Assembly (NCBI GenBank): GCA_037349105.1
Contig: JAYJMM010000106.1
Location: 496,001 to 560,000 of the forward strand
Length of the DNA: 64,000 bases
Direction: 5' to 3'
DNA from: Limnomonas spitsbergensis
Taxonomy: Eukaryota > Chlorophyta > Chlorophyceae > Chlamydomonadales
The translations under genes and the position numbers were made by a program. Position 1 is the stretch's first letter. The number at the start of each line of letters is the position of its first letter. Shown here piece after piece: positions 1-64,000 of the stretch. The notes under the pieces are model-generated. The model did no database searches. It worked only from the letters and a program-made list of their open reading frames with translations, and had not been told where the DNA came from.

Positions 1-3000
1 TCCTTGTGCTACATGGCACCACACACGAATGGGTGAGGGGCTCAGGGTTGAGGGAGTACCCTAGCCACCGCGTCCTTGTGCTACATGGCACCACACACGA
101 GTGGGTGAGGGGCTCAGGGTTGAGGGAGTACCCTAGCCACCACGTCCTTGTGCTACATGGCACCACACACGAGTGGGTGAGGGGCTCAGGGTTGAGGGAG
201 TACCCTAGCCACCGCGTCCTTGAGCTACACGGCACCACACACGAGTGGGTGAGGGGCTCAGGGTTGAGGGAGTACCCTAGCCACCACGTCCTTGTGCTAC
301 ATGGCACCACACACGAATGGGTGAGGGGCTCAGGGATGAGGGAGTACCCTAGCCACCACGTCCTTGAGCTACATGGTACCACACACGAGTGGGTGAGGGG
401 CTCAGGGTTGAGGGAGTACCCTGGCCACCGCGTCCTTGTGCTACACGGCACCACACACGAGTGGGTGAGGGGCTCAGGGTTGAGGGAGTACCCTAGCCAC
501 CGCGTCCTTGAGCTACACGGCACCACACACGAGTGGGTGAGGGGCTCAGGGTTGAGGGAGTACCCTAGCCACCACGTCCTTGTGCTACATGGCACCACAC
601 ACGAGTGGGTGAGGGGCTCAGGGTTGAGGGAGTACCCTAGCCACCGCGTCCTTGAGCTACACGGCACCACACACGAGTGGGTGAGGGGCTCAGGGTTGAG
701 GGAGTACCCTACCCCCCCCCCCTTGTGCTACATGGCACCACACACGAGTGGGTGAGGGGCTCAGGGTTGAGGGAGTACCCTAGCCACGCGTCCTTGAGCT
801 ACACGGCACCACACACGAGTGGGTGAGGGGCTCAGGGTTGAGGGAGTACCCTACCCCCCCCCCCTTGTGCTACATGGCACCACACACGAGTGGGTGAGGG
901 GCTCAGGGTTGAGGGAGTACCCTAGCCACCGCGTCCTTGTGCTACATGGCACCACACACGAGTGGGTGAGGGGCTCAGGGTTGAGGGAGTACCCTAGCCA
1001 CCGCGTCCTTGAGCTACACGGCACCACACACGAGTGGGTGAGGGGCTCAGGGTTGAGGGAGTACCCTAGCCACCGCGTCCTTGAGCTACATGGCACCACA
1101 CACGAATGGGTGAGGGGCTCAGGGTTGAGGGAGTACCCTAGCCACCACGTCCTTGAGCTACATGGCACCACACACGAATGGGTGAGGGGCTCAGGGTTGA
1201 GGGAGTACCCTAGCCACCGCGTCCTTGAGCTACATGGCACCACACACGAATGGGTGAGGGGCTCAGGGTTGAGGGAGTACCCTAGCCACCACGTCCTTGA
1301 GCTACATGGCACCACACACGAATGGGTGAGGGGCTCAGGGTTGAGGGAGTACCCTAGCCACCACGTCCTTGAGCTACATGGCACCACACACGAATGGATG
1401 AGGGGCTCAGGGTTGAGGGAGTTCCCTAGCCACCACGTTCTTGAGCTACACGGCACCACACACGAATGGGTGAGGGGCTCAGGGTTGAGGGAGTACCCTA
1501 GCCACCACGTCCTTGTGCTACATGGCACCACACACGAATGGGTGAGGGGCTCAGGGTTGAGGGAGTACCCTAGCCACCGCGTCCTTGTGCTACATGGCAC
1601 CACACACGAGTGGGTGAGGGGCTCAGGGTTGAGGGAGTACCCTAGCCACCACGTCCTTGTGCTACATGGCACCACACACGAGTGGGTGAGGGGCTCAGGG
1701 TTGAGGGAGTACCCTAGCCACCGCGTCCTTGAGCTACACGGCACCACACACGAGTGGGTGAGGGGCTCAGGGTTGAGGGAGTACCCTAGCCACCACGTCC
1801 TTGTGCTACATGGCACCACACACGAATGGGTGAGGGGCTCAGGGATGAGGGAGTACCCTAGCCACCACGTCCTTGAGCTACATGGTACCACACACGAGTG
1901 GGTGAGGGGCTCAGGGTTGAGGGAGTACCCTGGCCACCGCGTCCTTGTGCTACACGGCACCACACACAAGTGGGTGAGGGGCTCAGGGTTGAGGGAGTAC
2001 CCTAGCCACCGCGTCCTTGAGCTACACGGCACCACACACGAGTGGGTGAGGGGCTCAGGGTTGAGGGAGTACCCTAGCCACCACGTCCTTGTGCTACATG
2101 GCACCACACACGAGTGGGTGAGGGGCTCAGGGTTGAGGGAGTACCCTAGCCACCGCGTCCTTGAGCTACACGGCACCACACACGAGTGGGTGAGGGGCTC
2201 AGGGTTGAGGGAGTACCCTAGCCACCACGTCCTTGTGCTACATGGCACCACACACGAGTGGGTGAGGGGCTCAGGGATGAGGGAGTACCCTAGCCACCAC
2301 GTCCTTGAGCTACATGGTACCACACACGAGTGGGTGAGGGGCTCAGGGTTGAGGGAGTACCCTGGCCACCGCGTCCTTGTGCTACACGGCACCACACACG
2401 AGTGGGTGAGGGGCTCAGGGTTGAGGGAGTACCCTAGCCACGCGTCCTTGAGCTACACGGCACCACACACGAGTGGGTGAGGGGCTCAGGGTTGAGGGAG
2501 TACCCTACCCCCCCCCCCTTGTGCTACATGGCACCACACACGAGTGGGTGAGGGGCTCAGGGTTGAGGGAGTACCCTAGCCACGCGTCCTTGAGCTACAC
2601 GGCACCACACACGAGTGGGTGAGGGGCTCAGGGTTGAGGGAGTACCCTACCCCCCCCCCCTTTTGCTACATGGCACCACACACGAGTGGATGAGGGGCTC
2701 AGGGTTGAGGGAGTTCCCTAGCCACCGCGTCCTTGTGCTACATGGCACCACACACGAGTGGGTGAGGGGCTCAGGGTTGAGGGAGTACCCTAGCCACCAC
2801 GTCCTTGTGCTACATGGCACCACACACGAGTGGGTGAGGGGCTCAGGGTTGAGGGAGTTCCCTAGCCACCACGTCCTTGTGCTACATGGCACCACACACG
2901 AGTGGGTGAGGGGCTCAGGGTTGAGGGAGTTCCCTAGCCACCACGTCCTTGTGCTACACGGCACCACACACGAGTGGGTGAGGGGCTCAGGGTTGAGGGA

Positions 3001-5592
3001 GTACCCTAGCCACCACGTCCTTGTGCTACATGGCACCACACACGAATGGGTGAGGGGCTCAGGGTTGAGGGAGTGCCCTGGCCACCACGTCCTTGTGCTA
3101 CATGGCACCACACACGAGTGGGTGAGGGGCTCAGGGTTGAGGGAGTACCCTAGCCACCGCGTCCTTGAGCTACACGGCACCACACACGAGTGGGTGAGGG
3201 GCTCAGGGTTGAGGGAGTTCCCTAGCCACCACGTCCTTGAGCTACATGGCACCACACACGAGTGGGTGAGGGGCTCAGGGTTGAGGGAGTACCCTAGCCA
3301 CCACGTCCTTGTGCTACATGGCACCACACACGAGTGGGTGAGGGGCTCAGGGTTGAGGGAGTACCCTAGCCACCGCGTCCTTGAGCTACATGGCACCACA
3401 CACGAGTGGGTGAGGGGCTCAGGGTTGAGGGAGTACCCTAGCCACCACGTCCTTGTGCTACATGGTACCACACACGAGTGGGTGAGGGGCTCAGGGTTGA
3501 GGGAGTACCCTAGCCACCGCGTCCTTGTGCTACATGGCACCACACACGAGTGGGTGAGGGGCTCAGGGTTGAGGGAGTGCCCTGGCCACCACGTCCTTGA
3601 ACTACATGGCACCACACACGAGTGGGTGAGGGGTCAGGGTTGAGGGAGTACCCTAGCCACCACGTCCTTGTGCTACATGGCACCACACACGAGTGGGTTC
3701 GGGGCTCAGGGTTGAGGGAGTACCCTAGCCACCGCGTCCTTGAGCTACACGGCACCACACACGAGTGGGTGAGGGGCTCAGGGTTGAGGGAGTACCCTAG
3801 CCACCACGTCCTTGTGCTACATGGCACCACACACGAATGGGTGAGGGGCTCAGGGATGAGGGAGTACCCTAGCCACCACGTCCTTGATCTACATGGTACC
3901 ACACACGAGTGGGTGAGGGGCTCAGGGTTGAGGGAGTACCCTGGCCACCGCGTCCTTGTGCTACACGGCACCACACACGAGTGGGTGAGGGGCTCAGGGT
4001 TGAGGGAGTACCCTAGCCACCGCGTCCTTGAGCTACACGGCACCACACACGAGTGGGTGAGGGGCTCAGGGTTGAGGGAGTACCCTAGCCACCACGTCCT
4101 TGTGCTACATGGCACCACACACGAGTGGGTGAGGGGCTCAGGGTTGATGGAGTACCCTAGCCACCGCGTCCTTGAGCTACACGGCACCACACACGAGTGG
4201 GTGAGGGGCTCAGGGTTGAGGGAGTACCCTAGCCACCACGTCCTTGTGCTACATGGCACCACACACGAATGGGTGAGGGGCTCAGGGATGAGGGAGTACC
4301 CTAGCCACCACGTCCTTGAGCTACATGGTACCACACACGAGTGGGTGAGGGGCTCAGGGTTGAGGGAGTACCCTGGCCACCGCGTCCTTGTGCTACACGG
4401 CACCACACACGAGTGGGTGAGGGGCTCAGGGTTGAGGGAGTACCCTAGCCACGCGTCCTTGAGCTACACGGCACCACACACGAGTGGGTGAGGGGCTCAG
4501 GGTTGAGGGAGCACCCTACCCCCCCCCCCTTGTGCTACATGGCACCACACACGAGTGGGTGAGGGGCTCAGGGTTGAGGGAGTACCCTAGCCACCGCGTC
4601 CTTGAGCTACACGGCACCACACACGAATGGGTGAGGGGCTCAGGGTTGAGGGAGTACCCTAGCCACCGCGTCCTTGAGCTACACGGCACCACACACGAGT
4701 GGGTGAGGGGCTCAGGGTTGAGGGAGTACCCTAGCCACCACGTCCTTGTGCTACATGGCACCACACACGAGTGGGTGAGGGGCTCAGGGTTGAGGGAGTA
4801 CCCTAGCCACGCGTCCTTGAGCTACACGGCACCACACACGAGTGGGTGAGGGGCTCAGGGTTGAGGGAGTACCCTGGCCACCGCGTCCTTGTGCTACACG
4901 GCACCACACACGAGTGGGTGAGGGGCTCAGGGTTGAGGGAGTACCCTAGCCACGCGTCCTTGAGCTACACGGCACCACACACGAGTGGGTGAGGGGCTCA
5001 GGGTTGAGGGAGTTCCCTAGCCACCGCGTCCTTGTGCTACATAGCACCACACACGAGTGGGTGAGGGGCTCAGGGTTGAGGGAGTACCCTAGCCACCGCG
5101 TCCTTGAGCTACACGGCACCACACACGAGTGGGTGAGGGGCTCAGGGTTGAGGGAGTACCCTAGCCACCACGTCCTTGTGCTACATGGCACCACACACGA
5201 GTGGGTGAGGGGCTCAGGGTTGAGGGAGTACCCTAGCCACCACGTCCTTGTGCTACATGGCACCACACACGAGTGGGTGAGGGGCTCAGGGTTGAGGGAG
5301 TACCCTAGCCACCGCGTCCTTGAGCTACATGGCACCACACACGAGTGGGTGAGGGGCTCAGGGTTGAGGGAGTACCCTAGCCACCACGTCCTTGTGCTAC
5401 ATGGTACCACACACGAGTGGGTGAGGGGCTCAGGGTTGAGGGAGTACCCTAGCCACCGCGTCCTTGTGCTACATGGCACCACACACGAGTGGGTGAGGGG
5501 CTCAGGGTTGAGGGAGTGCCTTGGCCACCACGTCCTTGAACTACATGGCACCACACACGAGTGGGTGAGGGGTCAGGGTTGAGGGAGTACCC
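1..5592 (+). repeat. 72-bp minisatellite array (about 77 copies) containing a sirtuin exon
   Basis: A head-to-tail array of a 72-bp unit (24 codons) fills the left edge and continues off the window. Because 72 is divisible by 3, one forward and one reverse frame stay open for long stretches. The forward frame reads HGTTHEW followed by VRGSGLREYPSHRVLEL. The SHRVLELHGTTHE part matches the sirtuin segment that precedes the first zinc-binding CxxC, including the catalytic His of ELHG. In the unit the coding part is followed by GA|GTGGGT, a usable 5' splice site that joins in frame to the exon at 6326. Variants include GTGCTA/GAGCTA, CACG/CGCG, a poly-C version (for example near 712, 853, 2510 and 2650) and units one or two bases shorter. 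The long ORFs are probably a by-product of unit length rather than a repeat protein. Confidence 0.95.
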
Positions 5593-8500
5593 TAGCTTCA
5601 ATTTCTGGAACTACCCGGCACCTAGCCAGTGGGTTGAGGCCTTGCCCTGGCCAAAACGGCTATAATTCTCACGTCACCGCACAGATACTAGGTAGGGTGC
5701 AGGTTTTAGATTGAAGTGAGATTGCGCACAGCTGTGGAAATTGGAAACACGATGCTTATTGGTCAGGCTGACATGGGCTGCTGACAATTGCGCCCAGCCC
5801 TTGAGGTTGATTCCTCCTTGCCTCCCTCTGCCTGCCTGCCTCCCTGCCTCCCTGCTTGCCTCAATGGTAATGGCGGGTCGCCCTGGCTTCAGCAACGGAT
5901 GGACTGCATTGTATTCTTGTTGCATGCCTGGCTTGCCTGTCTGCGTGCCTGTCCGCCTGTCTGTCTGTCAGCCTGCCTGCCTGCTTGCCTGCCTCAATGG
6001 CAATGGCGGGGCGCCCTAGCTTCAGCAACGGATGGGCTGCATTTTGTTCTTGCTGCATGCCTGGCGTTGGTTCTTCCTACCACGCTTACAGGTGGGTCAT
6101 TACTAGCTGTCCTTCACATACAGAGACAGTATTTTTCCTGATGACCCCAATTTCTGTTGGCAGGGTATAGGGTTCAGGGACTGCTGTTTTTCTGATGACC
6201 TCAAAATCTGTTTGCTTCCTCATTTGGTTTGCTGACTTCCGGGTTTCCCCAACATCTGTTTGCTTCCTCATTTGGTTTGCTGACTTCCTGGTTTCCCCAA
6301 TTTCTGTTTGCTTCGTTGCTGCCAGGGTGCGCTGTTTATCATGTGGGGCCATCACCTGCCGCACCGCCATGCAAGATGAGCTGTCAGTGCTCAACCCGGG
6401 GGCTGCCGCACTCGTGGCCAGGCTGACTTCAGAGGCTGAGGAAGATGCAGGTGTGCGAAGATATGATGCAGGGCTTGATATGAGTGTTAGTGTGGGACTG
6501 TGGGTACTTGTCTTTTAGGCTGATATCAGAAGCACAGGAGGATGCAGGTGTGTCAAAGTATCAGGGGGTGGAGGTGGTTCACCTGGGTGCGAGTGTAGAC
6601 TACTGCACTCGAGTCGGGGCTGATTTCAGAGGTAGAGGTAGATGCAGGTGTGTGAAGATATGATGGAGGGGTTGATTTGAACTTTAGTGTGGGACTGTGG
6701 GTACTAGTGCCAGGGCTGATTTCAGCGGTAGAGGGTGATGCAGGTGTGTGTGGGCATGGGTATGAGTGCCAGGTTTGGCATGGGTGCCGATCAGTGATTC
6801 TTTTGGTGATGTCAGCTATTCATTGTTGGGTACTGAAATTTCCAAAACGAGCGCCGCAGGCGCAACAAAATCTTGATTCTCAGTGTTTCCTGCCCGTTTC
6901 GGATCTTTTCGGTACTAAGTGACTGTATTGGACTACAAGACCAATGATTGTTCGACACAGTGTTTCGGTTCCTAGTACCGACTAAAATAATCACTGGTGT
7001 CGATGCGGGTGTGGGCCTGGGTGCATCTGGGTTGGTCGCTCCTATAGGTAGACGCAGGCGTGGGGAAGGGGGGGAAGGATGCCGCAGGTGACCGATGTGC
7101 AGGGGGACGCGGCAGGGCTGGTAATGGGACAGGTGGGTGGGGCCAAGGAGGGTGACAGCTGATTTGTGGCTGTGCATGGCCCTCGGTTGTTAGCCAGGTG
7201 CTGCGGTGAGGGAGGCATGGTCATCATCATCCCCTAGTCAGTAGCGGCTGGGTGGTTGATGGACGTGTGTTCAGGGGAGGGGGTGCTGAGGCAGGCGCTT
7301 GGATCCCCCCACATGACTGCCCTTTGAACCCATATATCGGCAGAGACGGCAATGCTGTGTCTGCCTGTCGCTGATGCAGCACTAGACTATGGGGGTGTAC
7401 CTCTTTGTAACCCGAAACCATGAATCCTAATCCTGAAAGGCTGCGGCTGTTCGTTGCTGATTCGGCGTTGACCGCCCATCTGTACCCAAAGACCTGAAAT
7501 GGGTGGATGGGGTGAGTTCGGTCAGAATCAAGCAGTCTATGGGACCATTCTGGCCTTCAAATCCAGAAGCTGGAAAAGTTTTTGAATTTCGACGATTCCT
7601 CGACCCTCAAAATGGCCAAACAGGACAGGAGAGCCACACTTCTGTACATGCTCAACTTTCTCTTGAACCCATCTTCAGATGCCCTGTGTGGGTGTGTAAT
7701 AGTGTGGGAGTGTAATAGTGTGTGCACTAGTGTATTTTCTGACCATGACTCTATACTGCCTGTTCTGTCCAGTATTCTGTACTGCCTGTCCTATACCCTA
7801 AGCCCTAAACCCTACCCCCCTCAGGCAGTCTGACGACTGAGGCCTGGCATCGAGCCCTGCGTGCCGGCTCTGTAGAGCGCGGGGCGCTCAGCAGACAGCC
7901 GGACTCTAGCAGCTTAGATGACAGCACCGGGCAGGGCACCGACAAGACGAGCAGAGCTGCCAGCATGGTAGGCAGAGTCGAGCCGCTGGTGTTGTCACTT
8001 GATGCTGGGGCAGGCATGCGCAGATGAGGGAATGTCTGCATGCATGCCCAGACATTCCCTCAGGGGCATGGGCACGGAGCATGCATGCTCAGACATTCCC
8101 TCAGGGGCATGGGCACGGAGCATGCATGCGCAGACATTCCCTCAGGGGCATGGGCACGGAGCATGCATGCGCAGACATTCCCTCAGGGACATGGGCACGG
8201 AGCATGCATGCAGACATTCCCTCAGGGACATGGGCACAAAGCATGCATGCTCAGACATTCCCTCAGGGGCATGGGCACGGAGCATGCATGCTCAGACATT
8301 CCCTCAGGGACATGGGCACGGAGCATGCATGCAGACATTCCCTCAGGGACATGGGCACGGAGCATGCATGCTCAGACATTCCCTCAGGGACATGGGCACG
8401 GAGCATGCATGCTCAGACATTCCCTCAGGGACATGGGCACGGAGCATGCATGCTCAGACATTCCCTCAGGGACATGGCACGGAGCATGCATGCGCAGACA

Positions 8501-11500
8501 TTCCCTCAAGGGCATGGGCACGGAGCATGCATGCTCCGTGCCCACGCCCCTGAGGCCGGCACCCCTGGGGCTGTCTCATGCGTGGCAGAAAATGTCATGC
8601 ATGCCATATCTGCTTGCATGGTCTCTCCACTGTCTGCCATCCTGGACCTGCTAGCTCTTCCCTTATACTGTCTGGGCAGGCGTGCTGGTTTTAGTGGTCT
8701 GATATCCTTAGGGAGAGGGGGGGACTGCAACACCTGCGAGTCTGCAACTGCCCCTCCACTCCTCCATATGACATCTGCCCCCTACCCCTACCCCCTACCC
8801 CCTGCCCCCTGCCCCCTACCCCCTACCCCCTACACCCTACCCCCTACCCCCCTACCCCCTACCCCCTACCCCTACCCCCTACCCCCCTACCCCGTGCCCC
8901 CTACCCCCTACCCCGTGCCCCCTACCCCCTACCCCGTGCCCCCTACCCCCTACCCCCTGCCCCCTGCCCCCTACCACCTACCCCCTGCTCCCTACCCCCT
9001 ACCCCCTACCCCCTACCCCCTACCCCCTACCCCCTACCCCCTACCCCTACCCCCCTACCCCCAACACCCGTACCCCCTGGCCTCTGCCCCCTACCCCCTG
9101 CCCCCTACCCCCTACCCCCTACCCCCTACCCCCTACCCCCTACCCCCTACCCCCTACCCCCTACCCCCTACCCCCTACCCCCTACCCCCTACCCCGTGCC
9201 CCCTGCCACCTGCCACCTACCACCTGCCCCCTACCCCCTACCCCCTACCCCCTACCCCCTACCCCCTACCCCCTACCCCCTACCCCCTACCCCCCTACCC
9301 CCTACCTCCTACCCCTACCCCCCTACCCCCAACACCCGTACCCCCTGGCCTCTGCCCCCTACCCCCTACCCCCTACCCCCTATTCCCTACCCCCTGTCCC
9401 CTACCCCCTACCCCCTACCCCCTGCATCCTACCCCTACCCCCTGCCCCCTACCCCACCTGCCCCCTGCCCCCTGCCCCGTACCCCCTACCCCTGCCCCCT
9501 ACCCCCTGCCCCCTACCCCCTGCCCCCTACCCCTGCCCCCTACCCCTGCCCCCTGCCCCGTACCCCCTACCCCTGCCCCCTACCCCCTGCCCCGTACCCC
9601 CTGCCCCCTACCCCCTGCCCCCTACCCCTGCCCCCTACCCCTGCCCCCTACCCCCTACCCCGTACCCCCTACCCCTGCCCCCTACCCCCTGCCCCGTACC
9701 CCCTACCCCTGCCCCCTACCCCCTGCCCCCTAACCCTGCCCCCTACCCCTGCCCCCACCCCCTGCCCCATACCCCTGCCCCATACCCCTGCCCCATACCC
9801 TTGTAACCCTTGCCCCATACCCCAACCAAATCAGGCTGCTCATATTTGCACTGAAAACTAGATCTCAAACACATCCTTAAGCTAGTACCCTTCAGCCGGT
9901 ATCATTAAAAAATTAACTTCAAGAGACATCTTTGCACCACAGCCTCAAGCAGCATCCTTCATCGTTTTGTGATCCCCTTCAGGATGTCCTAGATCCTGTG
10001 GTAGTTTATATTTTCTCTCACATGTCTTCCTCAACACAGGGTCGGGAGTTTAAATACCGTGAACCATTTATTTCTTCCACCCTGTCTCCCAGAGGGTCAT
10101 GGGGCCTGACGTTGACCTATTGATTCCATCCATAAGCCACTTCCTCTAAACAGCATCCTTTCAATGTGTCTGTCCTCCACACACAATGCGGTCTTGAAGT
10201 CCGTTGGTGCATTGAGCTTGATTATGCCGAATATGCATCAGCAAGCACGTATTTCCATCATGTAACCTCTCCCCACCATGGAGCCTGATGATAATGTTGA
10301 TATTTTGAATGCTAGAAGAGGCTCCATCGCGCCACTCTTACTTCGTTACTTTCTTACTGTCAGCGTGATCCCCCCCACGCCACACACACGTCCCTGTCGG
10401 TCTATTTGTGTTGTTCGTGTGTCGTCCGTTGTTTCTGTTGCTGGTGCTTTGGTTTGGTCGCTCCCGCCTGTTTCGTTCCTCACTTTCTGGTTGCTCCCCG
10501 GTTTGCTCTGCCTGGCCCTTTCGCAAAAGGCTGTGGATGGTTGCGTCAACTTTGTAACGAAACACACGCAGGAGGTTCCCGTTATGAGGCCGGATGGGGA
10601 CATCGAGATTGCCGACGCAGGAAAAGGCTTTATTGTGCCGTCCTGCCGGGCCTGCAACAGCGGTATACTCAAGCCGGACGTTGTTTTCTTCGGTGCGTAT
10701 TCGTTCTTAGGGCGCAGACAGGGTGTGGGTGCATTCGCTTGTCGGAAAGGGTTGTTTTTACCACCTGGGATGAGGGCACAGAATTGTTTGGGGAAGCTGT
10801 AAGGAGATAAAGCAGGTTGTTGATTGGATCGGAAATTCATGGTGTGGAGTCAACCTTGTAGAAACCCTGGATGGAAACCATCGGAAACCCTGATGTAGGA
10901 CCAGATGTACGAACCCTCGCATGGTAAAACCTGCAACGTAAGACCTGATGGAAGCTCTCTCTTTCTGTATCGGGGGGGCTGATAGGCAGAGGAATTTATC
11001 TTCTCCCACCTACAGTTTTGCCCTGCCTGTTCTGGAGCTCACCTACCAGCTGACGGCATCCCTAATCTCCGGGCCTTAGAGCATCTGACTGTCAATGACT
11101 TGCCACCTCTGGGCCCTGCTCAAAAAGGCTTGGCCGCGTGGGCGCCTTACTAAAGAGTTGGGAGGAAGGATGGATATAAACACAAGGGAGCAGGACAAAA
11201 ATGGAGTAAAATGGAAGGTCAAGTCAAGGACTGATAATGAAGTGAGGAGCATCCGACTGTGCAAGCTGGAAAAGCTGACTGCCCCGCTGACTTTGTGTCC
11301 TGCCCTTTCAGGTGATGGCATCCCTAAGCCCCGGGCTGCTGAGGCCATGACCCTGGCATCAGAGTGCGACCTTATGATCACAATAGGTGAGCGGTTGCAT
11401 CCGCTTAGCAGGCGAAAATCCTTAACCCTAAACCCTAGGTGGGCCCTTAGAGGGGTCCCAAAAATACCCCCCACTACGTGTCCCTTCACGTAGTGGGGGG

Positions 11501-12674
11501 ACTCCCTGCAAGGAAGGGGGCCCCCCCACGTCGTGGGGGAACACCCAAAACCCGCCCTATCAACAAAATCCCGCTCCACAAATTTTGGGTCCCATACGGT
11601 AAGGTCACAAAAGCCGCGGGGCGGGATCTGCCACGGTACAAAAAGCTACGCTGATCGTACCTGGCGGGCCGCCTCTACCGTTTGGTACCTTGATTGCTGC
11701 AAAAGGAGATCCGCCATGGTTGTAATAACAACCTAGGGTTGAGGGAGGCGGGGTGACCATGGGGACTGAATGCGACCAGGCCGGATCGCACTGGAGGAGG
11801 TGTGAAGGTGAGGACAGATGCCCTGCCCTTCACCTCAAATCTGTATAAATTGTTATCAAGACATGTAATACTTCCCAAAGACCGGAAATAGCAGTTATGT
11901 CCTCAACCTGACACAGCCTTTGACAATCAGTGGGGCAGCAGCAGAGTTCAGGGGAGTGTTCCATCATGCATCCTGCATATGGGCAGGCTGCGGAGGGCAA
12001 GGAGCGCGGGCGGTGTCGAATATGTAGCCTGGGGTCTCTCGCTTCTGGATTGACAGCTTCACGACCCATGGTATGCAGTGCTGTGCAATTGCGCAGTAAT
12101 ACAGAAATTGTATCTGTAATTACTGTATATTGCTGGTAAAAGTAGCTGAATTATGGGTAAAAGTAGCTGAATTATGGGTAAAAGTAGCTGAATTATGGGT
12201 AAAAGTAGCTGAATTTGCCATGCAATTATGGTGGTTGAAACTCAGCTTCGTAATTCAGTTGCCGTGAAGACTGGATCGGCACAGGACCCATTGTATAGCT
12301 ATGCTTCAAGGAGGTCTCCGTTGTTTTATTCCAAGCCCCCAGGGTGCAGTAGGCCATGTATTAAATTGGTTGCACTGTGACTGTCCCATGACGCCTGCCC
12401 GCTCTCCCCTGAGCTTTGTTCTCCCCCCCCCGCCACTCTCCCCCCGTCCCCACCCACCCTTACACGACCCCCTCCAGGAACCAGTCTGATGGTTTACTCG
12501 GCCTTCCGGCTCACCGAGGCCGCCAAGAAGTCCGGCGCAAAACTCATTGCCATCAATGTTGGAGCGACTCGGGCTGACAAGCTGCTGGACCACAAGTATG
12601 AGGTGCTGGCAGGAGAAGCTGCGATGAAGCTGGCCACACATGCGTCACTGCTGCTCCCTAGGGGGCAGGGGTGA
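1..12674 (+). CDS. NAD-dependent protein deacylase, class II sirtuin (SIRT4/SRT2-like), 3' part of gene
   Basis: Exons that join in phase: 6326-6450, 7825-7967, 10572-10692, 11312-11386 and 12478-12674 (stop TGA). Each is bounded by AG and GT. The preceding HGTTHE exon lies in a unit of the 72-bp array, and the Rossmann part (GAGIS) must lie off the left edge. Visible motifs: the catalytic His in ELHG; zinc ligands CLSC (6333-6344) and CRAC (exon 3); PDGDIEI; LKPDVVFFG; MITIG joined across the splice to TSLMVYSAF; and INVGATRAD, which binds NAD. Family role: NAD+-dependent removal of acyl groups or ADP-ribosylation, usually mitochondrial in the SIRT4 class. The 7825-7967 exon adds about 48 Ser/Asp-rich residues between the two zinc CxxC pairs, longer than in Arabidopsis SRT2. 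Introns hold minisatellites, hairpins and interspersed repeats. The assignment is firm; the exact HGTTH copy used is unknown. Confidence 0.93.
5593..6145. repeat. Intron stretch with a duplicated Cys/CTGC-rich block
   Basis: After the array the sequence becomes unique. It then holds two copies of a roughly 130-bp block (about 5820-5937 and 5950-6065), made of a CTGCCTGC-type microsatellite followed by CAATGGYAATGGCGGG and a shared CTTCAGCAACGGATGG segment. I see no coding exon here. Confidence 0.7.
6147..6325 (+). repeat. Duplicated 3' splice-site region upstream of a sirtuin exon
   Basis: The motif CCCCAATTTCTGTT and the block TTTGCTTCCTCATTTGGTTT recur at roughly 54-bp spacing (about 6147, 6207, 6255 and 6297). 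The last copy ends in the real acceptor GCTGCCAG at 6325. Copies of the acceptor's pyrimidine tract thus lie in tandem before the exon. Confidence 0.75.
6421..6775 (+). repeat. Degenerate tandem copies of sirtuin exon end plus 5' splice site
   Basis: The exon end GGCTGACTTCAGAGGCTGAG...GATGCAG|GTGTG (6421-6455) is followed by three diverged copies at about 6518, 6625 and 6715. Each keeps GGCTGATNTCAG and GATGCAG|GTGTG. The copies carry in-frame stops when read as extra exons, so they are probably intronic. Confidence 0.75.
6776..7824 (+). other. Sirtuin intron, no further feature recognised
   Basis: Mostly unique sequence between the degenerate exon-end copies and the exon at 7825. It contains GT-rich and purine-rich stretches. 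ORFs of 60-120 codons occur on both strands but show no recognisable domain or matching splice phases. Confidence 0.5.
8040..8540. repeat. 41-bp minisatellite, about 12 copies
   Basis: The unit has a CAGACATTCCCTCAGGG core, then GCATGGGCACGGAGCATGCA. Spacing is 41 bp, with a few shorter units. It lies in the sirtuin intron after the 7825-7967 exon. All three forward frames stay open across most of it, so the overlapping ORFs are artefacts. The first copy is preceded by an inverted partial copy (GAGGGAATGTCTG, about 8027), and the last is followed by GCATGCTCCGTGCCC, also inverted, so both ends can fold back. Confidence 0.9.
8775..9828. repeat. CCCCTAC/CCCCTGC heptamer-type array
   Basis: About 1 kb of CCCCTAC units, with CCCCTGC, CCCGTAC and 6-bp variants. 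It is strongly strand-asymmetric (C-rich on +), so the complementary strand is G-rich with many GGGG runs. It lies within a sirtuin intron. The unit is not the plant (CCCTAAA) or Chlamydomonas (CCCTAAAA) telomere repeat. Confidence 0.92.
9829..10494 (+). other. Sirtuin intron, no feature recognised
   Basis: Ordinary-complexity intron sequence between the C-rich array and an interspersed repeat. I see no exon with matching phases or a known domain. Confidence 0.5.
10495..10560 (+). repeat. Interspersed repeat family R7, copy 1
   Basis: CCCCGGTTTGCTCTGCC through TTGCGTCAACTTTGTAAC matches 62874-62937 over about 64 bp with a few substitutions. It ends 11 bp before the acceptor of the sirtuin exon at 10572. 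Weaker similarity extends upstream to about 10400. Confidence 0.75.
11090..11230 (+). repeat. Interspersed repeat family R1, copy 1
   Basis: Shares CACCTCTGGGCCCTGCTC, then GGC(C)GCNTGGGCGCYT, GGGAGGAA and a GGTCAAGT tail with copies at 12718, 36284 and 41914. All four are in the same orientation. It lies in the sirtuin intron just upstream of the exon at 11312. Confidence 0.85.
11464..11545. repeat. Strong hairpin pair
   Basis: CCCCCCACTACGTG and CACGTAGTGGGGGG form a perfect 14-bp inverted repeat around a 6-nt loop (11466-11499). A second GC-rich inverted repeat, CCCCCCCACG/CGTGGGGG, follows at about 11522-11540. Both lie in the sirtuin intron downstream of the exon ending at 11386. They may be a foldback element remnant. 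Confidence 0.8.
12085..12290 (+). repeat. Interspersed repeat family R6, copy 1, with internal 21-bp x4 repeat
   Basis: The order is TACAGAAATTGTATCTGTAA, CTGGTAAAAGTAGCTGAATT, TTGAAACTCAGCTTCGTAAT, then GGATCGGCACAGG. The same order recurs at 26462-26610, and in reverse at about 63055-63150. In this copy GTAAAAGTAGCTGAATTATGG is repeated four times in tandem (about 12136-12215). Confidence 0.8.
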
Positions 12675-12717
12675 GGGTGGCAGGTTTCAGATTGTGTACA
12701 GTCCATTGGGCACCAAG

Positions 12718-12860
12718 AAGGTCAATGATGTTACACCTCTGGGTCCTGCTCTAAAAGGCGCGGCCGCATGGGCGCTTAAGTAAAGGGTTGGGAGGAAAGA
12801 ACGAAACAAACACCATGGGTCAGGAAAAACAAGGAGGAAATGTGGGAAGTCAAGTGTAGG
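12718..12860 (+). repeat. Interspersed repeat family R1, copy 2
   Basis: TCAATGATGTTACACCTCTG, GGCGCGGCCGCATGGGCGCT, GGGAGGAAAGAACG and the GAAGTCAAGTG tail match the other R1 copies. It starts about 45 bp after the sirtuin stop codon, so it lies in or next to the 3' UTR. Confidence 0.85.
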
Positions 12861-12988
12861 GCAAAGGAGGTGCATGGGACTGGCGCTTGGAAAACAGCTC
12901 AAGGAAGGAGGATGAGCGGCCGCCTGGCGCTACTGAGGTTGCTGCCCGTTGGGGGAGTGGGGGGGGGGGGTGATGAACTGTTGGATTT

Positions 12989-13078
12989 TAGAAAGAAAGA
13001 AAGCTACGCCCCGTGGGGGACGTGATAGTGAAGGAAACAGCGCAGCCTGGGCCGAAGCCGTATCCGCGCCGTGACCGT
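12989..13078 (+). repeat. Interspersed repeat family R2, copy 1 (GAAAGAAAG-ended)
   Basis: GAAAGAAAGAAAGCTACGCC is followed by GTGGGGGACGTG, GGAAACAGCGCAGCCTGGGC and CCGCGCCGTG. Copies lie at 38370-38447 (+) and about 61905-61992 (-). A simple tetranucleotide tail at one end of a short unit of about 80 bp suggests a SINE- or MITE-like element; this is inference. Confidence 0.82.
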
Positions 13079-15288
13079 GTTGGATTTCATGTTTATTTGT
13101 TTTGTTCATGCAGGGCTATTAATTACTCCGGCACTTATCAAGGTGGTCATGCCTCATGCTTCGGCGGAGGCGTAGTCTTTCTTTCTTTCGAAGGTGGTCA
13201 TACTGCAGCTGACGTGCCTGCTGCGCCCCCTCACTGTTTTTCGAGGCCTGTAAAGGGCATAAAATAACCATTTAGATATCTGAGCAACTACAGGGATTTG
13301 TTTTGTGTTTTGAGTGTCAATCAGTGTCATAAGTGTGTGTGTTTTGGGTGGTTCTTGCGGAGTAGCAGGCATGTATTCGCAAGCCCAGCCCCTGGCCTGC
13401 AAAAGCAATGTCGGGTCAGGTTTGCAATTGTTGGATGCTTGTATAATTTTGCGCTCCATGGCCCCATTCGGCACTGTCCCCATTGGGTTCCCTGCTGCCC
13501 CTAGATAGATGGTCCCTTCAGGTTTTAAGCTCCCTGTGACCACACATGTCAATGACACCTGTGGGCCATGCTGATATGAAACTCGGCCACGTCGGCAAAA
13601 AAAAAGCTAGGGAAGTCATGGGAGATAGAAGGCACGAGGAAATAAAGGGAAGCAAGTTCACCCTCCAAACAAGAGCTCCCTGTGCCCACACACGTGGTGT
13701 CTCCATGGGACTCACACTGGTCCTGTGCGCAACATGGCCGCACGATTTATGTCATAAGCTACCTTCAGGACAAATGTTTAGTCGGATAACTAGCCGGGGT
13801 CTCGCCAACGATAATGATAAATGTCATAATCCCCGGATGAAGTGATGAGGCTTCGGCAATGGATTGGGATGACTAGAAGAGGGGCATACTGCAGCTGTTA
13901 ATATTTGGGTAGTTAGTTCGACAAATATTCAGTTACATCATAGCCTAGAGCGCCGGAGATGGGCGGTGCAGCAAGATCTGCTGCTTGGTCCTTAGGCCGG
14001 TCAACGTTTGGTTCCCATCGGCCCAATGGTAGCTGTCCAGTGGCCGGCTTCATTAGGTCTTCGGCATGAAAGGACGCTTTAGTAAGCAATTGCCCACACG
14101 ACAAGAATTGCATGCTGTTATGTTGATACCAATATGCGCACACGGAATGTCACAGTTCCTGTCTAATGAGAACTGTTTACTTCGCTTCATCATGGCAGCC
14201 TGCGGGACCCACAGGGTTCAGCAGGGGACATTTGTTGACCTGCCTGCCCCATGCGACTCGTTATCCGGAATGGCTAATGAAGTGATGTTGTTAGGATTTA
14301 CATACAAAAGAAACATGGGCAAGCACTCATGAAGAGGAAGGTCAATGGAGCCCTGCACATCTGCAATAACGGGGGTGGGGTGAAAACCAAGTACAACAGA
14401 GATGCCGTATCCACCAACTCCGCTTCTTCAGTTTTAAGTAACATCAATTAAGAACACGAGAGAATTGCGGCTAAGTAAATTGTGGCTACCTTTACAATCG
14501 TTTATACCCCCCCATAAACACCCTTATCTCTCAAGTGGTAACCTCGACTAACCAGTACTGTGGGAAGTATTCCGAAGTATTCTACAAAGACAACAGTGGA
14601 TAGAAACAAACGTGCATCAACAGCTTTGCAAAGATCTCCGTGAAACCAGCAGCCGCAAGCTCCTCGAGCACGCTATTTCACTGCTTACACAAAAATAGAA
14701 ATGCCAAATGGCTGGAAAGAAAATTGACGTTGGCAGGCAGGCTTCATGTTCTGCTTGGTTCATGTCGTGGTTCAGGCATGCGGTCCAAATGTCCAATTGG
14801 CAATTAAAAACATAACGCTCACTTGCTGATCAATAAGGGAACCGTATGATTTCGAATATGTGGATTTTTGTGAATCATTTGAGTCCAGCGGGGCATCACG
14901 TTTGTTGAATGGGACAGGTGCCTGCAAACCGGTTTGAGTACTAAATGAACTAGGGCAGAGAACAAGATGAGCCAGTGCCCCGGCCAGTGCCCCCGGCCGG
15001 TGCCAGGTGTCCTACCGGCTACCAGCCACGATGCGGCCCCTGGTATGAATCCACAGAATACCCCCACGAACACCCCCCAGAGTACCCCCTCAAGCAAACC
15101 CCAGGATACCCTAAACATTCAGCCCCAGGGTAGGCCACAGAATAAGTCCTTGGCATAGACAAACGAAACATATTATGTCAACCTCCTACAAACATGATGT
15201 GCGCACAAAGGAAATACTCGTGTTTGCCATGATGACTGCATCCATAGAGAGTGATGATGGACTCAACCAGGCAAACGACCACTAGGAG
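13079..15288. other. No gene recognised
   Basis: About 2.2 kb of ordinary-complexity sequence between the sirtuin gene and a 30-bp array. ORFs here are shorter than about 135 codons, overlap antisense ORFs and show no recognisable domain. A stretch with ACCCCC repeats (15058-15120) is simple sequence. Confidence 0.5.
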
Positions 15289-15617
15289 CCCTGCCCTCAG
15301 GGTCCAGGGCCCCTGCTGCCCTACCCTCAGGGTCCAGGGCCCCTGCTGCCCTGCCCTCAGGGTCCAGGGCCCCTGCTGCCCTGCCGTCAGGGTCCAGGGC
15401 CCCTGCTGCCCTGCCGTCAGGGTCCAGGGCCCCTGCTGCCCTGCCCTCAGGGTCCAGGGCCCTGCTGCCCTGCCCTCAGGGTCCAGGGCCCCTGCTGCCC
15501 TGCCCTCAGGGTCCAGGGCCCTGCTACCCTGCCCTCAGGGTCCAGCCCCCCTGCTGCCCTACCCTCAGGGTCCAGGGCTCCTGCTGCCCTGCCCTCAGGG
15601 TCCAGGGCCCCTGCTGC
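15289..15617. repeat. 30-bp minisatellite, about 11 copies
   Basis: The unit is GGTCCAGGGCCCCTGCTGCC followed by CTGCCCTCAG, with some 29-bp copies. It lies just downstream of the stop codon at 15664 of the minus-strand gene, so it may be in that gene's 3' UTR. The ORFs through it are artefacts. Confidence 0.9.
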
Positions 15618-15663
15618 TGAAGACAAATATGCGGCAGGTAGCGCTTGCAAGCCCAGCAGGCCT

Positions 15664-18600
15664 TCACCGCCGAACGACATTCGGTCGCACTGCCGGCATC
15701 CTCGTTACGATCGATTCAGACCTGCTCATGTGAGCGGGAGGTCTGAGGACGAGGGGCGACTCGGTTCCATTCCCGCCCGCCGCCAGCTGCCACACCGCAT
15801 CCTGGCGACTGACAGAGGGCGGTTCCTTGGGTGAGCCCAGCGCCAAAGGGCTGCCCCCCGCCGCGGAAGTGCCGGAGACTTCAGGCTGAGATGACAGCCT
15901 GAAGGAGAAGTTGGCGGTGTATGGCGGGGCCTCCGTACCTGCAGACGTTGAAGTATTGGAGTTAAATCTGTGGTGCACACCAACACCCGGCGGTTGACGG
16001 CGGTTGACGGCGGTTGACGTCCGTAGGTTATGCAGGCAGAGTGCATTTCCAAGGAACCACCAGTTTTGACTCGCAGGAAGGAGCAGAGGAACAGATTTCA
16101 TATCTTGGCAGAGATCTGGATTTTGTCTTTCAACAATGCTCCCCCGCATCGATTTTGAGTAACATTCTTGCGAACCACCCACCTCTTGCGAACCACCCGA
16201 TTGGATATTGAGGCGTACACACTCACGTGCTACTTGTTTTCGATGCATCACGATTCAGTTTGGGACAATCTGATGCTTTCTTGTACCTGCTGCTGACACT
16301 CTCCCCTCCCCCCCCTCCCCACTCCTCACCCGATGATCCCTGCCATCTGTTCCCATTCCGTGCAAAATCCTTTCTCCCCACCTTGCTCCCTGCTCCCCCC
16401 TCCCTGCTCCCCTCTCCCTGCTCCCCCCTCCCCCCTCCCTGCTCCCCCCTCCCTGCTCCCTGCTCCCCTCTCCCTGCTCCCCCCTCCCCCCTCCCTGCTC
16501 CCCGCTCCCTGCTCCCTGCTCCCCTCTCCCTGCTCCCCCCTCCCTGCTCCCCCCTCCCTGCTCCCCCCTCCCTGCTCCCCCCTCCCCCCTCCCTGCTCCC
16601 CTCTCCCTGCTCCCTGCTCCCCGCTCCCTGCTCCCCGCTCCCTGCTCCCTGCTCCCCTCTCCCTGCTCCCCCCTCCCCCCTCCCTGCTCCCCCCTCCCTG
16701 CTCCCTGCTCCCCTCTCCCTGCTCCCCCCTCCCCCCTCCCTGCTCCCCCCTCCCCCCTCCCTGCTCCCCTCTCCCTGCTCCCCCCTCCCCCCTCCCTGCT
16801 CCCCCCTCCCTGCTCCCCCCTCCCTGCTCCCCCCTCCCTGCTCCCCGCTCCCTGCTCTCCCCTCCCTGCTCCCCCCTCCCTGCTCCCCCCTCCCTGCTCC
16901 CCCCTCCCAGCTCCCCCCTCCCTGCTCCCCCCTCCCTGCTCCCCCCTCCCTGCTCCCCCCTCCCTGCTCCCCGCTCCCTGCTCCCCCCTCCCTGCTCTCC
17001 CCTCCCTGCTCCCCCCTCCCTGCTCCCCCCTCCCTGCTCCCCCCTCCCTGCTCTCCCCTCCCTGCTCCCCCCTCCCTGCTCTCCCCTCCCTGCTCCCCCC
17101 TCCCTGCTCCCTGTCCCCTCCCTGCTCTCCCCTCCCTGCTCCCCCCTCCCAGCTCCCCCCTCCCTGCTCTCCCCTCCCTGCTCTTCCCTCCCTGCTCTTC
17201 CCTCCCTGCTCCCCCCTCCCTGCTCTTCCCTCCCTGCTCCCCCCTCCCTGCTCCCCCCTCCCTGCTGTCCCCTCCCTGCTGTCCCCTCCCTGCTCTTCCC
17301 TCCCTGCTCTTCCCTCCCTGCTCCCCCTCCCTGCTCCCCCCTCCCTGCTCCCCCTCCCTGCTCCCCCCTCCCTGCTCTCCCCTCCCTGCTCTCCCCTCAC
17401 TGCCCCCCCCTCCCTGTTCACCCCTCCCTGCTCCCCGCTCCCTGCTCCCCGCTCCCTGCTCTCCCCTCCCTGCTCCCCCCTCCCTGCTCCCCCCTCCCAG
17501 CTCCCCCCTCCCTGCTCCCCCCTCCCTGCTCCCCCCTCCCAGCTCCCCCCTGCCGCTCCCCCACTCCCCTCTCTCTGATCCTCCCCCCACTTATGCTCCC
17601 TGCCCACCCCCACTCCCCTGCTCCTCACCTGCCCCTCCCCCCGGTGATTCGGCTCCTGTGATGCCGACCCCACGGTAGCCAAGCGACACCGGGCGGCACG
17701 CCACCGGCGCGATGCGTGGCAGACCACCCATGGATTCCCCGACCCGCACGCCAACCATGTGGCTGCCCATAGCACGCCGCTCGCAACCCCCGTTTGTGGA
17801 CGGCGTAGTCGCCGCTGAGCCTAGGGCCCCCGAGAGGTCTCCCGAGCCCGGGTAGCCCATCTGGCGGAATGTGTCGCGGCCGCGGGTGCCCGTGCTGCTG
17901 TCCCGACGGATCAGCGGCTGCGTCTGCGGGAGAGGTCCGGATCTTGGCGCCTCCTGCCCCGTGATCACGGTCAGGGGGCCCAACGCACCGCCGTCCCGGC
18001 GAGCGCGCGGGGAGCCACCTCCTGACTGAGGTACTGAGGAAGGAAGGCTCCCGCTGCTGATCTCCCTGGTTCGGATGCCTCCGCCACGCCGCGGGTCCGG
18101 GGAAAGGCACTCTGATCCTGTTGGTGTGAGGCTCCCTAGATCTCTGTCCTCTTTATCGGTGATGTAAGCTTGGAGACCTAGTGCAGCGCGCCGCCTTGCG
18201 TCCGACTCCTGAGTAAGGATCCAGGGTAAGGGTTTGAGAGGTTAGGAATACCTAGGTCCTGGGTAAGGTCCTGGGTAAGGTTTCAGAGATTAGGAATACC
18301 ATTTCCTGTCATCTGCCGCCTGGATTAGGGCGAATAGATTAGGCGCCGGCCCCATGTCGTCCGCCTCCTGGGTCAAGGGTTAAGATTTCAGGGTTAAAAT
18401 GCCCGCCGCATGTCCTCCAAATCTTGGCCGATCAGGGTTTGATGTTAAGGCACCCGCCTCATGTAGTCTGATTCCTGGATTAAGCATTGAGGGTTTAGAC
18501 ACTCTGCCGTCTTGTATCCAAACCATGGGTTCAGGGTCCTCCGTCAGCTACATGATGCCATGGACTCTGGGTGGGTCGGGCAGCTGACCAACAGCACAAG

Positions 18601-21600
18601 TAAAACCTGAATACGGTAAAACCTGAATAAAGTGGACGAAATGGAAGACGGATAAGCGTTAGGAGTTCAGGTCACATACACCTGGCTGGTGCGTCGTGAG
18701 TCTTTGCGGAGGACCAACGCTTGAATGACCAAGTTCAGGGTTTAGGGTTAGGGGTTGAGGGTTTAAGTTTGAACCCTGGATGGAAGGGAGGGGTTATAGG
18801 GTTCAGGGTCGAGGTTTTAACACATACCTGCATGAAGGGGTAAGAGTTTAACCCTGGCTTGAATGAGGGGGTGGAAGAATTTAGGGTCAAGGTTTTAACA
18901 CATACATGCATGCAGGGGTTTGGGTTTGACCCTGGCCTGCATGCGGGGGTGAAAGGGTTTAGGGTCAAGGTTTTAACACATACCTGCATGCAGGGGTTTG
19001 GGTCTAACCCTGGCTTGAATGAGGGGGAGAAAGGGTTTAGGGTCAAGGTTTTAACACATACCTGCATGCAGGGGTTAGGGTTTAACCCTGACATGCATGC
19101 GGGGTGAAATGGTTTAGGGTCAAGGTTTTAACACATACCTGTATGCAGGGGTTTGGCTTTAACCCTGGCTTGAATGAGGGGGTGAAAGGGTTTAGGGTCA
19201 AGGTTTTAACACATACCTGCATGCAGGGGTTAGGGTTTAACCCTGACCTGCATGCGGGGTGGAAGGGTTTAGGGTCAAGGTTTTAACACATACCTGCATG
19301 AAGGCTTGCAGCACCGGGTTGGCCTTGGCTGTTGAGCTATCCCTGAAGGGCAGGATGGAGGCTTGTCGCTGGATGGGGCTTGGGCGCTGGAGCGTGTCCA
19401 GGGCACGGAGCAGTGACGTGGAGCGGTACAAGGAGGGGCGGACCGAATCGGTGGAGAAGTCACTGGAGGGAGGGTGCGGGATGATATCTCTGCTGCCTGC
19501 GATGCTGCCGCCGCCGCCGCCGATGCTGCCGCTGTTGCTCGGTAACAGCAAGCTGCTGCTACTCTTGTGCAGGCCACGCACCTTCGATAGCTCAGAGGCT
19601 GCGGAGGAACAAGGCTTCAGACTTCAGACTACAAAACCCATATTTGTAAGCATGCTGCAGACTTTGGACAAAGCGCCAACGCAATGGCAAAACCAGGTTC
19701 CAGGTTTTAGGTTTCCTGAATTATTTACCAGGTTTCATGTTTGTAAGCCCATTATGTGCTCCAACTACTCCCAAGAGGGCACACATACAATAGCCACGGG
19801 ATGAAATCATCAGATGAAGTGTAATTGAAATTGAAGTCCTTGATGACACAGGTAGGCATTATGGTCAAAGGCAACCACAACATCTGTACACTGACCCCAA
19901 GCACACACCTGACAAGTCATCTCCTGCCCACAATCTCTACACAAACCTGAAGTACTCATCTGCCAAGTCATCTCCTGCCCCCAAGCATGCCGCATTTCTT
20001 GTTCACACACAACTCACCACTCAAGCCAACGAGCAGGCCACTTACCCAGCGAACATGTCATGTCATGCCATGGTATACCATGCAACGACATGCCATGTCA
20101 TGCCATGTCATGCTATACCATGCAACGACATGCCATGTCATGTCATGCCATGGTATACCATGCTATGCCCTCTGCCATGTCATGCCATGTCATGCCATGT
20201 CATGCTATACCATGCAACGACATGCCATGTCATGCTATACCATGCAACGACATGCCATGTCATGCCATGTCATGCTATACCATGCAACGACATGCCATGT
20301 CATGCCATGTCATGCTATACCATGCTATGCCCTCTGCTATGGTATGCCATGTCATGCCATGTCATGCTATACCATGCAACCACATGCCATGTCATGCTAT
20401 ACCATGCAACGACATGCCATGTCATGCCATGTCATGCTATACCATGCTATGCCCTCTGCTATGGTATGCCATGTCATGCTATACCATGCAACAACATGCC
20501 ATGTCATGCCATGTCATGCTATACCATGCTATGCCCTCTGCTATGGTATGCCATGTCATGCTATACCATGCAACGACATGCCATGTCATGCCATGTCATG
20601 CTATACCATGCTATGCCCTCTGCTATGCCCTCTGCCATGGTTTGCCATGGTACATGAAATCATGCAATGTCATGTCTATCATGCCCTCCCCAATACTCAC
20701 AAGCCCGTATGAAGCAATCCCCCTGCCTGTCTAGATCCGTCACAGGTGTCATCGACAATGCATTGAAAGCTGATCCCTCGTCATGCCCATTGAAGGAGGA
20801 TCCCTCCTCCAACGCATCCAGGCTCCACGCATAGGGCGACAGGTGCAGCGGAGTAGCAGGGCTGCTAGCGGGGCTGTCATCGGGCTGGAAGCCTTCCTTC
20901 TCCTCCTCCTTGATGCTTAGTGCCACCGCTGTGAACATGCGAGCAAAAAGTGGTGGTGGGAGGGTGATATGAGCAGCAACGTGGCAGTGACAGCCTGCCT
21001 CACCCACTGGCCCACAACATAACGCAGGTTTCCCTGTGTTTCCTAGTTTTTTGCTGGCTGTTCTGGTTCTGGTTGCCATGTCAGTTGCCACTTGCCATGC
21101 AAGTTGCCATGTTATATATAGATTGTCAGGAAGGTGCGAGAGGCACACCCAGCCTTGCTTCCCTTGAAGTTTGTGAAGTTTTTACAGTCCATCAGAGCAT
21201 CACATTTGATGCATGGACATGCGCCCGTAAACCGGTACAGGCACTTGATGCCCTAGGACAGAGAGCGGAAACCAGACCCCCCTGTGCAAGCAACTAGCAC
21301 ACAACCACAAGAGAGTGGCGTGGGAATGAACCCCATAGCCTTGCTTCGCTTGAGCCCCAAGCGGGATGTGCTTCAGTCCAAGGGTTCAGGGTTTGTTGTT
21401 TCATCTTAGCCCTCATCCCTCACACCCCTAATCAAGGGGCCAACAGGAGCGGACAGAAACATACAGCTATTTTTCATCATTTCATAAACTCAGCTCAGAT
21501 CTGCTGCTTTCAGCTCAGTAGATCAGGCCTCAAGCAGATCCCAGGGCGTTAATATTCCAAGACTTCAAGAGATTCCACTGGTATTTTCAGAATGTAAAAA

Positions 21601-21866
21601 CCCTGCCCGCCCCCTACCTCTTATGTTCCTTTCCTCCGCTCCCATCTCGCCGTCACTGTCCTCATCAACCTTCGACCTTTCCAAGTAAGGCTTGACCGGT
21701 CTCGTCAGGAATTGGGTCGCCTTTTCAAGGCAAGCTGCGCCGGCTGCAAGCTTGCCTTGCATCACAGAGTCCCTCGCTGCAATGTCATGGACCACCGACA
21801 CAGGCACAGGCACGAAAGGGTCAGCGGTTGCTTCTGGTTGCAACAAAAAGGCTTTTCGGTCAGATG
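15664..21866 (-). CDS. Unrecognised Ser/Pro-rich protein, five or more exons (3' part of gene)
   Basis: Minus-strand exons in order: 21866-21618, 20928-20701, 19598-19294, 18117-17629 and 15938-15664 (stop TGA at 15666-15664). Each starts after AG and ends before GT (GTAGGG, GTGAGT, GTATGT, GTGAGG). Phases agree at 21618/20928 (1+2), 20701/19598 (1+2) and 17629/15938 (1+2). The 19294/18117 junction is out of phase by one, so a small exon is missing there (see findings). The protein is hydrophilic and probably disordered. It has an acidic [14 protein letters not shown] segment, [10 protein letters not shown], a Ser-rich stretch with [13 protein letters not shown], and the C-terminus [21 protein letters not shown] read up to its last 20 residues. 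I recognise no domain. Upstream exons are not located. Coding status rests on splice-site and phase consistency, not homology. Confidence 0.75.
15939..16374 (-). other. Intron of the minus-strand gene, 3' end
   Basis: Lies between the last exon's acceptor (15939-15940) and the CT-rich array. It holds a triple GGCGGTTGAC repeat (about 15990-16018). Open frames extend through it on the minus strand, but the phase evidence supports the acceptor at 15938. Confidence 0.5.
16375..17575. repeat. CTCCCTGCTCCCCC array, 1.2 kb
   Basis: A pure-pyrimidine-rich (+) array of 14-bp and 7-bp submultiples of CTCCCTGCTCCCCC, with CTCTC, CTTCC and CCAG variants. It sits in the intron between minus-strand exons 18117-17629 and 15938-15664 and begins about 50 bp from the GGCAG|GTGAGG donor. 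It is open in several frames on both strands, giving 440-500 codon ORFs without biological meaning. The purine:pyrimidine mirror bias could favour triplex DNA; this is inference. Confidence 0.93.
18118..18734 (-). other. Intron with degenerate 60-80 bp repeats
   Basis: Loosely repeated blocks containing CTGGGTAAGG, GGTTAGGAATACC and a GCCGCCTGNNT core (18190-18540). It holds plant-telomere-like GGGTTTAG tracts. No exon is supported. Confidence 0.5.
18735..19296 (-). repeat. 78-bp array (7 copies) carrying repeated splice sites
   Basis: The marker GGTTTTAACACATACCTGCA recurs at 18813, 18891, 18969, 19047, 19124, 19202 and 19279, spacing 77-78 bp. On the minus strand each unit reads CATGCAG|GTATGTGT, identical to the donor of the exon ending at 19294. 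Most units also hold an acceptor-like CCCGCATGCAG about 31 nt upstream of that donor. The array therefore repeats the exon edge next to the exon. It contains TTTAGGG-type telomere-like motifs. Confidence 0.9.
19599..20054 (-). other. Intron of the minus-strand gene, no feature recognised
   Basis: Unique sequence between the exon acceptor and a CATG array. It contains a duplicated CAAGTCATCTCCTGCCC motif (about 19913 and 19965). Confidence 0.5.
20055..20655. repeat. CATGCCATGTCATG-type array, 0.6 kb
   Basis: Nested repeats of CATGCCATGTCATGCTATAC and CATGCAACGACATGCCATGT, with spacers GCTATGCCCTCTGCTATGGT. CATG (the NlaIII site) recurs almost every 5-10 bp. It is intronic in the minus-strand gene. 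ORFs of 200-240 codons in three frames are artefacts. Confidence 0.92.
20929..21617 (-). other. Intron of the minus-strand gene
   Basis: Holds one copy of interspersed family R3. The remainder is unremarkable. Confidence 0.6.
21165..21335 (+). repeat. Interspersed repeat family R3, copy 1
   Basis: GTGAAGTTTTTACAGTCCAT, CAGAGCATCACA, GCCCGTAAACCGG, TAGGACAG and GCAAGCAACTAGCACACAAC match 43122-43290 over about 165 bp with scattered substitutions. A shorter relative occurs at about 37905. Confidence 0.85.
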
Positions 21867-21872
21867 CTACCA

Positions 21873-22015
21873 GTGTGGGCGGTGTGCGGTGGCGGTGTGC
21901 GGTGGTGGTGTGAGGTGTGCGGTGGCGGTGTGAGGTGGCGGTGTGAGGTGTGCCGTGGCAGTGTGCGGTGGCGTTGTGCGTTGTGCCGTGGCGGTGGCGG
22001 TGTGAGGTGTGCGGC
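21873..22015. repeat. GTGCGGTGGCGGTGTGAGGT array
   Basis: Short GTGCGGTGGCG/GTGTGAGGT units directly upstream (in minus-strand sense) of the exon starting at 21866. Read on the minus strand it is CACCGCACACCTCACACCGC, which ends in the acceptor CTGGTAG. If retained it would add a His/Thr/Arg-rich tract in frame with the exon. Confidence 0.8.
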
Positions 22016-22254
22016 ATCCAACCAAGAAGGCACCGACACAAGAGCAACAGGGTCAAGCATGGGCATGATGTGACACTAAACCCTAACCTCTAAACCATCA
22101 ACTAGTCAGCACCGGAGGCTGCAAATATTTTGTGGGTTGATGCAGTGTGAGGCTGCAACAAAATATTGCCTAGTGTACGCCGTCACTGTGGTTGGCAGCT
22201 CGATCGTCGGGAAAAGAGTTTTGATGAGAGCAATGTTGCCTGTTTGTATGACAA

Positions 22255-22478
22255 TTATGTTGAAGGGCCTTATAACTAAACCGGGACACACATGTTGAGG
22301 GGCCTTATAACTGAACCGGGACACACATGTTGAGGGGCCTTATAACTAAACCGGGACACACATATTGAGGGGCCTTATAACTAAACCGGGACACACATGT
22401 TGAGGGGCCTTATAACTAAACCGGGACACACATGTTGAGGGGCCTTATAACTAAACCGGGACAATTTATTGAGGGGCC
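22255..22478. repeat. 35-bp minisatellite, about 6 copies
   Basis: Unit GAGGGGCCTTATAACTAAAC followed by CGGGACACACATGTT, almost identical copies. No gene overlaps it. Confidence 0.92.
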
Positions 22479-22861
22479 TGATATTGATGCCAGTAGAGGC
22501 AAAGCAAATGAGTAAAGTTGTGAAATAACTCAAGCATAGCAAGCCAGAAGAGGCAAAGCCAGCAAGCCACAGTTCCTGTTTAGCAAGGAGCAGGGTCTAC
22601 GCTCGGGGCCGTGTGCTTTTTACTGCTCCCTCACCAACCTCACAAGCCCTTTCGTAATGCACGCAGCGCATTAGTGATGCATTCATACTTTAAGCGCACT
22701 TCAGCTACCATTCAGCTACCAATACGTATCAGCCTGAAGTTGAGGACACCAAATGCAGCAAAACAAAACCCTGACAGGCCCATGGCAGGCCAGAGGTTGG
22801 TCATAGTCTGGTCTCAACTATCCCAGTGGTATGGCAGCCTCACGGCAGCCCCCCCAATCAG

Positions 22862-23068
22862 GTACAGTAGATTTGTTCTGCCTTCCCTCATAATTAACAT
22901 TGTTTGGGGTTGAGAGATCCACAAAAGTACTAATTATCGATTTTCAACGCCGGATTTCAGTCAGAAATAAAAATTGTGGTCCAAAGTTTGCCCGGAGGAC
23001 AGCATTGAAAGAAATGGTTGTTTTGTACCCGAGGGAAGGCAAATCAAATCCACAGTACGTCAACTAGT
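22862..23068 (+). repeat. Interspersed repeat family R4, copy 1
   Basis: CTTCCCTCATAATTAACATT, TTTCAGTCAGAAAT, GACAGCATT and TACCCGAGGGAAGGCAAAT appear in the same order as at 34812-35010. The two copies are similar over about 200 bp with indels. Confidence 0.82.
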
Positions 23069-25980
23069 CATGCATAACAATGCCCCTGGCTTGATCATCT
23101 TACCTTGGGTTAAAATGAGATCCGCCGCGGATTGCTGCGGGACAGGACAAGGAGCAGCAGGCAGCGACATCAGAAAAACAATGTTTTAAATTAGTTGTTT
23201 ACAAGCCACACAATATAAGGATGTAAGCCTCAAGCCTCCAATGTAATACAACTCACAGTCATCAGGGGAAGGTAGCCGTGTTTAAAACCCACTTCAGCCC
23301 CTCTCCAGCCACATCACAGCTTAAAGGCCGGAGGGAGGGGGTCAAAGAAGTACAGGAAGAGGCCATGCTGTTTGCCACTGCTGCCCCCGTCACTGCCCCC
23401 AGGCTCCCCACACGTCAGCCACTCCCCCCTGAGCAGGCTGCTGCCCCCTCTCCCCTCCCTACCAGCTCCACACTTGCTCCCTCTGCTGCCTCCCCTTGCG
23501 GATCCCCTGCTGCCCCAACCCCCCAGGTGCCCCGTGCTGCCCTTATCTTCTCCCCCGTGGCAGCCCTACAGTGGCTCCCTGCCTAATCTCAAAACAGCCT
23601 CTGTCTGTCTCTCCCCCCTCTGGCAGCCCCTCAACTGCTCTCTCTGCAGCTCACAACGTACCCTGCCTGTCTCCCCCCTCCCTTTATTCTCCCTTTGATT
23701 CTCCCTCTATGTTTCACAGCCTCTCTGCGACCCCATTCTCCTCCCCATGGTAGCACGATACGGCACGATACTCCGCATTATGGCGCAGGATTAGACAGAT
23801 TGTACTACCAAGGTAGCACTATACGGCACTACATGGTGTGATACGGTGCAGGTTCAGCCAGATCGTGCTACTGTGCTCCTCCCCACTCAGCAGCCCCTCA
23901 GCAGCTCCTCAGCTGTTACTCTAGCTACTTTTAGGTGTCCCAGCTACCGGGTAATTCCAGATTGAAGATGCTGTCACATTATGGGGCTATTAGTGCATGC
24001 CCTGGTAACAATTCGTGCACGAATACAAAGCATGAGGAGGCCTGCATGGCCACACTCCTTGCAATCCATGCAAGCGAAGCTGCGGTGTTTCCAAGGACCT
24101 AGGCAGCGGCCACCAGAGGACAGGTGTGCATAACATATTTTATGATTTACATAAAAAAAGTGAGCGGAATCATCGCGCCGTCCCTGCTGCTCAAGCGAGG
24201 CTCTGGAATGGATCACATTGTGCATTCGGTGTGGTGAAGGGTCGAAAGCGAAGCCAAGGCTGGATGCGTCATTGACACTGCTGCAGTAAGCCGGATCCGC
24301 AGCTGGTTATGGTGCCAGATTGCCAGTATATCAGACAGAGAAAGGTTTAAAACTGGGTTGTTTGGGCTGCTATTGCTGATGCTTGTTGATGGCTCGGCTC
24401 ACCGATTCGGTCCCCATAGACAAGGTGATCGTGTGCCCGAAGTCCTGCACAAGCAAGCAATGTTCACATGCGGGGAGAAATGTGAGTGATTTTCACATAC
24501 GGGGAGAGAATGTGAGTGATGTCCACCGCTAGTGTGAGCCAGGACAGCGCTTCGCGAGCACGGGCCCCCGTGCTCCGTAGGGCGTTTTCAGTTCATGTCA
24601 ACTGCTGCGTTTTTAACAGCTGCTATTTTCGACAATTTCACGTTTGCCATTGTCGGTCGCCGCAACAAGCAGTAGCATAGAAGAGGGCGGGGAGGAGACT
24701 CGATGCGCATCATATGCCCCTGCATATGCCCCTGATGCAAAACTCCTCAGTACCCTAGTTCGCAACTCTTGCTCCTCTACACATCCAGTTGAAATATAAA
24801 TCGTTTCTACGCAACGGCTTTCTAGTCGCTCGTTGTCCCGCCCCCGATGGTAAATCGGCCTCTCCCGCACGTTGCAACCTGTGGCCATCGCACCGACCTT
24901 TTTGAACGAGAATGTTCGCATCGATCTCAGCGCAAGTTCGTGGGCACGTGCCCCGACATTGCCAGCAGCAGCAACGCGGCGCAAGACGCCCTTGGCGTTC
25001 ACGTGGTCGGTGGCAGGTGCACAATCCAAACCTCCAGACCCGAAGATATGCCCATTGTTCACCATGCCATTGAAGTAAAAAGGCGTGAAGTGAATGCCTA
25101 TCCGGCGAGGAATTTCTGGCGGAAATATGAAAGGGGTCTGGCAGCAAGAGCATCTAGAATTACTACCAAACGATCGAATTGAGAAAAAATGGATCTCACG
25201 ACGTCGTATTTTGTCGGTCTTTTGTGGACATTCCTTGAAAGGGTCGCATGCATGGCGGGGTCACATGGCGGGGCGTTCCGACTCCCACTTGGTGTTTTTA
25301 AGGACGACGTGTTTTAAGGTTGGTGAAACAGGACTGTGGTTCCCCTTAATGCACATATAAAAAGTGGATGACAGCCCCGGTCGTCGACTCATCGACCCCT
25401 GCAGTCTGAAAGTGAGGAGAAGGTGTGCGGAAGGTGTCTTTTGTTTGACCCCCATGGTTTGACCCACACAACAACCACACACCCGTTTCCGACTGACAGC
25501 TTGATTCCGACTAGCTTCGCAACTTTTTGACAAGCTCCGTCAGTGTGTATTAACCGGAAACATCAACCACGGTAAAGTTTCGATGTGGACAACAGAAGGG
25601 TATTGATCTGGACCTGACCGGTTCTTCGGTTCTAGGGTTTCGATCGGTACCCTGTCCACAGAAAAAGTGACGAAGCAGCCGGTGGCGATGAGGGTGGTGA
25701 TTGCACGTCTGAGCAGCTTGTCAAACCGGGTTGTCAAGCAGAGACGTAAAGCTGAGACTACTCTCGTATTCGTTTCCTCGGATGGACCAACCGCTATTTT
25801 GCGAACTCGATAAACATCGGAAGACGTCGGATCTCAAATTCGGAAGCAGCTCGCAAAACAGCTTCACCGCACTGGCTTCGCCCTTCAAGCAGCACCATTT
25901 ACATTCTTGCTGCATTCGATAGTCCTCAAGATAAATCCCTCGTTGCCCCGAGAAATCCTTCGTACCCCGGACTTCCCACC
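23069..25980. other. No gene supported; presumed intergenic and upstream region of the hydrolase gene
   Basis: 23280-23750 is Pro/Ser-codon rich and open in three forward frames, but without splice or domain support. 23755-23870 holds degenerate ACGGCACGATAC-type repeats. 24470-24525 holds a short duplication (TTCACATRCGGGGAGA). 24613-25182 is open on both strands (150 and 111 codons) without a recognisable domain. Missing 5' exons of the minus-strand gene could lie here. Confidence 0.45.
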
Positions 25981-28900
25981 ATGTCCCTGCTGGGCCCACT
26001 TGTGGCCCTCATGGCAGCCCTCCTTGTGGGTCACATGTTGTACACAGCCAACCAGCCCAGCCCCCTCGTGCCGGAGTCTGAAGTTCATGCATATGGAGGC
26101 CAGCTCTTCACACTTAAGGTGGGTCAGGATGCAAACGATGCTCAGCTGCCCAGGCTGACAGAGATTTCTTGATTTAGGACAGGGGTGTGATTCCCCAGCA
26201 GTGTTTGTTTTCTTGTGCACTCGAGCACCTTTGGCAAGCAGGCCACTTATCAGCCACCACGGGGCAGATGGGGATCAAATCTTGATCGGCCTACGGCCAG
26301 TGACCAAAGCAGCAGGGCCTGGCGATAAAAACGAGTGGCAAACAAAGTATCCCGTTGGCTGCCTGGCATGGGAAGCTCAGGAGCGCAGCTGCTGTTAAGG
26401 GCTACGGCCAGCGGCGCCTGGCAGCAGTGGGCAGCCTACATCTTCAGCCTCATAACCCGTGCTGTGATTGCGCCGTAATTCAGAAATTGTGTAAGTCATT
26501 GCGGCACCTTCCTGGTAAAAGTAACAGAATTTGCCTTGAAATAAGGGTGACTGAAACTCAGCTACGGTATGCAATTCAGCCACCACAAGGACCGTAACCG
26601 GCACAGCACTGCTTTTAACCCTAATGGTGCGGATGCCTCTTCGTACTTTCCTTCTCTGCTCTGTTCACGGCCCTTGCGGCCCAGATTCCTTCCGCACCAC
26701 CTTTCCAGCCTTTTGGCTCATGTATCGCCTTGCAGACTCACCTAAGAACCCGATGCACCATCTCTGCGATTATGGGCAGGATGGACGCGTCCTGGAATAC
26801 TTTGACAGCGGGGCGTCTGGCGTGCCTGATAGCGGGAAGCTGGATGCGCCTATCCTTGTAGCGGTCCATGGAGGCATCATGACAGGTGCAGATCAGTGTT
26901 TCTTTTAGCGCGCATCAGCTACAATTCGGCTACATCACAGACTACGGCCGTGGCTGCCGGTCTGAAGCGGGAGTGTAGCTGACATGTAGCTGAGTAACGA
27001 AAAATAAACACTGCCCCCTCCTGCAAATGGCTTGTGTGGACAAGATTCGTTTTTTTTATTAAAACAAAGTTTTAATCAAAGAAAAGTCTCATGCCCTGCA
27101 GGATGGTCATTACAGGGCATGGGCTTGCAGGACAGGTTTCGCGTCATCTCCCCGACCTACCCCGGCTTCGGAGCCTCCCAATCCAACAATGGCAGGACCA
27201 TCCTCTCCTTCGGGCACGACGTAATGGAGCTGCTGAGTGCCCTAGATGTCGACAGCTTTGTGCTGGCAGGTGTGTTTCGGAGCCTCCCAATTTAATTATT
27301 GCAGGAACGTCCTCTCTGCTGGGCTTGACATTATTTAGCTGCTGAGCGCCTTGCGTATGGACAGCTTTGTTCTGGCCTGTGTGTGGGCTGTTGGTTGAAC
27401 TGTGCTCCCTCCTTCGGGCACGACGTAATGGAGCTGCTGAGCGCACTAGGTGTCGACAGCTTTGTGCTGGCAGGTGTGTTTCGGAGCCTCCCAATTGAAT
27501 TATTGCAGGAACGTCCTTTCTGCTGGGCTTGACATTATTTAGCTGCTGAGCGCCTTGCGGATGGACAGCTTTGTTCTGGCCTGTGTGTGGGCTGTTGGTT
27601 GAACAGTGCTCCCTCCTTCGGGCACGACGTAATGGAGCTGCTGAGCGCACTAGGTGTCGACAGGTTTGTGCTGGCAAGTGTGTTTCGGAGCCTCTCAATT
27701 GAATTACTGCAGGAACGTCCTCTCTGCTGGGCTTGACATTGTTTAGCTGCTGAGCGCCTTGCGTATCGACAGCTTTGTGCTGGCAGGTGTGTGGGCTGTT
27801 GGTTGAACAGTGCTCCCTCCTTCGGGCACGACGTGAGGGAGCTGCTGAGCGCACTAGGTAAAGACAGGTTTGTGCTGGCAGTGTAGGCTTGTAGCGTTAT
27901 GAGAAGGCTAGGAAAGGCTTGATAATGAAACACGCCCCAACCTCGCGTGAATCTGTCTGGCTCATCCATCCCGAGGGATATTAGCCAGTCCAGGCGTGCC
28001 TAAATGGGCATGCCGTGCGGCACTAAGCCATCAATCAAAGTAGCAGCGTCAGTACTTAACTGAGATGCTGGCGGGTGTGCGTATTGTTTTGTGACGTAGT
28101 TTAGGGTTCAATGAAGGTTTGTTTATTGCCTATGGTAGTGGTCACCAGAATATCTTAAACAAACTGCTGGCCGCCGCCAGCACACCACTGGTCAGAAGGT
28201 GAGCGGACTTATTGAATGTGGGCCTTGACCAGCCTACAGTCAATGCCCCAGACAGGAGGGCTTGATGCATTAGCCCCCCTGGCTGCAGGTCGTTATGTAG
28301 CTGAAGGCTATATGAGGCACTCTAAATTTGGCAGTTGTGTGAGACAGGGCACGAAATGTTCGTCCTGAGAAAGATAACCAGTGAGAGGGAGTCTTTGAGG
28401 GGTGGAAGCTGGGGCACTCGAATTTGGCAGTTGTGTGAGACAGGGCACGAAATGTTCGTCCGGAGAAAGATAACCAGCGAGAGGGAGTCTTTGAGGGGTG
28501 GAAGCTGGGGCACTCGAATTTGGTAGTTGTGTGAGACAGGGCACAAAATGTTCGTCCTGAGAAAGATAACCAGCGAGAGGGAGTCTTTGAGGGGTGGAAG
28601 CTGGGGCACTCGAATTTGGTAGTTGTGTGAGACAGGGCACAAAATGTTCGTCCGGAGAAAGATAACCAGTGAGAGGGAGTCTTTGAGGGGTGGAAGCTGG
28701 GGCACTCGAATTTGGCACCGGCAATATTTGGGGAGGTTAAAATTATATTTTCCTTGTTAGGCTTTCTAGGGTTTGATGAGCATGGTATTCAGGGCTTTAC
28801 AAACTGGTCGGTTCCCGGAGACTTTTGGACAAAGAAAAAACAACCCGGGGAAAAGCTAGATGGCACCTCCGGCGAAGCCAGGAAAAAAACGAGAAAGTGT

Positions 28901-31900
28901 GGATGTTCTCCAGCTGGGTCATTTCGGGCCGGACCCCAGGAATCTTGTCAGGCTCCTATAAACTCTCCGGTTGTTCCTCTATTATTGCGACTTGAGCTTT
29001 GCGTTATTATTTATAAAATCCCTTATCTCGAATTTCTGGTGTAAGCCCAGCTGTTGGAAAGAGGTCGCCATTGGAATCGCGCAGAAGGAAAACTGATGTG
29101 CTGACATTCGGGCAAGTGTGTCGATGAAGGGGCGGTGATGTGCTGGCAAGGGAGGAGCACAAGCTTGGGCTTGATAGGATGTTTATGTTGTGGGCTCAGA
29201 CTATACCCAAGGGCTCTACCTAAGGACCTTGCTTGAAAAAACGAGGTGTCGATATCCTGTTAAGACAGTCATTCGGTGCGCAAGCAGTCGCCAAACAACC
29301 TTTGCCAGCCTCTTCTGTTTGCTCCCTCCGCCCACCGGGACGCATATGGGAGGAAGGAACTCATTCCGCAGGGTGAAGGGTTCACCTTCAACAGCAAAAC
29401 AACGTCATACAATCTCTCCTTACCATGATGCAGCTGGGACGGAAGAGCTAGCTTGGGGTCCGCCCTGAACCCCGAACCGGGTCCAGTGGTCCACCATGGT
29501 CACTCAGAGCCCTGAACCCTACAGCCCAAACCCTAAAATCCCATTATCTCTCCCCCATCAGGATGCAGCTGGGGTGGAGGCGCTAGCTTGGGGTCCGCCC
29601 TGAACCCCGAACCCTACAGCCCATACCCTGAACCCATTCTCTCTCCCCCATCAGGATGCAGCTGGGGTGGACCTCATTCAGCAGCTATAGCGCTGGCGGC
29701 TGAGACAGCCGCAGCAGCTGCTGTCACAGATGCCGCCGCCGCCGCAGCAGCAGCAGCAGCAGCAACGCCCGAGGACCCCTCCGCCACTGCGGATTCTCCA
29801 GAAACAGGAGCAGCAGCAGAGGCAGCAGCGTCCATTCCTCCTGGATCGGCCCCAGGTCCGGTCCTGGCCTGGCTGATGATGGCGCCAGCTGTTCCAGCAA
29901 TGCTGGATTTTCCTGGTTGGACAGCGCTCTCACCGCAGCGCCTGGTGAGCCAAAGGGGCAGATGGGATTTCATTTTGGCTGACTTAAAAAGACATCAGAC
30001 AACTGGCATGTTTTGCTGAATCGGTTGGCCATTTGGCATGTTTTGATACATCTGACGGTGGGCATGTTTCGATGCCCGTGTTAATGCTATGCTAGTGCTA
30101 GGTTCGGGACATCTGCTAGTGCTAGGTTCGGGACAGATCTGCTAGTGCTAGGTTCGGGACAGATCTGCTAGTGCTAGGTTCGGGACAGATCTGCTAGTGC
30201 TAGGTTTGGGACAGATCTGCTAGTGCTAGGTTCGGGACAGATCTGCTAGTGCTAGGTTCGGGACAGATCTGCTAGTGCTAGGTTCGGGACAGATCTGCCG
30301 GCTATCACTGCCTGGTCCAGGTCCCCTCACCTTTCATCAACTGTACTACAGCCTGTGGCTGGGAGTGCCACAGCCTGTGGCTGGGAGTGCTACAGCCTGT
30401 GGCTGGGAGTGCTACAGCTTGTAGCGGGGAGTGCTACAGCCTGTGGCTGGGATTTCTACAGCCTGTAGCTGGGAGTGCTACAGCCTGTGGCTGGGAGTGC
30501 TACAGCCTGTGGCTGGGAGTGCTACAGCCTGTGGCTGGGAGTGCTACAGCCTGTAGCTGAGAGTGCTACAGCCTGTGGATGGGAGTGCTACAGCCTGTGG
30601 ATGGGAGTGCTACAGCGTGTAGCGGGGAGTGCTACAGCCTGTAGCTGGGAGTGCTACAGCCTGTGGCTGGGAGTGCTACAGCCTGTGGCTGGGAGTGCTA
30701 CAGCCTGTGGCTGGGAGTGCTACAGCCTGTTGCTGGGAGTGCTACAGCCTGTAGCTGGGAGTGCTACAGCCTGTAGCGGGGAGTGCTATAGCCTGTGGCT
30801 GGGAGTGCTACAGCCTGTAGCTGGGAGTGCTACAGCCTGTGGCTGGGAGTCCTACAGCCTGTGGCTGGGAGTGCTACAGCCTGTAGCTGGGAGTGCCACA
30901 GCCTGTGGCTGGGAGTGCTACAGCCTGTAGCTGGGAGTGCTACAGCCTGTGGCTGGGAGTGCTACAGCCTGTGGCTGTGTGTGCTACGGCCTGTAGCTGG
31001 GAGTGCCACAGCATGTGGCTGGGAGTGCTACAGCTTGTAGCGGGGAGTGCTACAGCCTGTAGCTGGGAGTGCTACAGCTTGTAGAGGGGAGTGCTACAGC
31101 CTGTGGCTGGGAGTGCAACAGTTTGTAGCGGGGAGTGCTACAGCCTGTGGCTGGGAGTGCTACAGCCTGTAGCTGGGAGTGCTACAGCCTGTGGTTGGGA
31201 GTGCTACAGCCTGGAGCTGGGAGTGCTACAGCCTGCGGCTGGGAGTGCTACAGCCTGTGGCTGGGAGTGCTACAGCCTGTAGCTGGGAGTGCTACAGCCT
31301 GTGGCTGGGAGTGCTACAGCCTGTGGCTGGGAGTGCTACAGCTTGTAGCGGGGAGTGCTACAGCCTGTGGCTGGGAGTGCCACAGCCTGTAGCTGGGAGT
31401 GCTACAGCCTGTAGCTGGGAGTGCTACAGCCTGTGGCTGGGAGTGCTACAGCTTGTAGCGGGGAGTGCTACAGCCTGTGGCTGGGAGTGCTACAGCTTGT
31501 AGCGGGGAGTGCTACAGCCTGTGGCTGGGAGTGCAACAGCCTGTAGCTGGGAGTGCTACAGCCTGTGGCTGGGAGTGCTACAGCCTGTAGCTGGGAGTGC
31601 TACAGCCTGTGGCTGGGAGTGCTACAGCCCGGGGCTGGGAGTGCTACAGCCTGTGGCTGGGAGTGCTACAGCCTGTAGCTGGGAGTGCTACAGCCTGTGG
31701 CTGGGAGTGCTACAGCCTGTGGCTGGATGTGCTACAGCTTGTAGCGGGGAGTGCTACAGCCTGTGGCTGGGAGTGCCACAGCCTGTAGCTGGGAGTGCTA
31801 CAGCCTGTAGCTGGGAGTGCTGCAGCCTGTGGCTGGGAGTGCTACAGCCTGTGGCTGGGAGTGCTACAGCCTGTAGCTGGGAGTGCCTGGAACAGCATGC

Positions 31901-34900
31901 CCAAGTGCTTGGCATGCGTTAGGCACCAAGCATTAAGCCAAACCAGGGTGTGTGAGACTAATGTGTGTGCGAGAAGAATCAGCCACATAAATCTGCCCTG
32001 AAGTGGCCATCGCGGAACATAGAGATACCTTCTGCTGTCTCGAAACCTCTCCCCTTTTGGTTAGCCATCTGGGTGCTAGCTGCTAGCTGCTGCTGAGGAG
32101 AATTGTAAGCCGCTTGAGACCTGTAATGGACCATACTTCAGCCAAAGTGAGATATGGCTGCCTTGTTCCATTTTTGGGGCATCATACCTGTCCAGGCATA
32201 GAAGCATAGCTGCCTGCCTTAATGGGCTAGACAGGGAGCTTGTTCTCTGAACAAGGAGCTTGTTCTCTTAACAAGGAGCTGGTTCTCTTAACAGGGAGCT
32301 GCTTCTCTTAACAAGGAGCTGGTTCTGTTAACAACGAGCTGGTTCTCTCAACAGGGAGCTGGTTCTGTTAACAAGGACCTGTTCTCTTAACAAGGAGCTG
32401 TTCCTCTTAACAAGGAGCTGGTTCTCTTAACAACGAGCTGTTCCTCTTAACAAGGAGCTGGTTCTCTTAACAAGGAGCTGGTTCTCTTAACAAGGAGCTG
32501 GTTATCTTAACAAGGAGCTGGTTCTCTTAACAAGGAGCTGGTTCTCTTAACAAGGAGCTGGTTCTCTTAACAACGAGCTGGTTCTCTTAACAAGGAGCTG
32601 GTTCTCTTAACAAGGAGCTGAATCTCTTAACAAGGAGCTGGTTCTCTTAACAAGGAGCTGGTTCTCTTAACAAGGAGCTGGTTCTCTTAACAAGGAGCTG
32701 GTTCTCTTAATAGGGAGCTGCCTGCCTTCATAGGCAGCTTGTTCTCTGAACCGGAAGCTATCTGAACCGGGAGCTGCTGCCCATCTCTGGATCCAGGCTT
32801 CAGGGCAACGGACATCTCCAGACCCCTACAACCCTGGATCCATGATCTGTCTCATATTCCTAGAGTCTCTCTTTATCCGTTTGCTTCGTTTACACCATCC
32901 TCACCCCACCCCGCAGGATCGTGTCCTGCACTATTGGCTGCTGCCGCTGCCTCTTCTGAATCGCGCCATCATGAAGTACATCTTCCGACCGGCGCTCGCT
33001 CAAAGGCCGTACAGGGATGAACTCTTGTCGAGCATGAAGCCACTGGGCAGCTTTGTGGAGATGCCGCATGCCCAGAAGGAGCGCCTGTTCCTGGACGTGG
33101 GGCGGGCAATGAGGTGAGGGGGTGCGAATTTTAACCGTGCTCACAAACGAACGATTACGAAAGGTCAATAATGCTGGACTGGAAATGTGGAAGAAATGGT
33201 AGGCAATGACGCACGTTGAATGGGAAAACAATGGCGAGAAAGCTTGCCCAAGATTGATAATAAGCCCTAGTGCACAGGAAAGAAAATGATATGTGTTCTG
33301 CTCTCTTTGATTGCCTCATCTGATGTGACGGGCCGGCCATCTGCTGACCCTGCGATGAACAAGACAGTCAAGATGACCTCCTGGGCCACAGGCACCTCCT
33401 GTCCCCTTTTCCTCCTCCCTTCACGCTCCTGCCGAAAACAGAGCAGTGGAGATGACCTTCTGTCTGATCTCTTATTGTCCTCGACCTCACCCACTCGTTG
33501 CCTTTTTGCGCTGCCAGGTGGAACCTGGATGGCATGCCCGATCTGGCGGAGAAGGCAGTCAAGCCTATATTGGTGAGGGAGGTGGAGAGAGCGCAGCTTG
33601 GGGGAGGAGGAGGGGAGGAGGAGCTCAAGAGGGGGGGTCATTCAGTGCAGCTTGTGGGTATGAAGGTAGAGGGTACAGCTCAAAAGGAGCAAAGAGAGTG
33701 CAGCTTTTGGGGGCGGAGGAAGGAGGGCGGAGCTGGGACAGAGAAAATAGAGTGCACCTTCAGGGGAGAAAGATGAAGGGCGAAGCGAGAAAGGAGCTGA
33801 AAAGAAAGAAAGGGATAACATATTGTGATTGGGATTCGGAATTGGGGATTGGGATTATGATTGGGTTAGGAGGGAGGAGGGACGAGGGAGGTGAGTTTTG
33901 CTAAGGAGGGAGGAGGGAGATGATTTTTGCTTAGGAGGGAGGAGGGAGGTGAGTGCTGCACAGGAGGGGGGGACGTGGAGGTGTTATGGAGGTAGAAAGG
34001 AGGGCGTTGCTTCGGGAGAGGATGAAGGAGGGTGCAGCTGAGGAGAAGGGAGGAAAGTGTGAACGCAGCTTGGGGGTGCGTATTAAGCTTGCAGCCTGGG
34101 GCTGAACAGGGCTGCATCCTGTACTCCTGTTCCTGGCCACTGCAGATCAGAGCTGTCTCATGCTATGTAGGGACAGCAGGCCGGCACCTTATCACCCAGT
34201 TGTTTCCACCCAAGTACATCCCCACATTTCATTGACCAACCCTTCCCATCACCTCCCTCTGACTCGTGGCAGACCATGGGCCCGGCCTCGACATAACGAC
34301 TTATCCCCTAACCCTGAACCCTAAGCCTTTTCACCCACCCCTGCCCCCTGGCAGCACATTGACTACCCTGAGCTTGGCCACCTGCTAGGCAACCGCCCCA
34401 TCCGCATTCATTACGGGCGCAACGACACGATTGTGCACCGAGCCAGCTTTGAGTACTCGCATGCCAAGCTTGTCGAGGTGCGTGACGCAATGCATTTGCG
34501 CCCTAAAATGCGCGGTACTCGGTTATACTAGAAGCCAGTATTTAAAGTATAATATATGTATATAAATACGTATCGCTCCTCAAGGTTCCAGCATGGACCA
34601 ACATCTGTGGGCGGGATTACTGTTGGCTGGGTAGGAGGGCTAAGGGTTGGAATCAGAGCTTGTGGCCTGGGGCTCAGGGCCTAGGGCTCAGGGTTCAGGG
34701 CCTAGGGCTCAGGGCTCAGGGCCTAGGGCTCAGGGCTTCAGGCTAGGGTCTCAAAGATCAGAGTTCCATGGGAGGATAACTGAAGTCCCCTTGAGCGGTG
34801 CGGGACCCCGGTTTTACATACTGAAGCTTTGCTTTGCCTTACCTCATAATTAACGTTGTTTGGGGTTGAGGGATCCATGAATATACTTAACGCCAGTTTT

Positions 34901-35521
34901 CAGTCAGAAATTAAGCATTTGGGAGGATAGTTTGCCCTGAGGGCAGCATTAAAATATTTCTTTGTTCATACCCGAGGGAAGGCAAATGAAATCTACGGTA
35001 CGTCCGTTCTACTACCGTGCATGGATCCTGCCGCTCCTGCCTGTCACCATGCTTTGTCTCTGCCATCCATTCATTCCCTTCGGAACGCACACTTGATGTC
35101 AATCTCGCTTGTGATTGATTAGAAAGAAAGAAAGAAAACGCCTGAGCGTGTCTTGTGGGAAACGGCATTTGAAATGCCGTATGCCGGTTAGCGTAGTGAA
35201 GGTCCGCGGGGGATACGCATGCTCCGGTACCAAGGCCTGCCTGCCTCCGTCATGTGTGTTCTTTATACTGGTACTTATGATTTTCTGGTACGAGTGTCAT
35301 GCATGTTTCCGGTGCCGGATGGGCTGTATATGTTGTTGAGCATCTTTTTGGAAACCTATTAACTGGCTTCATTTGCATACTGACGTCAGGGTGGCGCATC
35401 CAACGTGCATCTGCTACCCTCTGAGGGTGAGGAGGGTCACCTCTATATCATAAGCCATCTGTCCAAAGCTCTGGATGCCCTCATGCTCGATCTCACGTCA
35501 AGCAGCAAGGAGATGTCATGA
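25981..35521 (+). CDS. Alpha/beta-hydrolase fold protein, multi-exon gene
   Basis: Exons: 25981-26118, about 26747-26885 (or from 26731), 27102-27269, 29655-29944, 32917-33113, 33518-33572, about 34146-34166, 34355-34477 and 35390-35521 (stop TGA). Phases agree from 26885 onward. The start ATG gives a hydrophobic N-terminus (MSLLGPLVALMAALLVGHML), a signal anchor. Motifs: HGG in VAVHGGIMTG (oxyanion region), PTYPGFGASQSNNG, and the nucleophile elbow G-C-S-W-G-G spanning the 27269/29655 junction. RIHYGRNDTIV should hold the acidic residue and EEGHL the catalytic His. The substrate is unknown; the family includes esterases and epoxide hydrolases. The elbow exon carries an extra Ala-rich insert of about 60 residues. 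The junction of exons 1 and 2 and the 34146 micro-exon are least certain. Introns hold six tandem arrays. Confidence 0.88.
26462..26610 (+). repeat. Interspersed repeat family R6, copy 2
   Basis: GTAATTCAGAAATTGTGTAA, CCTGGTAAAAGTAACAGAAT, TGAAACTCAGCTACGG and ACCGGCACAGCACT follow the same order as at 12085-12290. It lies in the first intron of the hydrolase gene. Confidence 0.75.
27200..27885 (+). repeat. 204-bp repeat: tandem copies of hydrolase exon 3 end plus donor
   Basis: The exon end TTCGGGCACGACGTAATGGA through GTGCTGGCAG|GTGTGTTTCG is repeated downstream with a period of 204 bp (CGGGCACG at 27211, 27415, 27619 and 27823). Within each unit a second, more diverged half-copy exists (GCTGCTGAGCGCCTTGCG to GTTCTGGCCTGTGTG). 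The main copies keep the 5' splice site. This gives alternative donors after the VLAG sequence that precedes the nucleophile elbow. Confidence 0.88.
27886..28319 (+). other. Hydrolase intron, no feature recognised
   Basis: Unique sequence between two tandem arrays. No exon is supported. Confidence 0.5.
28320..28716. repeat. 96-bp tandem repeat, four copies
   Basis: AATTTGG recurs at 28325, 28421, 28517, 28613 and 28709, exact 96-bp spacing. Units share GTGTGAGACAGGGCACRAAA and GAGGGAGTCTTTGAGGGG and are nearly identical. Since 96 is divisible by 3, ORFs run through on both strands; they are not considered genes. Confidence 0.93.
28717..29427 (+). other. Hydrolase intron, no feature recognised
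   Basis: Ordinary-complexity sequence. ORFs of about 90-110 codons show no known domain. Confidence 0.5.
29428..29672 (+). repeat. Tandem copies of the acceptor and start of the nucleophile-elbow exon
   Basis: GATGCAGCTGGG occurs at 29428, 29563 and 29655. The last two are preceded by TCTCTCCCCCATCAG, the acceptor of the GCSWGG exon, and the first two are followed by GCTAGCTTGGGGTCCGCCCT. The real exon is the copy at 29655, because only it continues as coding sequence. Confidence 0.88.
30093..30300. repeat. 26-bp minisatellite, about 8 copies
   Basis: Unit GGGACAGATCTGCTAGTGCT followed by AGGTTC, nearly perfect copies, within the hydrolase intron. Confidence 0.92.
30343..31888. repeat. 22-bp minisatellite, about 70 copies
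   Basis: Unit CTGTGGCTGGGAGTGCTACA followed by GC. Main variants are TGTAGCT, TTGTAGCGGGG and TGCCACAG. It lies in the hydrolase intron between exons 29655-29944 and 32917-33113. Because 22 is not divisible by 3, three units are read in successive frames, which explains the LQPVAGSATACGWECYSLW-like ORFs. Confidence 0.94.
31889..32229 (+). other. Hydrolase intron between two arrays, no feature recognised
   Basis: Unique sequence with a short CTAGCTGCTAGCTGCTGCTG stretch. Nothing else is recognised. Confidence 0.5.
32230..32735. repeat. 20-bp minisatellite, about 24 copies
   Basis: Unit AACAAGGAGCTGGTTCTCTT, with AACAGGG, AACGAG and TTCCTCTT variants at the edges. It is intronic, upstream of the hydrolase exon at 32917. 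Confidence 0.93.
33573..34145 (+). repeat. Purine-rich degenerate repeats in hydrolase intron
   Basis: GGAGGGAGGAGG and GTGCAGCTT motifs recur irregularly on the + strand between exons 33518-33572 and 34146. The GNGCAGCTTG motif appears about six times (33590, 33645, 33700, 34035 and elsewhere). Confidence 0.6.
34812..35010 (+). repeat. Interspersed repeat family R4, copy 2
   Basis: CTTACCTCATAATTAACGTT, GTTTGGGGTTGAGGGATCCA, TTTTCAGTCAGAAATTAAGC and ACCCGAGGGAAGGCAAATGA match 22862-23068 in the same order. Confidence 0.82.
35118..35188 (-). repeat. Interspersed repeat family R9, copy 1 (GAAAGAAAG-ended)
   Basis: On the minus strand: TACGGCATTTCAAATGCCGT, ACACGCTCAGGCGTTTTC, then TTTCTTTCTTTC. 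The same order occurs at 58003-58070 (+). The TACGGCATTT...AAATGCCGTA part is itself an inverted repeat. It resembles R2 in carrying a GAAAGAAAG end. Confidence 0.75.
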
Positions 35522-35589
35522 TGCCTTTCCTGTTTCCTGCTCGCCTTGTCTCGGCTGACGACGAGAGGCCACATGCGCACCCGGGCTGT

Positions 35590-35655
35590 TTTTGTGTATG
35601 TGCGTCTCAGGTTTCTAGGGTTGGGCGGCCGGTCTCACAATTTGTGAAGTCCTCA
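35590..35655 (+). repeat. Interspersed repeat family R8, copy 1
   Basis: GCGTCTCAGGTTTCTAGGGT then TGGGCGGCCGGTCTCACA matches about 62187-62245. It lies shortly after the hydrolase stop codon, probably in the 3' UTR. Confidence 0.78.
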
Positions 35656-36118
35656 CAAAATAAATGATGACAATGCCACAGTGGAGCACGATTTACAATT
35701 TAATTTTTTGTAATCCTCTCAGCACCAATTATTGAGGCTTAGTGTGTTAGTTTTTAGTGTTGTTGTCTTTTAAATGATGATTTCCATGGTGCTCACGATA
35801 TGTATGACGTTAGTAACCCCGAGTTCCCTCCGGTCCGCCTCTGTTACCATGTTGTCAGATGCCTTTTGCCTGCTGATGAAATAAATTAAAGACCGAATTG
35901 CCGATCCGCCCTCAACTGTCTTCCCGTGAAGTGCCGGTAGATTCTTTCCACATCTGCAGATATCTTGGTCTGGAGTGGGATAACCGGTGTCCGGCTCAAG
36001 ATTCTAGCCCCCAGCCCTGTCCCTTTAGCAATGTCGGCCTCTTATTCTCCGGGTATGACATGTCTAGCTGCCACATACTTAATCGCATGGATTCATGCCA
36101 CCACTCTGGTCAGTAGCT
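35656..36118. other. Hydrolase 3' flank and unassigned sequence
   Basis: A-rich stretches with AATAAATG (about 35660) and AAATAAATTAAA (about 35878) could serve polyadenylation. Otherwise no feature is recognised. Confidence 0.35.
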
Positions 36119-36665
36119 AACCGAGGAAGATATGTTGATATTGGCCATCAGCGCTCAGCAGTTTGAGGGTGTGCTGGGCAAGGAGCCCCCAAGGAAGCGC
36201 AGGTAAATGTGTTACAGACGGGAACGCCAGATTTCAGTGTATTTCCCCAAGCCTCTCGTTGCTTTTCTGGGGCATTCTAATCTGTCAATGACGTTACACC
36301 TCTGGGCCCTGCTCAAAAAGGCTCGGCCGCTTGGGCGCTTAACTAATGGGAGGAAAGAACAAAAAACGACCAGGGGTTAGGAAAAAAAGGTGGGAAATCA
36401 AGTGAAGGGACAGACATTCTGATCTGTAGAGAAGGTAGCTAGGTAAGCAGATAGGTAAGTAACCTGGTAAGTAACAGGTAGCATGGCATGGATCCTATAT
36501 TCAACTTTTCTTGAGTGTACCTTTGTACATTTGATGGTTCATGACCCTCAGAGTTTTTGTAGGGAGTGGTATACCACTATCAGCTACAGTACAGCTACGC
36601 TGTGGCCCTCGGCCACAAGTCCCTGGTGCGGCCAGCCCTGCGGCTTAGGACACTGGCCGGTCCAG
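36119..36665 (+). CDS. Two exon-like segments of an unrecognised gene
   Basis: Segment 1 (36119-36205) follows GTCAGTAG and ends before GTAAAT. It reads LTEEDMLILAISAQQFEGVL and then GKEPPRKR with two leftover bases. Segment 2 (about 36591-36664) follows CAGTACAG and ends before GTTTCG. It reads, in matching phase (2+1), S-YAVALGHKSLVRPALRLRT. The compatible phases and ordinary amino-acid mix suggest real exons, but I recognise no family and found no start or stop. An R1 repeat lies in the intervening intron. Confidence 0.35.
36284..36410 (+). repeat. Interspersed repeat family R1, copy 3
   Basis: TCAATGACGTTACACCTCTG, GGCTCGGCCGCTTGGGCGCT, GGGAGGAAAGAAC and AAATCAAGTG match the other R1 copies. 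Confidence 0.87.
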
Positions 36666-36902
36666 GTTTCGTGGGAATCGGCCCAGGGATGGCCAACAAA
36701 GGTGGTCCCTTACCCACTACAGGAAACACTGATGACCAGCTGCATTGATTGATACCATGAGGTGCGAGTGTCGCGGTGAATAGATGCACCTAAGGAATGG
36801 GTGAACCAAGCAAAAAGAATACAACGCATTTACGGTCATGTGTCGTGACACGTGTTGATCAACAGATTGGATTATATAAATAAATAAATAAATAAATTAA
36901 AA

Positions 36903-37045
36903 CGACACGCCCTGAGGCGTGGATTAAGGAAGCCACCCGTTCGGCCGTAGCACTAGGTGAGCTACCATGCAACAATTGCAGATTTACCCGGGCTTCCCGC
37001 TCCTTCCATGGTGGCTGGTGCGCTTTTGGTGGTGGTGTGCGCTGC
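36903..37045 (+). repeat. Interspersed repeat family R5, copy 1
   Basis: ACGCCCTGAGGCGTGGATTA, AGGAAGCCACC and, after a 40-bp spacer, TTCCCGCTCCTTCC, TGGTGGCT and TTTTGGTGGTGGTG match 63866-63948, which lacks the spacer. Confidence 0.82.
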
Positions 37046-37904
37046 CCATGCTGGCTTCCATGCACATCCTGTGTGTGTACATTTTATCCACCCAGTGGAC
37101 TGCCTGCCTTTGCAACTTGTTGGTATATTCCTCGGCCCTGGTTGGATCGGTCTGAAATGTATTTTTAAGCGTTTTGATTAAGGAAGTGGGGATTGTGCCG
37201 CACCTTCCCAACGTGATGGGTTTATGGTGTATCACTGTGCCCGCTTGCTTTAGCTCGTGGACGAGGGCCTCATATTGTTCCTTTTTCTCCGCGTTTTTGT
37301 TTTCGTGGTCTAAGTCATCGCAATAGCCAACTTCTATGACTCGGGCTCTGAGACCGATAGGATCTAGTACGTCGTCATCGAATCATGTCGCTCGGCTTGA
37401 GGCCTTCGGTTATCAGTATGTCCGGGCGCATCTTCTTCCTGTTGTTCTCCTGTTTTAAGCGCTCTTCTAGGATCAGCCCCTTTGTTCACCCTGCAATTCC
37501 CTTTCTTTATTCTGTTTCCTTAATCTGAAATTAAGGTGTGAATGGTTGCCCGAGGCGCGTGGGTGGTTTGGTTGTCAGGAAGGGGTCGGTAGTCATTTGG
37601 GGGGGATGGGTGTCAAAACCGCCTTTTGCCCTTCAATCCATTTGGTAAATTCAGAACATCATTTACGAAAGCATCATTTACGAAAGCACGGTACCTGATA
37701 GCCAGAATATATCAAGTTAATCTCTGTGTGTCACAGGTCAAATGAATCCTGCCATGTTAAGGCCTACCCTACTGGAAGGCTGCAGGGCATAAATTATAGT
37801 GCTCCATCTGTAATACAGCTATGTCACGGCCAGCAACCAGGTTAGCCTGCTGACATGATTCACATATGACATATACAACCCTCCTGTTTGTATATTCTGT
37901 ACAT

Positions 37905-37980
37905 TTGAAGTCTGACAGAGCATCAAATTGTATGCATGGGACAAATGCCCACTCAAGCAGTGAGTAAAGTGGCTTGAGCA
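37905..37980 (+). repeat. Partial relative of repeat family R3
   Basis: GAAGTCTGACAGAGCATCAA, then TGCATGGGACAAATGCCC resembles the central part of the copies at 21165 and 43122. Confidence 0.6.
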
Positions 37981-38369
37981 CAAAATAAAGTAGGAAAGAA
38001 GGATAAGAAGCGTGTGAATTGGTGATACGTGCAGTAATTTATGGTACCGGTATGTGAATGTGTTATATGAAAAGTGTGAAACTCTGCTGGACTTGAAAAA
38101 AACACAATTGCCCTGGCTGCCTGACAAACATAGACGAAAATGGAATTCAAACGAAATACAATTTCCTGGAGCAAGAGGGAGAGCAAGCAATCAAGAATTG
38201 CAATTATTCGATAGAAATCTGGATGGCTATAACCATGCACTGGATCATCAGGAAAGCATTAAACCGGTATTAAACAGTACCATACAGTACGGCAAATACT
38301 GAAACAGCTATTAAATTTGCAATGGAGCTACCGAGCAGGCGCTGCATGGGCCTGCCAGAAGCACACAAG

Positions 38370-38450
38370 GAAGAAAGAAAGCTACGCCCCATGGGAGGCG
38401 TGAGACAAGGAAACAGCGCAGCCTAGGCCAAAGCCACATCCGCACCGTGC
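38370..38450 (+). repeat. Interspersed repeat family R2, copy 2 (GAAAGAAAG-ended)
   Basis: GAAGAAAGAAAGCTACGCCC, GGGAGGCGTGAGACAAGGAA, ACAGCGCAGCCTAGGCC and CACATCCGCACCGTG match copies at 12989 and 61905 (-). Confidence 0.85.
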
Positions 38451-38513
38451 CTGCAGGGGCCTGCATGAAGCACACAAATGAAGAGCCCTGGAGGTCAGAT
38501 ATGCTGTTTCTAA

Positions 38514-38782
38514 TGTGGTCAGGCACGGCATCTATCCCCTCGTTGATTATATGCCTCCGGGGATATTGCTGTCGTACATCAACCAGAAGTTCGTTGGGAC
38601 AGTATGCCACTGCACTAGCTGCATGGGATCCGAAGCAACCAATATTGGTACCATCGTAGTCACCGGTGTCCGCAGCTTTGTCTCGACAAGCTGCGAGGGA
38701 ACCGATGCACCTTGCACTGGCAGCTTACATGGCTTCTCTGGATGTCCATCTGTTTGCAGAGGTGGGCAAGAGCAGGTGAGCA
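38514..38782 (+). CDS. Possible exon pair, unrecognised
   Basis: After TGTTTCTAATGTGGTCAG, an open stretch reads HGIYPLVDYMPPGILLSYIN. A second open stretch after GTGTCCGCAG (about 38676-38779) reads ALSRQAAREPMHLALAAYMA then SLDVHLFAEVGKSR, before a good donor GTGAGC. The joining donor is not clear and the phases cannot be verified. No family is recognised. Confidence 0.3.
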
Positions 38783-39385
38783 GCAGCCATGAGACATATT
38801 AATACAAATTTGAACGAAAGCAGCACTGGCGCAGACTGCTGCCACTCTAACTGTTTGGACGCAACTCACAAGGCGCAGATGGCTACTTAGGTACCCTAAG
38901 TAAGGCAGCATGGGGCTGAAGCCATGTCCAAAAATACCAGCCCCTACCTCTTCACACCAGGGATCTGTAGAGTATATTTCAAAGAACCGTATACCATGTA
39001 TTTCATTTCATGGTATCCATTCATACATCTGCCTGCCTGCCTTTGCCTTCGCCTTGAACTCATGAGGCCCCGGCATGGATCCCTTGACTACCGGTATTTG
39101 TCAGTTCTATGTATTTCAAATTGTATTTCCAGCAGTGATAAACGATGATACTTTCAGTGAGGGGTCTCAGTACCTGTATGTGCCCCCCTGGCCCTGAAAC
39201 CAGCCCTGCCGCCCAGGGGGAGCTGTCGCCTGATGAGCACTTTTATAAATGTCAGATTTGTACCAACCGGTATGGACGACACTTCTACCCAATAACAGCA
39301 CCCACACCTTGTAAAGTCACAGCAAAAGAAAAAGCACCCGAACGCGCTTCGCGCTTCTGGCTCGCAACTGATGCCCCTGGCTCAC
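38783..39385. other. No gene recognised
   Basis: Ordinary-complexity sequence downstream (in minus-strand sense) of the ORF at 39386-41273. The terminal exon or exons of that gene should be here, but I cannot place them. Confidence 0.4.
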
Positions 39386-41273
39386 CTTTGCTGAGGAAAC
39401 CAATGAAATTGGGTCCAGTCGACCACGCAGCGTAATCCCAGCAGAAGGGTTGTTGCAATTCCTGGTACTTTCCGAGTGCGAGGCGTGGCGATGACTCGAT
39501 GCGGCTTGGGCATGCGCTTTCGGACCTCGCCATCGCGGCAATATTCCATTTCAAACCGTCTGGGTCATGCTCGTCTTGCTCCTCTAGCAGGCACGAGTAC
39601 ATCTCGGAGGGCTCCATCAGCTCGTCTCCCATGGCCATCAAAGCCGGGAGCAGGCAGTCATGGGATCCTTCTCCCAGTGGATCCAGCATGCCGCAGTCGT
39701 CATGGCCATTTTCGACGCCATGCAATCCCCGGCTTGCTGCAGCGCCTGTTGACAGCACACAGCTGCTGATGGCGATGCCACCAGCGGCCGCTCCCCCTGC
39801 CATGCCAAGCGAAGGCGGCCCTGCTATCAGCTCTCCTCCCAGATTCAGGTACGAAGGGTAGCTTCCGTTGAAGGGCTGGCTGTATATCAGCGGCCCGCTG
39901 TGTACCCTTTTCAGCTGCCTCTTCGATGGAGAGTTCTTTGGCCCTTGACCGCGTACGCTCCTCTTGCGGTGGCCTTGGCTTCTCTTACTGCTGGGCTGCC
40001 CCTTGCCGCCGACCGCTGTGTTTTTTGCTGACAGCTGATCCAGCTTGCCCTGCTGACTGGCAGGGCTCAGGTGGCCAGGCGAGTCGCTGCTAGCACTGCC
40101 GGTGACAGACACACGCTTGTCAGGCGGTGACGCAACCTCTACCGCACAGGGTAGGGTGCCGCCCTGGCCGCTGCCTCCTTCACCAGCATCAGTGCCGATG
40201 CCCCCTTTGACCTCAGGGTCTACTGACAGCTGACCCAATGCGGCTGTTGCCGCTGAGGCCGCAGCCCTCCCAGCCAGACCTCTCAAAGACCCTTTCAAGG
40301 GGCTTCCACAGGATCGCCTGGCAGTCACTGTGGGAATTAGAATGGCCCGGCCGGAACCCTCTGGCCCCACAGGTGAGGCGAGCCTCTGTTTTAGGCCAGC
40401 AGCAGGGTCGCTGGTGAGACTTGGCCGCGCCGCGTGGGGAGCTTTGGCTTGGCTTGGTTCTATGGGCAGTTTGGGCACTGTCGCGGAACAATTCTGCGGA
40501 ACCTGTCTGGGCACCATTTCTGCTGCTGCTGCCTCTGCTGCAACTTCTGTTATTTCTGCTGCCTCTGCCCCTGCTGGCAATCTGGCTGTCTGTCGAGCAA
40601 CCTCCAGCCCTTTTGCTGCTGCCTCAGCCACTCTGGCTGTGCTCTGTGTGGATCCTCGAGGGCCCGCCTTATTGACATCGATTTCCGCTGTCTCCACAAA
40701 CCCCTTGCTCCTTCCTCTAAGGCGGATGATGTCACACGAGGCAATGCCAGAGCTGTGGCCCGGCTCCCATGCTGCCTTCTGACATTTGCGCCTGCCTAGC
40801 AGGTATCCCTGGGGAAGGATGGCGCATTGTTCCTCCAGAACTGAGCCTATGTTGTGGCTGCTGCCGCCAACCGTGCCTGCGTCGTCGCCGGCGGCCCGGC
40901 GATAGGCTTGAAGGCTTGGACCTTGTCTGCTGGCCTCATGCCTCCTGAAGCTGCCAGCAGCAGCAGCAGCAGCTTGGGCCTGCCCTGCAGCAGGCTCCCC
41001 ACATTTCACCGGTGTGGTGTGCTGATAAATACGGGCTGGACCAAGCTTCTCGGTGGGCCATAGGCCTTGGCCAGCAGATTTGTTTCCAGCCCTTGGCTGT
41101 CCAGAGGGGGAAGTTGCTCCATCCAAGAGGTTCTGAGTTCGGAGCCCCAGGGGGGTGCGGTGCAGCCTTGAGTCTTCTGTTCGTCCCGAAGTCCGTCGGC
41201 AGCTATCGACGTCCTTGGAAGACGCGGTTCCGCCTTTGCTGGCTAGTCGCTGCAAATTGGTTGATCGCATCAT
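39386..41273 (-). CDS. Long low-complexity ORF, probable large exon of an unrecognised gene
   Basis: An open frame of about 630 codons on the minus strand from ATG at 41273 (the frame is open a little further upstream). It is Ala/Gly/Ser/Pro-rich, with an Ala run near QAQAAAAAAGSF, a long Ala/Glu/Val stretch, and a basic patch SKRSQGHRKRSVRGQGPKN followed by SPSKRQLKRVHS, which looks like a nuclear localisation signal. An acidic C-terminal part contains LLEEQDEHDPDGL. The end NFIGFLSK falls exactly on AAAG|GTGAGC (39386), so this is probably an exon with a 5' splice site rather than the ORF stop at 39285. No domain is recognised; the regulator-like composition is only a hint. Confidence 0.55.
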
Positions 41274-41913
41274 GTTTTGGAATCTGATTATGTCGACAGT
41301 GGCTTGCAATTTAAATCAAGTAATGAATTTATGAAATCAGTGCTCTATTGGCAGGATATGTACCGGTAGGCGCCCACCTGATAGCTGACGCGAATGTCAG
41401 TACATCGTATTCTTGACATTTGCATCTTCGGCGTCCATGTTCTTGCTCGCCCCCTTATTTTATGACGCGGCTGCTAGCCAGCCAGGAAAACGACGGCAAT
41501 CTACCGAATAAGATTCTGCTAGAATTTGATGAAGAACCCACCTCAATCGAACGAAATGCACGGTACGCCCAGGGGGTACCCCCTGGTACACCAAATCAAA
41601 AATTGGGGGAATCCTGGAGATATATGCGGTTGCAACCGCATATCCCTCCACATTGGGGAGGGGGTAATGCGTCTCGCCTCGTTCCCCAATTAGGAAACGA
41701 GGGGAGGTGCATTACCCCCTCCATCATCCGATTAATGTTCATCTTGTCCGCCCCCCTACTTCACCCTCTCAGCCCCCCTCCCCAATCCCCATGCAGAGAC
41801 CTCCCAAACCCTGGAAATCCTCAACTACTTCGTCAAAATTCAAAATCGGGGGAGTGTAGCTAGGTGTAGACCAGGTCCAGCAAGTTTGCCAAGTTATTTG
41901 TTTTAACTGGTGG
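41274..41913. other. Region upstream of the low-complexity ORF, hairpin-rich
   Basis: Contains the hairpin cluster listed separately. The forward open frame of 147 codons (41420-41863) reads through the palindromes and has no domain. Confidence 0.5.
41560..41735. repeat. Cluster of three palindromes/hairpins
   Basis: The first is CCAGGGGGTACCCCCTGG (perfect palindrome, about 41568-41586). The second is ATATGCGGTTGCAACCGCAT (part of a perfect 22-bp palindrome, about 41622-41643). The third is a long hairpin with GGAGGGGGTAATGC pairing with GCATTACCCCCTCC and, inside it, CCTCGTTCC with GGAAACGAGG (about 41657-41731). It may be a foldback mobile element remnant. Confidence 0.82.
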
Positions 41914-42040
41914 GTCAATGACGTTACACCTCTGGGCCCTGCTCAGATAAGGCTCGGGCACATGGGCGACAAATTAAAAAGAGTAGGGAGGAAAGATGGA
42001 AACAACACAAGGGGGCAGGACAACAGAAAGCAGGAAACAC
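41914..42040 (+). repeat. Interspersed repeat family R1, copy 4
   Basis: TCAATGACGTTACACCTCTG, GGGCCCTGCTCAGATAAGGC, GTAGGGAGGAAAGATGGAAA and a GGGGCAGGAC segment match copy 1 best. It is flanked by two copies of a GCTAGGTGTAGACCAGGTCC motif (about 41858 and 42047). Confidence 0.85.
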
Positions 42041-43121
42041 TTGTGGCTAGGTGTAGACCAGGTCCGGCATGTTTGCCTAGTTGATCGTTTTAACTGGTGG
42101 GTGTCATGCATGATGAACGAGAGAAGCCATGCGCCCATTAGCACTAGATGTGCATGGTGCATGGTCTCATACTCCCATGTGCACGTTAAGAACATTAAGC
42201 AACGATTACATATAGTCAGTTATCTTACATTGATTTAATTATACAGGCTATACAGTTTGACTTGGTGCGTTCAACACAGCCGGCACAAGAGGATGGCGCA
42301 ACGATTAGCAACGTCAAAGACGTTGCTGCTAGCGATGTTGGTCAAGGAGGGATGGTGGGCATTTGGAGGACTTAACACAAGCTTCCTTCCAGTTTCCTAA
42401 CAGCAAGAGGCATTTAAAGGAGCGGGGGTGGGCAGGTTCTCCATTAGCTGTACCGGGGCTGCAATGGCCGGGAGGCTTTGGTAGAAGGTGTGGTCCAGCT
42501 AGTTGGGGGCTAGTTTCTTAAGGGACTGAAATAAACGGACTTCCTGTCCGCTGCTGTTTTTCGGGTGGGGGGGCTTTTCTCCCTCAACTTGTATCTTGCT
42601 CTCTCATTCATGTTTCCATCGAGACAGTTTATTATGCCGATGAGGCCGAGCCTTACGAGCTGGGCTCGCGGGTGCAACATTATGACCGTTTGACTAAATA
42701 ATGGGCATGATAACAGCAGTGCCAGTTTTTGAAGCAGTACATACCCTTCAAATATGGCATGCAATGGGGAGTTTGATGTTAGTACACGTGATACTGTAGG
42801 ATGCACATCAGTGGACATGAAGAAAGCAGTGGTGTAGCTCTCGTTTGAACCCGGAGATCTTACGCCTAGAGTGAAACAAACCATTTTCCTGCACTTTCTT
42901 TCAAGTCTTTACGCACCTCCTCCTAAAAGACTTTGCCCTCACCATGTCCCACCCATTGGCCAAAAACAAAAACATTTTCAGTCCAGATACAGTCTAGGCT
43001 GCTATCTGAACCCATACGGGTGTCGTGGTGCTTCTATTACAACAACCCAACATCCGGCCCAATAGCATCTATGCACCACCTAAATGCAAGATGCTGCTTC
43101 ATCCTACAGGCACCACCATGT
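42041..43121. other. No gene recognised
   Basis: About 1.1 kb without supported genes. Only ORFs shorter than 125 codons. Confidence 0.45.
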
Positions 43122-43290
43122 GAAGTTTTGTGAAGTTTTTACAGTCCATCAGAGCATCACAATTGATGCATGGGACAAGTGCCCGTAAACCGACACAAGC
43201 ACTAAATACGCTAGGACAGCGAAAACCAGTGACCCCCTGGGCAAGCAACTAGCACACAACCACAAGACAGTGGTGTGGGAGTGAACACCA
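43122..43290 (+). repeat. Interspersed repeat family R3, copy 2
   Basis: GTGAAGTTTTTACAGTCCAT, CAGAGCATCACAATTGATGC, AAGTGCCCGTAAACCG and GCAAGCAACTAGCACACAAC match 21165-21335. Confidence 0.87.
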
Positions 43291-43852
43291 TATTCGGAGG
43301 AGCCATGCCTGAAAGAGCCATGCAACAGAGTAAACAATAAAATAGGGAATACGATAACAGATGGGAACAAATATATAAATAAATAAACCGGTATATAAAT
43401 TCACAGTCTAAGACATGCAAGAAAATTGAGGAGAACAATGACATGGGATACAAACAATGAACTACCGTCGATAGGCAATACAGTAATTTTATCAGTCTGG
43501 TAGCATAGAAGATCGATTACACACACTAATTGCCGGTAGACAAAACAAGAAATCAGAGGAAAAGACGAGGGGAGATAAAAACGACTGACATCAATACCGT
43601 AGGCAATACTGCTGTCAATGCGCGCTTAGCAATAACAGGGAGGACGAGTCTATTACCTGTAAACCCTTTATACCAATCTTTCCAACAATGCATTTTCTGT
43701 TACGGCCATTTCATCATCATACACTCATAACCTAATTCCATCCCTCACATGCATCTGACTGCAATGACAGGCAGGCAAGCAAGCTCTGTAAACACCCAAC
43801 GGACCCCCCCCCTGGCGCCTACCACCCAACTGAAGCACCCACCCATCCAGAT
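43291..43852. other. 3' flank of the ankyrin gene, no other feature
   Basis: A+T-richer sequence with an (AAAT)n stretch (43368-43388). No coding feature is supported. Confidence 0.5.
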
Positions 43853-44449
43853 TCATTTAAAGCCAAAGCTATAGAAGACCTGAACAACTGACTTGCGACC
43901 CCTCTCGACAGCCAGCCGCAACGCAGCCATGACCCAGCCATTCCGAGCCGCTGCGTCAACGCGATCCATGCCGCTGAGCAGCGCATGCACCACACCGGCA
44001 TACTTGTTAAATGCCGCGATTTGCAAGACCGTGTTCCCGTGGGGACCCGTACCGTCAATGACCCCCCCCTTGTGATTCAGCAGCTCCCGCACCACGTCCG
44101 TGTAATTCATGTAGCAGGCCAACTGCAGCGCGGTCAAGCCACCCTCATTGGCTGTGTTGGGCCGGATGTCGGGTTGTTGCAGCAACAGCGCTACTGCGCC
44201 GGGCTGGTTGTTGTCCGCAGCCCATGCCAGCGGGGTGTTGCCCTTCTTGTCAACAGCGTTCACACTAACTGCTGACGCCCCAGCAGACAGTCGTCGGCGG
44301 CGTGCCGGCTGTGAAGATTCCTCTGTCCTCCTCCTCTTAGCTGATGAAGGAGACGATGCGCAGCTGGCAGCCGTCGCAGCCGATGATGGCCCATGATGAG
44401 CAGCAACAGGTGTGTCCCGTGAGGAGCAACAGCCTCTCTCCATACAGGG

Positions 44450-44491
<42 letters not shown>

Positions 44492-44841
44492 GACAGGGGA
44501 GCTGTAGCCGCCACTTCCTTCTGAATCATCTTCACCAGTTTGCGCAAGCAACTCCCTCATGACGTCCACGTGGCCCAGCTTGGCGGCAAGGTGTAGGACC
44601 GACCAGTGGCCGTCGGATGTCACAGCGTCCATGCGCAGCGCAGGTTCGGCCAGCAGCAGCCTCATAGCAGAGACGTTGTTATGCTGACATGCCTCATGCA
44701 GCGGAGTCCAGCCCTGCACGTCTCCTCGGTTTACATCGATGCCCGGCACGGTTAACAGATAGGCAATGACAGGGGTAGCGTCAGTGGAGAGCACAGCATC
44801 CTGCCGAGAGCAGCAGTGGGAGTCCAAATGTTGCCCCTGCT

Positions 44842-44872
<31 letters not shown>

Positions 44873-45273
44873 CAAGAGCTGCTGGGATGTCCAGCGGCAA
44901 CACGCATGCAGAAGGGTACCCCTCTTGCCGGCCATCTCGGCGTCATTGACGTCCGCCTTGTGGACCTAGATCACCCGCTGGAGCACGGCGAGGTCCCCAC
45001 GCTCTGCGGCCATGAACGCTGCGCGTGCACCGTACTTTGCCCACAGCCATGCAGCCTTCAGCTCCACGCTGCTGGCCAGTGCGTGCATGTTGCGGCATAA
45101 GCCAAAACATGCTGTGACGTCCGAGCACAGGGGTAGATATTGGGATACGATGAGCTCTTGCATCTCGACAGGCAGGCAGGAGAGGCCAACCACCTGTTGC
45201 AGAAAGGGGGTGAGCCATGCACAATGTTAGGCGCTAAGTGGGGGGCTAATTGCAGTACCTTTGGGACACTCAT
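43853..45273 (-). CDS. F-box-like/ankyrin-repeat protein with an in-frame TAG
   Basis: Exon 1 45273-45259 (MSVPK), intron 45258-45194 (GTACTG...AACAG), exon 2 45193-43853 ending TGA. The N-terminus VVGLSCLPVEMQELIVSQYL resembles an F-box-like motif. The rest holds ankyrin repeats: GWTPLHEACQHNNVSAMRLL, WSVLHLAAKLGHVDVMRELL, GNTPLAWAADNNQPGAVALL, LTALQLACYMNYTDVVRELL and GNTVLQIAAFNKYAGVVHAL. Between repeats 2 and 3 is a low-complexity insert with an Ala run and an RRRR patch; a His6/Gln6 tract lies near the start of the ankyrin part. The F-box-like and ankyrin parts share one frame but are split by a TAG codon (minus strand, 44968-44966) after LAVLQRVI. So this is either a recent nonsense allele, a sequencing error, or a downstream start at MAGKRG (44935). 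Expected role: a substrate adaptor of a ubiquitin ligase (inference). Confidence 0.85.
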
Positions 45274-46398
45274 GTCAAACAGCCTAGGTACCGGTAAGTT
45301 ATAAGTGTGTCGGCAGCATGACTTGACAGGTGTAGGCCACAGCTTCTACACCTTCCTTCAGTTCAGCAGTCCAGCCATTTTGGTCTTGAAACAGGTGAAA
45401 ACCAGGGGGGATCTCCTGGTGAAAACTGTGCTGCCCTCCTGGTGCTGCCATGGCTCAGTAGCAGGAGACTACCGGTATGCTCGTTCAGGAGTCATGCAGC
45501 AGTAGCCAGGGGTGTCTGTCTTATCAAAAGCTGCTGCTAACTGGCTTGGAGAGGAGCAAGACTGCTGAGCACCGTATATTTCTGATGAGTTCGTGCTCCT
45601 GCTGTAAAGCCTGCTGTTTACCGATGGCCTGAGCCTGCAGTCTGTTGCCTACCTGGTTAGCCTTGGCAACTTTCATTGAGCGCCCGAGCGGCTTCCCAAT
45701 TTGCGCTCTCATCTTCAAGCGCTTGAGTGTCGACGATGGGTGCAGGCAAATGGCGTCCGGTGGTAGCAGGAATTGCCTTTGCTGAATTGCTTAGAAATGT
45801 CACGTTTGATAGCTCAGATAAGGACTATCAACTGTTCGCGATATACAGCTGAGTGGAAAGGAAAGGAAGGAACTCCCGTTTTAAGGCGTGGATTTGAGGA
45901 TGGCAAAGTGTGCTCACAGCCTAGCCGCACTTAAGCGATCGCCTCTCGAGAGAGGGCCTGTGCACCCGCAACCTACTGGCTAGAGCTTGGATCCTAGCTC
46001 TTCATAATGGGGGTAAATGGATTGTACGGGAATGGAATCAAGGGGGAACACGGTGAGGGGGAGTAGTATTCTTCGTGTTCTCTGAAAGGTGCTCAGCGCT
46101 CTTTTCTGCTTAAATAGGGGGTCGAATGCGAATGTACGGGTTGATTGCGCTGGGTTGGTTTCAGGTTGGTTGGGGTACTGGTAGGTAAGTAGGTTGCTAT
46201 CTGGCTCAGGGGGAAATGGCCCAGTGGTATGACGCAGGTGGCATCCATACCCAAAGGTTCAGGGAACGAACCCGCCACACGATCTTCTCTCTCCCCCTGT
46301 CTAGATTGCCAGGTTCCATGTTCCTGCCATCCTCACATAGGAGGTACAGAGGGTGGCATGGCTGCACCATGGTCCTGTTTGTGCATGCCTGCGTGGTA
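45274..46398. other. Upstream of the ankyrin gene; left flank of the retroelement
   Basis: No gene recognised. A segment at 45866-45905 (TTTTAAGGCGTGGATTTGAG) faintly resembles family R5. Confidence 0.45.
46213..46290 (+). other. tRNA-like segment (degenerate)
   Basis: TGGCCCAGTGGTATGAC resembles a tRNA A box, and GGTTCAGGGAACGAACCC, 31 bp later, resembles a T arm with a B box. I cannot fold a complete acceptor or anticodon stem, so this may be a tRNA-derived SINE head or chance. Confidence 0.2.
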
Positions 46399-46402
46399 GC
46401 TG

Positions 46403-47131
46403 TGTCACGACGTATGACTGCACCGTGCGTTTGACTGCGCCAACTGCTTTTTCGGTTGGAAGCTATGTGTGAACCTGTACAAGTGTGTTTGCCGTCTTAG
46501 AGGATCCCGAACTGGGTCCTTTACTTTTTCTTTCTTACTTTGATCTCACGGCCTACAATAGACTCTTAACGTTTCTAGCTATTGTTCCTGATTATCAATC
46601 TGCAAGTTAATCGTCAATCCAAGTCTTACTAAGGGGAAACTGGCAGAGCAACTAGGCCAACAGCGACTCTATAAGCATCAACAAGTCTCCTGATACGAAG
46701 CTGGCAGAGCACCTAGGCCAACAGTCGACCATCTGCAGCAATTAGCGTTATTCCTGCCTCTTAACAAGGCATATCTCCAGTCTACAGCTGGATATTACCA
46801 CCAACCCACCATCACACCTCCAATCTACAGCCTTTCCTTTGGCTCCAAGTCGACCATCTGATTTATCAGAGATATCTTCAGTCATCAGAAGTCGCCAAGC
46901 CAGCGACTCATCACCACAGATCAACGGCCACAATCGCCCAAGATCGTCCCAAGAAACCCATAAGTACCTCAAGTGTCGAGGCTTTACGAGATCTTGTCAA
47001 CAGTATCGAAGAAGTCCAGGTGAAGTAGCAAGAGCTATCACCTGTTATCGAGCTGATTTCACTGAGTTACAGCAGTGGATCGAGAAGCTCTTACTATAAG
47101 CTCTGTAAGAGTTTATTAGTACTTGTTTAAG
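46403..47131 (+). repeat. Retroelement direct repeat A1 (left)
   Basis: Starts TGTCACGACGTATGACTGCA and ends GTTTATTAGTACTTGTTTAAG. It is identical to 56698-57426 except for one substitution. It contains an 86-codon ORF (46839-47099) that is silent-identical in both copies. It probably carries the promoter of the element. Confidence 0.95.
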
Positions 47132-47209
47132 AAAGAAAAAGTCCGACTAGTTTCACCTGAAGTCGACTGTCGTTCCAAAACCGAGAAAAAGGTGAAAAGG
47201 GGCGGCCAA

Positions 47210-50200
47210 ATGGACGAACCAGCACCCCAAATCGTGAAGGAGATTCCGAAGAATACTGTTTACCCGAGAACTAGGTCTGCTACAGCAGCTGCTGCTGCTG
47301 AAGCCGCTGTAGCAGGGACATCATCTGACCCTCCGGTTTTGCCTGTGCAAAGCAAGCCTTTGTGGCAGCAGATGTACGACATGGCTGGACCAGCCAGCAA
47401 GGCATGCATGGACAAGCTTAAGCTCAGGCAGGAAGCAGTGGATCGTGCAAATGCAGCGTTGGAAAGCATATCAGAGACATGCAGTCTGAAGGAATATGAT
47501 GACGCGTGTATTAAAGGACAGGTGTTGCAAGACAAACGTAACGAAGCTATCAATGATGCACTCATAGCGTCACCTGCAAAGGTGGACAGGACTTTCATTG
47601 ACAAGTTGACGTTAATGGAATGGGAAATGCCATTTGATAACCCTGTCTTTCAGTACCTAAGCAAGGAGAGGTCCAAGTACGCGAACACTGGGACTCCGTC
47701 TAAGCAAGCCACTAGGCTACCGGAACAGAGTTTCGGAACTGCCATTGAGGGTGGTTCTCACTCAGGGTCTGCTACGTCAGTAGATGCGCCCCTGCGAGCA
47801 CCTGAAATATCTCATGTTGCAAATCTATCGGGGGGGTGGGCTCCCGTTGGAGGGGGGTGGGCTCCCGTTGCGCATGCCTCAATGCCTTTCGCGGTGCACG
47901 AGCCTATGGCTCAGCATGCACCAGTGTCCATGCCTGTTGCTGCTGTCGCCCCTGCTCCTCCTCCCACTGCTGCACCTGTCCAGGGTGCACATGGAAGGAT
48001 AGAGCCTGCCGGCGCAAAACACACCGTGTCAGGGCCTCCGCCTCCGCCTCCGCGTTCCCCAGCGTCGCTGACAATGGGTGTAACGCCTCCGCCACCGCCC
48101 CAAGTCCCGTCAAGGTCGGCTGGACCCATGCACAACAACGCACATGTCTACCCACTGGCTGGACGGTACGAGGACACTGTGCTTCGCATGCAAGGCCTGG
48201 CGTCTGTATCAGAAGAACTGGAAGGTGATGGGTCTGGGGGAAGCACTGGTGAGGACATTACCGCCGGAGACCCCCAAGCACAAGGTAATCGTTCCATGGG
48301 ACATGCTGCATCACAGTCATTCCATACTGCAGTGGGCACAGAGCACTCGAACTGGAACGCTACCCCTGTTCAAGGTATGGAGGGTTCTGTGCAGGAGAGC
48401 TTCAGGGTGAGAGCAGCCCGTGATAGGGAGGCTCTTGCCCATAGACTACTCCAGGAACATGATCGCCGGCAGCAAGGTGAGGAGGCAGCACGAAACGTTG
48501 CGATGATCACTGAGCCGCTGCCAATGAGGGCAGCTACCAGAGGTGCGGCCGCTGTAGCGTTCCAGGAACGTAGGCAGCAAGAGCCGTTCCAAGAGGATCA
48601 GAGTAGGTTCAGGCCTGCTCAACATGTACCTCAGGATCCCGGATGGAATGGGTTTCATGCTGCGTCCTCAGGAGGAGGAGTGCATACCTCGTTTCAACAC
48701 ACGGTGAGAGAGTCTGGCCAAGCTCAGAGGCAATCTCAGTATCAGGGTCAAGGCCAGGGTATGAACCAGAACCTGCGCTATGGACAGCAAGATCGGGGTG
48801 AGTTCCACGGTGGTGGAACTGGTACCGGCGATAGCCAGAGGCCAGGAGGAAGCAATCAACCGCCTGGTGGTGGACCACCTCCAGGTAGGGGTCAGCCTCC
48901 AGCCCACCGCTGGGTGTCAAGACATGGTGTCCTTCACGGATCAGCATCTACTGGCAGGGTTCCTCCTGTAGGAGGAGATCCTGGTGGGGGTCCTGATTCC
49001 GAGACTGCTACGCCGGGTCAAGTAAATTGGCTCACAGATGTCCGGTTGGACGGGAAGACGTTGATTGACTCCTCCAAAGTTGTTGAATTCTCAGCGACTG
49101 AGAGCATCATCTCCCACCGAATTTGGGAACGGTCACTCAGGTTGTTCTGGGGGAATAACGTGCACAGGTTGCACGATGCTGTGTCTGCCCAAGTGAGCAT
49201 CATCATGAGCACAATTCTGCCAGCAGGGGTCGCTTTTCTCAAGAAGCACTTTGCTGAGCTGGAATATTTGTGCTCCAGTGCAATGCCGCCCATGGTGAGA
49301 GCCATAGAGGGAAGGGACGGCAGTACCAGAAATGACTTCCTGCAGGATGGCACTCAGACCATCATGGGGAATATGAGGAGGAACAAGATGATCCTGATGG
49401 GGGTTGAGGAAGCCGGAGTAAGGGAGTATGAGCCTTATCCATTACAAGATGAGCCTTACAGCTTCATTGAAGCTCTGTTAATGGTGGCCAAGCGCTACCT
49501 CAATGTTGCAACATCAGCCGAAATGGCCATCTGGACCCAGGGCTGCATCATGGGTAAGCAGAACCAGCTTGATAGGACAGTGCTGGTCAGTGAGAACCCA
49601 AGGCAGTTTGGCATCAGATGTCTCTCGGTTTACTCAGCGTTCCAGGGATCTAACAAGATTGCCTACAATGGGACCATTGAGAGGACGTCCATCATTGACG
49701 TGATCATGCGAGGGGTCCCAGTATACCTCCAGGAGGTGTGTGAGAGGGAGCTTCAGGCTTTGGGTGTTGAAGATGACAACTTCAGCGTCCAGGCTAGTGT
49801 GATCATCGAGGCCATGCAGAATGCCTATGAGTACCGTGTCAGAACACAGGTCAGGAAGGGTGTCAGGTATGAGGACCTGGCCGCAGAAGGAAGCAAAGAT
49901 GCTGGTAGAAGGGGTCAGAATGCGACACCCCGGAGCCACGCCACTGAGGTGAGGGCAAGTGCAGAGGGTTACCCTAGCACAATGCACCCGCAACGCGGCC
50001 CGGCCGCAGGATCAGCCAGGCCCTACCAGGCCGGCAGAGGAGGGGGCGAGTACAGCAATGTGCAGCGACCCACAGGATCGGGTTACCCATCCAGCAAACC
50101 ACTGGCAGTTAAGAATTGTCAGATCTGCCACGGTGATCACTACTTGGACAAGTGTGACCAGTTGACTGCCTTCCTCGCTTCGGCGGCCAGAGGTAGGGCA

Positions 50201-50653
50201 ATGGAAGCTGCAGAGAGGGGGACCAAGACTGCAGCAGCCAAAGTTGTGGTGGACGGTGTCCCAATGTCGACTGTTGCAGTGGCAAGAGCCAAGGCTGATC
50301 CAGGTGAATTGCAAAGAGCTGTGCCTTATGTGTCTCTGGGGCCTGATTACAAGCCAGAGGCAGAGGCGCAGTTCAATCTGGACAACCACTATGCTGCATG
50401 TGCAGTAGAAGAGGAGCAGAGTGGTGTCAAGTTCCAACAACAGGAACGAGGTGAGGACTATGAGCACAAAGATGATGTTGCCTACAGAGGTCCATGTCTC
50501 TCAGCCAATGCCACAGAGTACCAAGGTGCCAGCCGTGAGGAAGTACACGGTGCACAGCTGTACATGTACCCTGACAGATGGAATGAACCGGGTGACCCTG
50601 ACAAGTCTCCTGAGCATGAGGCCCAAGGATGCTTCATGTCAAATTACCACTGA
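47210..50653 (+). CDS. Retrotransposon Gag-like protein with CCHC zinc knuckle
   Basis: 1147 codons from the first ATG (47210) to TGA. The frame is open upstream to 47123, at the end of repeat A1. The N-terminal 110 residues are charged. Residues about 200-560 are Pro/Gln/Gly-rich linkers (GPPPPPPRSP, VTPPPPPQVP, a duplicated GGGWAPV). Residues about 636-890 form a compact, helix-rich region (HRIWERSLRLFWGNNVHRLH to MQNAYEYRVRTQVRKG) that I take as the capsid domain. At about residue 968, NCQICHGDHYLDKC is a zinc knuckle of spacing C-x2-C-x3-H-x4-C, one residue shorter than the usual retroviral C-x2-C-x4-H-x4-C. No protease DTG/DSG or RT motif follows in frame. It is expected to package element RNA in cytoplasmic particles. 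The intact frame contrasts with the broken pol downstream. Confidence 0.85.
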   Translation: MDEPAPQIVKEIPKNTVYPRTRSATAAAAAEAAVAGTSSDPPVLPVQSKPLWQQMYDMAGPASKACMDKLKLRQEAVDRANAALESISETCSLKEYDDACIKGQVLQDKRNEAINDALIASPAKVDRTFIDKLTLMEWEMPFDNPVFQYLSKERSKYANTGTPSKQATRLPEQSFGTAIEGGSHSGSATSVDAPLRAPEISHVANLSGGWAPVGGGWAPVAHASMPFAVHEPMAQHAPVSMPVAAVAPAPPPTAAPVQGAHGRIEPAGAKHTVSGPPPPPPRSPASLTMGVTPPPPPQVPSRSAGPMHNNAHVYPLAGRYEDTVLRMQGLASVSEELEGDGSGGSTGEDITAGDPQAQGNRSMGHAASQSFHTAVGTEHSNWNATPVQGMEGSVQESFRVRAARDREALAHRLLQEHDRRQQGEEAARNVAMITEPLPMRAATRGAAAVAFQERRQQEPFQEDQSRFRPAQHVPQDPGWNGFHAASSGGGVHTSFQHTVRESGQAQRQSQYQGQGQGMNQNLRYGQQDRGEFHGGGTGTGDSQRPGGSNQPPGGGPPPGRGQPPAHRWVSRHGVLHGSASTGRVPPVGGDPGGGPDSETATPGQVNWLTDVRLDGKTLIDSSKVVEFSATESIISHRIWERSLRLFWGNNVHRLHDAVSAQVSIIMSTILPAGVAFLKKHFAELEYLCSSAMPPMVRAIEGRDGSTRNDFLQDGTQTIMGNMRRNKMILMGVEEAGVREYEPYPLQDEPYSFIEALLMVAKRYLNVATSAEMAIWTQGCIMGKQNQLDRTVLVSENPRQFGIRCLSVYSAFQGSNKIAYNGTIERTSIIDVIMRGVPVYLQEVCERELQALGVEDDNFSVQASVIIEAMQNAYEYRVRTQVRKGVRYEDLAAEGSKDAGRRGQNATPRSHATEVRASAEGYPSTMHPQRGPAAGSARPYQAGRGGGEYSNVQRPTGSGYPSSKPLAVKNCQICHGDHYLDKCDQLTAFLASAARGRAMEAAERGTKTAAAKVVVDGVPMSTVAVARAKADPGELQRAVPYVSLGPDYKPEAEAQFNLDNHYAACAVEEEQSGVKFQQQERGEDYEHKDDVAYRGPCLSANATEYQGASREEVHGAQLYMYPDRWNEPGDPDKSPEHEAQGCFMSNYH

Positions 50654-51045
50654 CTGGGAGTCCCCAGTATCCACCAGCTGTAAGCTATGGCTGCAGTACT
50701 GGGGAATTTGTGGGATGAGTTTGCTAAAAAAGGGTTCCCAGATGGGTTTTAAAGGGAATCCCGGGTCCCGGCCGCGTTAACGTAACTGCCTTGCCCATGC
50801 TGACTGACCATTGCAAGCAGCTTTCCCCATTGTGTGCCCCGACCCAAGGTGCCTGGGTCAGCGTGACGGGCATGCCAGCCTGACCAAGACAGACCAGAGT
50901 AACATAAACCTCCGGTAAAAGTTCTCTACTTGTTTTGATGGAAGCCTTGTAATCACCTCAAGGTATGTGGGTTCGGTCCTCGCTGTCTTGAGGGACGCTT
51001 CGCCTTAGACTCGGTCCAATCCTGAATGGACAAAATGGTTCATTG
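50654..51045 (+). other. Retroelement internal region, no ORF recognised
   Basis: Non-coding or decayed sequence directly after Gag. No protease or reverse-transcriptase motif seen in any frame. Confidence 0.5.
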
Positions 51046-51400
51046 CAATTTAATTTTGTGATTCCGACATGAGCTTGATGAATGCATCTATCAGATCGTG
51101 CATCAACTGATTGCTGTGTTGTACACATCTGCCAGTACAAATCATGCAGTACATTGCTGTACATGCCTGCCAGGACTTGCATGTTGTACGTGGCCACTAT
51201 TGATATTCATACCGTATGGTACACATGTTACACATGCAGTACAACAGCTGTACCTCGTGCATGGTGTTCATGCAACACACATCTGCTGTTTAAGCTAGCC
51301 AGTACATTTCTGTAGTGCATATCTGTTGTATATGTCTGATGTACATTTCTGCAGTACACATCTGCCAGTACACACATGCAACACGTAGCTGCCAGCTGGC
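51046..51400. repeat. Degenerate GTACACATCTGC-type repeats
   Basis: Motifs GTACACATCTGCC, GTACATNNCTGCAG and CATGCAGTACA recur about ten times with variable spacing inside the retroelement. Confidence 0.7.
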
Positions 51401-51659
51401 CTTCGCCTACAAGGCGCCTTCATTGGATTTTTTTTCTTTCTTTCTAGCTTTCTATCCCAGAATTTAGACAGCCCCTTCTCAACCTTCGACCCCTGGTTTT
51501 GCCTCAGGTTGGGGGGGAAGATGGGCTGTCATGAGTTCAGCCGCATAGTGGCTTAATTTGTGTTGAACTGCTGCATATGACAGGCGGTTCCCGCTGAAAC
51601 TGGCGGAAATGCCATGGATGGCCTCAAGGACTTCGTCACTCTGAGCCACCATCACAGCC

Positions 51660-52245
51660 ATCATGCGGCAGCAAGAGAGCCGCCGCCAATCATCCAATCA
51701 GGAGAAGTCAAGCGGCTGCGGCAGGATGCAAGATGGGCTCCGTCAAGCCGCGTCTTTAATTAGGCGTAAGGCAACTGGCGGCGCCTCCGGCTCCAACGAC
51801 GGCAGAGGTGAAAACCCGGCCGGCCGAAGGAGCCTGACTGAAGGGCCAATGCAACAGCCTCAGGGCATGCATGGGGCCCGGAGGTCCGGTGGTGACGAGG
51901 CCCTTCCTCAAATGAAGGAGCCCAAGCCACCGCTCAGCGATGCGGAGCCAAAGGAGCCAGATGAACGGGCCTGTGCACCAGCCTAACGGCACGCATCCGG
52001 CCCCGACATCCGGTAGTGATAAGGCCCCTCCTCAAATGAGGGAGCACAAGCCACCACTGAACGATGATGAGTGCAAGGAGCGCAAGCGGCTGAAGAAGCA
52101 GCGGAAAGCGAATCGCCGGGCAGCCGGCCACGAGGACTTCAACCAGGATCTGGTCAGCCACGTGTGGAAGGGCCCAAGGGCCAAAGCTGCCGCTGCTGGA
52201 GCCGCGAATGCTTCAGCTGCCTACGGTGGCAACAGCTTCTAAAAG
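51660..52245 (+). pseudogene. Short overlapping ORFs with duplicated 3' half, unrecognised
   Basis: Two frames (51663-51986 and 51940-52242) are Pro/Lys/Ala-rich. The DNA CAACGGCCTNNGGGCATGCA...CTCAAATGARGGAGCNCAAG occurs twice (about 51850-51935 and 51965-52050), a tandem duplication of about 125 bp. The second frame ends in a Lys/Arg-rich stretch ERKRLKKQRKANRRAAGHED. No domain is recognised; it may be a remnant of the element's second ORF. Confidence 0.3.
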
Positions 52246-52682
52246 CGGCCAGCGCCACCATCAGCGCTGCCGCTGGAGCTGCCGCTAGCGTCGTCACTGA
52301 TGTACATGAAGACCATGACTTCAAAAAGGTGTTTGTGCTGGCGCCGCTCGTAAGGGCGACGCTGGAGGGACATCTACTAGTCGTCATCTGCCTGGTAACA
52401 TAGCCTAGAGAACAGCATTTCTGCTTGTCTTCTCTTGCCTTGGCTGCGTGCATGTCCCTATCATCCCTTTACCTGATGGGGCTATGTACCCGAACAGTTG
52501 GCCTAACTGACTCAACCCGTCACGACGGCCAAGCCTTTGTCCGGCATCCCTTGATTTAAATATCGTGATTGCATGCCTTGTACTGCCATTGTGCACAATT
52601 CCAGATGTTGCAGCATTTCTTACAGCGCAAGTAGTGGGATTTCAGTTTCAGCTTGATATCACTTTTGCTGCATTTGTGCAAT

Positions 52683-53060
52683 CAGCAGATCCTGAAACTG
52701 TAGATCCTAAAACACGCAGATCGACTGCTTGCAGCTCGTCACCTGCAGATGTACAACCTGTAGATCTAGGGTTACAGATCTTGAAGTAGTCAAACTGCAA
52801 CTCTTAAAAAGAATCTCTTCACAGCAGATGTACAGTCTGCAGATCTAGAAATGCAGATCCTAAAACATGCAGAGCTAATGCTGCAGACTTTAAAATTGCA
52901 TGTTATAAACTGCAACTCTAAAAATTGTAGTCACTTAAATGCAGATCTTGAAAATCCAGATCAACATGTTCATGTCATGAATTCCAAAACCTGACCTGCT
53001 AATTTTGGATCAGATCCTGACCTGCAGATCTTGAGTCAGAGTTTGAACTGCAGATCTGTG
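52683..53060. repeat. Degenerate TGCAGATCCTAAAA-type repeats
   Basis: TGCAGATCNTNAAA and CTGCAGATC motifs recur about twelve times, with Pst I/Bgl II-like CTGCAGATCT sites, within the retroelement. A+T-richer than the surroundings. Confidence 0.7.
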
Positions 53061-54173
53061 AATCAGATTTTAAATGGGAAACTATGTTAATGTGTTTCAA
53101 GTTTACTTCATGAAGAAAACCCGAGCCGCATGCATCTGCTACCTTCACAGCAGTACATGTCACCTATTAAAAAAAATCGATCACCTTAATCAGCATTCAG
53201 AAGTGGCCTGGCCTTTTTGAAAACCAGGCCATGGTTGTGCTTTGCCTTGTTTAGCTTTCCCTTGCTTGCACAGGCCAGATAACCGTCACAGCCCCCAAAC
53301 CAGCGTCTGCTTTTGTGTAACATTTAAATTCAGCCGTCAAATCTGCTATATGATTCTCGTTGCTTCTGTTTGATCGCATGGGTTCGCTGCCTGACAATAC
53401 ATGCTTTGCTCCTTCTGCCAGCAGGTGTCCAGTTTGGCTTATCATCCCTGAGCAGCACCTGGTTGAAGCAAGTTGCATGGGTTGCACTCATGGTATGCTG
53501 TGCAGAATATACGTTATCTCCATGTGACTTCCGTTCACCAGCTGGAACTCGCACAGTTTGAGCATTTGCAGTTTGTTGACCTCGCTGAGAATTAAATATG
53601 AACATTTGTCATGCAAAAGTATTCTCTGACTGTTATTTAATTCTTTACAGCATGCTTCAGTGCTAAACATCTACTGAATCTGTGAGATTCTTGTTTCATT
53701 CTTGGGTTCAGCTGCCTGATTGAGAAATTCTGTCTCTCTTGATAATGTTGGTACCAACAGCATAGCACGCCACCTGGGGTTTATCAGGGTCATTCCGTGC
53801 CCACCCGCCCCCCTGGTGTTTCTATCATGCATTGTCAGGAAATTTTATTTCCGGACGATTCATGCTTTGCTGTCATTTACTGGTTTGGTTAAGATCTGTG
53901 CTGCCATAGCTAGCTCCTTTCTCATCTTCAGCTTCGTTGCTTTGTGCTCTGAGCTGGGGGGGGGAAGGAAGATCATCCTAGCAATCGGCGCTGGCTTCGC
54001 GCCACTGATTGCTAAAGCCACCGTGATCTTTTATATTCAGCTCAGGCCCTCGCTGCCGAACCTAGGGCCATGAGGTCTGTCAAGGCTTGCGTACCAATTG
54101 TTGCATGAGCTACTGTCATACCGCGCAGAATGCTCAAGTATGCATCTGAGTCTCCTGATCATGAAACGCTTAT
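53061..54173 (+). other. Retroelement internal region, no domain recognised
   Basis: About 1.1 kb with ORFs up to 117 codons (53720-54073, hydrophobic). I looked for RT (YxDD) and RNase H motifs in the translated frames and saw none. Confidence 0.5.
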
Positions 54174-54231
54174 GTGACTGTGCAGAACATGGGTCATGTA
54201 TGTGCCATGGATAGCACTCGGGTACCGAGAC

Positions 54232-54677
54232 ACAAGCATGCCAGCACCTTGATGAGTCCCTACCAGCTGCTGTTTTCCTGTGAACCAGTCATCCCTCCCG
54301 CTATCATGGAAAGGTTGAATGGGGATCAGGCAGTGGATTACTTGGATGTGGATGCTGCTGCTGAACTTGTATTGTTCCGTTCTGATTTGCTAGCCAAGAA
54401 CTGCGTGATGGTCGGCCAGAATCTTCTGGTGGCTCAACAGCGAGATACCCTGCGTTACGCAAGGCTCCGTAGTGGTGGTTACCTTCCATCAATAGCTAAG
54501 TATACTGAGGGGCAGTTTGTGTATGTGCGGGATGAGAACCGGCTGCACTCCACTGCAAGACCTTACGTGCTTCGAGTGTTTGATGTACGACCAAGTGGAG
54601 TCATTGTCCTGGTTGGTCGCAATGGGGTGACTGTGGCCGAGAACGCTATTAAATGCTCACCATGTCACCTGCCATAG
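54232..54677 (+). pseudogene. Ty3/gypsy-type integrase C-terminal remnant
   Basis: The frame reads KHASTLMSPYQLLFSCEPVI, then after about 45 residues NLLVAQQRDTLRYARLRSGG, then GQFVYVRDENR and VLRVFDVRPSGVIVLVGRNG, ending CHLP. Known family pattern: the end of the integrase core (SPYxLLxGxxP), an L-x-AQ-RD-xRYA helix and a GDFVYV-type SH3-like C-terminal domain, as in many chlorophyte gypsy elements. The DDE catalytic core is absent upstream. The frame stops right after CHLP, while the continuation (AIEGLLPP) is in another frame, so there is a frameshift at about 54672. A remnant, not functional. Confidence 0.85.
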
Positions 54678-54679
54678 AG

Positions 54680-54960
54680 GGACTCTTACCCCCATTAAAA
54701 AGATGGCAAAAGCCAGCACCAGATTTCCCTTGCCAGAGATGTCTGTTGCCTGATAATGCTAAGAAAATGATTCTGTGTGGTAGCTGTGGTCGAGGCACTC
54801 ACAAGTACTGTTTGGTAACACGGCTTACTACTGTCCCTGCTGTTACTGGATTTGTGAGCAATGCAGGACTGCTGGAGCTGACGCTACTGGTGCTGCACGA
54901 CGTGATGTTGCGGCGGAACTGGAGGAACCAGTGGCCGCCGTGACAGGTTACCAGCTGCGG
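54680..54960 (+). pseudogene. PHD-finger remnant fused downstream of integrase (frameshifted)
   Basis: CQRCLLPDNAKKMILCGSCG followed by RGTHKYC gives the C-x2-C, C-x2-C, H-x2-C part of a PHD finger. The last pair (YYCPCC, then YWICEQC) is read only in the +1 frame, from about 54826. So one frameshift lies at about 54812-54825. Integrase-PHD fusions are common in green-algal gypsy elements, where the PHD finger may guide integration to marked chromatin (inference). Confidence 0.75.
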
Positions 54961-55003
54961 CCTGCTAAGCAAAAGAAGGCAGGAAGGGTGATGGGAGCCG
55001 CCA

Positions 55004-55879
55004 ATGGCGGTGGCCCTGTTGAGGGTGAAAGAAGAAGGACACGCTGAAGACGGGGAAGAGGAAGCGGATTGTCTTGCCGGGACCGCCTCAGGCGGTGCCG
55101 GAAGCAATGCGGTTGAGCTTGCCGGGACCGCCTCAGGCGGTGCCGGAAGCAATGCGGTTGAGCTTGCCGGGACCGCCTCGGGCGGTGCTGGAAGCGGTGA
55201 GGTGGTCCGGATCGCTATGCCTGGAGTTTGGCGAGAGCGCGATGAGGCTGCGGTCTACTTGGGCAACAGGATGCCGGGAGGATGGTCGAATCAACTCTAC
55301 CCTCCTTCACCTCTCACCATTGAAGACAGCGACTGCAACACCCTGCTGGACTGCCTTGACCTATCCCTGTCCCCCAGCATTCTTTTGCTGTTCAAGGATA
55401 ATGGGCAAGCCACCGGGCTTCTGCAGGACAGCCAGCTTTACCCTTACCCTCGACCCCTCCACGTTCTCACCAATTCGGGCATCGGTGTCAACGTCCCTGC
55501 AGACTACTGTGCTGACCCACTGCAACCCTCCACCTACGAGTTTCTGCTACGACAGCATGGGCTGCATGTCCTTATCACAAACCCTCCTGCTGAATACGCT
55601 GACATCTCCTGCGCTCTCGCGGTCAAGTACGCGCGTCACGTGGCCTGCTGCTTAGTCTCCCAAGATTTCCTTACGTGTCATCCAGCAAGGCTTGAGTGGC
55701 TGTCCCAACTACGGAGAAAAAGGCGGCTAGTCATTTTGCAGTCTGTCAGCTTCACAGCAGGTCTGGGCGCTAACCGATCCATTCACGGCTGTTGCAGCAA
55801 CAAAGTGTGGATCCTCGTATTTGCAACAGCGGCTATCCGGGCCAGGATGATCACACCGATGCACACGTTCATCCGTTAA
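55004..55879 (+). CDS. Methyltransferase-like ORF of the retroelement (291 codons)
   Basis: The N-terminal part has an Ala/Gly/Ser repeat (ELAGTASGGAGSNAV) coded by a 45-bp tandem repeat (2.5 copies, about 55072-55200). The C-terminal part reads TYEFLLRQHGLHVLITNPPA, EYADISCALAVKYARHVACC and FLTCHPARLEWLSQLRRKRR. TNPP followed by a helix and a second strand resembles motif IV (D/N-P-P-Y/F) of N6-adenine methyltransferases. The Y/F is replaced by A, so activity is doubtful. DIRS/PAT elements and some algal retroelements carry such domains. The call is from pattern only. Confidence 0.5.
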   Translation: MAVALLRVKEEGHAEDGEEEADCLAGTASGGAGSNAVELAGTASGGAGSNAVELAGTASGGAGSGEVVRIAMPGVWRERDEAAVYLGNRMPGGWSNQLYPPSPLTIEDSDCNTLLDCLDLSLSPSILLLFKDNGQATGLLQDSQLYPYPRPLHVLTNSGIGVNVPADYCADPLQPSTYEFLLRQHGLHVLITNPPAEYADISCALAVKYARHVACCLVSQDFLTCHPARLEWLSQLRRKRRLVILQSVSFTAGLGANRSIHGCCSNKVWILVFATAAIRARMITPMHTFIR

Positions 55880-56622
55880 GCCAGAATATAGCTGTGTCCC
55901 CTTCATCAACTCTGGCAATTGACGGTGTATCTGAGCTGAATTTTCACTGGATCTGGGGGGGAGCTGGGAATTAGGATAGAGCTTTGAATTTACTGGTGCT
56001 GGGAATTGCGGGCTGAAGATGGAACTGGATGTTTGACAAAATGTGTCTCACAATGAGAAACTATTATTTATTTGCTTAACCTGTATATTTAAGGATGATA
56101 TTTGATTCAAAACAAATTAAACAAATATTGCGTGCAGTTTTCAATATCTGGGGGGGGAATTGTTGTGCATAATACGCACTTTTAGGGTTTAGGAGGTGTC
56201 TACCGTGAGGTGGCATTCTCATATGTCTGGCGCGAGCCTATAGGCATCCTCGATCAGGTGTTAGGTAGGTGATCGGGAAGTTTGAGATGGTGTGGATCGG
56301 GAAACCGATTGCACTAGAGCAGGGCTGATGTAGTCTTCTGGACTTGGGGTCGATTGGGCCTTGGGGGAAGGTGAACAGTACCGATGGTGACGTGAACTGG
56401 GCTTTTCAGCTTGAAGAGGGTCCCTTAAAGCGACTGTGGCGAGTTACGGTAATGCGTAAAAGTCACAGCTAACGTACGCATTATATCGGAGGTTATTTTT
56501 CCTACCGGTACTTGTGCCCCATGGACTCTGGGCAGGGCCCCAGGGGTGGGAAGTCAGATAACAAGACGCAGTTCTTAAAACGCTGTCGTGCTTGTTCATT
56601 ACCGCCTCCAGTGTTTTTCGAT
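55880..56622 (+). other. Retroelement 3' internal region with an extra polypurine tract
   Basis: Non-coding. It contains ATCTGGGGGGGAGCTGGG (about 55952) and ATCTGGGGGGGGAATTGTTG (56143-56162). The latter has the same PPT-plus-TGT form as the tract before B1, which suggests the 3' end of an older related element or a duplicated polypurine tract. Confidence 0.55.
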
Positions 56623-56634
56623 CTGGGGGGGGAA
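56623..56634 (+). promoter_or_regulatory. Polypurine tract before repeat B1
   Basis: CTGGGGGGGGAA lies directly before TGTCTTGTG of B1. This is the expected position and form of the plus-strand primer of an LTR retrotransposon. It suggests that reverse transcription treats B1-A2 as the 3' LTR. Confidence 0.7.
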
Positions 56635-56697
56635 TGTCTTGTGTTATTTTCGCTTGGTGCACCTATTCCTTAGGGTGCACCCCTGTGCCGCGACAGC
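56635..56697 (+). repeat. Retroelement short direct repeat B1
   Basis: TGTCTTGTGTTATTTTCGCT to CCGCGACAGC. It contains an inverted repeat GGTGCACC/GGGTGCACC around TATTCCTTA. Its junction with A2 forms the palindrome GACAGCTGTC. It is repeated as B2 downstream of A2. Confidence 0.9.
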
Positions 56698-57426
56698 TGT
56701 CACGACGTATGACTGCACCGTGCGTTTGACTGCGCCAACTGCTTTTTCGGTTGGAAGCTATGTGTGAACCTGTACAAGTGTGTTTGCCGTCTTAGAGGAT
56801 CCCGAACTGGGTCCTTTACTTTTTCTTTCTTACTTTGATCTCACGGCCTACAATAGACTCTTAACGTTTCTAGCTATTGTTCCTGATTATCAATCTGCAA
56901 GTTAATCGTCAATCCAAGTCTTACTAAGGGGAAACTGGCAGAGCAACTAGGCCAACAGCGACTCTATAAGCATCAACAAGTCTCCTGATACGAAGCTGGC
57001 AGAGCACCTAGGCCAACAGTCGACCATCTGCAGCAATTAGCGTTATTCCTGCCTCTTAACAAGGCATATCTCCAGTCTACAGCTGGATATTACCACCAAC
57101 CCACCATCACACCTCCAATCTACAGCCTTTCCTTTGGCTCCAAGTCGACCATCTGATTTATCAGAGATATCTTCAGTCATCAGAAGTCGCCAAGCAAGCG
57201 ACTCATCACCACAGATCAACGGCCACAATCGCCCAAGATCGTCCCAAGAAACCCATAAGTACCTCAAGTGTCGAGGCTTTACGAGATCTTGTCAACAGTA
57301 TCGAAGAAGTCCAGGTGAAGTAGCAAGAGCTATCACCTGTTATCGAGCTGATTTCACTGAGTTACAGCAGTGGATCGAGAAGCTCTTACTATAAGCTCTG
57401 TAAGAGTTTATTAGTACTTGTTTAAG
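56698..57426 (+). repeat. Retroelement direct repeat A2 (right)
   Basis: 729 bp, one substitution relative to A1. Unlike A1, it is preceded by B1 and followed by B2. Confidence 0.95.
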
Positions 57427-57492
57427 TGTCTTGTCTTGTGTTATTTTCGCTTGGTGCACCTATTCCTTAGGGTGCACCCCTGTGCCGCGACA
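57427..57492 (+). repeat. Retroelement short direct repeat B2 (right end)
   Basis: A 5-bp TGTCT duplication, then the same sequence as B1 up to CGCGACA. Similarity stops after GCTG (57496), at the position that corresponds to the start of A2 in the B1-A2 junction. Confidence 0.9.
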
Positions 57493-57496
57493 GCTG

Positions 57497-57991
57497 CAAT
57501 AGAGCTTAGTCATTCCCTACCAGCCCCACGCGGCCGAGCGTTACGCAGTTCCCAGCGGATATGCACCGTTATAAACCTGGCTCAAACTTTGAGAATCCAA
57601 GAGGATCAGTACCGGTAGTCCAGCGCTGCTGACTGCTTAGGATGCTTCAGATTAGTTTATGGGCCTGGTGTGGAGCATGCTGCTTTCCTTTTTTACCGTA
57701 GCTGCCATCATTTATCTCCTGCACGATTTCTCGCTTCGCATTCGCATCGTCAAGCACATCGCTCTCTTGATGAGTGGCAATGGGTTCGGAGCAGGGTGCC
57801 CGCCACTGCATCCCACTACTGCATTCCAGCTCCTGCGAATATGGTAGCTGATAACCCGCTGACAGCAAATCCTAGTTCCAGCAAATCCTAGTTCCAGCAA
57901 ATCCTAGTTCGTCAGCGTCGCCATCTGGAAAACTCCCCTGCCCATTATTGTCCGGTACCACTTAACGACCCTCCTTAACCACCGGGTTTTT
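57497..57991. other. Spacer between the two retroelement ORF regions
   Basis: No gene recognised. AATCCTAGTTCCAGC is repeated three times (about 57868-57905). Confidence 0.5.
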
Positions 57992-60976
57992 TTGTCTCTC
58001 GGTGTACGGCATTTAAAATCCCGTATTCCTGAAGCCACGCTCAGGCGTTTTCTTTCTTTCTTTCCTCCATCAGAGTTCCCATCCTCTGCGAACCAAGATC
58101 ACTCATGCATCGACCAACACGTCTCCTTTAACATAAATCCTGTCCATCCCGACTTCGACATCATACCACCACATTCCTTCACTATCCAGATTGGACTCCA
58201 CTCACCCTCTTCCGGCCCGTTACACCCTCCCCCCTTACCTTCCGCCCCTGCCTCTGATCCGCAACCCCTTCCATGGCAATGTCACTATGCCTACCTATAC
58301 CGCCCAAATGGCACTCTTGTTGGTTGCATCCCTGCCCGCCGCATGCACTGGCTTCGTGCATGCTATGATCATACGAAACTTACCCTTCCTGCCCTACACC
58401 TCGCCCACTCTGAGGGTTCCTTCGAGCAAGATCTTGCTTCCCTTCTTGCCCGATACCCCATTCATACCAAGCACAAAACAGGAACCGCGCCTAACACGAC
58501 TTGGTGTCTCCCGGAACCCATGATGCAAGTGCTCTCAGATAACATGTCCACCCATCTCCACCGTTTTGCATCTCCTCTCGACGTCTCCTACCATGCACGC
58601 ACATACTATACCACCCACCATCACGATTGTCTTTTTGGGGCTCTCCATAATGCATACTCCACACCTTGGACCGGCAGCTCGTTCGTTCATCCAGACTTCA
58701 AGATGAAAACAATCACAAAGGCAATCCGTTGGGCCGTCTCATCCGCCAGCATGACTACGGTACCCACATGCACTATTATCCTTACCCCAGTTTGGAAGAA
58801 CTCATCTTTCATGAATTGGACCTCCCATGCCAATATGGTTCATGTTCTGACTCTTCATACCGACCCCAACTTTCGCTTTTCAGCCCCGGACCACTTGGCA
58901 CACATCTACACAGCAACCCAACCAACATACGGCACTCCCAAATGGCCACTACAACTTCTTGTCATTGGTAACACAGAGGGCCTCGCTCGCTTCTACCCTG
59001 ACCCACCTCCCACTGCTCCAGTCGATTCCAATGTGCACACACTATCTGGACATGGACACCCACCTGGCACCACACCTGCCCACCGTCCACACCCACCCAC
59101 CCGGCGCCAATCCCAACTTCCCGGTTCGCATGCGAAATGGCAACACCCCGCTGGATTCTCTGTAGCCTCCCACCTACACACGCACACTACCCCGCCTACC
59201 CCTCTCCCACTTGCCCCACTCACTTTCCCCCTTATCCTTTTCGATGAACTCCGATCTCTCTACCCCCCTACCTATCCACTTGCTTGGCCGTTGCTTCCGG
59301 CATACTACACAGACGGAGCTTGTATACAGGATGACGCCGGCAATAACTTGATAGGGGCTGCCTTTTACTTCACTGTCGATGGCTCCACCCATACGGTCAA
59401 CCCTACTGGAAAATGTGAAACGAACACTATCACCAGGGCTGAACTTGGAGGCATTCATGCAGCCCTCGATCATGCCCATACACCTTCTGGCCCCGCCTTG
59501 ACCATTGCCCCTTCCCTTACTATCTTCACTGACAGTCTTTGCAGCATTTACCTCATACAGAAAGCTGTCTTTTACCCGCATGATCTCCTTGAGGACAAGC
59601 ATGCACCGCTTCTCCTGGCCATCCGCCGCCTACTCCTTTCACGGGCCAACATAGGCCTACCAACGCTCATCCAGAAGGTGAAATCACATATTGGTATTAT
59701 CGGCAATGAACTTGCTGACATTGGGGCAACACGAGCCTTGGACGCATCCAGCACTTGTACATTTAACCTTTCCCATATCAACAACCAGTACATGGCTTCC
59801 CTCCCAGCTTGGCCTTGCCTACCCCAAGACGATACTCAAACGGATTCAAACGACACCCCTTGGTTCACTTCTGACCTCACCTCCTCTATCAAGGCACACC
59901 TTCACTCTTCTTGCCCTCACGTTACGGACGGTGACACCACCATATCTTGTGCTACTTATACCCGCATAATCGAAGAAAATGCCCACTCTTTACCCTTGTA
60001 TAACAATCACATGTGGCAGTCTTCTGCTTGCCACTTTTCTCTGAAGCGATGCATCCTCCGTATGCGAGCCAACCTCTTATGGACAGCTAAACGGGCACTT
60101 CTCTTCCGTATTCCCTACAAAACAACAGTGCGCTCGTTTACCGATGGCCTTTGCCCCATATGTACACCACCTCCTACTGGCCCACCTGACGCTACTTCTG
60201 ACACACAGGGACACATGTTTGGAAGATGCAGGCATCCCCGTATGCAGGCCTCTTATATCTCCCGACACAACAAGGCCCTCTGCCTCATCCAACGTTCCCT
60301 CCACCGAGGCACAAAGAGTGGAATGTTCACAATTATGGATGCCACACCCGCTACATCCCTCCCACCAGGAGTCTATGACACCCGTATCCCGCAATGGATG
60401 CTTCCCGCTGTCCCCCCTGCCACACTCTGCCGCCTTCGTCCTGATCTCCTCTTAATTGAAGGCCTTACCATTGCCGATCTCCACAGTTATCCTCCCGCCC
60501 GGCTTGCCGACCCTGCCTTCCTTCTTGACCTCCAACACCGTTGTACCATCCATGTTATTGAGCTCGGGTTTACCTCCAATCTACAATTCTGCCTGTCCCA
60601 CAAATCCACACAACATGCACAGTTAGTACAATTGCTTCGCTCCGCAGGATGGAACCTCACTACACCTGTTTTAGACCCTCTCCACATTCCTGCCCCCCAC
60701 CCTCATACATATCTGTTACCCCCCCCTGCTAAAGACATCCTCTACCCCTATGTTCACCTCGTCATCATTGGTTGCTCTGGCATTTTCTATAAAGATATCA
60801 TGCACCTCTTTCCAGTCCTTGGTATCACACCCTTCAACGTCCCCCCACTGCTCAAACAACTAGCAGTTCACACTGTCCAATCTGCCTATTCCATTCATCG
60901 ACTTCGCCGTTACCTTGAAAACAGTCCACCCGACTGCCGTCCAGCATCTCCCCCTGTTCTCACTGACCCGCCATAG
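57992..60976 (+). CDS. Retroelement protein: methyltransferase-like region, RNase H, zinc knuckle, nuclease-like C-terminus
   Basis: A 994-codon frame ending TAG. The first ATG is at about codon 116 and the first 25 codons overlap a repeat (R9), so the 5' end may be truncated. Codons about 200-320 (HDCLFGALHNAYSTPWTG, VHPDF, TCTIILTPVWKNSSFMNW) resemble the PCIF1-like methyltransferase fold without an NPP motif. RNase H: YTDGA (about 438), TRAELGG (481), FTDS (511) and VKSHIGIIGNELADIGA (562), with D-E-D and the following H and D residues. Then LCPIC...DTQGHMFGRC (719), a C-x2-C-H-C cluster typical of RNase H-bearing retroelements, and RPDLLLIEG (815) ... VIELGF (855), a PD-(D/E)xK-like pattern lacking the Lys. 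No reverse transcriptase is present. The frame is intact, which suggests recent activity or domestication. Confidence 0.8.
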   Translation: MSLGVRHLKSRIPEATLRRFLSFFPPSEFPSSANQDHSCIDQHVSFNINPVHPDFDIIPPHSFTIQIGLHSPSSGPLHPPPLPSAPASDPQPLPWQCHYAYLYRPNGTLVGCIPARRMHWLRACYDHTKLTLPALHLAHSEGSFEQDLASLLARYPIHTKHKTGTAPNTTWCLPEPMMQVLSDNMSTHLHRFASPLDVSYHARTYYTTHHHDCLFGALHNAYSTPWTGSSFVHPDFKMKTITKAIRWAVSSASMTTVPTCTIILTPVWKNSSFMNWTSHANMVHVLTLHTDPNFRFSAPDHLAHIYTATQPTYGTPKWPLQLLVIGNTEGLARFYPDPPPTAPVDSNVHTLSGHGHPPGTTPAHRPHPPTRRQSQLPGSHAKWQHPAGFSVASHLHTHTTPPTPLPLAPLTFPLILFDELRSLYPPTYPLAWPLLPAYYTDGACIQDDAGNNLIGAAFYFTVDGSTHTVNPTGKCETNTITRAELGGIHAALDHAHTPSGPALTIAPSLTIFTDSLCSIYLIQKAVFYPHDLLEDKHAPLLLAIRRLLLSRANIGLPTLIQKVKSHIGIIGNELADIGATRALDASSTCTFNLSHINNQYMASLPAWPCLPQDDTQTDSNDTPWFTSDLTSSIKAHLHSSCPHVTDGDTTISCATYTRIIEENAHSLPLYNNHMWQSSACHFSLKRCILRMRANLLWTAKRALLFRIPYKTTVRSFTDGLCPICTPPPTGPPDATSDTQGHMFGRCRHPRMQASYISRHNKALCLIQRSLHRGTKSGMFTIMDATPATSLPPGVYDTRIPQWMLPAVPPATLCRLRPDLLLIEGLTIADLHSYPPARLADPAFLLDLQHRCTIHVIELGFTSNLQFCLSHKSTQHAQLVQLLRSAGWNLTTPVLDPLHIPAPHPHTYLLPPPAKDILYPYVHLVIIGCSGIFYKDIMHLFPVLGITPFNVPPLLKQLAVHTVQSAYSIHRLRRYLENSPPDCRPASPPVLTDPP
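58003..58070 (+). repeat. Interspersed repeat family R9, copy 2
   Basis: TACGGCATTTAAAATCCCGT, CCACGCTCAGGCGTTTTCTT, TCTTTCTTTC, the counterpart of 35118-35188 on the other strand. It overlaps the start of the 994-codon frame. Confidence 0.75.
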
Positions 60977-61299
60977 CCCCTTTCTCCCTTTAAGGGTATA
61001 CAGACCGGGGCTTGGGCGTCTCGTCAACCTGTACTTCCCAAAATCCACGCCGCATCGGCGTTCTCTTTTCTTTTTTCTTTTCTAAACAATTCTTCGTCGG
61101 CCAATCGTTTGATCCCTTTCGACAAGCCCACATGCGTTTCCCCCTTTTTTCGCTATCATCGGCCGTCAGTTGACTGACGCTCATTTTGGACAGCACTCTG
61201 AGAGCCTTGTGAACGCGCTTCTTATGCTATAAGCAAGGTGCTCCTCCCCTCTACTTCAGTTAACAGACGTGATCCTCTTGCTCTGAAAGAGAGACTGAC
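60977..61299 (+). other. Intergenic, pyrimidine-rich
   Basis: CTTTTCTTTTTTCTTTTCT tract (61068-61083) just downstream of the RNase H ORF. It could be part of its 3' end. No other feature. Confidence 0.5.
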
Positions 61300-64000
61300 A
61301 TGGATGGCATACAGGTACATGACATGGAGGGCATGGATCATCAGATGTGCATCAATAAGCAGCAGCAGCAACAACATCAGCAGCAGCAGCAGCAGCAGCA
61401 GCAGCGGCAGCAGCAGCAGCGGCAGCAGCAGCAGCAGGTAATGCAAGTACTGCAGCAACATCATCAGCAACAGCGAACACAGCAGCAATGCTACACGTGG
61501 CAGCAAGAGCCTGGAGCTGATGGTCCATCCGCTCAATTCCTCATCACGCCACCAAGGAAACCTCTCAGCCCCCATGGCTCACCGCTTGGGCCCCCGCCCT
61601 TCTCCTCCCCCCCCTCATTTTTCTCCCCCTCGTCCTCGCCCCTGCTGCCTCCACTGTTCCTGCCTCTCTTGCTGCTGCTGCTGCTCCACATCCCCTCTGC
61701 TCCCATCCTCGGTTTTCCATCCTCTGGAATGATGATCCGGCCAGTCAGCGGTGCCAGGCTGTCCACGAACCTGCTGGATTGGAACATCGAGGCAGCAGCT
61801 CAAGCTTTACTGCACGGCGGGGCAGGGATTGGCCAGTTCCATGGCCGTTTTTGGGACCGATCGGACTTCCTGGTGGCTTCAACTGCAAGGTAACAAGCCT
61901 GACGGTAACGGCGCGGATGTGGCTTCGGCCTTGGCTGCGCTGCCTCCTCAACTCTCACGCCCCCCACGGTGTGTAGCTTTCTTTCTTTCTTTATTACGGT
62001 GACCGAAAGGTACGACGGTCCCGGCAGGGTGGTCTCATCAAGGCCGGCGTGGCGCCCCCGCAGGGGCGCCACCAAGCGGTGTGTGCTTCTGTTTGGCTTG
62101 GCGCCCCCACTCTCCCATCCCATCCTACCCGCACTCCTCACTCAATGCATCCCAGGTCCATCCGCTCCCGGGCTGTTTTTTGTGTGCCAGCGTCTCAGGT
62201 TTTCTAGGGTTGGGCGGCCGGCCTCACACCTTGTTAAGTCCAAAAGAGGTCCATTCGCCGCCCCCCTCAGCCTACACATTTCGGAAAACGTGTAAAACCT
62301 TGGTTAAAGCCATCATACTTGCTGACCAACGGTGAATTGAACGGATTAACCATATAAAATTACATCAGTCATAAAATATCGAACTGATGCAAATGCTTCA
62401 GCTACTGTAGGACGGTAGTAAAAAGCCATCCTGAGTTCCTGACCCTCAATCCTTACCCCATCCTTCACGTCGTTGACCTGCCTTCCTCCTTCTTTTGACC
62501 TTCACGAAGGACCCACGTCAATCCAACGCTGGACCATGGGCTGTGACACCAATTTCGGCACTTCCCCTGTGTCCCCCTAACACAATGTCTGCGATGCCTC
62601 ATCTGCACTCAGATCTCTCAATAACCCATCCTGACCCCCCTTCTCATGTCCCCTTCCCACTTTTCGCTCACAGACATTACACCCACATGCACCCTTTCCT
62701 GGCCAAGCTGGATGCTGGGCAGGCGGTCACCGTGCTGGCCTTGGGAGATTCCATCGTCCGATCCGGAGGGGGCTGCTACCCTGCCACCGCGCCAACATGC
62801 TCGTAGGTCTCATGCTGTGTTGTTTTCGCCCCTGTGTTGCGTGTTTTATGTTTTCGTTCTTGTGGCTTGTTTCCCCCGGTTCGCTCTGCCTAGCCCTTTC
62901 GCAGAAGGCTGTGGGTGGTTGCGTCAACTTTGTAACAACAACAACAGCAACATGTATGCTACCAGGGCGACATGTGTCTTTAAGGAGGTACTCCACACAC
63001 AATGTCATGGACATGCTTGTCCCTCTGTAGGGTCTGTGGTCACGTGGGGGAACTTGCCGATTACGGTTCTTACGGTGGCTGAATTAGGTAGCTGAGTTTC
63101 AGTCACTGTAATTGCAACTGAATTACGGCGCAATTGCACAGCACTGATGCTACCAGGGGGACATGTGTCTTCAGGGAGGTACTCCACACACGATGTCATG
63201 GACACGCTTGTTCCTCTGTAGGGTCTGATGGGGGAACTTGCAAGCAATGTCTCTTCCTTCACACCGATATCCGGTACCGATGTTAATATTTTGTTACCCC
63301 CGCGCAATCCCGATGATTCTATAACGCGTGCAGCGCTCTTACCATCTGAGACCCAAATTGAATTATTGGGGCTTAACAGTACAGACCGGTCAACTGGTGA
63401 GCTGGCAGCTACCTTACAACAGCGTCATGTAGACAGGAATGAAATGTGTGTCTGCCCGTTGGTCAGCCAAGCTTATTTTTCGAAATAAGCTAGGGCAGCT
63501 GATGTGTTTCTCAATTAATGCAAGGCAGGCTTCCTCCTCTCTCGGGCTTTCAAGCCGCAGCTTTGGAAGAAGTATGTTAGCTACTCTGGACTTGATAGCA
63601 GACTGACAGGTGGCAGACTAACTGACAGCAGACTGACAGGTGGCAGACTGACTGATAGCAGACTTGGTAGCAGACTGACAGGTGGCAAAAATATTCAAAA
63701 TCGCCACCCCTAAAGGGGAGCAAGTTTGGGGCGCACATTTGCCGTTGTACAGCATGCAGATAAGTGTAGCATGCGCTAAGCTGCAAAGCATCTGCATCCA
63801 GGTCATAGATCCGGCATCTCTCTTGACGTATGCTGTATGACTATAGAAATGTAGTTATATAAGAATACGCCCTGATAGGCTTGGATTAAGGAAGCCACCT
63901 TTCCCGCTCCTTCCTTGGTGGCTTGTATGCTTTTGGTGGTGGTGATATAACTGTGTTTCTAGGACCTGTGGCATGTCCAGGAGCTGTCGTGGCCTGACCC
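61300..64000 (+). CDS. SGNH/GDSL-like hydrolase, 5' part of gene
   Basis: Exon 1 61300-61889, starting ATG GAT GGC, with a donor AAG|GTAACA. Exon 2 62674-62802 after CGCTCACAG; phases match (2+1, codon AGA). A further exon may begin at 63963 after TTTCTAG. The N-terminus is Gln-rich (CAG repeats, 61361-61437). A Pro/Ser-rich stretch and a hydrophobic segment [16 protein letters not shown] follow, then [20 protein letters not shown]. Exon 2 reads [20 protein letters not shown] then [18 protein letters not shown] is block I of SGNH hydrolases, where Ser is the nucleophile. Such enzymes hydrolyse esters of lipids or polysaccharides. The hydrophobic stretch could be a signal anchor. The rest of the catalytic domain lies off the window. 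Confidence 0.75.
61361..61440 (+). repeat. CAG trinucleotide repeat (polyglutamine)
   Basis: CAGCAGCAG with CGG, CAA and CAT interruptions, in frame in the first exon of the SGNH gene. Interruptions usually slow expansion. Confidence 0.9.
61905..61992 (-). repeat. Interspersed repeat family R2, copy 3 (inverted)
   Basis: GGCGCGGATGTGGCTTCGGC, TTGGCTGCGCTGCC, CACGCCCCCCACGGTGTGTA and GCTTTCTTTCTTTCTTT are the reverse complement of copies at 12989 and 38370. It lies in the first intron of the SGNH gene. Confidence 0.85.
62170..62245 (+). repeat. Interspersed repeat family R8, copy 2
   Basis: GCGTCTCAGGTTTTCTAGGG then GGGCGGCCGGCCTCACACC and TTGTTAAGTCC match 35597-35655. It lies in the first intron of the SGNH gene. 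Confidence 0.8.
62874..62940 (+). repeat. Interspersed repeat family R7, copy 2
   Basis: CCCCGGTTCGCTCTGCCTAG through GGTTGCGTCAACTTTGTAAC matches 10495-10560. It is followed by (AAC)n. It lies in the second intron of the SGNH gene. Confidence 0.78.
62955..63240 (+). repeat. Tandem duplication flanking an inverted R6 copy
   Basis: ATGCTACCAGGGCGACATGT to CTCTGTAGGGTCTG occurs at about 62954-63034 and again at 63148-63228, in direct orientation. Between them is R6 in reverse (about 63055-63147: GTGGCTGAATTAGGTAGCTG, AGTTTCAGTCACTGTAATTG, CAACTGAATTACGGCGCAAT). An R6 element flanked by an 80-bp direct duplication. Confidence 0.75.
63590..63690. repeat. AGCAGACTGACAGGTGGCAG repeats
   Basis: About four imperfect copies of a 30- to 38-bp unit. 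The reverse frame gives a [16 protein letters not shown] ORF that is an artefact. Confidence 0.8.
63866..63948 (+). repeat. Interspersed repeat family R5, copy 2
   Basis: TACGCCCTGATAGGCTTGGA, TTAAGGAAGCCACCT, TTCCCGCTCCTTCC and TTTTGGTGGTGGTG match 36903-37045, with the middle spacer missing. Confidence 0.82.

Follow-up and report, generated by a model that had tools for sequence, protein, structure and literature searches.

A mirage-type minisatellite at the exon 5/intron 5 boundary of a predicted SIRT4-like sirtuin gene in a green alga

Minisatellite-like tandem duplications of exon/intron boundaries, named mirages, have been described in amphioxus, in the Adh3 gene and in the globin genes BflGb6 and BflGb9 (PMC3087553). 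In the part of that report used here, unit length is 10-72 bp for Adh3 and 150-160 bp for the globins; either end of an exon can be affected, RT-PCR suggested that splicing is undisturbed, and the arrays are unstable in length, with differing haplotypes (PMC3087553). Internal tandem repeats at exon-intron boundaries also occur in primate-specific human genes, according to the portion consulted of a second report (PMC2812944). Among the matches listed in the open-access literature, no report of boundary minisatellites in algae was found.

The array described here is a mirage-type structure in an alga. We consider it highly probable that it is a minisatellite in intron 5 of a sirtuin gene, born of tandem duplication across the exon 5/intron 5 boundary and spliced out from the donor nearest to the exon.

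The array and its sirtuin gene

The window, which is the whole stretch of 64,000 nucleotides analysed (C106:496001-560000), starts inside the array, and the 10 kb upstream of it were also read. The assembly has 260 Mb in 124 contigs, and the contig with the array has 2.6 Mb. Repeat analysis of the window revealed a tandem array at positions 1-5596, with a 72-bp unit, 77.9 copies and 94% matches. Anchored counting gave 78 copies in the window, at spacings of 72 bp (65 times) and 71 bp (12 times); with the upstream stretch included, the array has 105 units in about 7.5 kb (72 bp, 86 times; 71 bp, 18 times). The first array donor is at C106:494091 and the last at C106:501561. A one-unit DNA query against the whole genome returned 105 matches, every one at the array locus, these counts being lower bounds. 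The first-pass annotation had reported a sirtuin-derived 72-bp minisatellite of about 77 copies at the start of the window, which is confirmed; the "exact" period that it gave is contradicted by the 71-bp spacings.

Each unit is composed of the final 38 nt of sirtuin exon 5 and the initial 34 nt of intron 5. It had been taken for a sirtuin exon with its splice site, and the donor and the end of the exon are present, but the exon is not whole. The motif and the donor GA/GTGGGT, which had been assigned to each unit, are confirmed, though not in every copy: among the 86 units of 72 bp, 43 have V in place of the E of LELHG, and GTGGGT is found in 82 of the 105 units (GT is kept in 84). An apparent acceptor, CCCTAG, precedes the exon-derived part at 75 of the 86 places with a 72-bp unit upstream; it is the product of the unit-unit junction, and its AG belongs to the Ser codon AGC of the exon. 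Two other partitions of the unit were rejected: a mini-exon of 36 nt with an intron of 36 nt and the acceptor CCCTAG, ruled out by the contiguous exon upstream, and an alternative donor within the unit, TGG/GTGAGG, which is out of frame with exon 6.

The units comprise 35 distinct variants among 104, of which 20 are unique, and a run of nine consecutive units reappears, with its order kept, 21 units further on. The per-site mean diversity, computed on 72-bp units only (86 of 104 units, the 18 units of 71 bp being excluded), was 0.053 for the 38 exon-derived columns versus 0.028 for the 34 intron-derived ones.

The complete exon 5 (C106:493993-494090) lies immediately 5' of the array, outside the window. 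It runs NVDRLH...HRVLELHGTTHE, followed by GTGGGT, a donor identical to that of the array units. Since this intact exon with the same donor is directly upstream, the array grew from its edge; the proposal that it grew within its own gene from the exon stands, the source being the end of exon 5 with its donor. For the same reason, the choice among copies that the first-pass annotation had imposed on the cell is unnecessary. That annotation had also named, as evidence against its reading, a normal exon upstream of the array, used in transcripts in place of the units and without sequence relation to them; a normal exon is there, but the array is clearly related to it in sequence.

The gene model joins ten exons with AG/GT sites into a single open frame of 476 residues, with introns 1-9 of 720, 519, 1592, 2053, 8235, 1374, 2604, 619 and 1091 bp. 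The SIR2 domain (Pfam PF02146) scores 112.2 bits, where the cut-off is 24 (E 3.6e-32), and among solved structures the nearest in sequence is that of an NAD-dependent protein deacylase, 5oj7 (E 1.3e-52). The host gene of the array is, as predicted from these matches, a SIRT4-like sirtuin. Among the best 120 of 2100 relatives, the top three have 51, 50 and 48% identity; next in this list are Myrmecia bisecta (47%), Botryococcus (45%), Asterochloris (43%) and Sanguina aurantia (41%), with names as read from labels, and many land plants are also included. Residue H252, which we take to be the catalytic His, and C260, C263, C371 and C374, presumably the zinc-site Cys, align with their counterparts in the homologs.

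The gene model is less clean at exon 5 than elsewhere, since this exon is 8-11 residues longer than in ten homologs, a Thr just before the array replaces a near-invariant Gly, and its donor, alone among the 19, has no G at -1. A search for the source of the extra residues gave a single other match, at E 0.64.

Copies of exon edges at other boundaries

Every modelled boundary (n = 36) of three Pfam-supported genes was searched: those of the sirtuin, an alpha/beta hydrolase (39.6 bits) and a ZIP transporter (one piece at 51.9 bits, another at 21.1 and so below the cut-off). The choice of genes was not random, the sirtuin and the hydrolase being in the window and the ZIP transporter no more than 40 kb past its end. 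Intron-side copies were found at 13 of the 36 boundaries at E <= 1e-3 and at 11 at E <= 1e-8, and on the wrong, non-intron side at none of the 36 boundaries tested. Copies that span a donor follow the true exon and those that span an acceptor precede it; 7 of the 19 donors and 6 of the 17 acceptors are affected. By gene, copies occur at 8-9 of 18 boundaries in the sirtuin, 2 of 7 in the hydrolase and 2 of 11 in the ZIP transporter. Two of the 13 matches are weak, at the acceptors of sirtuin exon 9 and exon 6 (E 2.6e-4 and 6.9e-4). The junction of ZIP exons 3 and 4 is out of frame in the model, and without the two boundaries concerned the count becomes 12 of 34. Shuffled queries matched in 0 of 180 cases and exon-interior windows in 1 of 17, the interior control being less sensitive because its windows had 60 nt and the boundary queries up to 120 nt.

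Boundary-segment matches cover 7626 of 8235 bp in sirtuin intron 5, 1084 of 2053 in intron 4 and 365 of 1592 in intron 3; for introns 6, 1, 2 and 8 the coverage is 229 of 1374, 64 of 720, 56 of 519 and 33 of 619 bp, and introns 7 and 9 contain no such matches. Example boundary copies have 69-99% identity, a spread which suggests that the duplication events differ in age. A whole-genome search with three units gave matches confined to each unit's own locus. With smaller copies beside several other exons (Table 1), introns here seem to lengthen by duplication of exon edges.

Table 1. Exons and boundary copies in the window
Feature	Position	Strand	Basis
Array, window part (78 of 105 units), in sirtuin intron 5	1..5596	+	Repeat analysis and anchored counting
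Diverged last unit, remnant of exon-end and donor sequence	5597..5640	+	By eye; last blastn boundary match reaches window 5618, 86% identity
Sirtuin exon 6, VRCLSCG..., zinc-binding Cys pair	6326..6450	+	Boundary search, gene model, alignment
Three diverged copies of exon 6 end and donor, sirtuin intron 6	6517..6748	+	69-84% identity
Sirtuin exon 7	7825..7967	+	Boundary search, gene model
Sirtuin exon 8, second zinc-binding Cys pair	10572..10692	+	Boundary search, gene model
Weak remnant, acceptor-side copy of sirtuin exon 9 (25 nt of exon and 8 nt of intron)	11042..11074	+	E 2.6e-4
Sirtuin exon 9	11312..11386	+	Boundary search, gene model
Sirtuin exon 10, terminal, with stop	12478..12674	+	Boundary search, gene model
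Alpha/beta hydrolase exon 3, end duplicated	27102..27269	+	Gene model
Hydrolase exon 3, donor-side copies in the next intron, period 204 bp with sub-copies	27270..27881	+	Repeat and boundary search
Hydrolase exon 4, acceptor-side copy 5' of true acceptor 29655, offset 95 bp	29507..29576	+	90% identity, E 1.8e-19
Hydrolase exon 4, CSWGG nucleophile elbow	29655..29944	+	Gene model

Twelve pieces of the genome were picked by place and not by repeats. Eleven of them were scanned by codon use, which gave 241 candidate stretches, and 23 of these, on 10 loci, were picked by hand. Local copies overlap an end in five of the 23 candidate exons (two in L017 and one each in L014, L022 and L021, that of L022 overlapping the called exon only slightly); they are in the flank only in L018, and 17 candidates have none. 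The pieces of L017, L014, L022 and L021 gave no Pfam match and were left out of the main boundary count for this reason. Around the gene, local near-tandem duplications span 23,993 bp out of 84,000; the figures are 11,355 out of 40,000 bp for the downstream stretch and 49,927 out of 120,000 bp for the twelve loci picked by place, among which L011 consists entirely of repeat. In a rough comparison of differing measures, the share of boundaries with copies (13/36) is similar to the general duplication load of the genome, with exon interiors nearly spared. Both features fit a neutral process, in which duplications inside exons are removed and those spanning boundaries are hidden by splicing.

Origin and splicing of the array

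The array probably formed in four steps. A tandem duplication spanned the exon 5/intron 5 boundary, as the 38 nt of exon and 34 nt of intron in the unit show. The copy touching the exon would then have retained the full donor and the remaining copies become intron, a step suggested by the frame and the homologs; with that donor complete, the protein would be unchanged and further copies free to multiply and decay within the intron. Unequal exchange or slippage may have raised the number of units to 105, which the nine-unit run repeated 21 units later would suit. Decay of the copies followed, and is visible in the variants, in the units of 71 bp and in the divergence of the last unit. The extra copies are presumed neutral, and a version of the same process with fewer copies would account for the other affected boundaries of the sirtuin, hydrolase and ZIP genes.

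The first-pass annotation had joined the donor in frame to the next sirtuin exon, at 6326, and exon 6 (6326-6450) does join in frame. A test of all 105 donors found the frame open for 13 (the first 13, the true donor counted), shifted for 39 and closed by an in-frame stop for 53, so that the supposed read-through of several units, with 24 extra residues each, would be possible for the first 13 donors and not for the rest. No extra residues were present between HGTTH and the next V-x-C in the ten aligned homologs, one of which, P0013, lacks the following part. As only 13 of 105 donors are open and the homologs have no insertion, the exon-nearest donor is likely the one used, and the array is most likely an intron removed by splicing from it. 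Exon definition predicts use of the exon-nearest sites, on both sides, for short exons in long introns. We regard it as unlikely that the units act as alternative donors or mini-exons, so that each unit included would lengthen the sirtuin by 24 (or 12) residues. The intact GT in 84 of 105 units, the CCCTAG before the exon-derived part at 75 of 86 places and the open frame of the first 13 donors would suit such use, but an intact exon with the same donor is upstream, a frameshift or a stop results from 92 of the 105 donors, and the homologs have no insertion at that place. Nor is the exon-derived part conserved, with V for E of LELHG in half of the 72-bp units (43 of 86); its columns are more variable than the intron-derived ones, which, together with the few open donors, gives no sign of copies kept as exons.

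Exon 5 has an insertion of 8-11 residues and lacks a near-invariant Gly, and several introns contain large repeats, which might point to a decaying, non-functional sirtuin gene in which the array simply grew. This is very unlikely in view of the single 476-residue frame over ten exons with AG/GT sites, the SIR2 score of 112.2 bits (cut-off 24), and the retention of all four zinc-site Cys. The copy number is taken from one assembly, and long near-identical blocks, such as the repeated nine-unit run, are what an assembly artefact could produce. As the 104 units fall into 35 distinct variants (20 unique), the contig has 2.6 Mb and the copies at other boundaries are independent of the array number, we consider an artefact extremely improbable. 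We give almost no credence to mobile intron-like elements (introners) in place of local duplications: the repeated sequence does bear splice signals, but the three units searched genome-wide matched their own loci only and showed no dispersal over unrelated genes, and every copy bears the edge of its neighbouring exon.

Duplication of the exon 5 edge within intron 5, the preferred reading, offers a simple route by which introns may lengthen from exon edges and leave a readable record. With about 100 near-identical donors in one intron, the way in which the first is chosen can be asked directly. From three neighbouring genes and 5 of 23 candidate exons, we suggest tentatively, as a possibility somewhat short of probable, that the copying of exon edges is continuing and genome-wide and makes up a sizeable share of intron DNA, that splicing picks, in a single intron, the exon-nearest of as many as 84 donors that keep their GT, and that this is an abundant mirage system far from amphioxus. 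Such a choice among donors would make the gene a natural test of exon definition. For annotation the array is a warning, since gene finders may call such units exons or split the gene.

Comparison with known systems

The host gene resembles SIRT4-like sirtuins of the SIR2 family (PF02146) in its domain, the strand of the catalytic His and the zinc Cys pairs, and differs from them by the extra residues and the lost near-invariant Gly in exon 5.

The following comparisons refer to the parts used of the cited reports. Intron gain by tandem genomic duplication likewise involves in-gene tandem duplication with splice signals, but there a new intron arises within an exon, (PMC4974935), whereas here both the boundary that is copied and the intron that lengthens were already present. 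The human boundary repeats are also minisatellites at exon-intron boundaries, able to change gene structure; they differ in being mostly of few copies (on average four 30-bp units), partly retained in transcripts and proposed as a source of novel introns (PMC2812944).

Amphioxus mirages are documented by RT-PCR and haplotype data, whereas splicing is deduced here from frame and homologs in one assembly. The likeness to them lies in a unit that spans an exon/intron boundary (38 nt of exon 5 and 34 nt of intron 5), in the authentic exon beside its copies, which are on the intron side at 13 of 13 affected boundaries, and in the presence of copies at both donors (7/19) and acceptors (6/17). The unit number is far above that of the globin cases in the part of that report used here, with 3 and 6 units in BflGb6 and 105 in the array. 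Several boundaries of one gene (8-9 of 18) are affected here, and the host is a green alga instead of a chordate.

Boundary copies around sirtuin exons 4 and 5

A second boundary array was found in sirtuin intron 4, of the same kind as that of intron 5, that is, tandem copies of an exon/intron boundary placed on the intron side. Within the intron the boundary is repeated in 13 copies, each roughly 80 or 87 bp long, and a genome search with the unit, formed by the end of exon 4 and its donor, returned 14 matches, including the exon's own. Since three acceptor-side copies (72–76% identity) are also present upstream, exon 4 is flanked by copies at both edges. Alignment with homologs revealed a stretch in exon 5, immediately before the intron 5 array, which contains 8–11 additional residues and lacks a near-invariant Gly.

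Boundary copies in other loci

In the ZIP transporter gene, three acceptor-side copies are located upstream of exon 4, whose junction with exon 3 is out of frame in the gene model used, and one upstream of exon 6. Local copies also overlap one end of each of five candidate exons in L017, L014, L022 and L021, genome pieces surveyed by place and not by repeats; none of these five presented Pfam support.

Other minisatellites and open frames

Minisatellites are very abundant in this region, with several large short-unit tandem arrays in addition to those described above. The long open frame with PF00075 (RNase H) and PCIF1_WW matches is perhaps part of a retroelement.

Features of the sirtuin gene, the surveyed loci and the window (L010, separately numbered stretch upstream of the window; C106, contig JAYJMM010000106.1)
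Feature	Position	Strand
Acceptor-side copies, sirtuin exon 4	L010:5193-5598	
Sirtuin intron 4 array	L010:5941-7038 = C106:491941-493038	
Stretch with extra residues, sirtuin exon 5	L010:8017-8056	
Candidate exons with end copies	L017, L014, L022	minus
Candidate exon with end copies	L021	plus
ZIP transporter gene	L026:2775-8042	minus
Short-unit tandem array	window 8778-9800	
Short-unit tandem array	window 16386-17568	
Short-unit tandem array	window 30346-31886	
Short-unit tandem array	window 32231-32720	
Short-unit tandem array, recognised by eye	L009:1-5260	
Ankyrin-repeat open frame, 360 residues	window 43853-44935	minus
Long open frame	window 57992-60976
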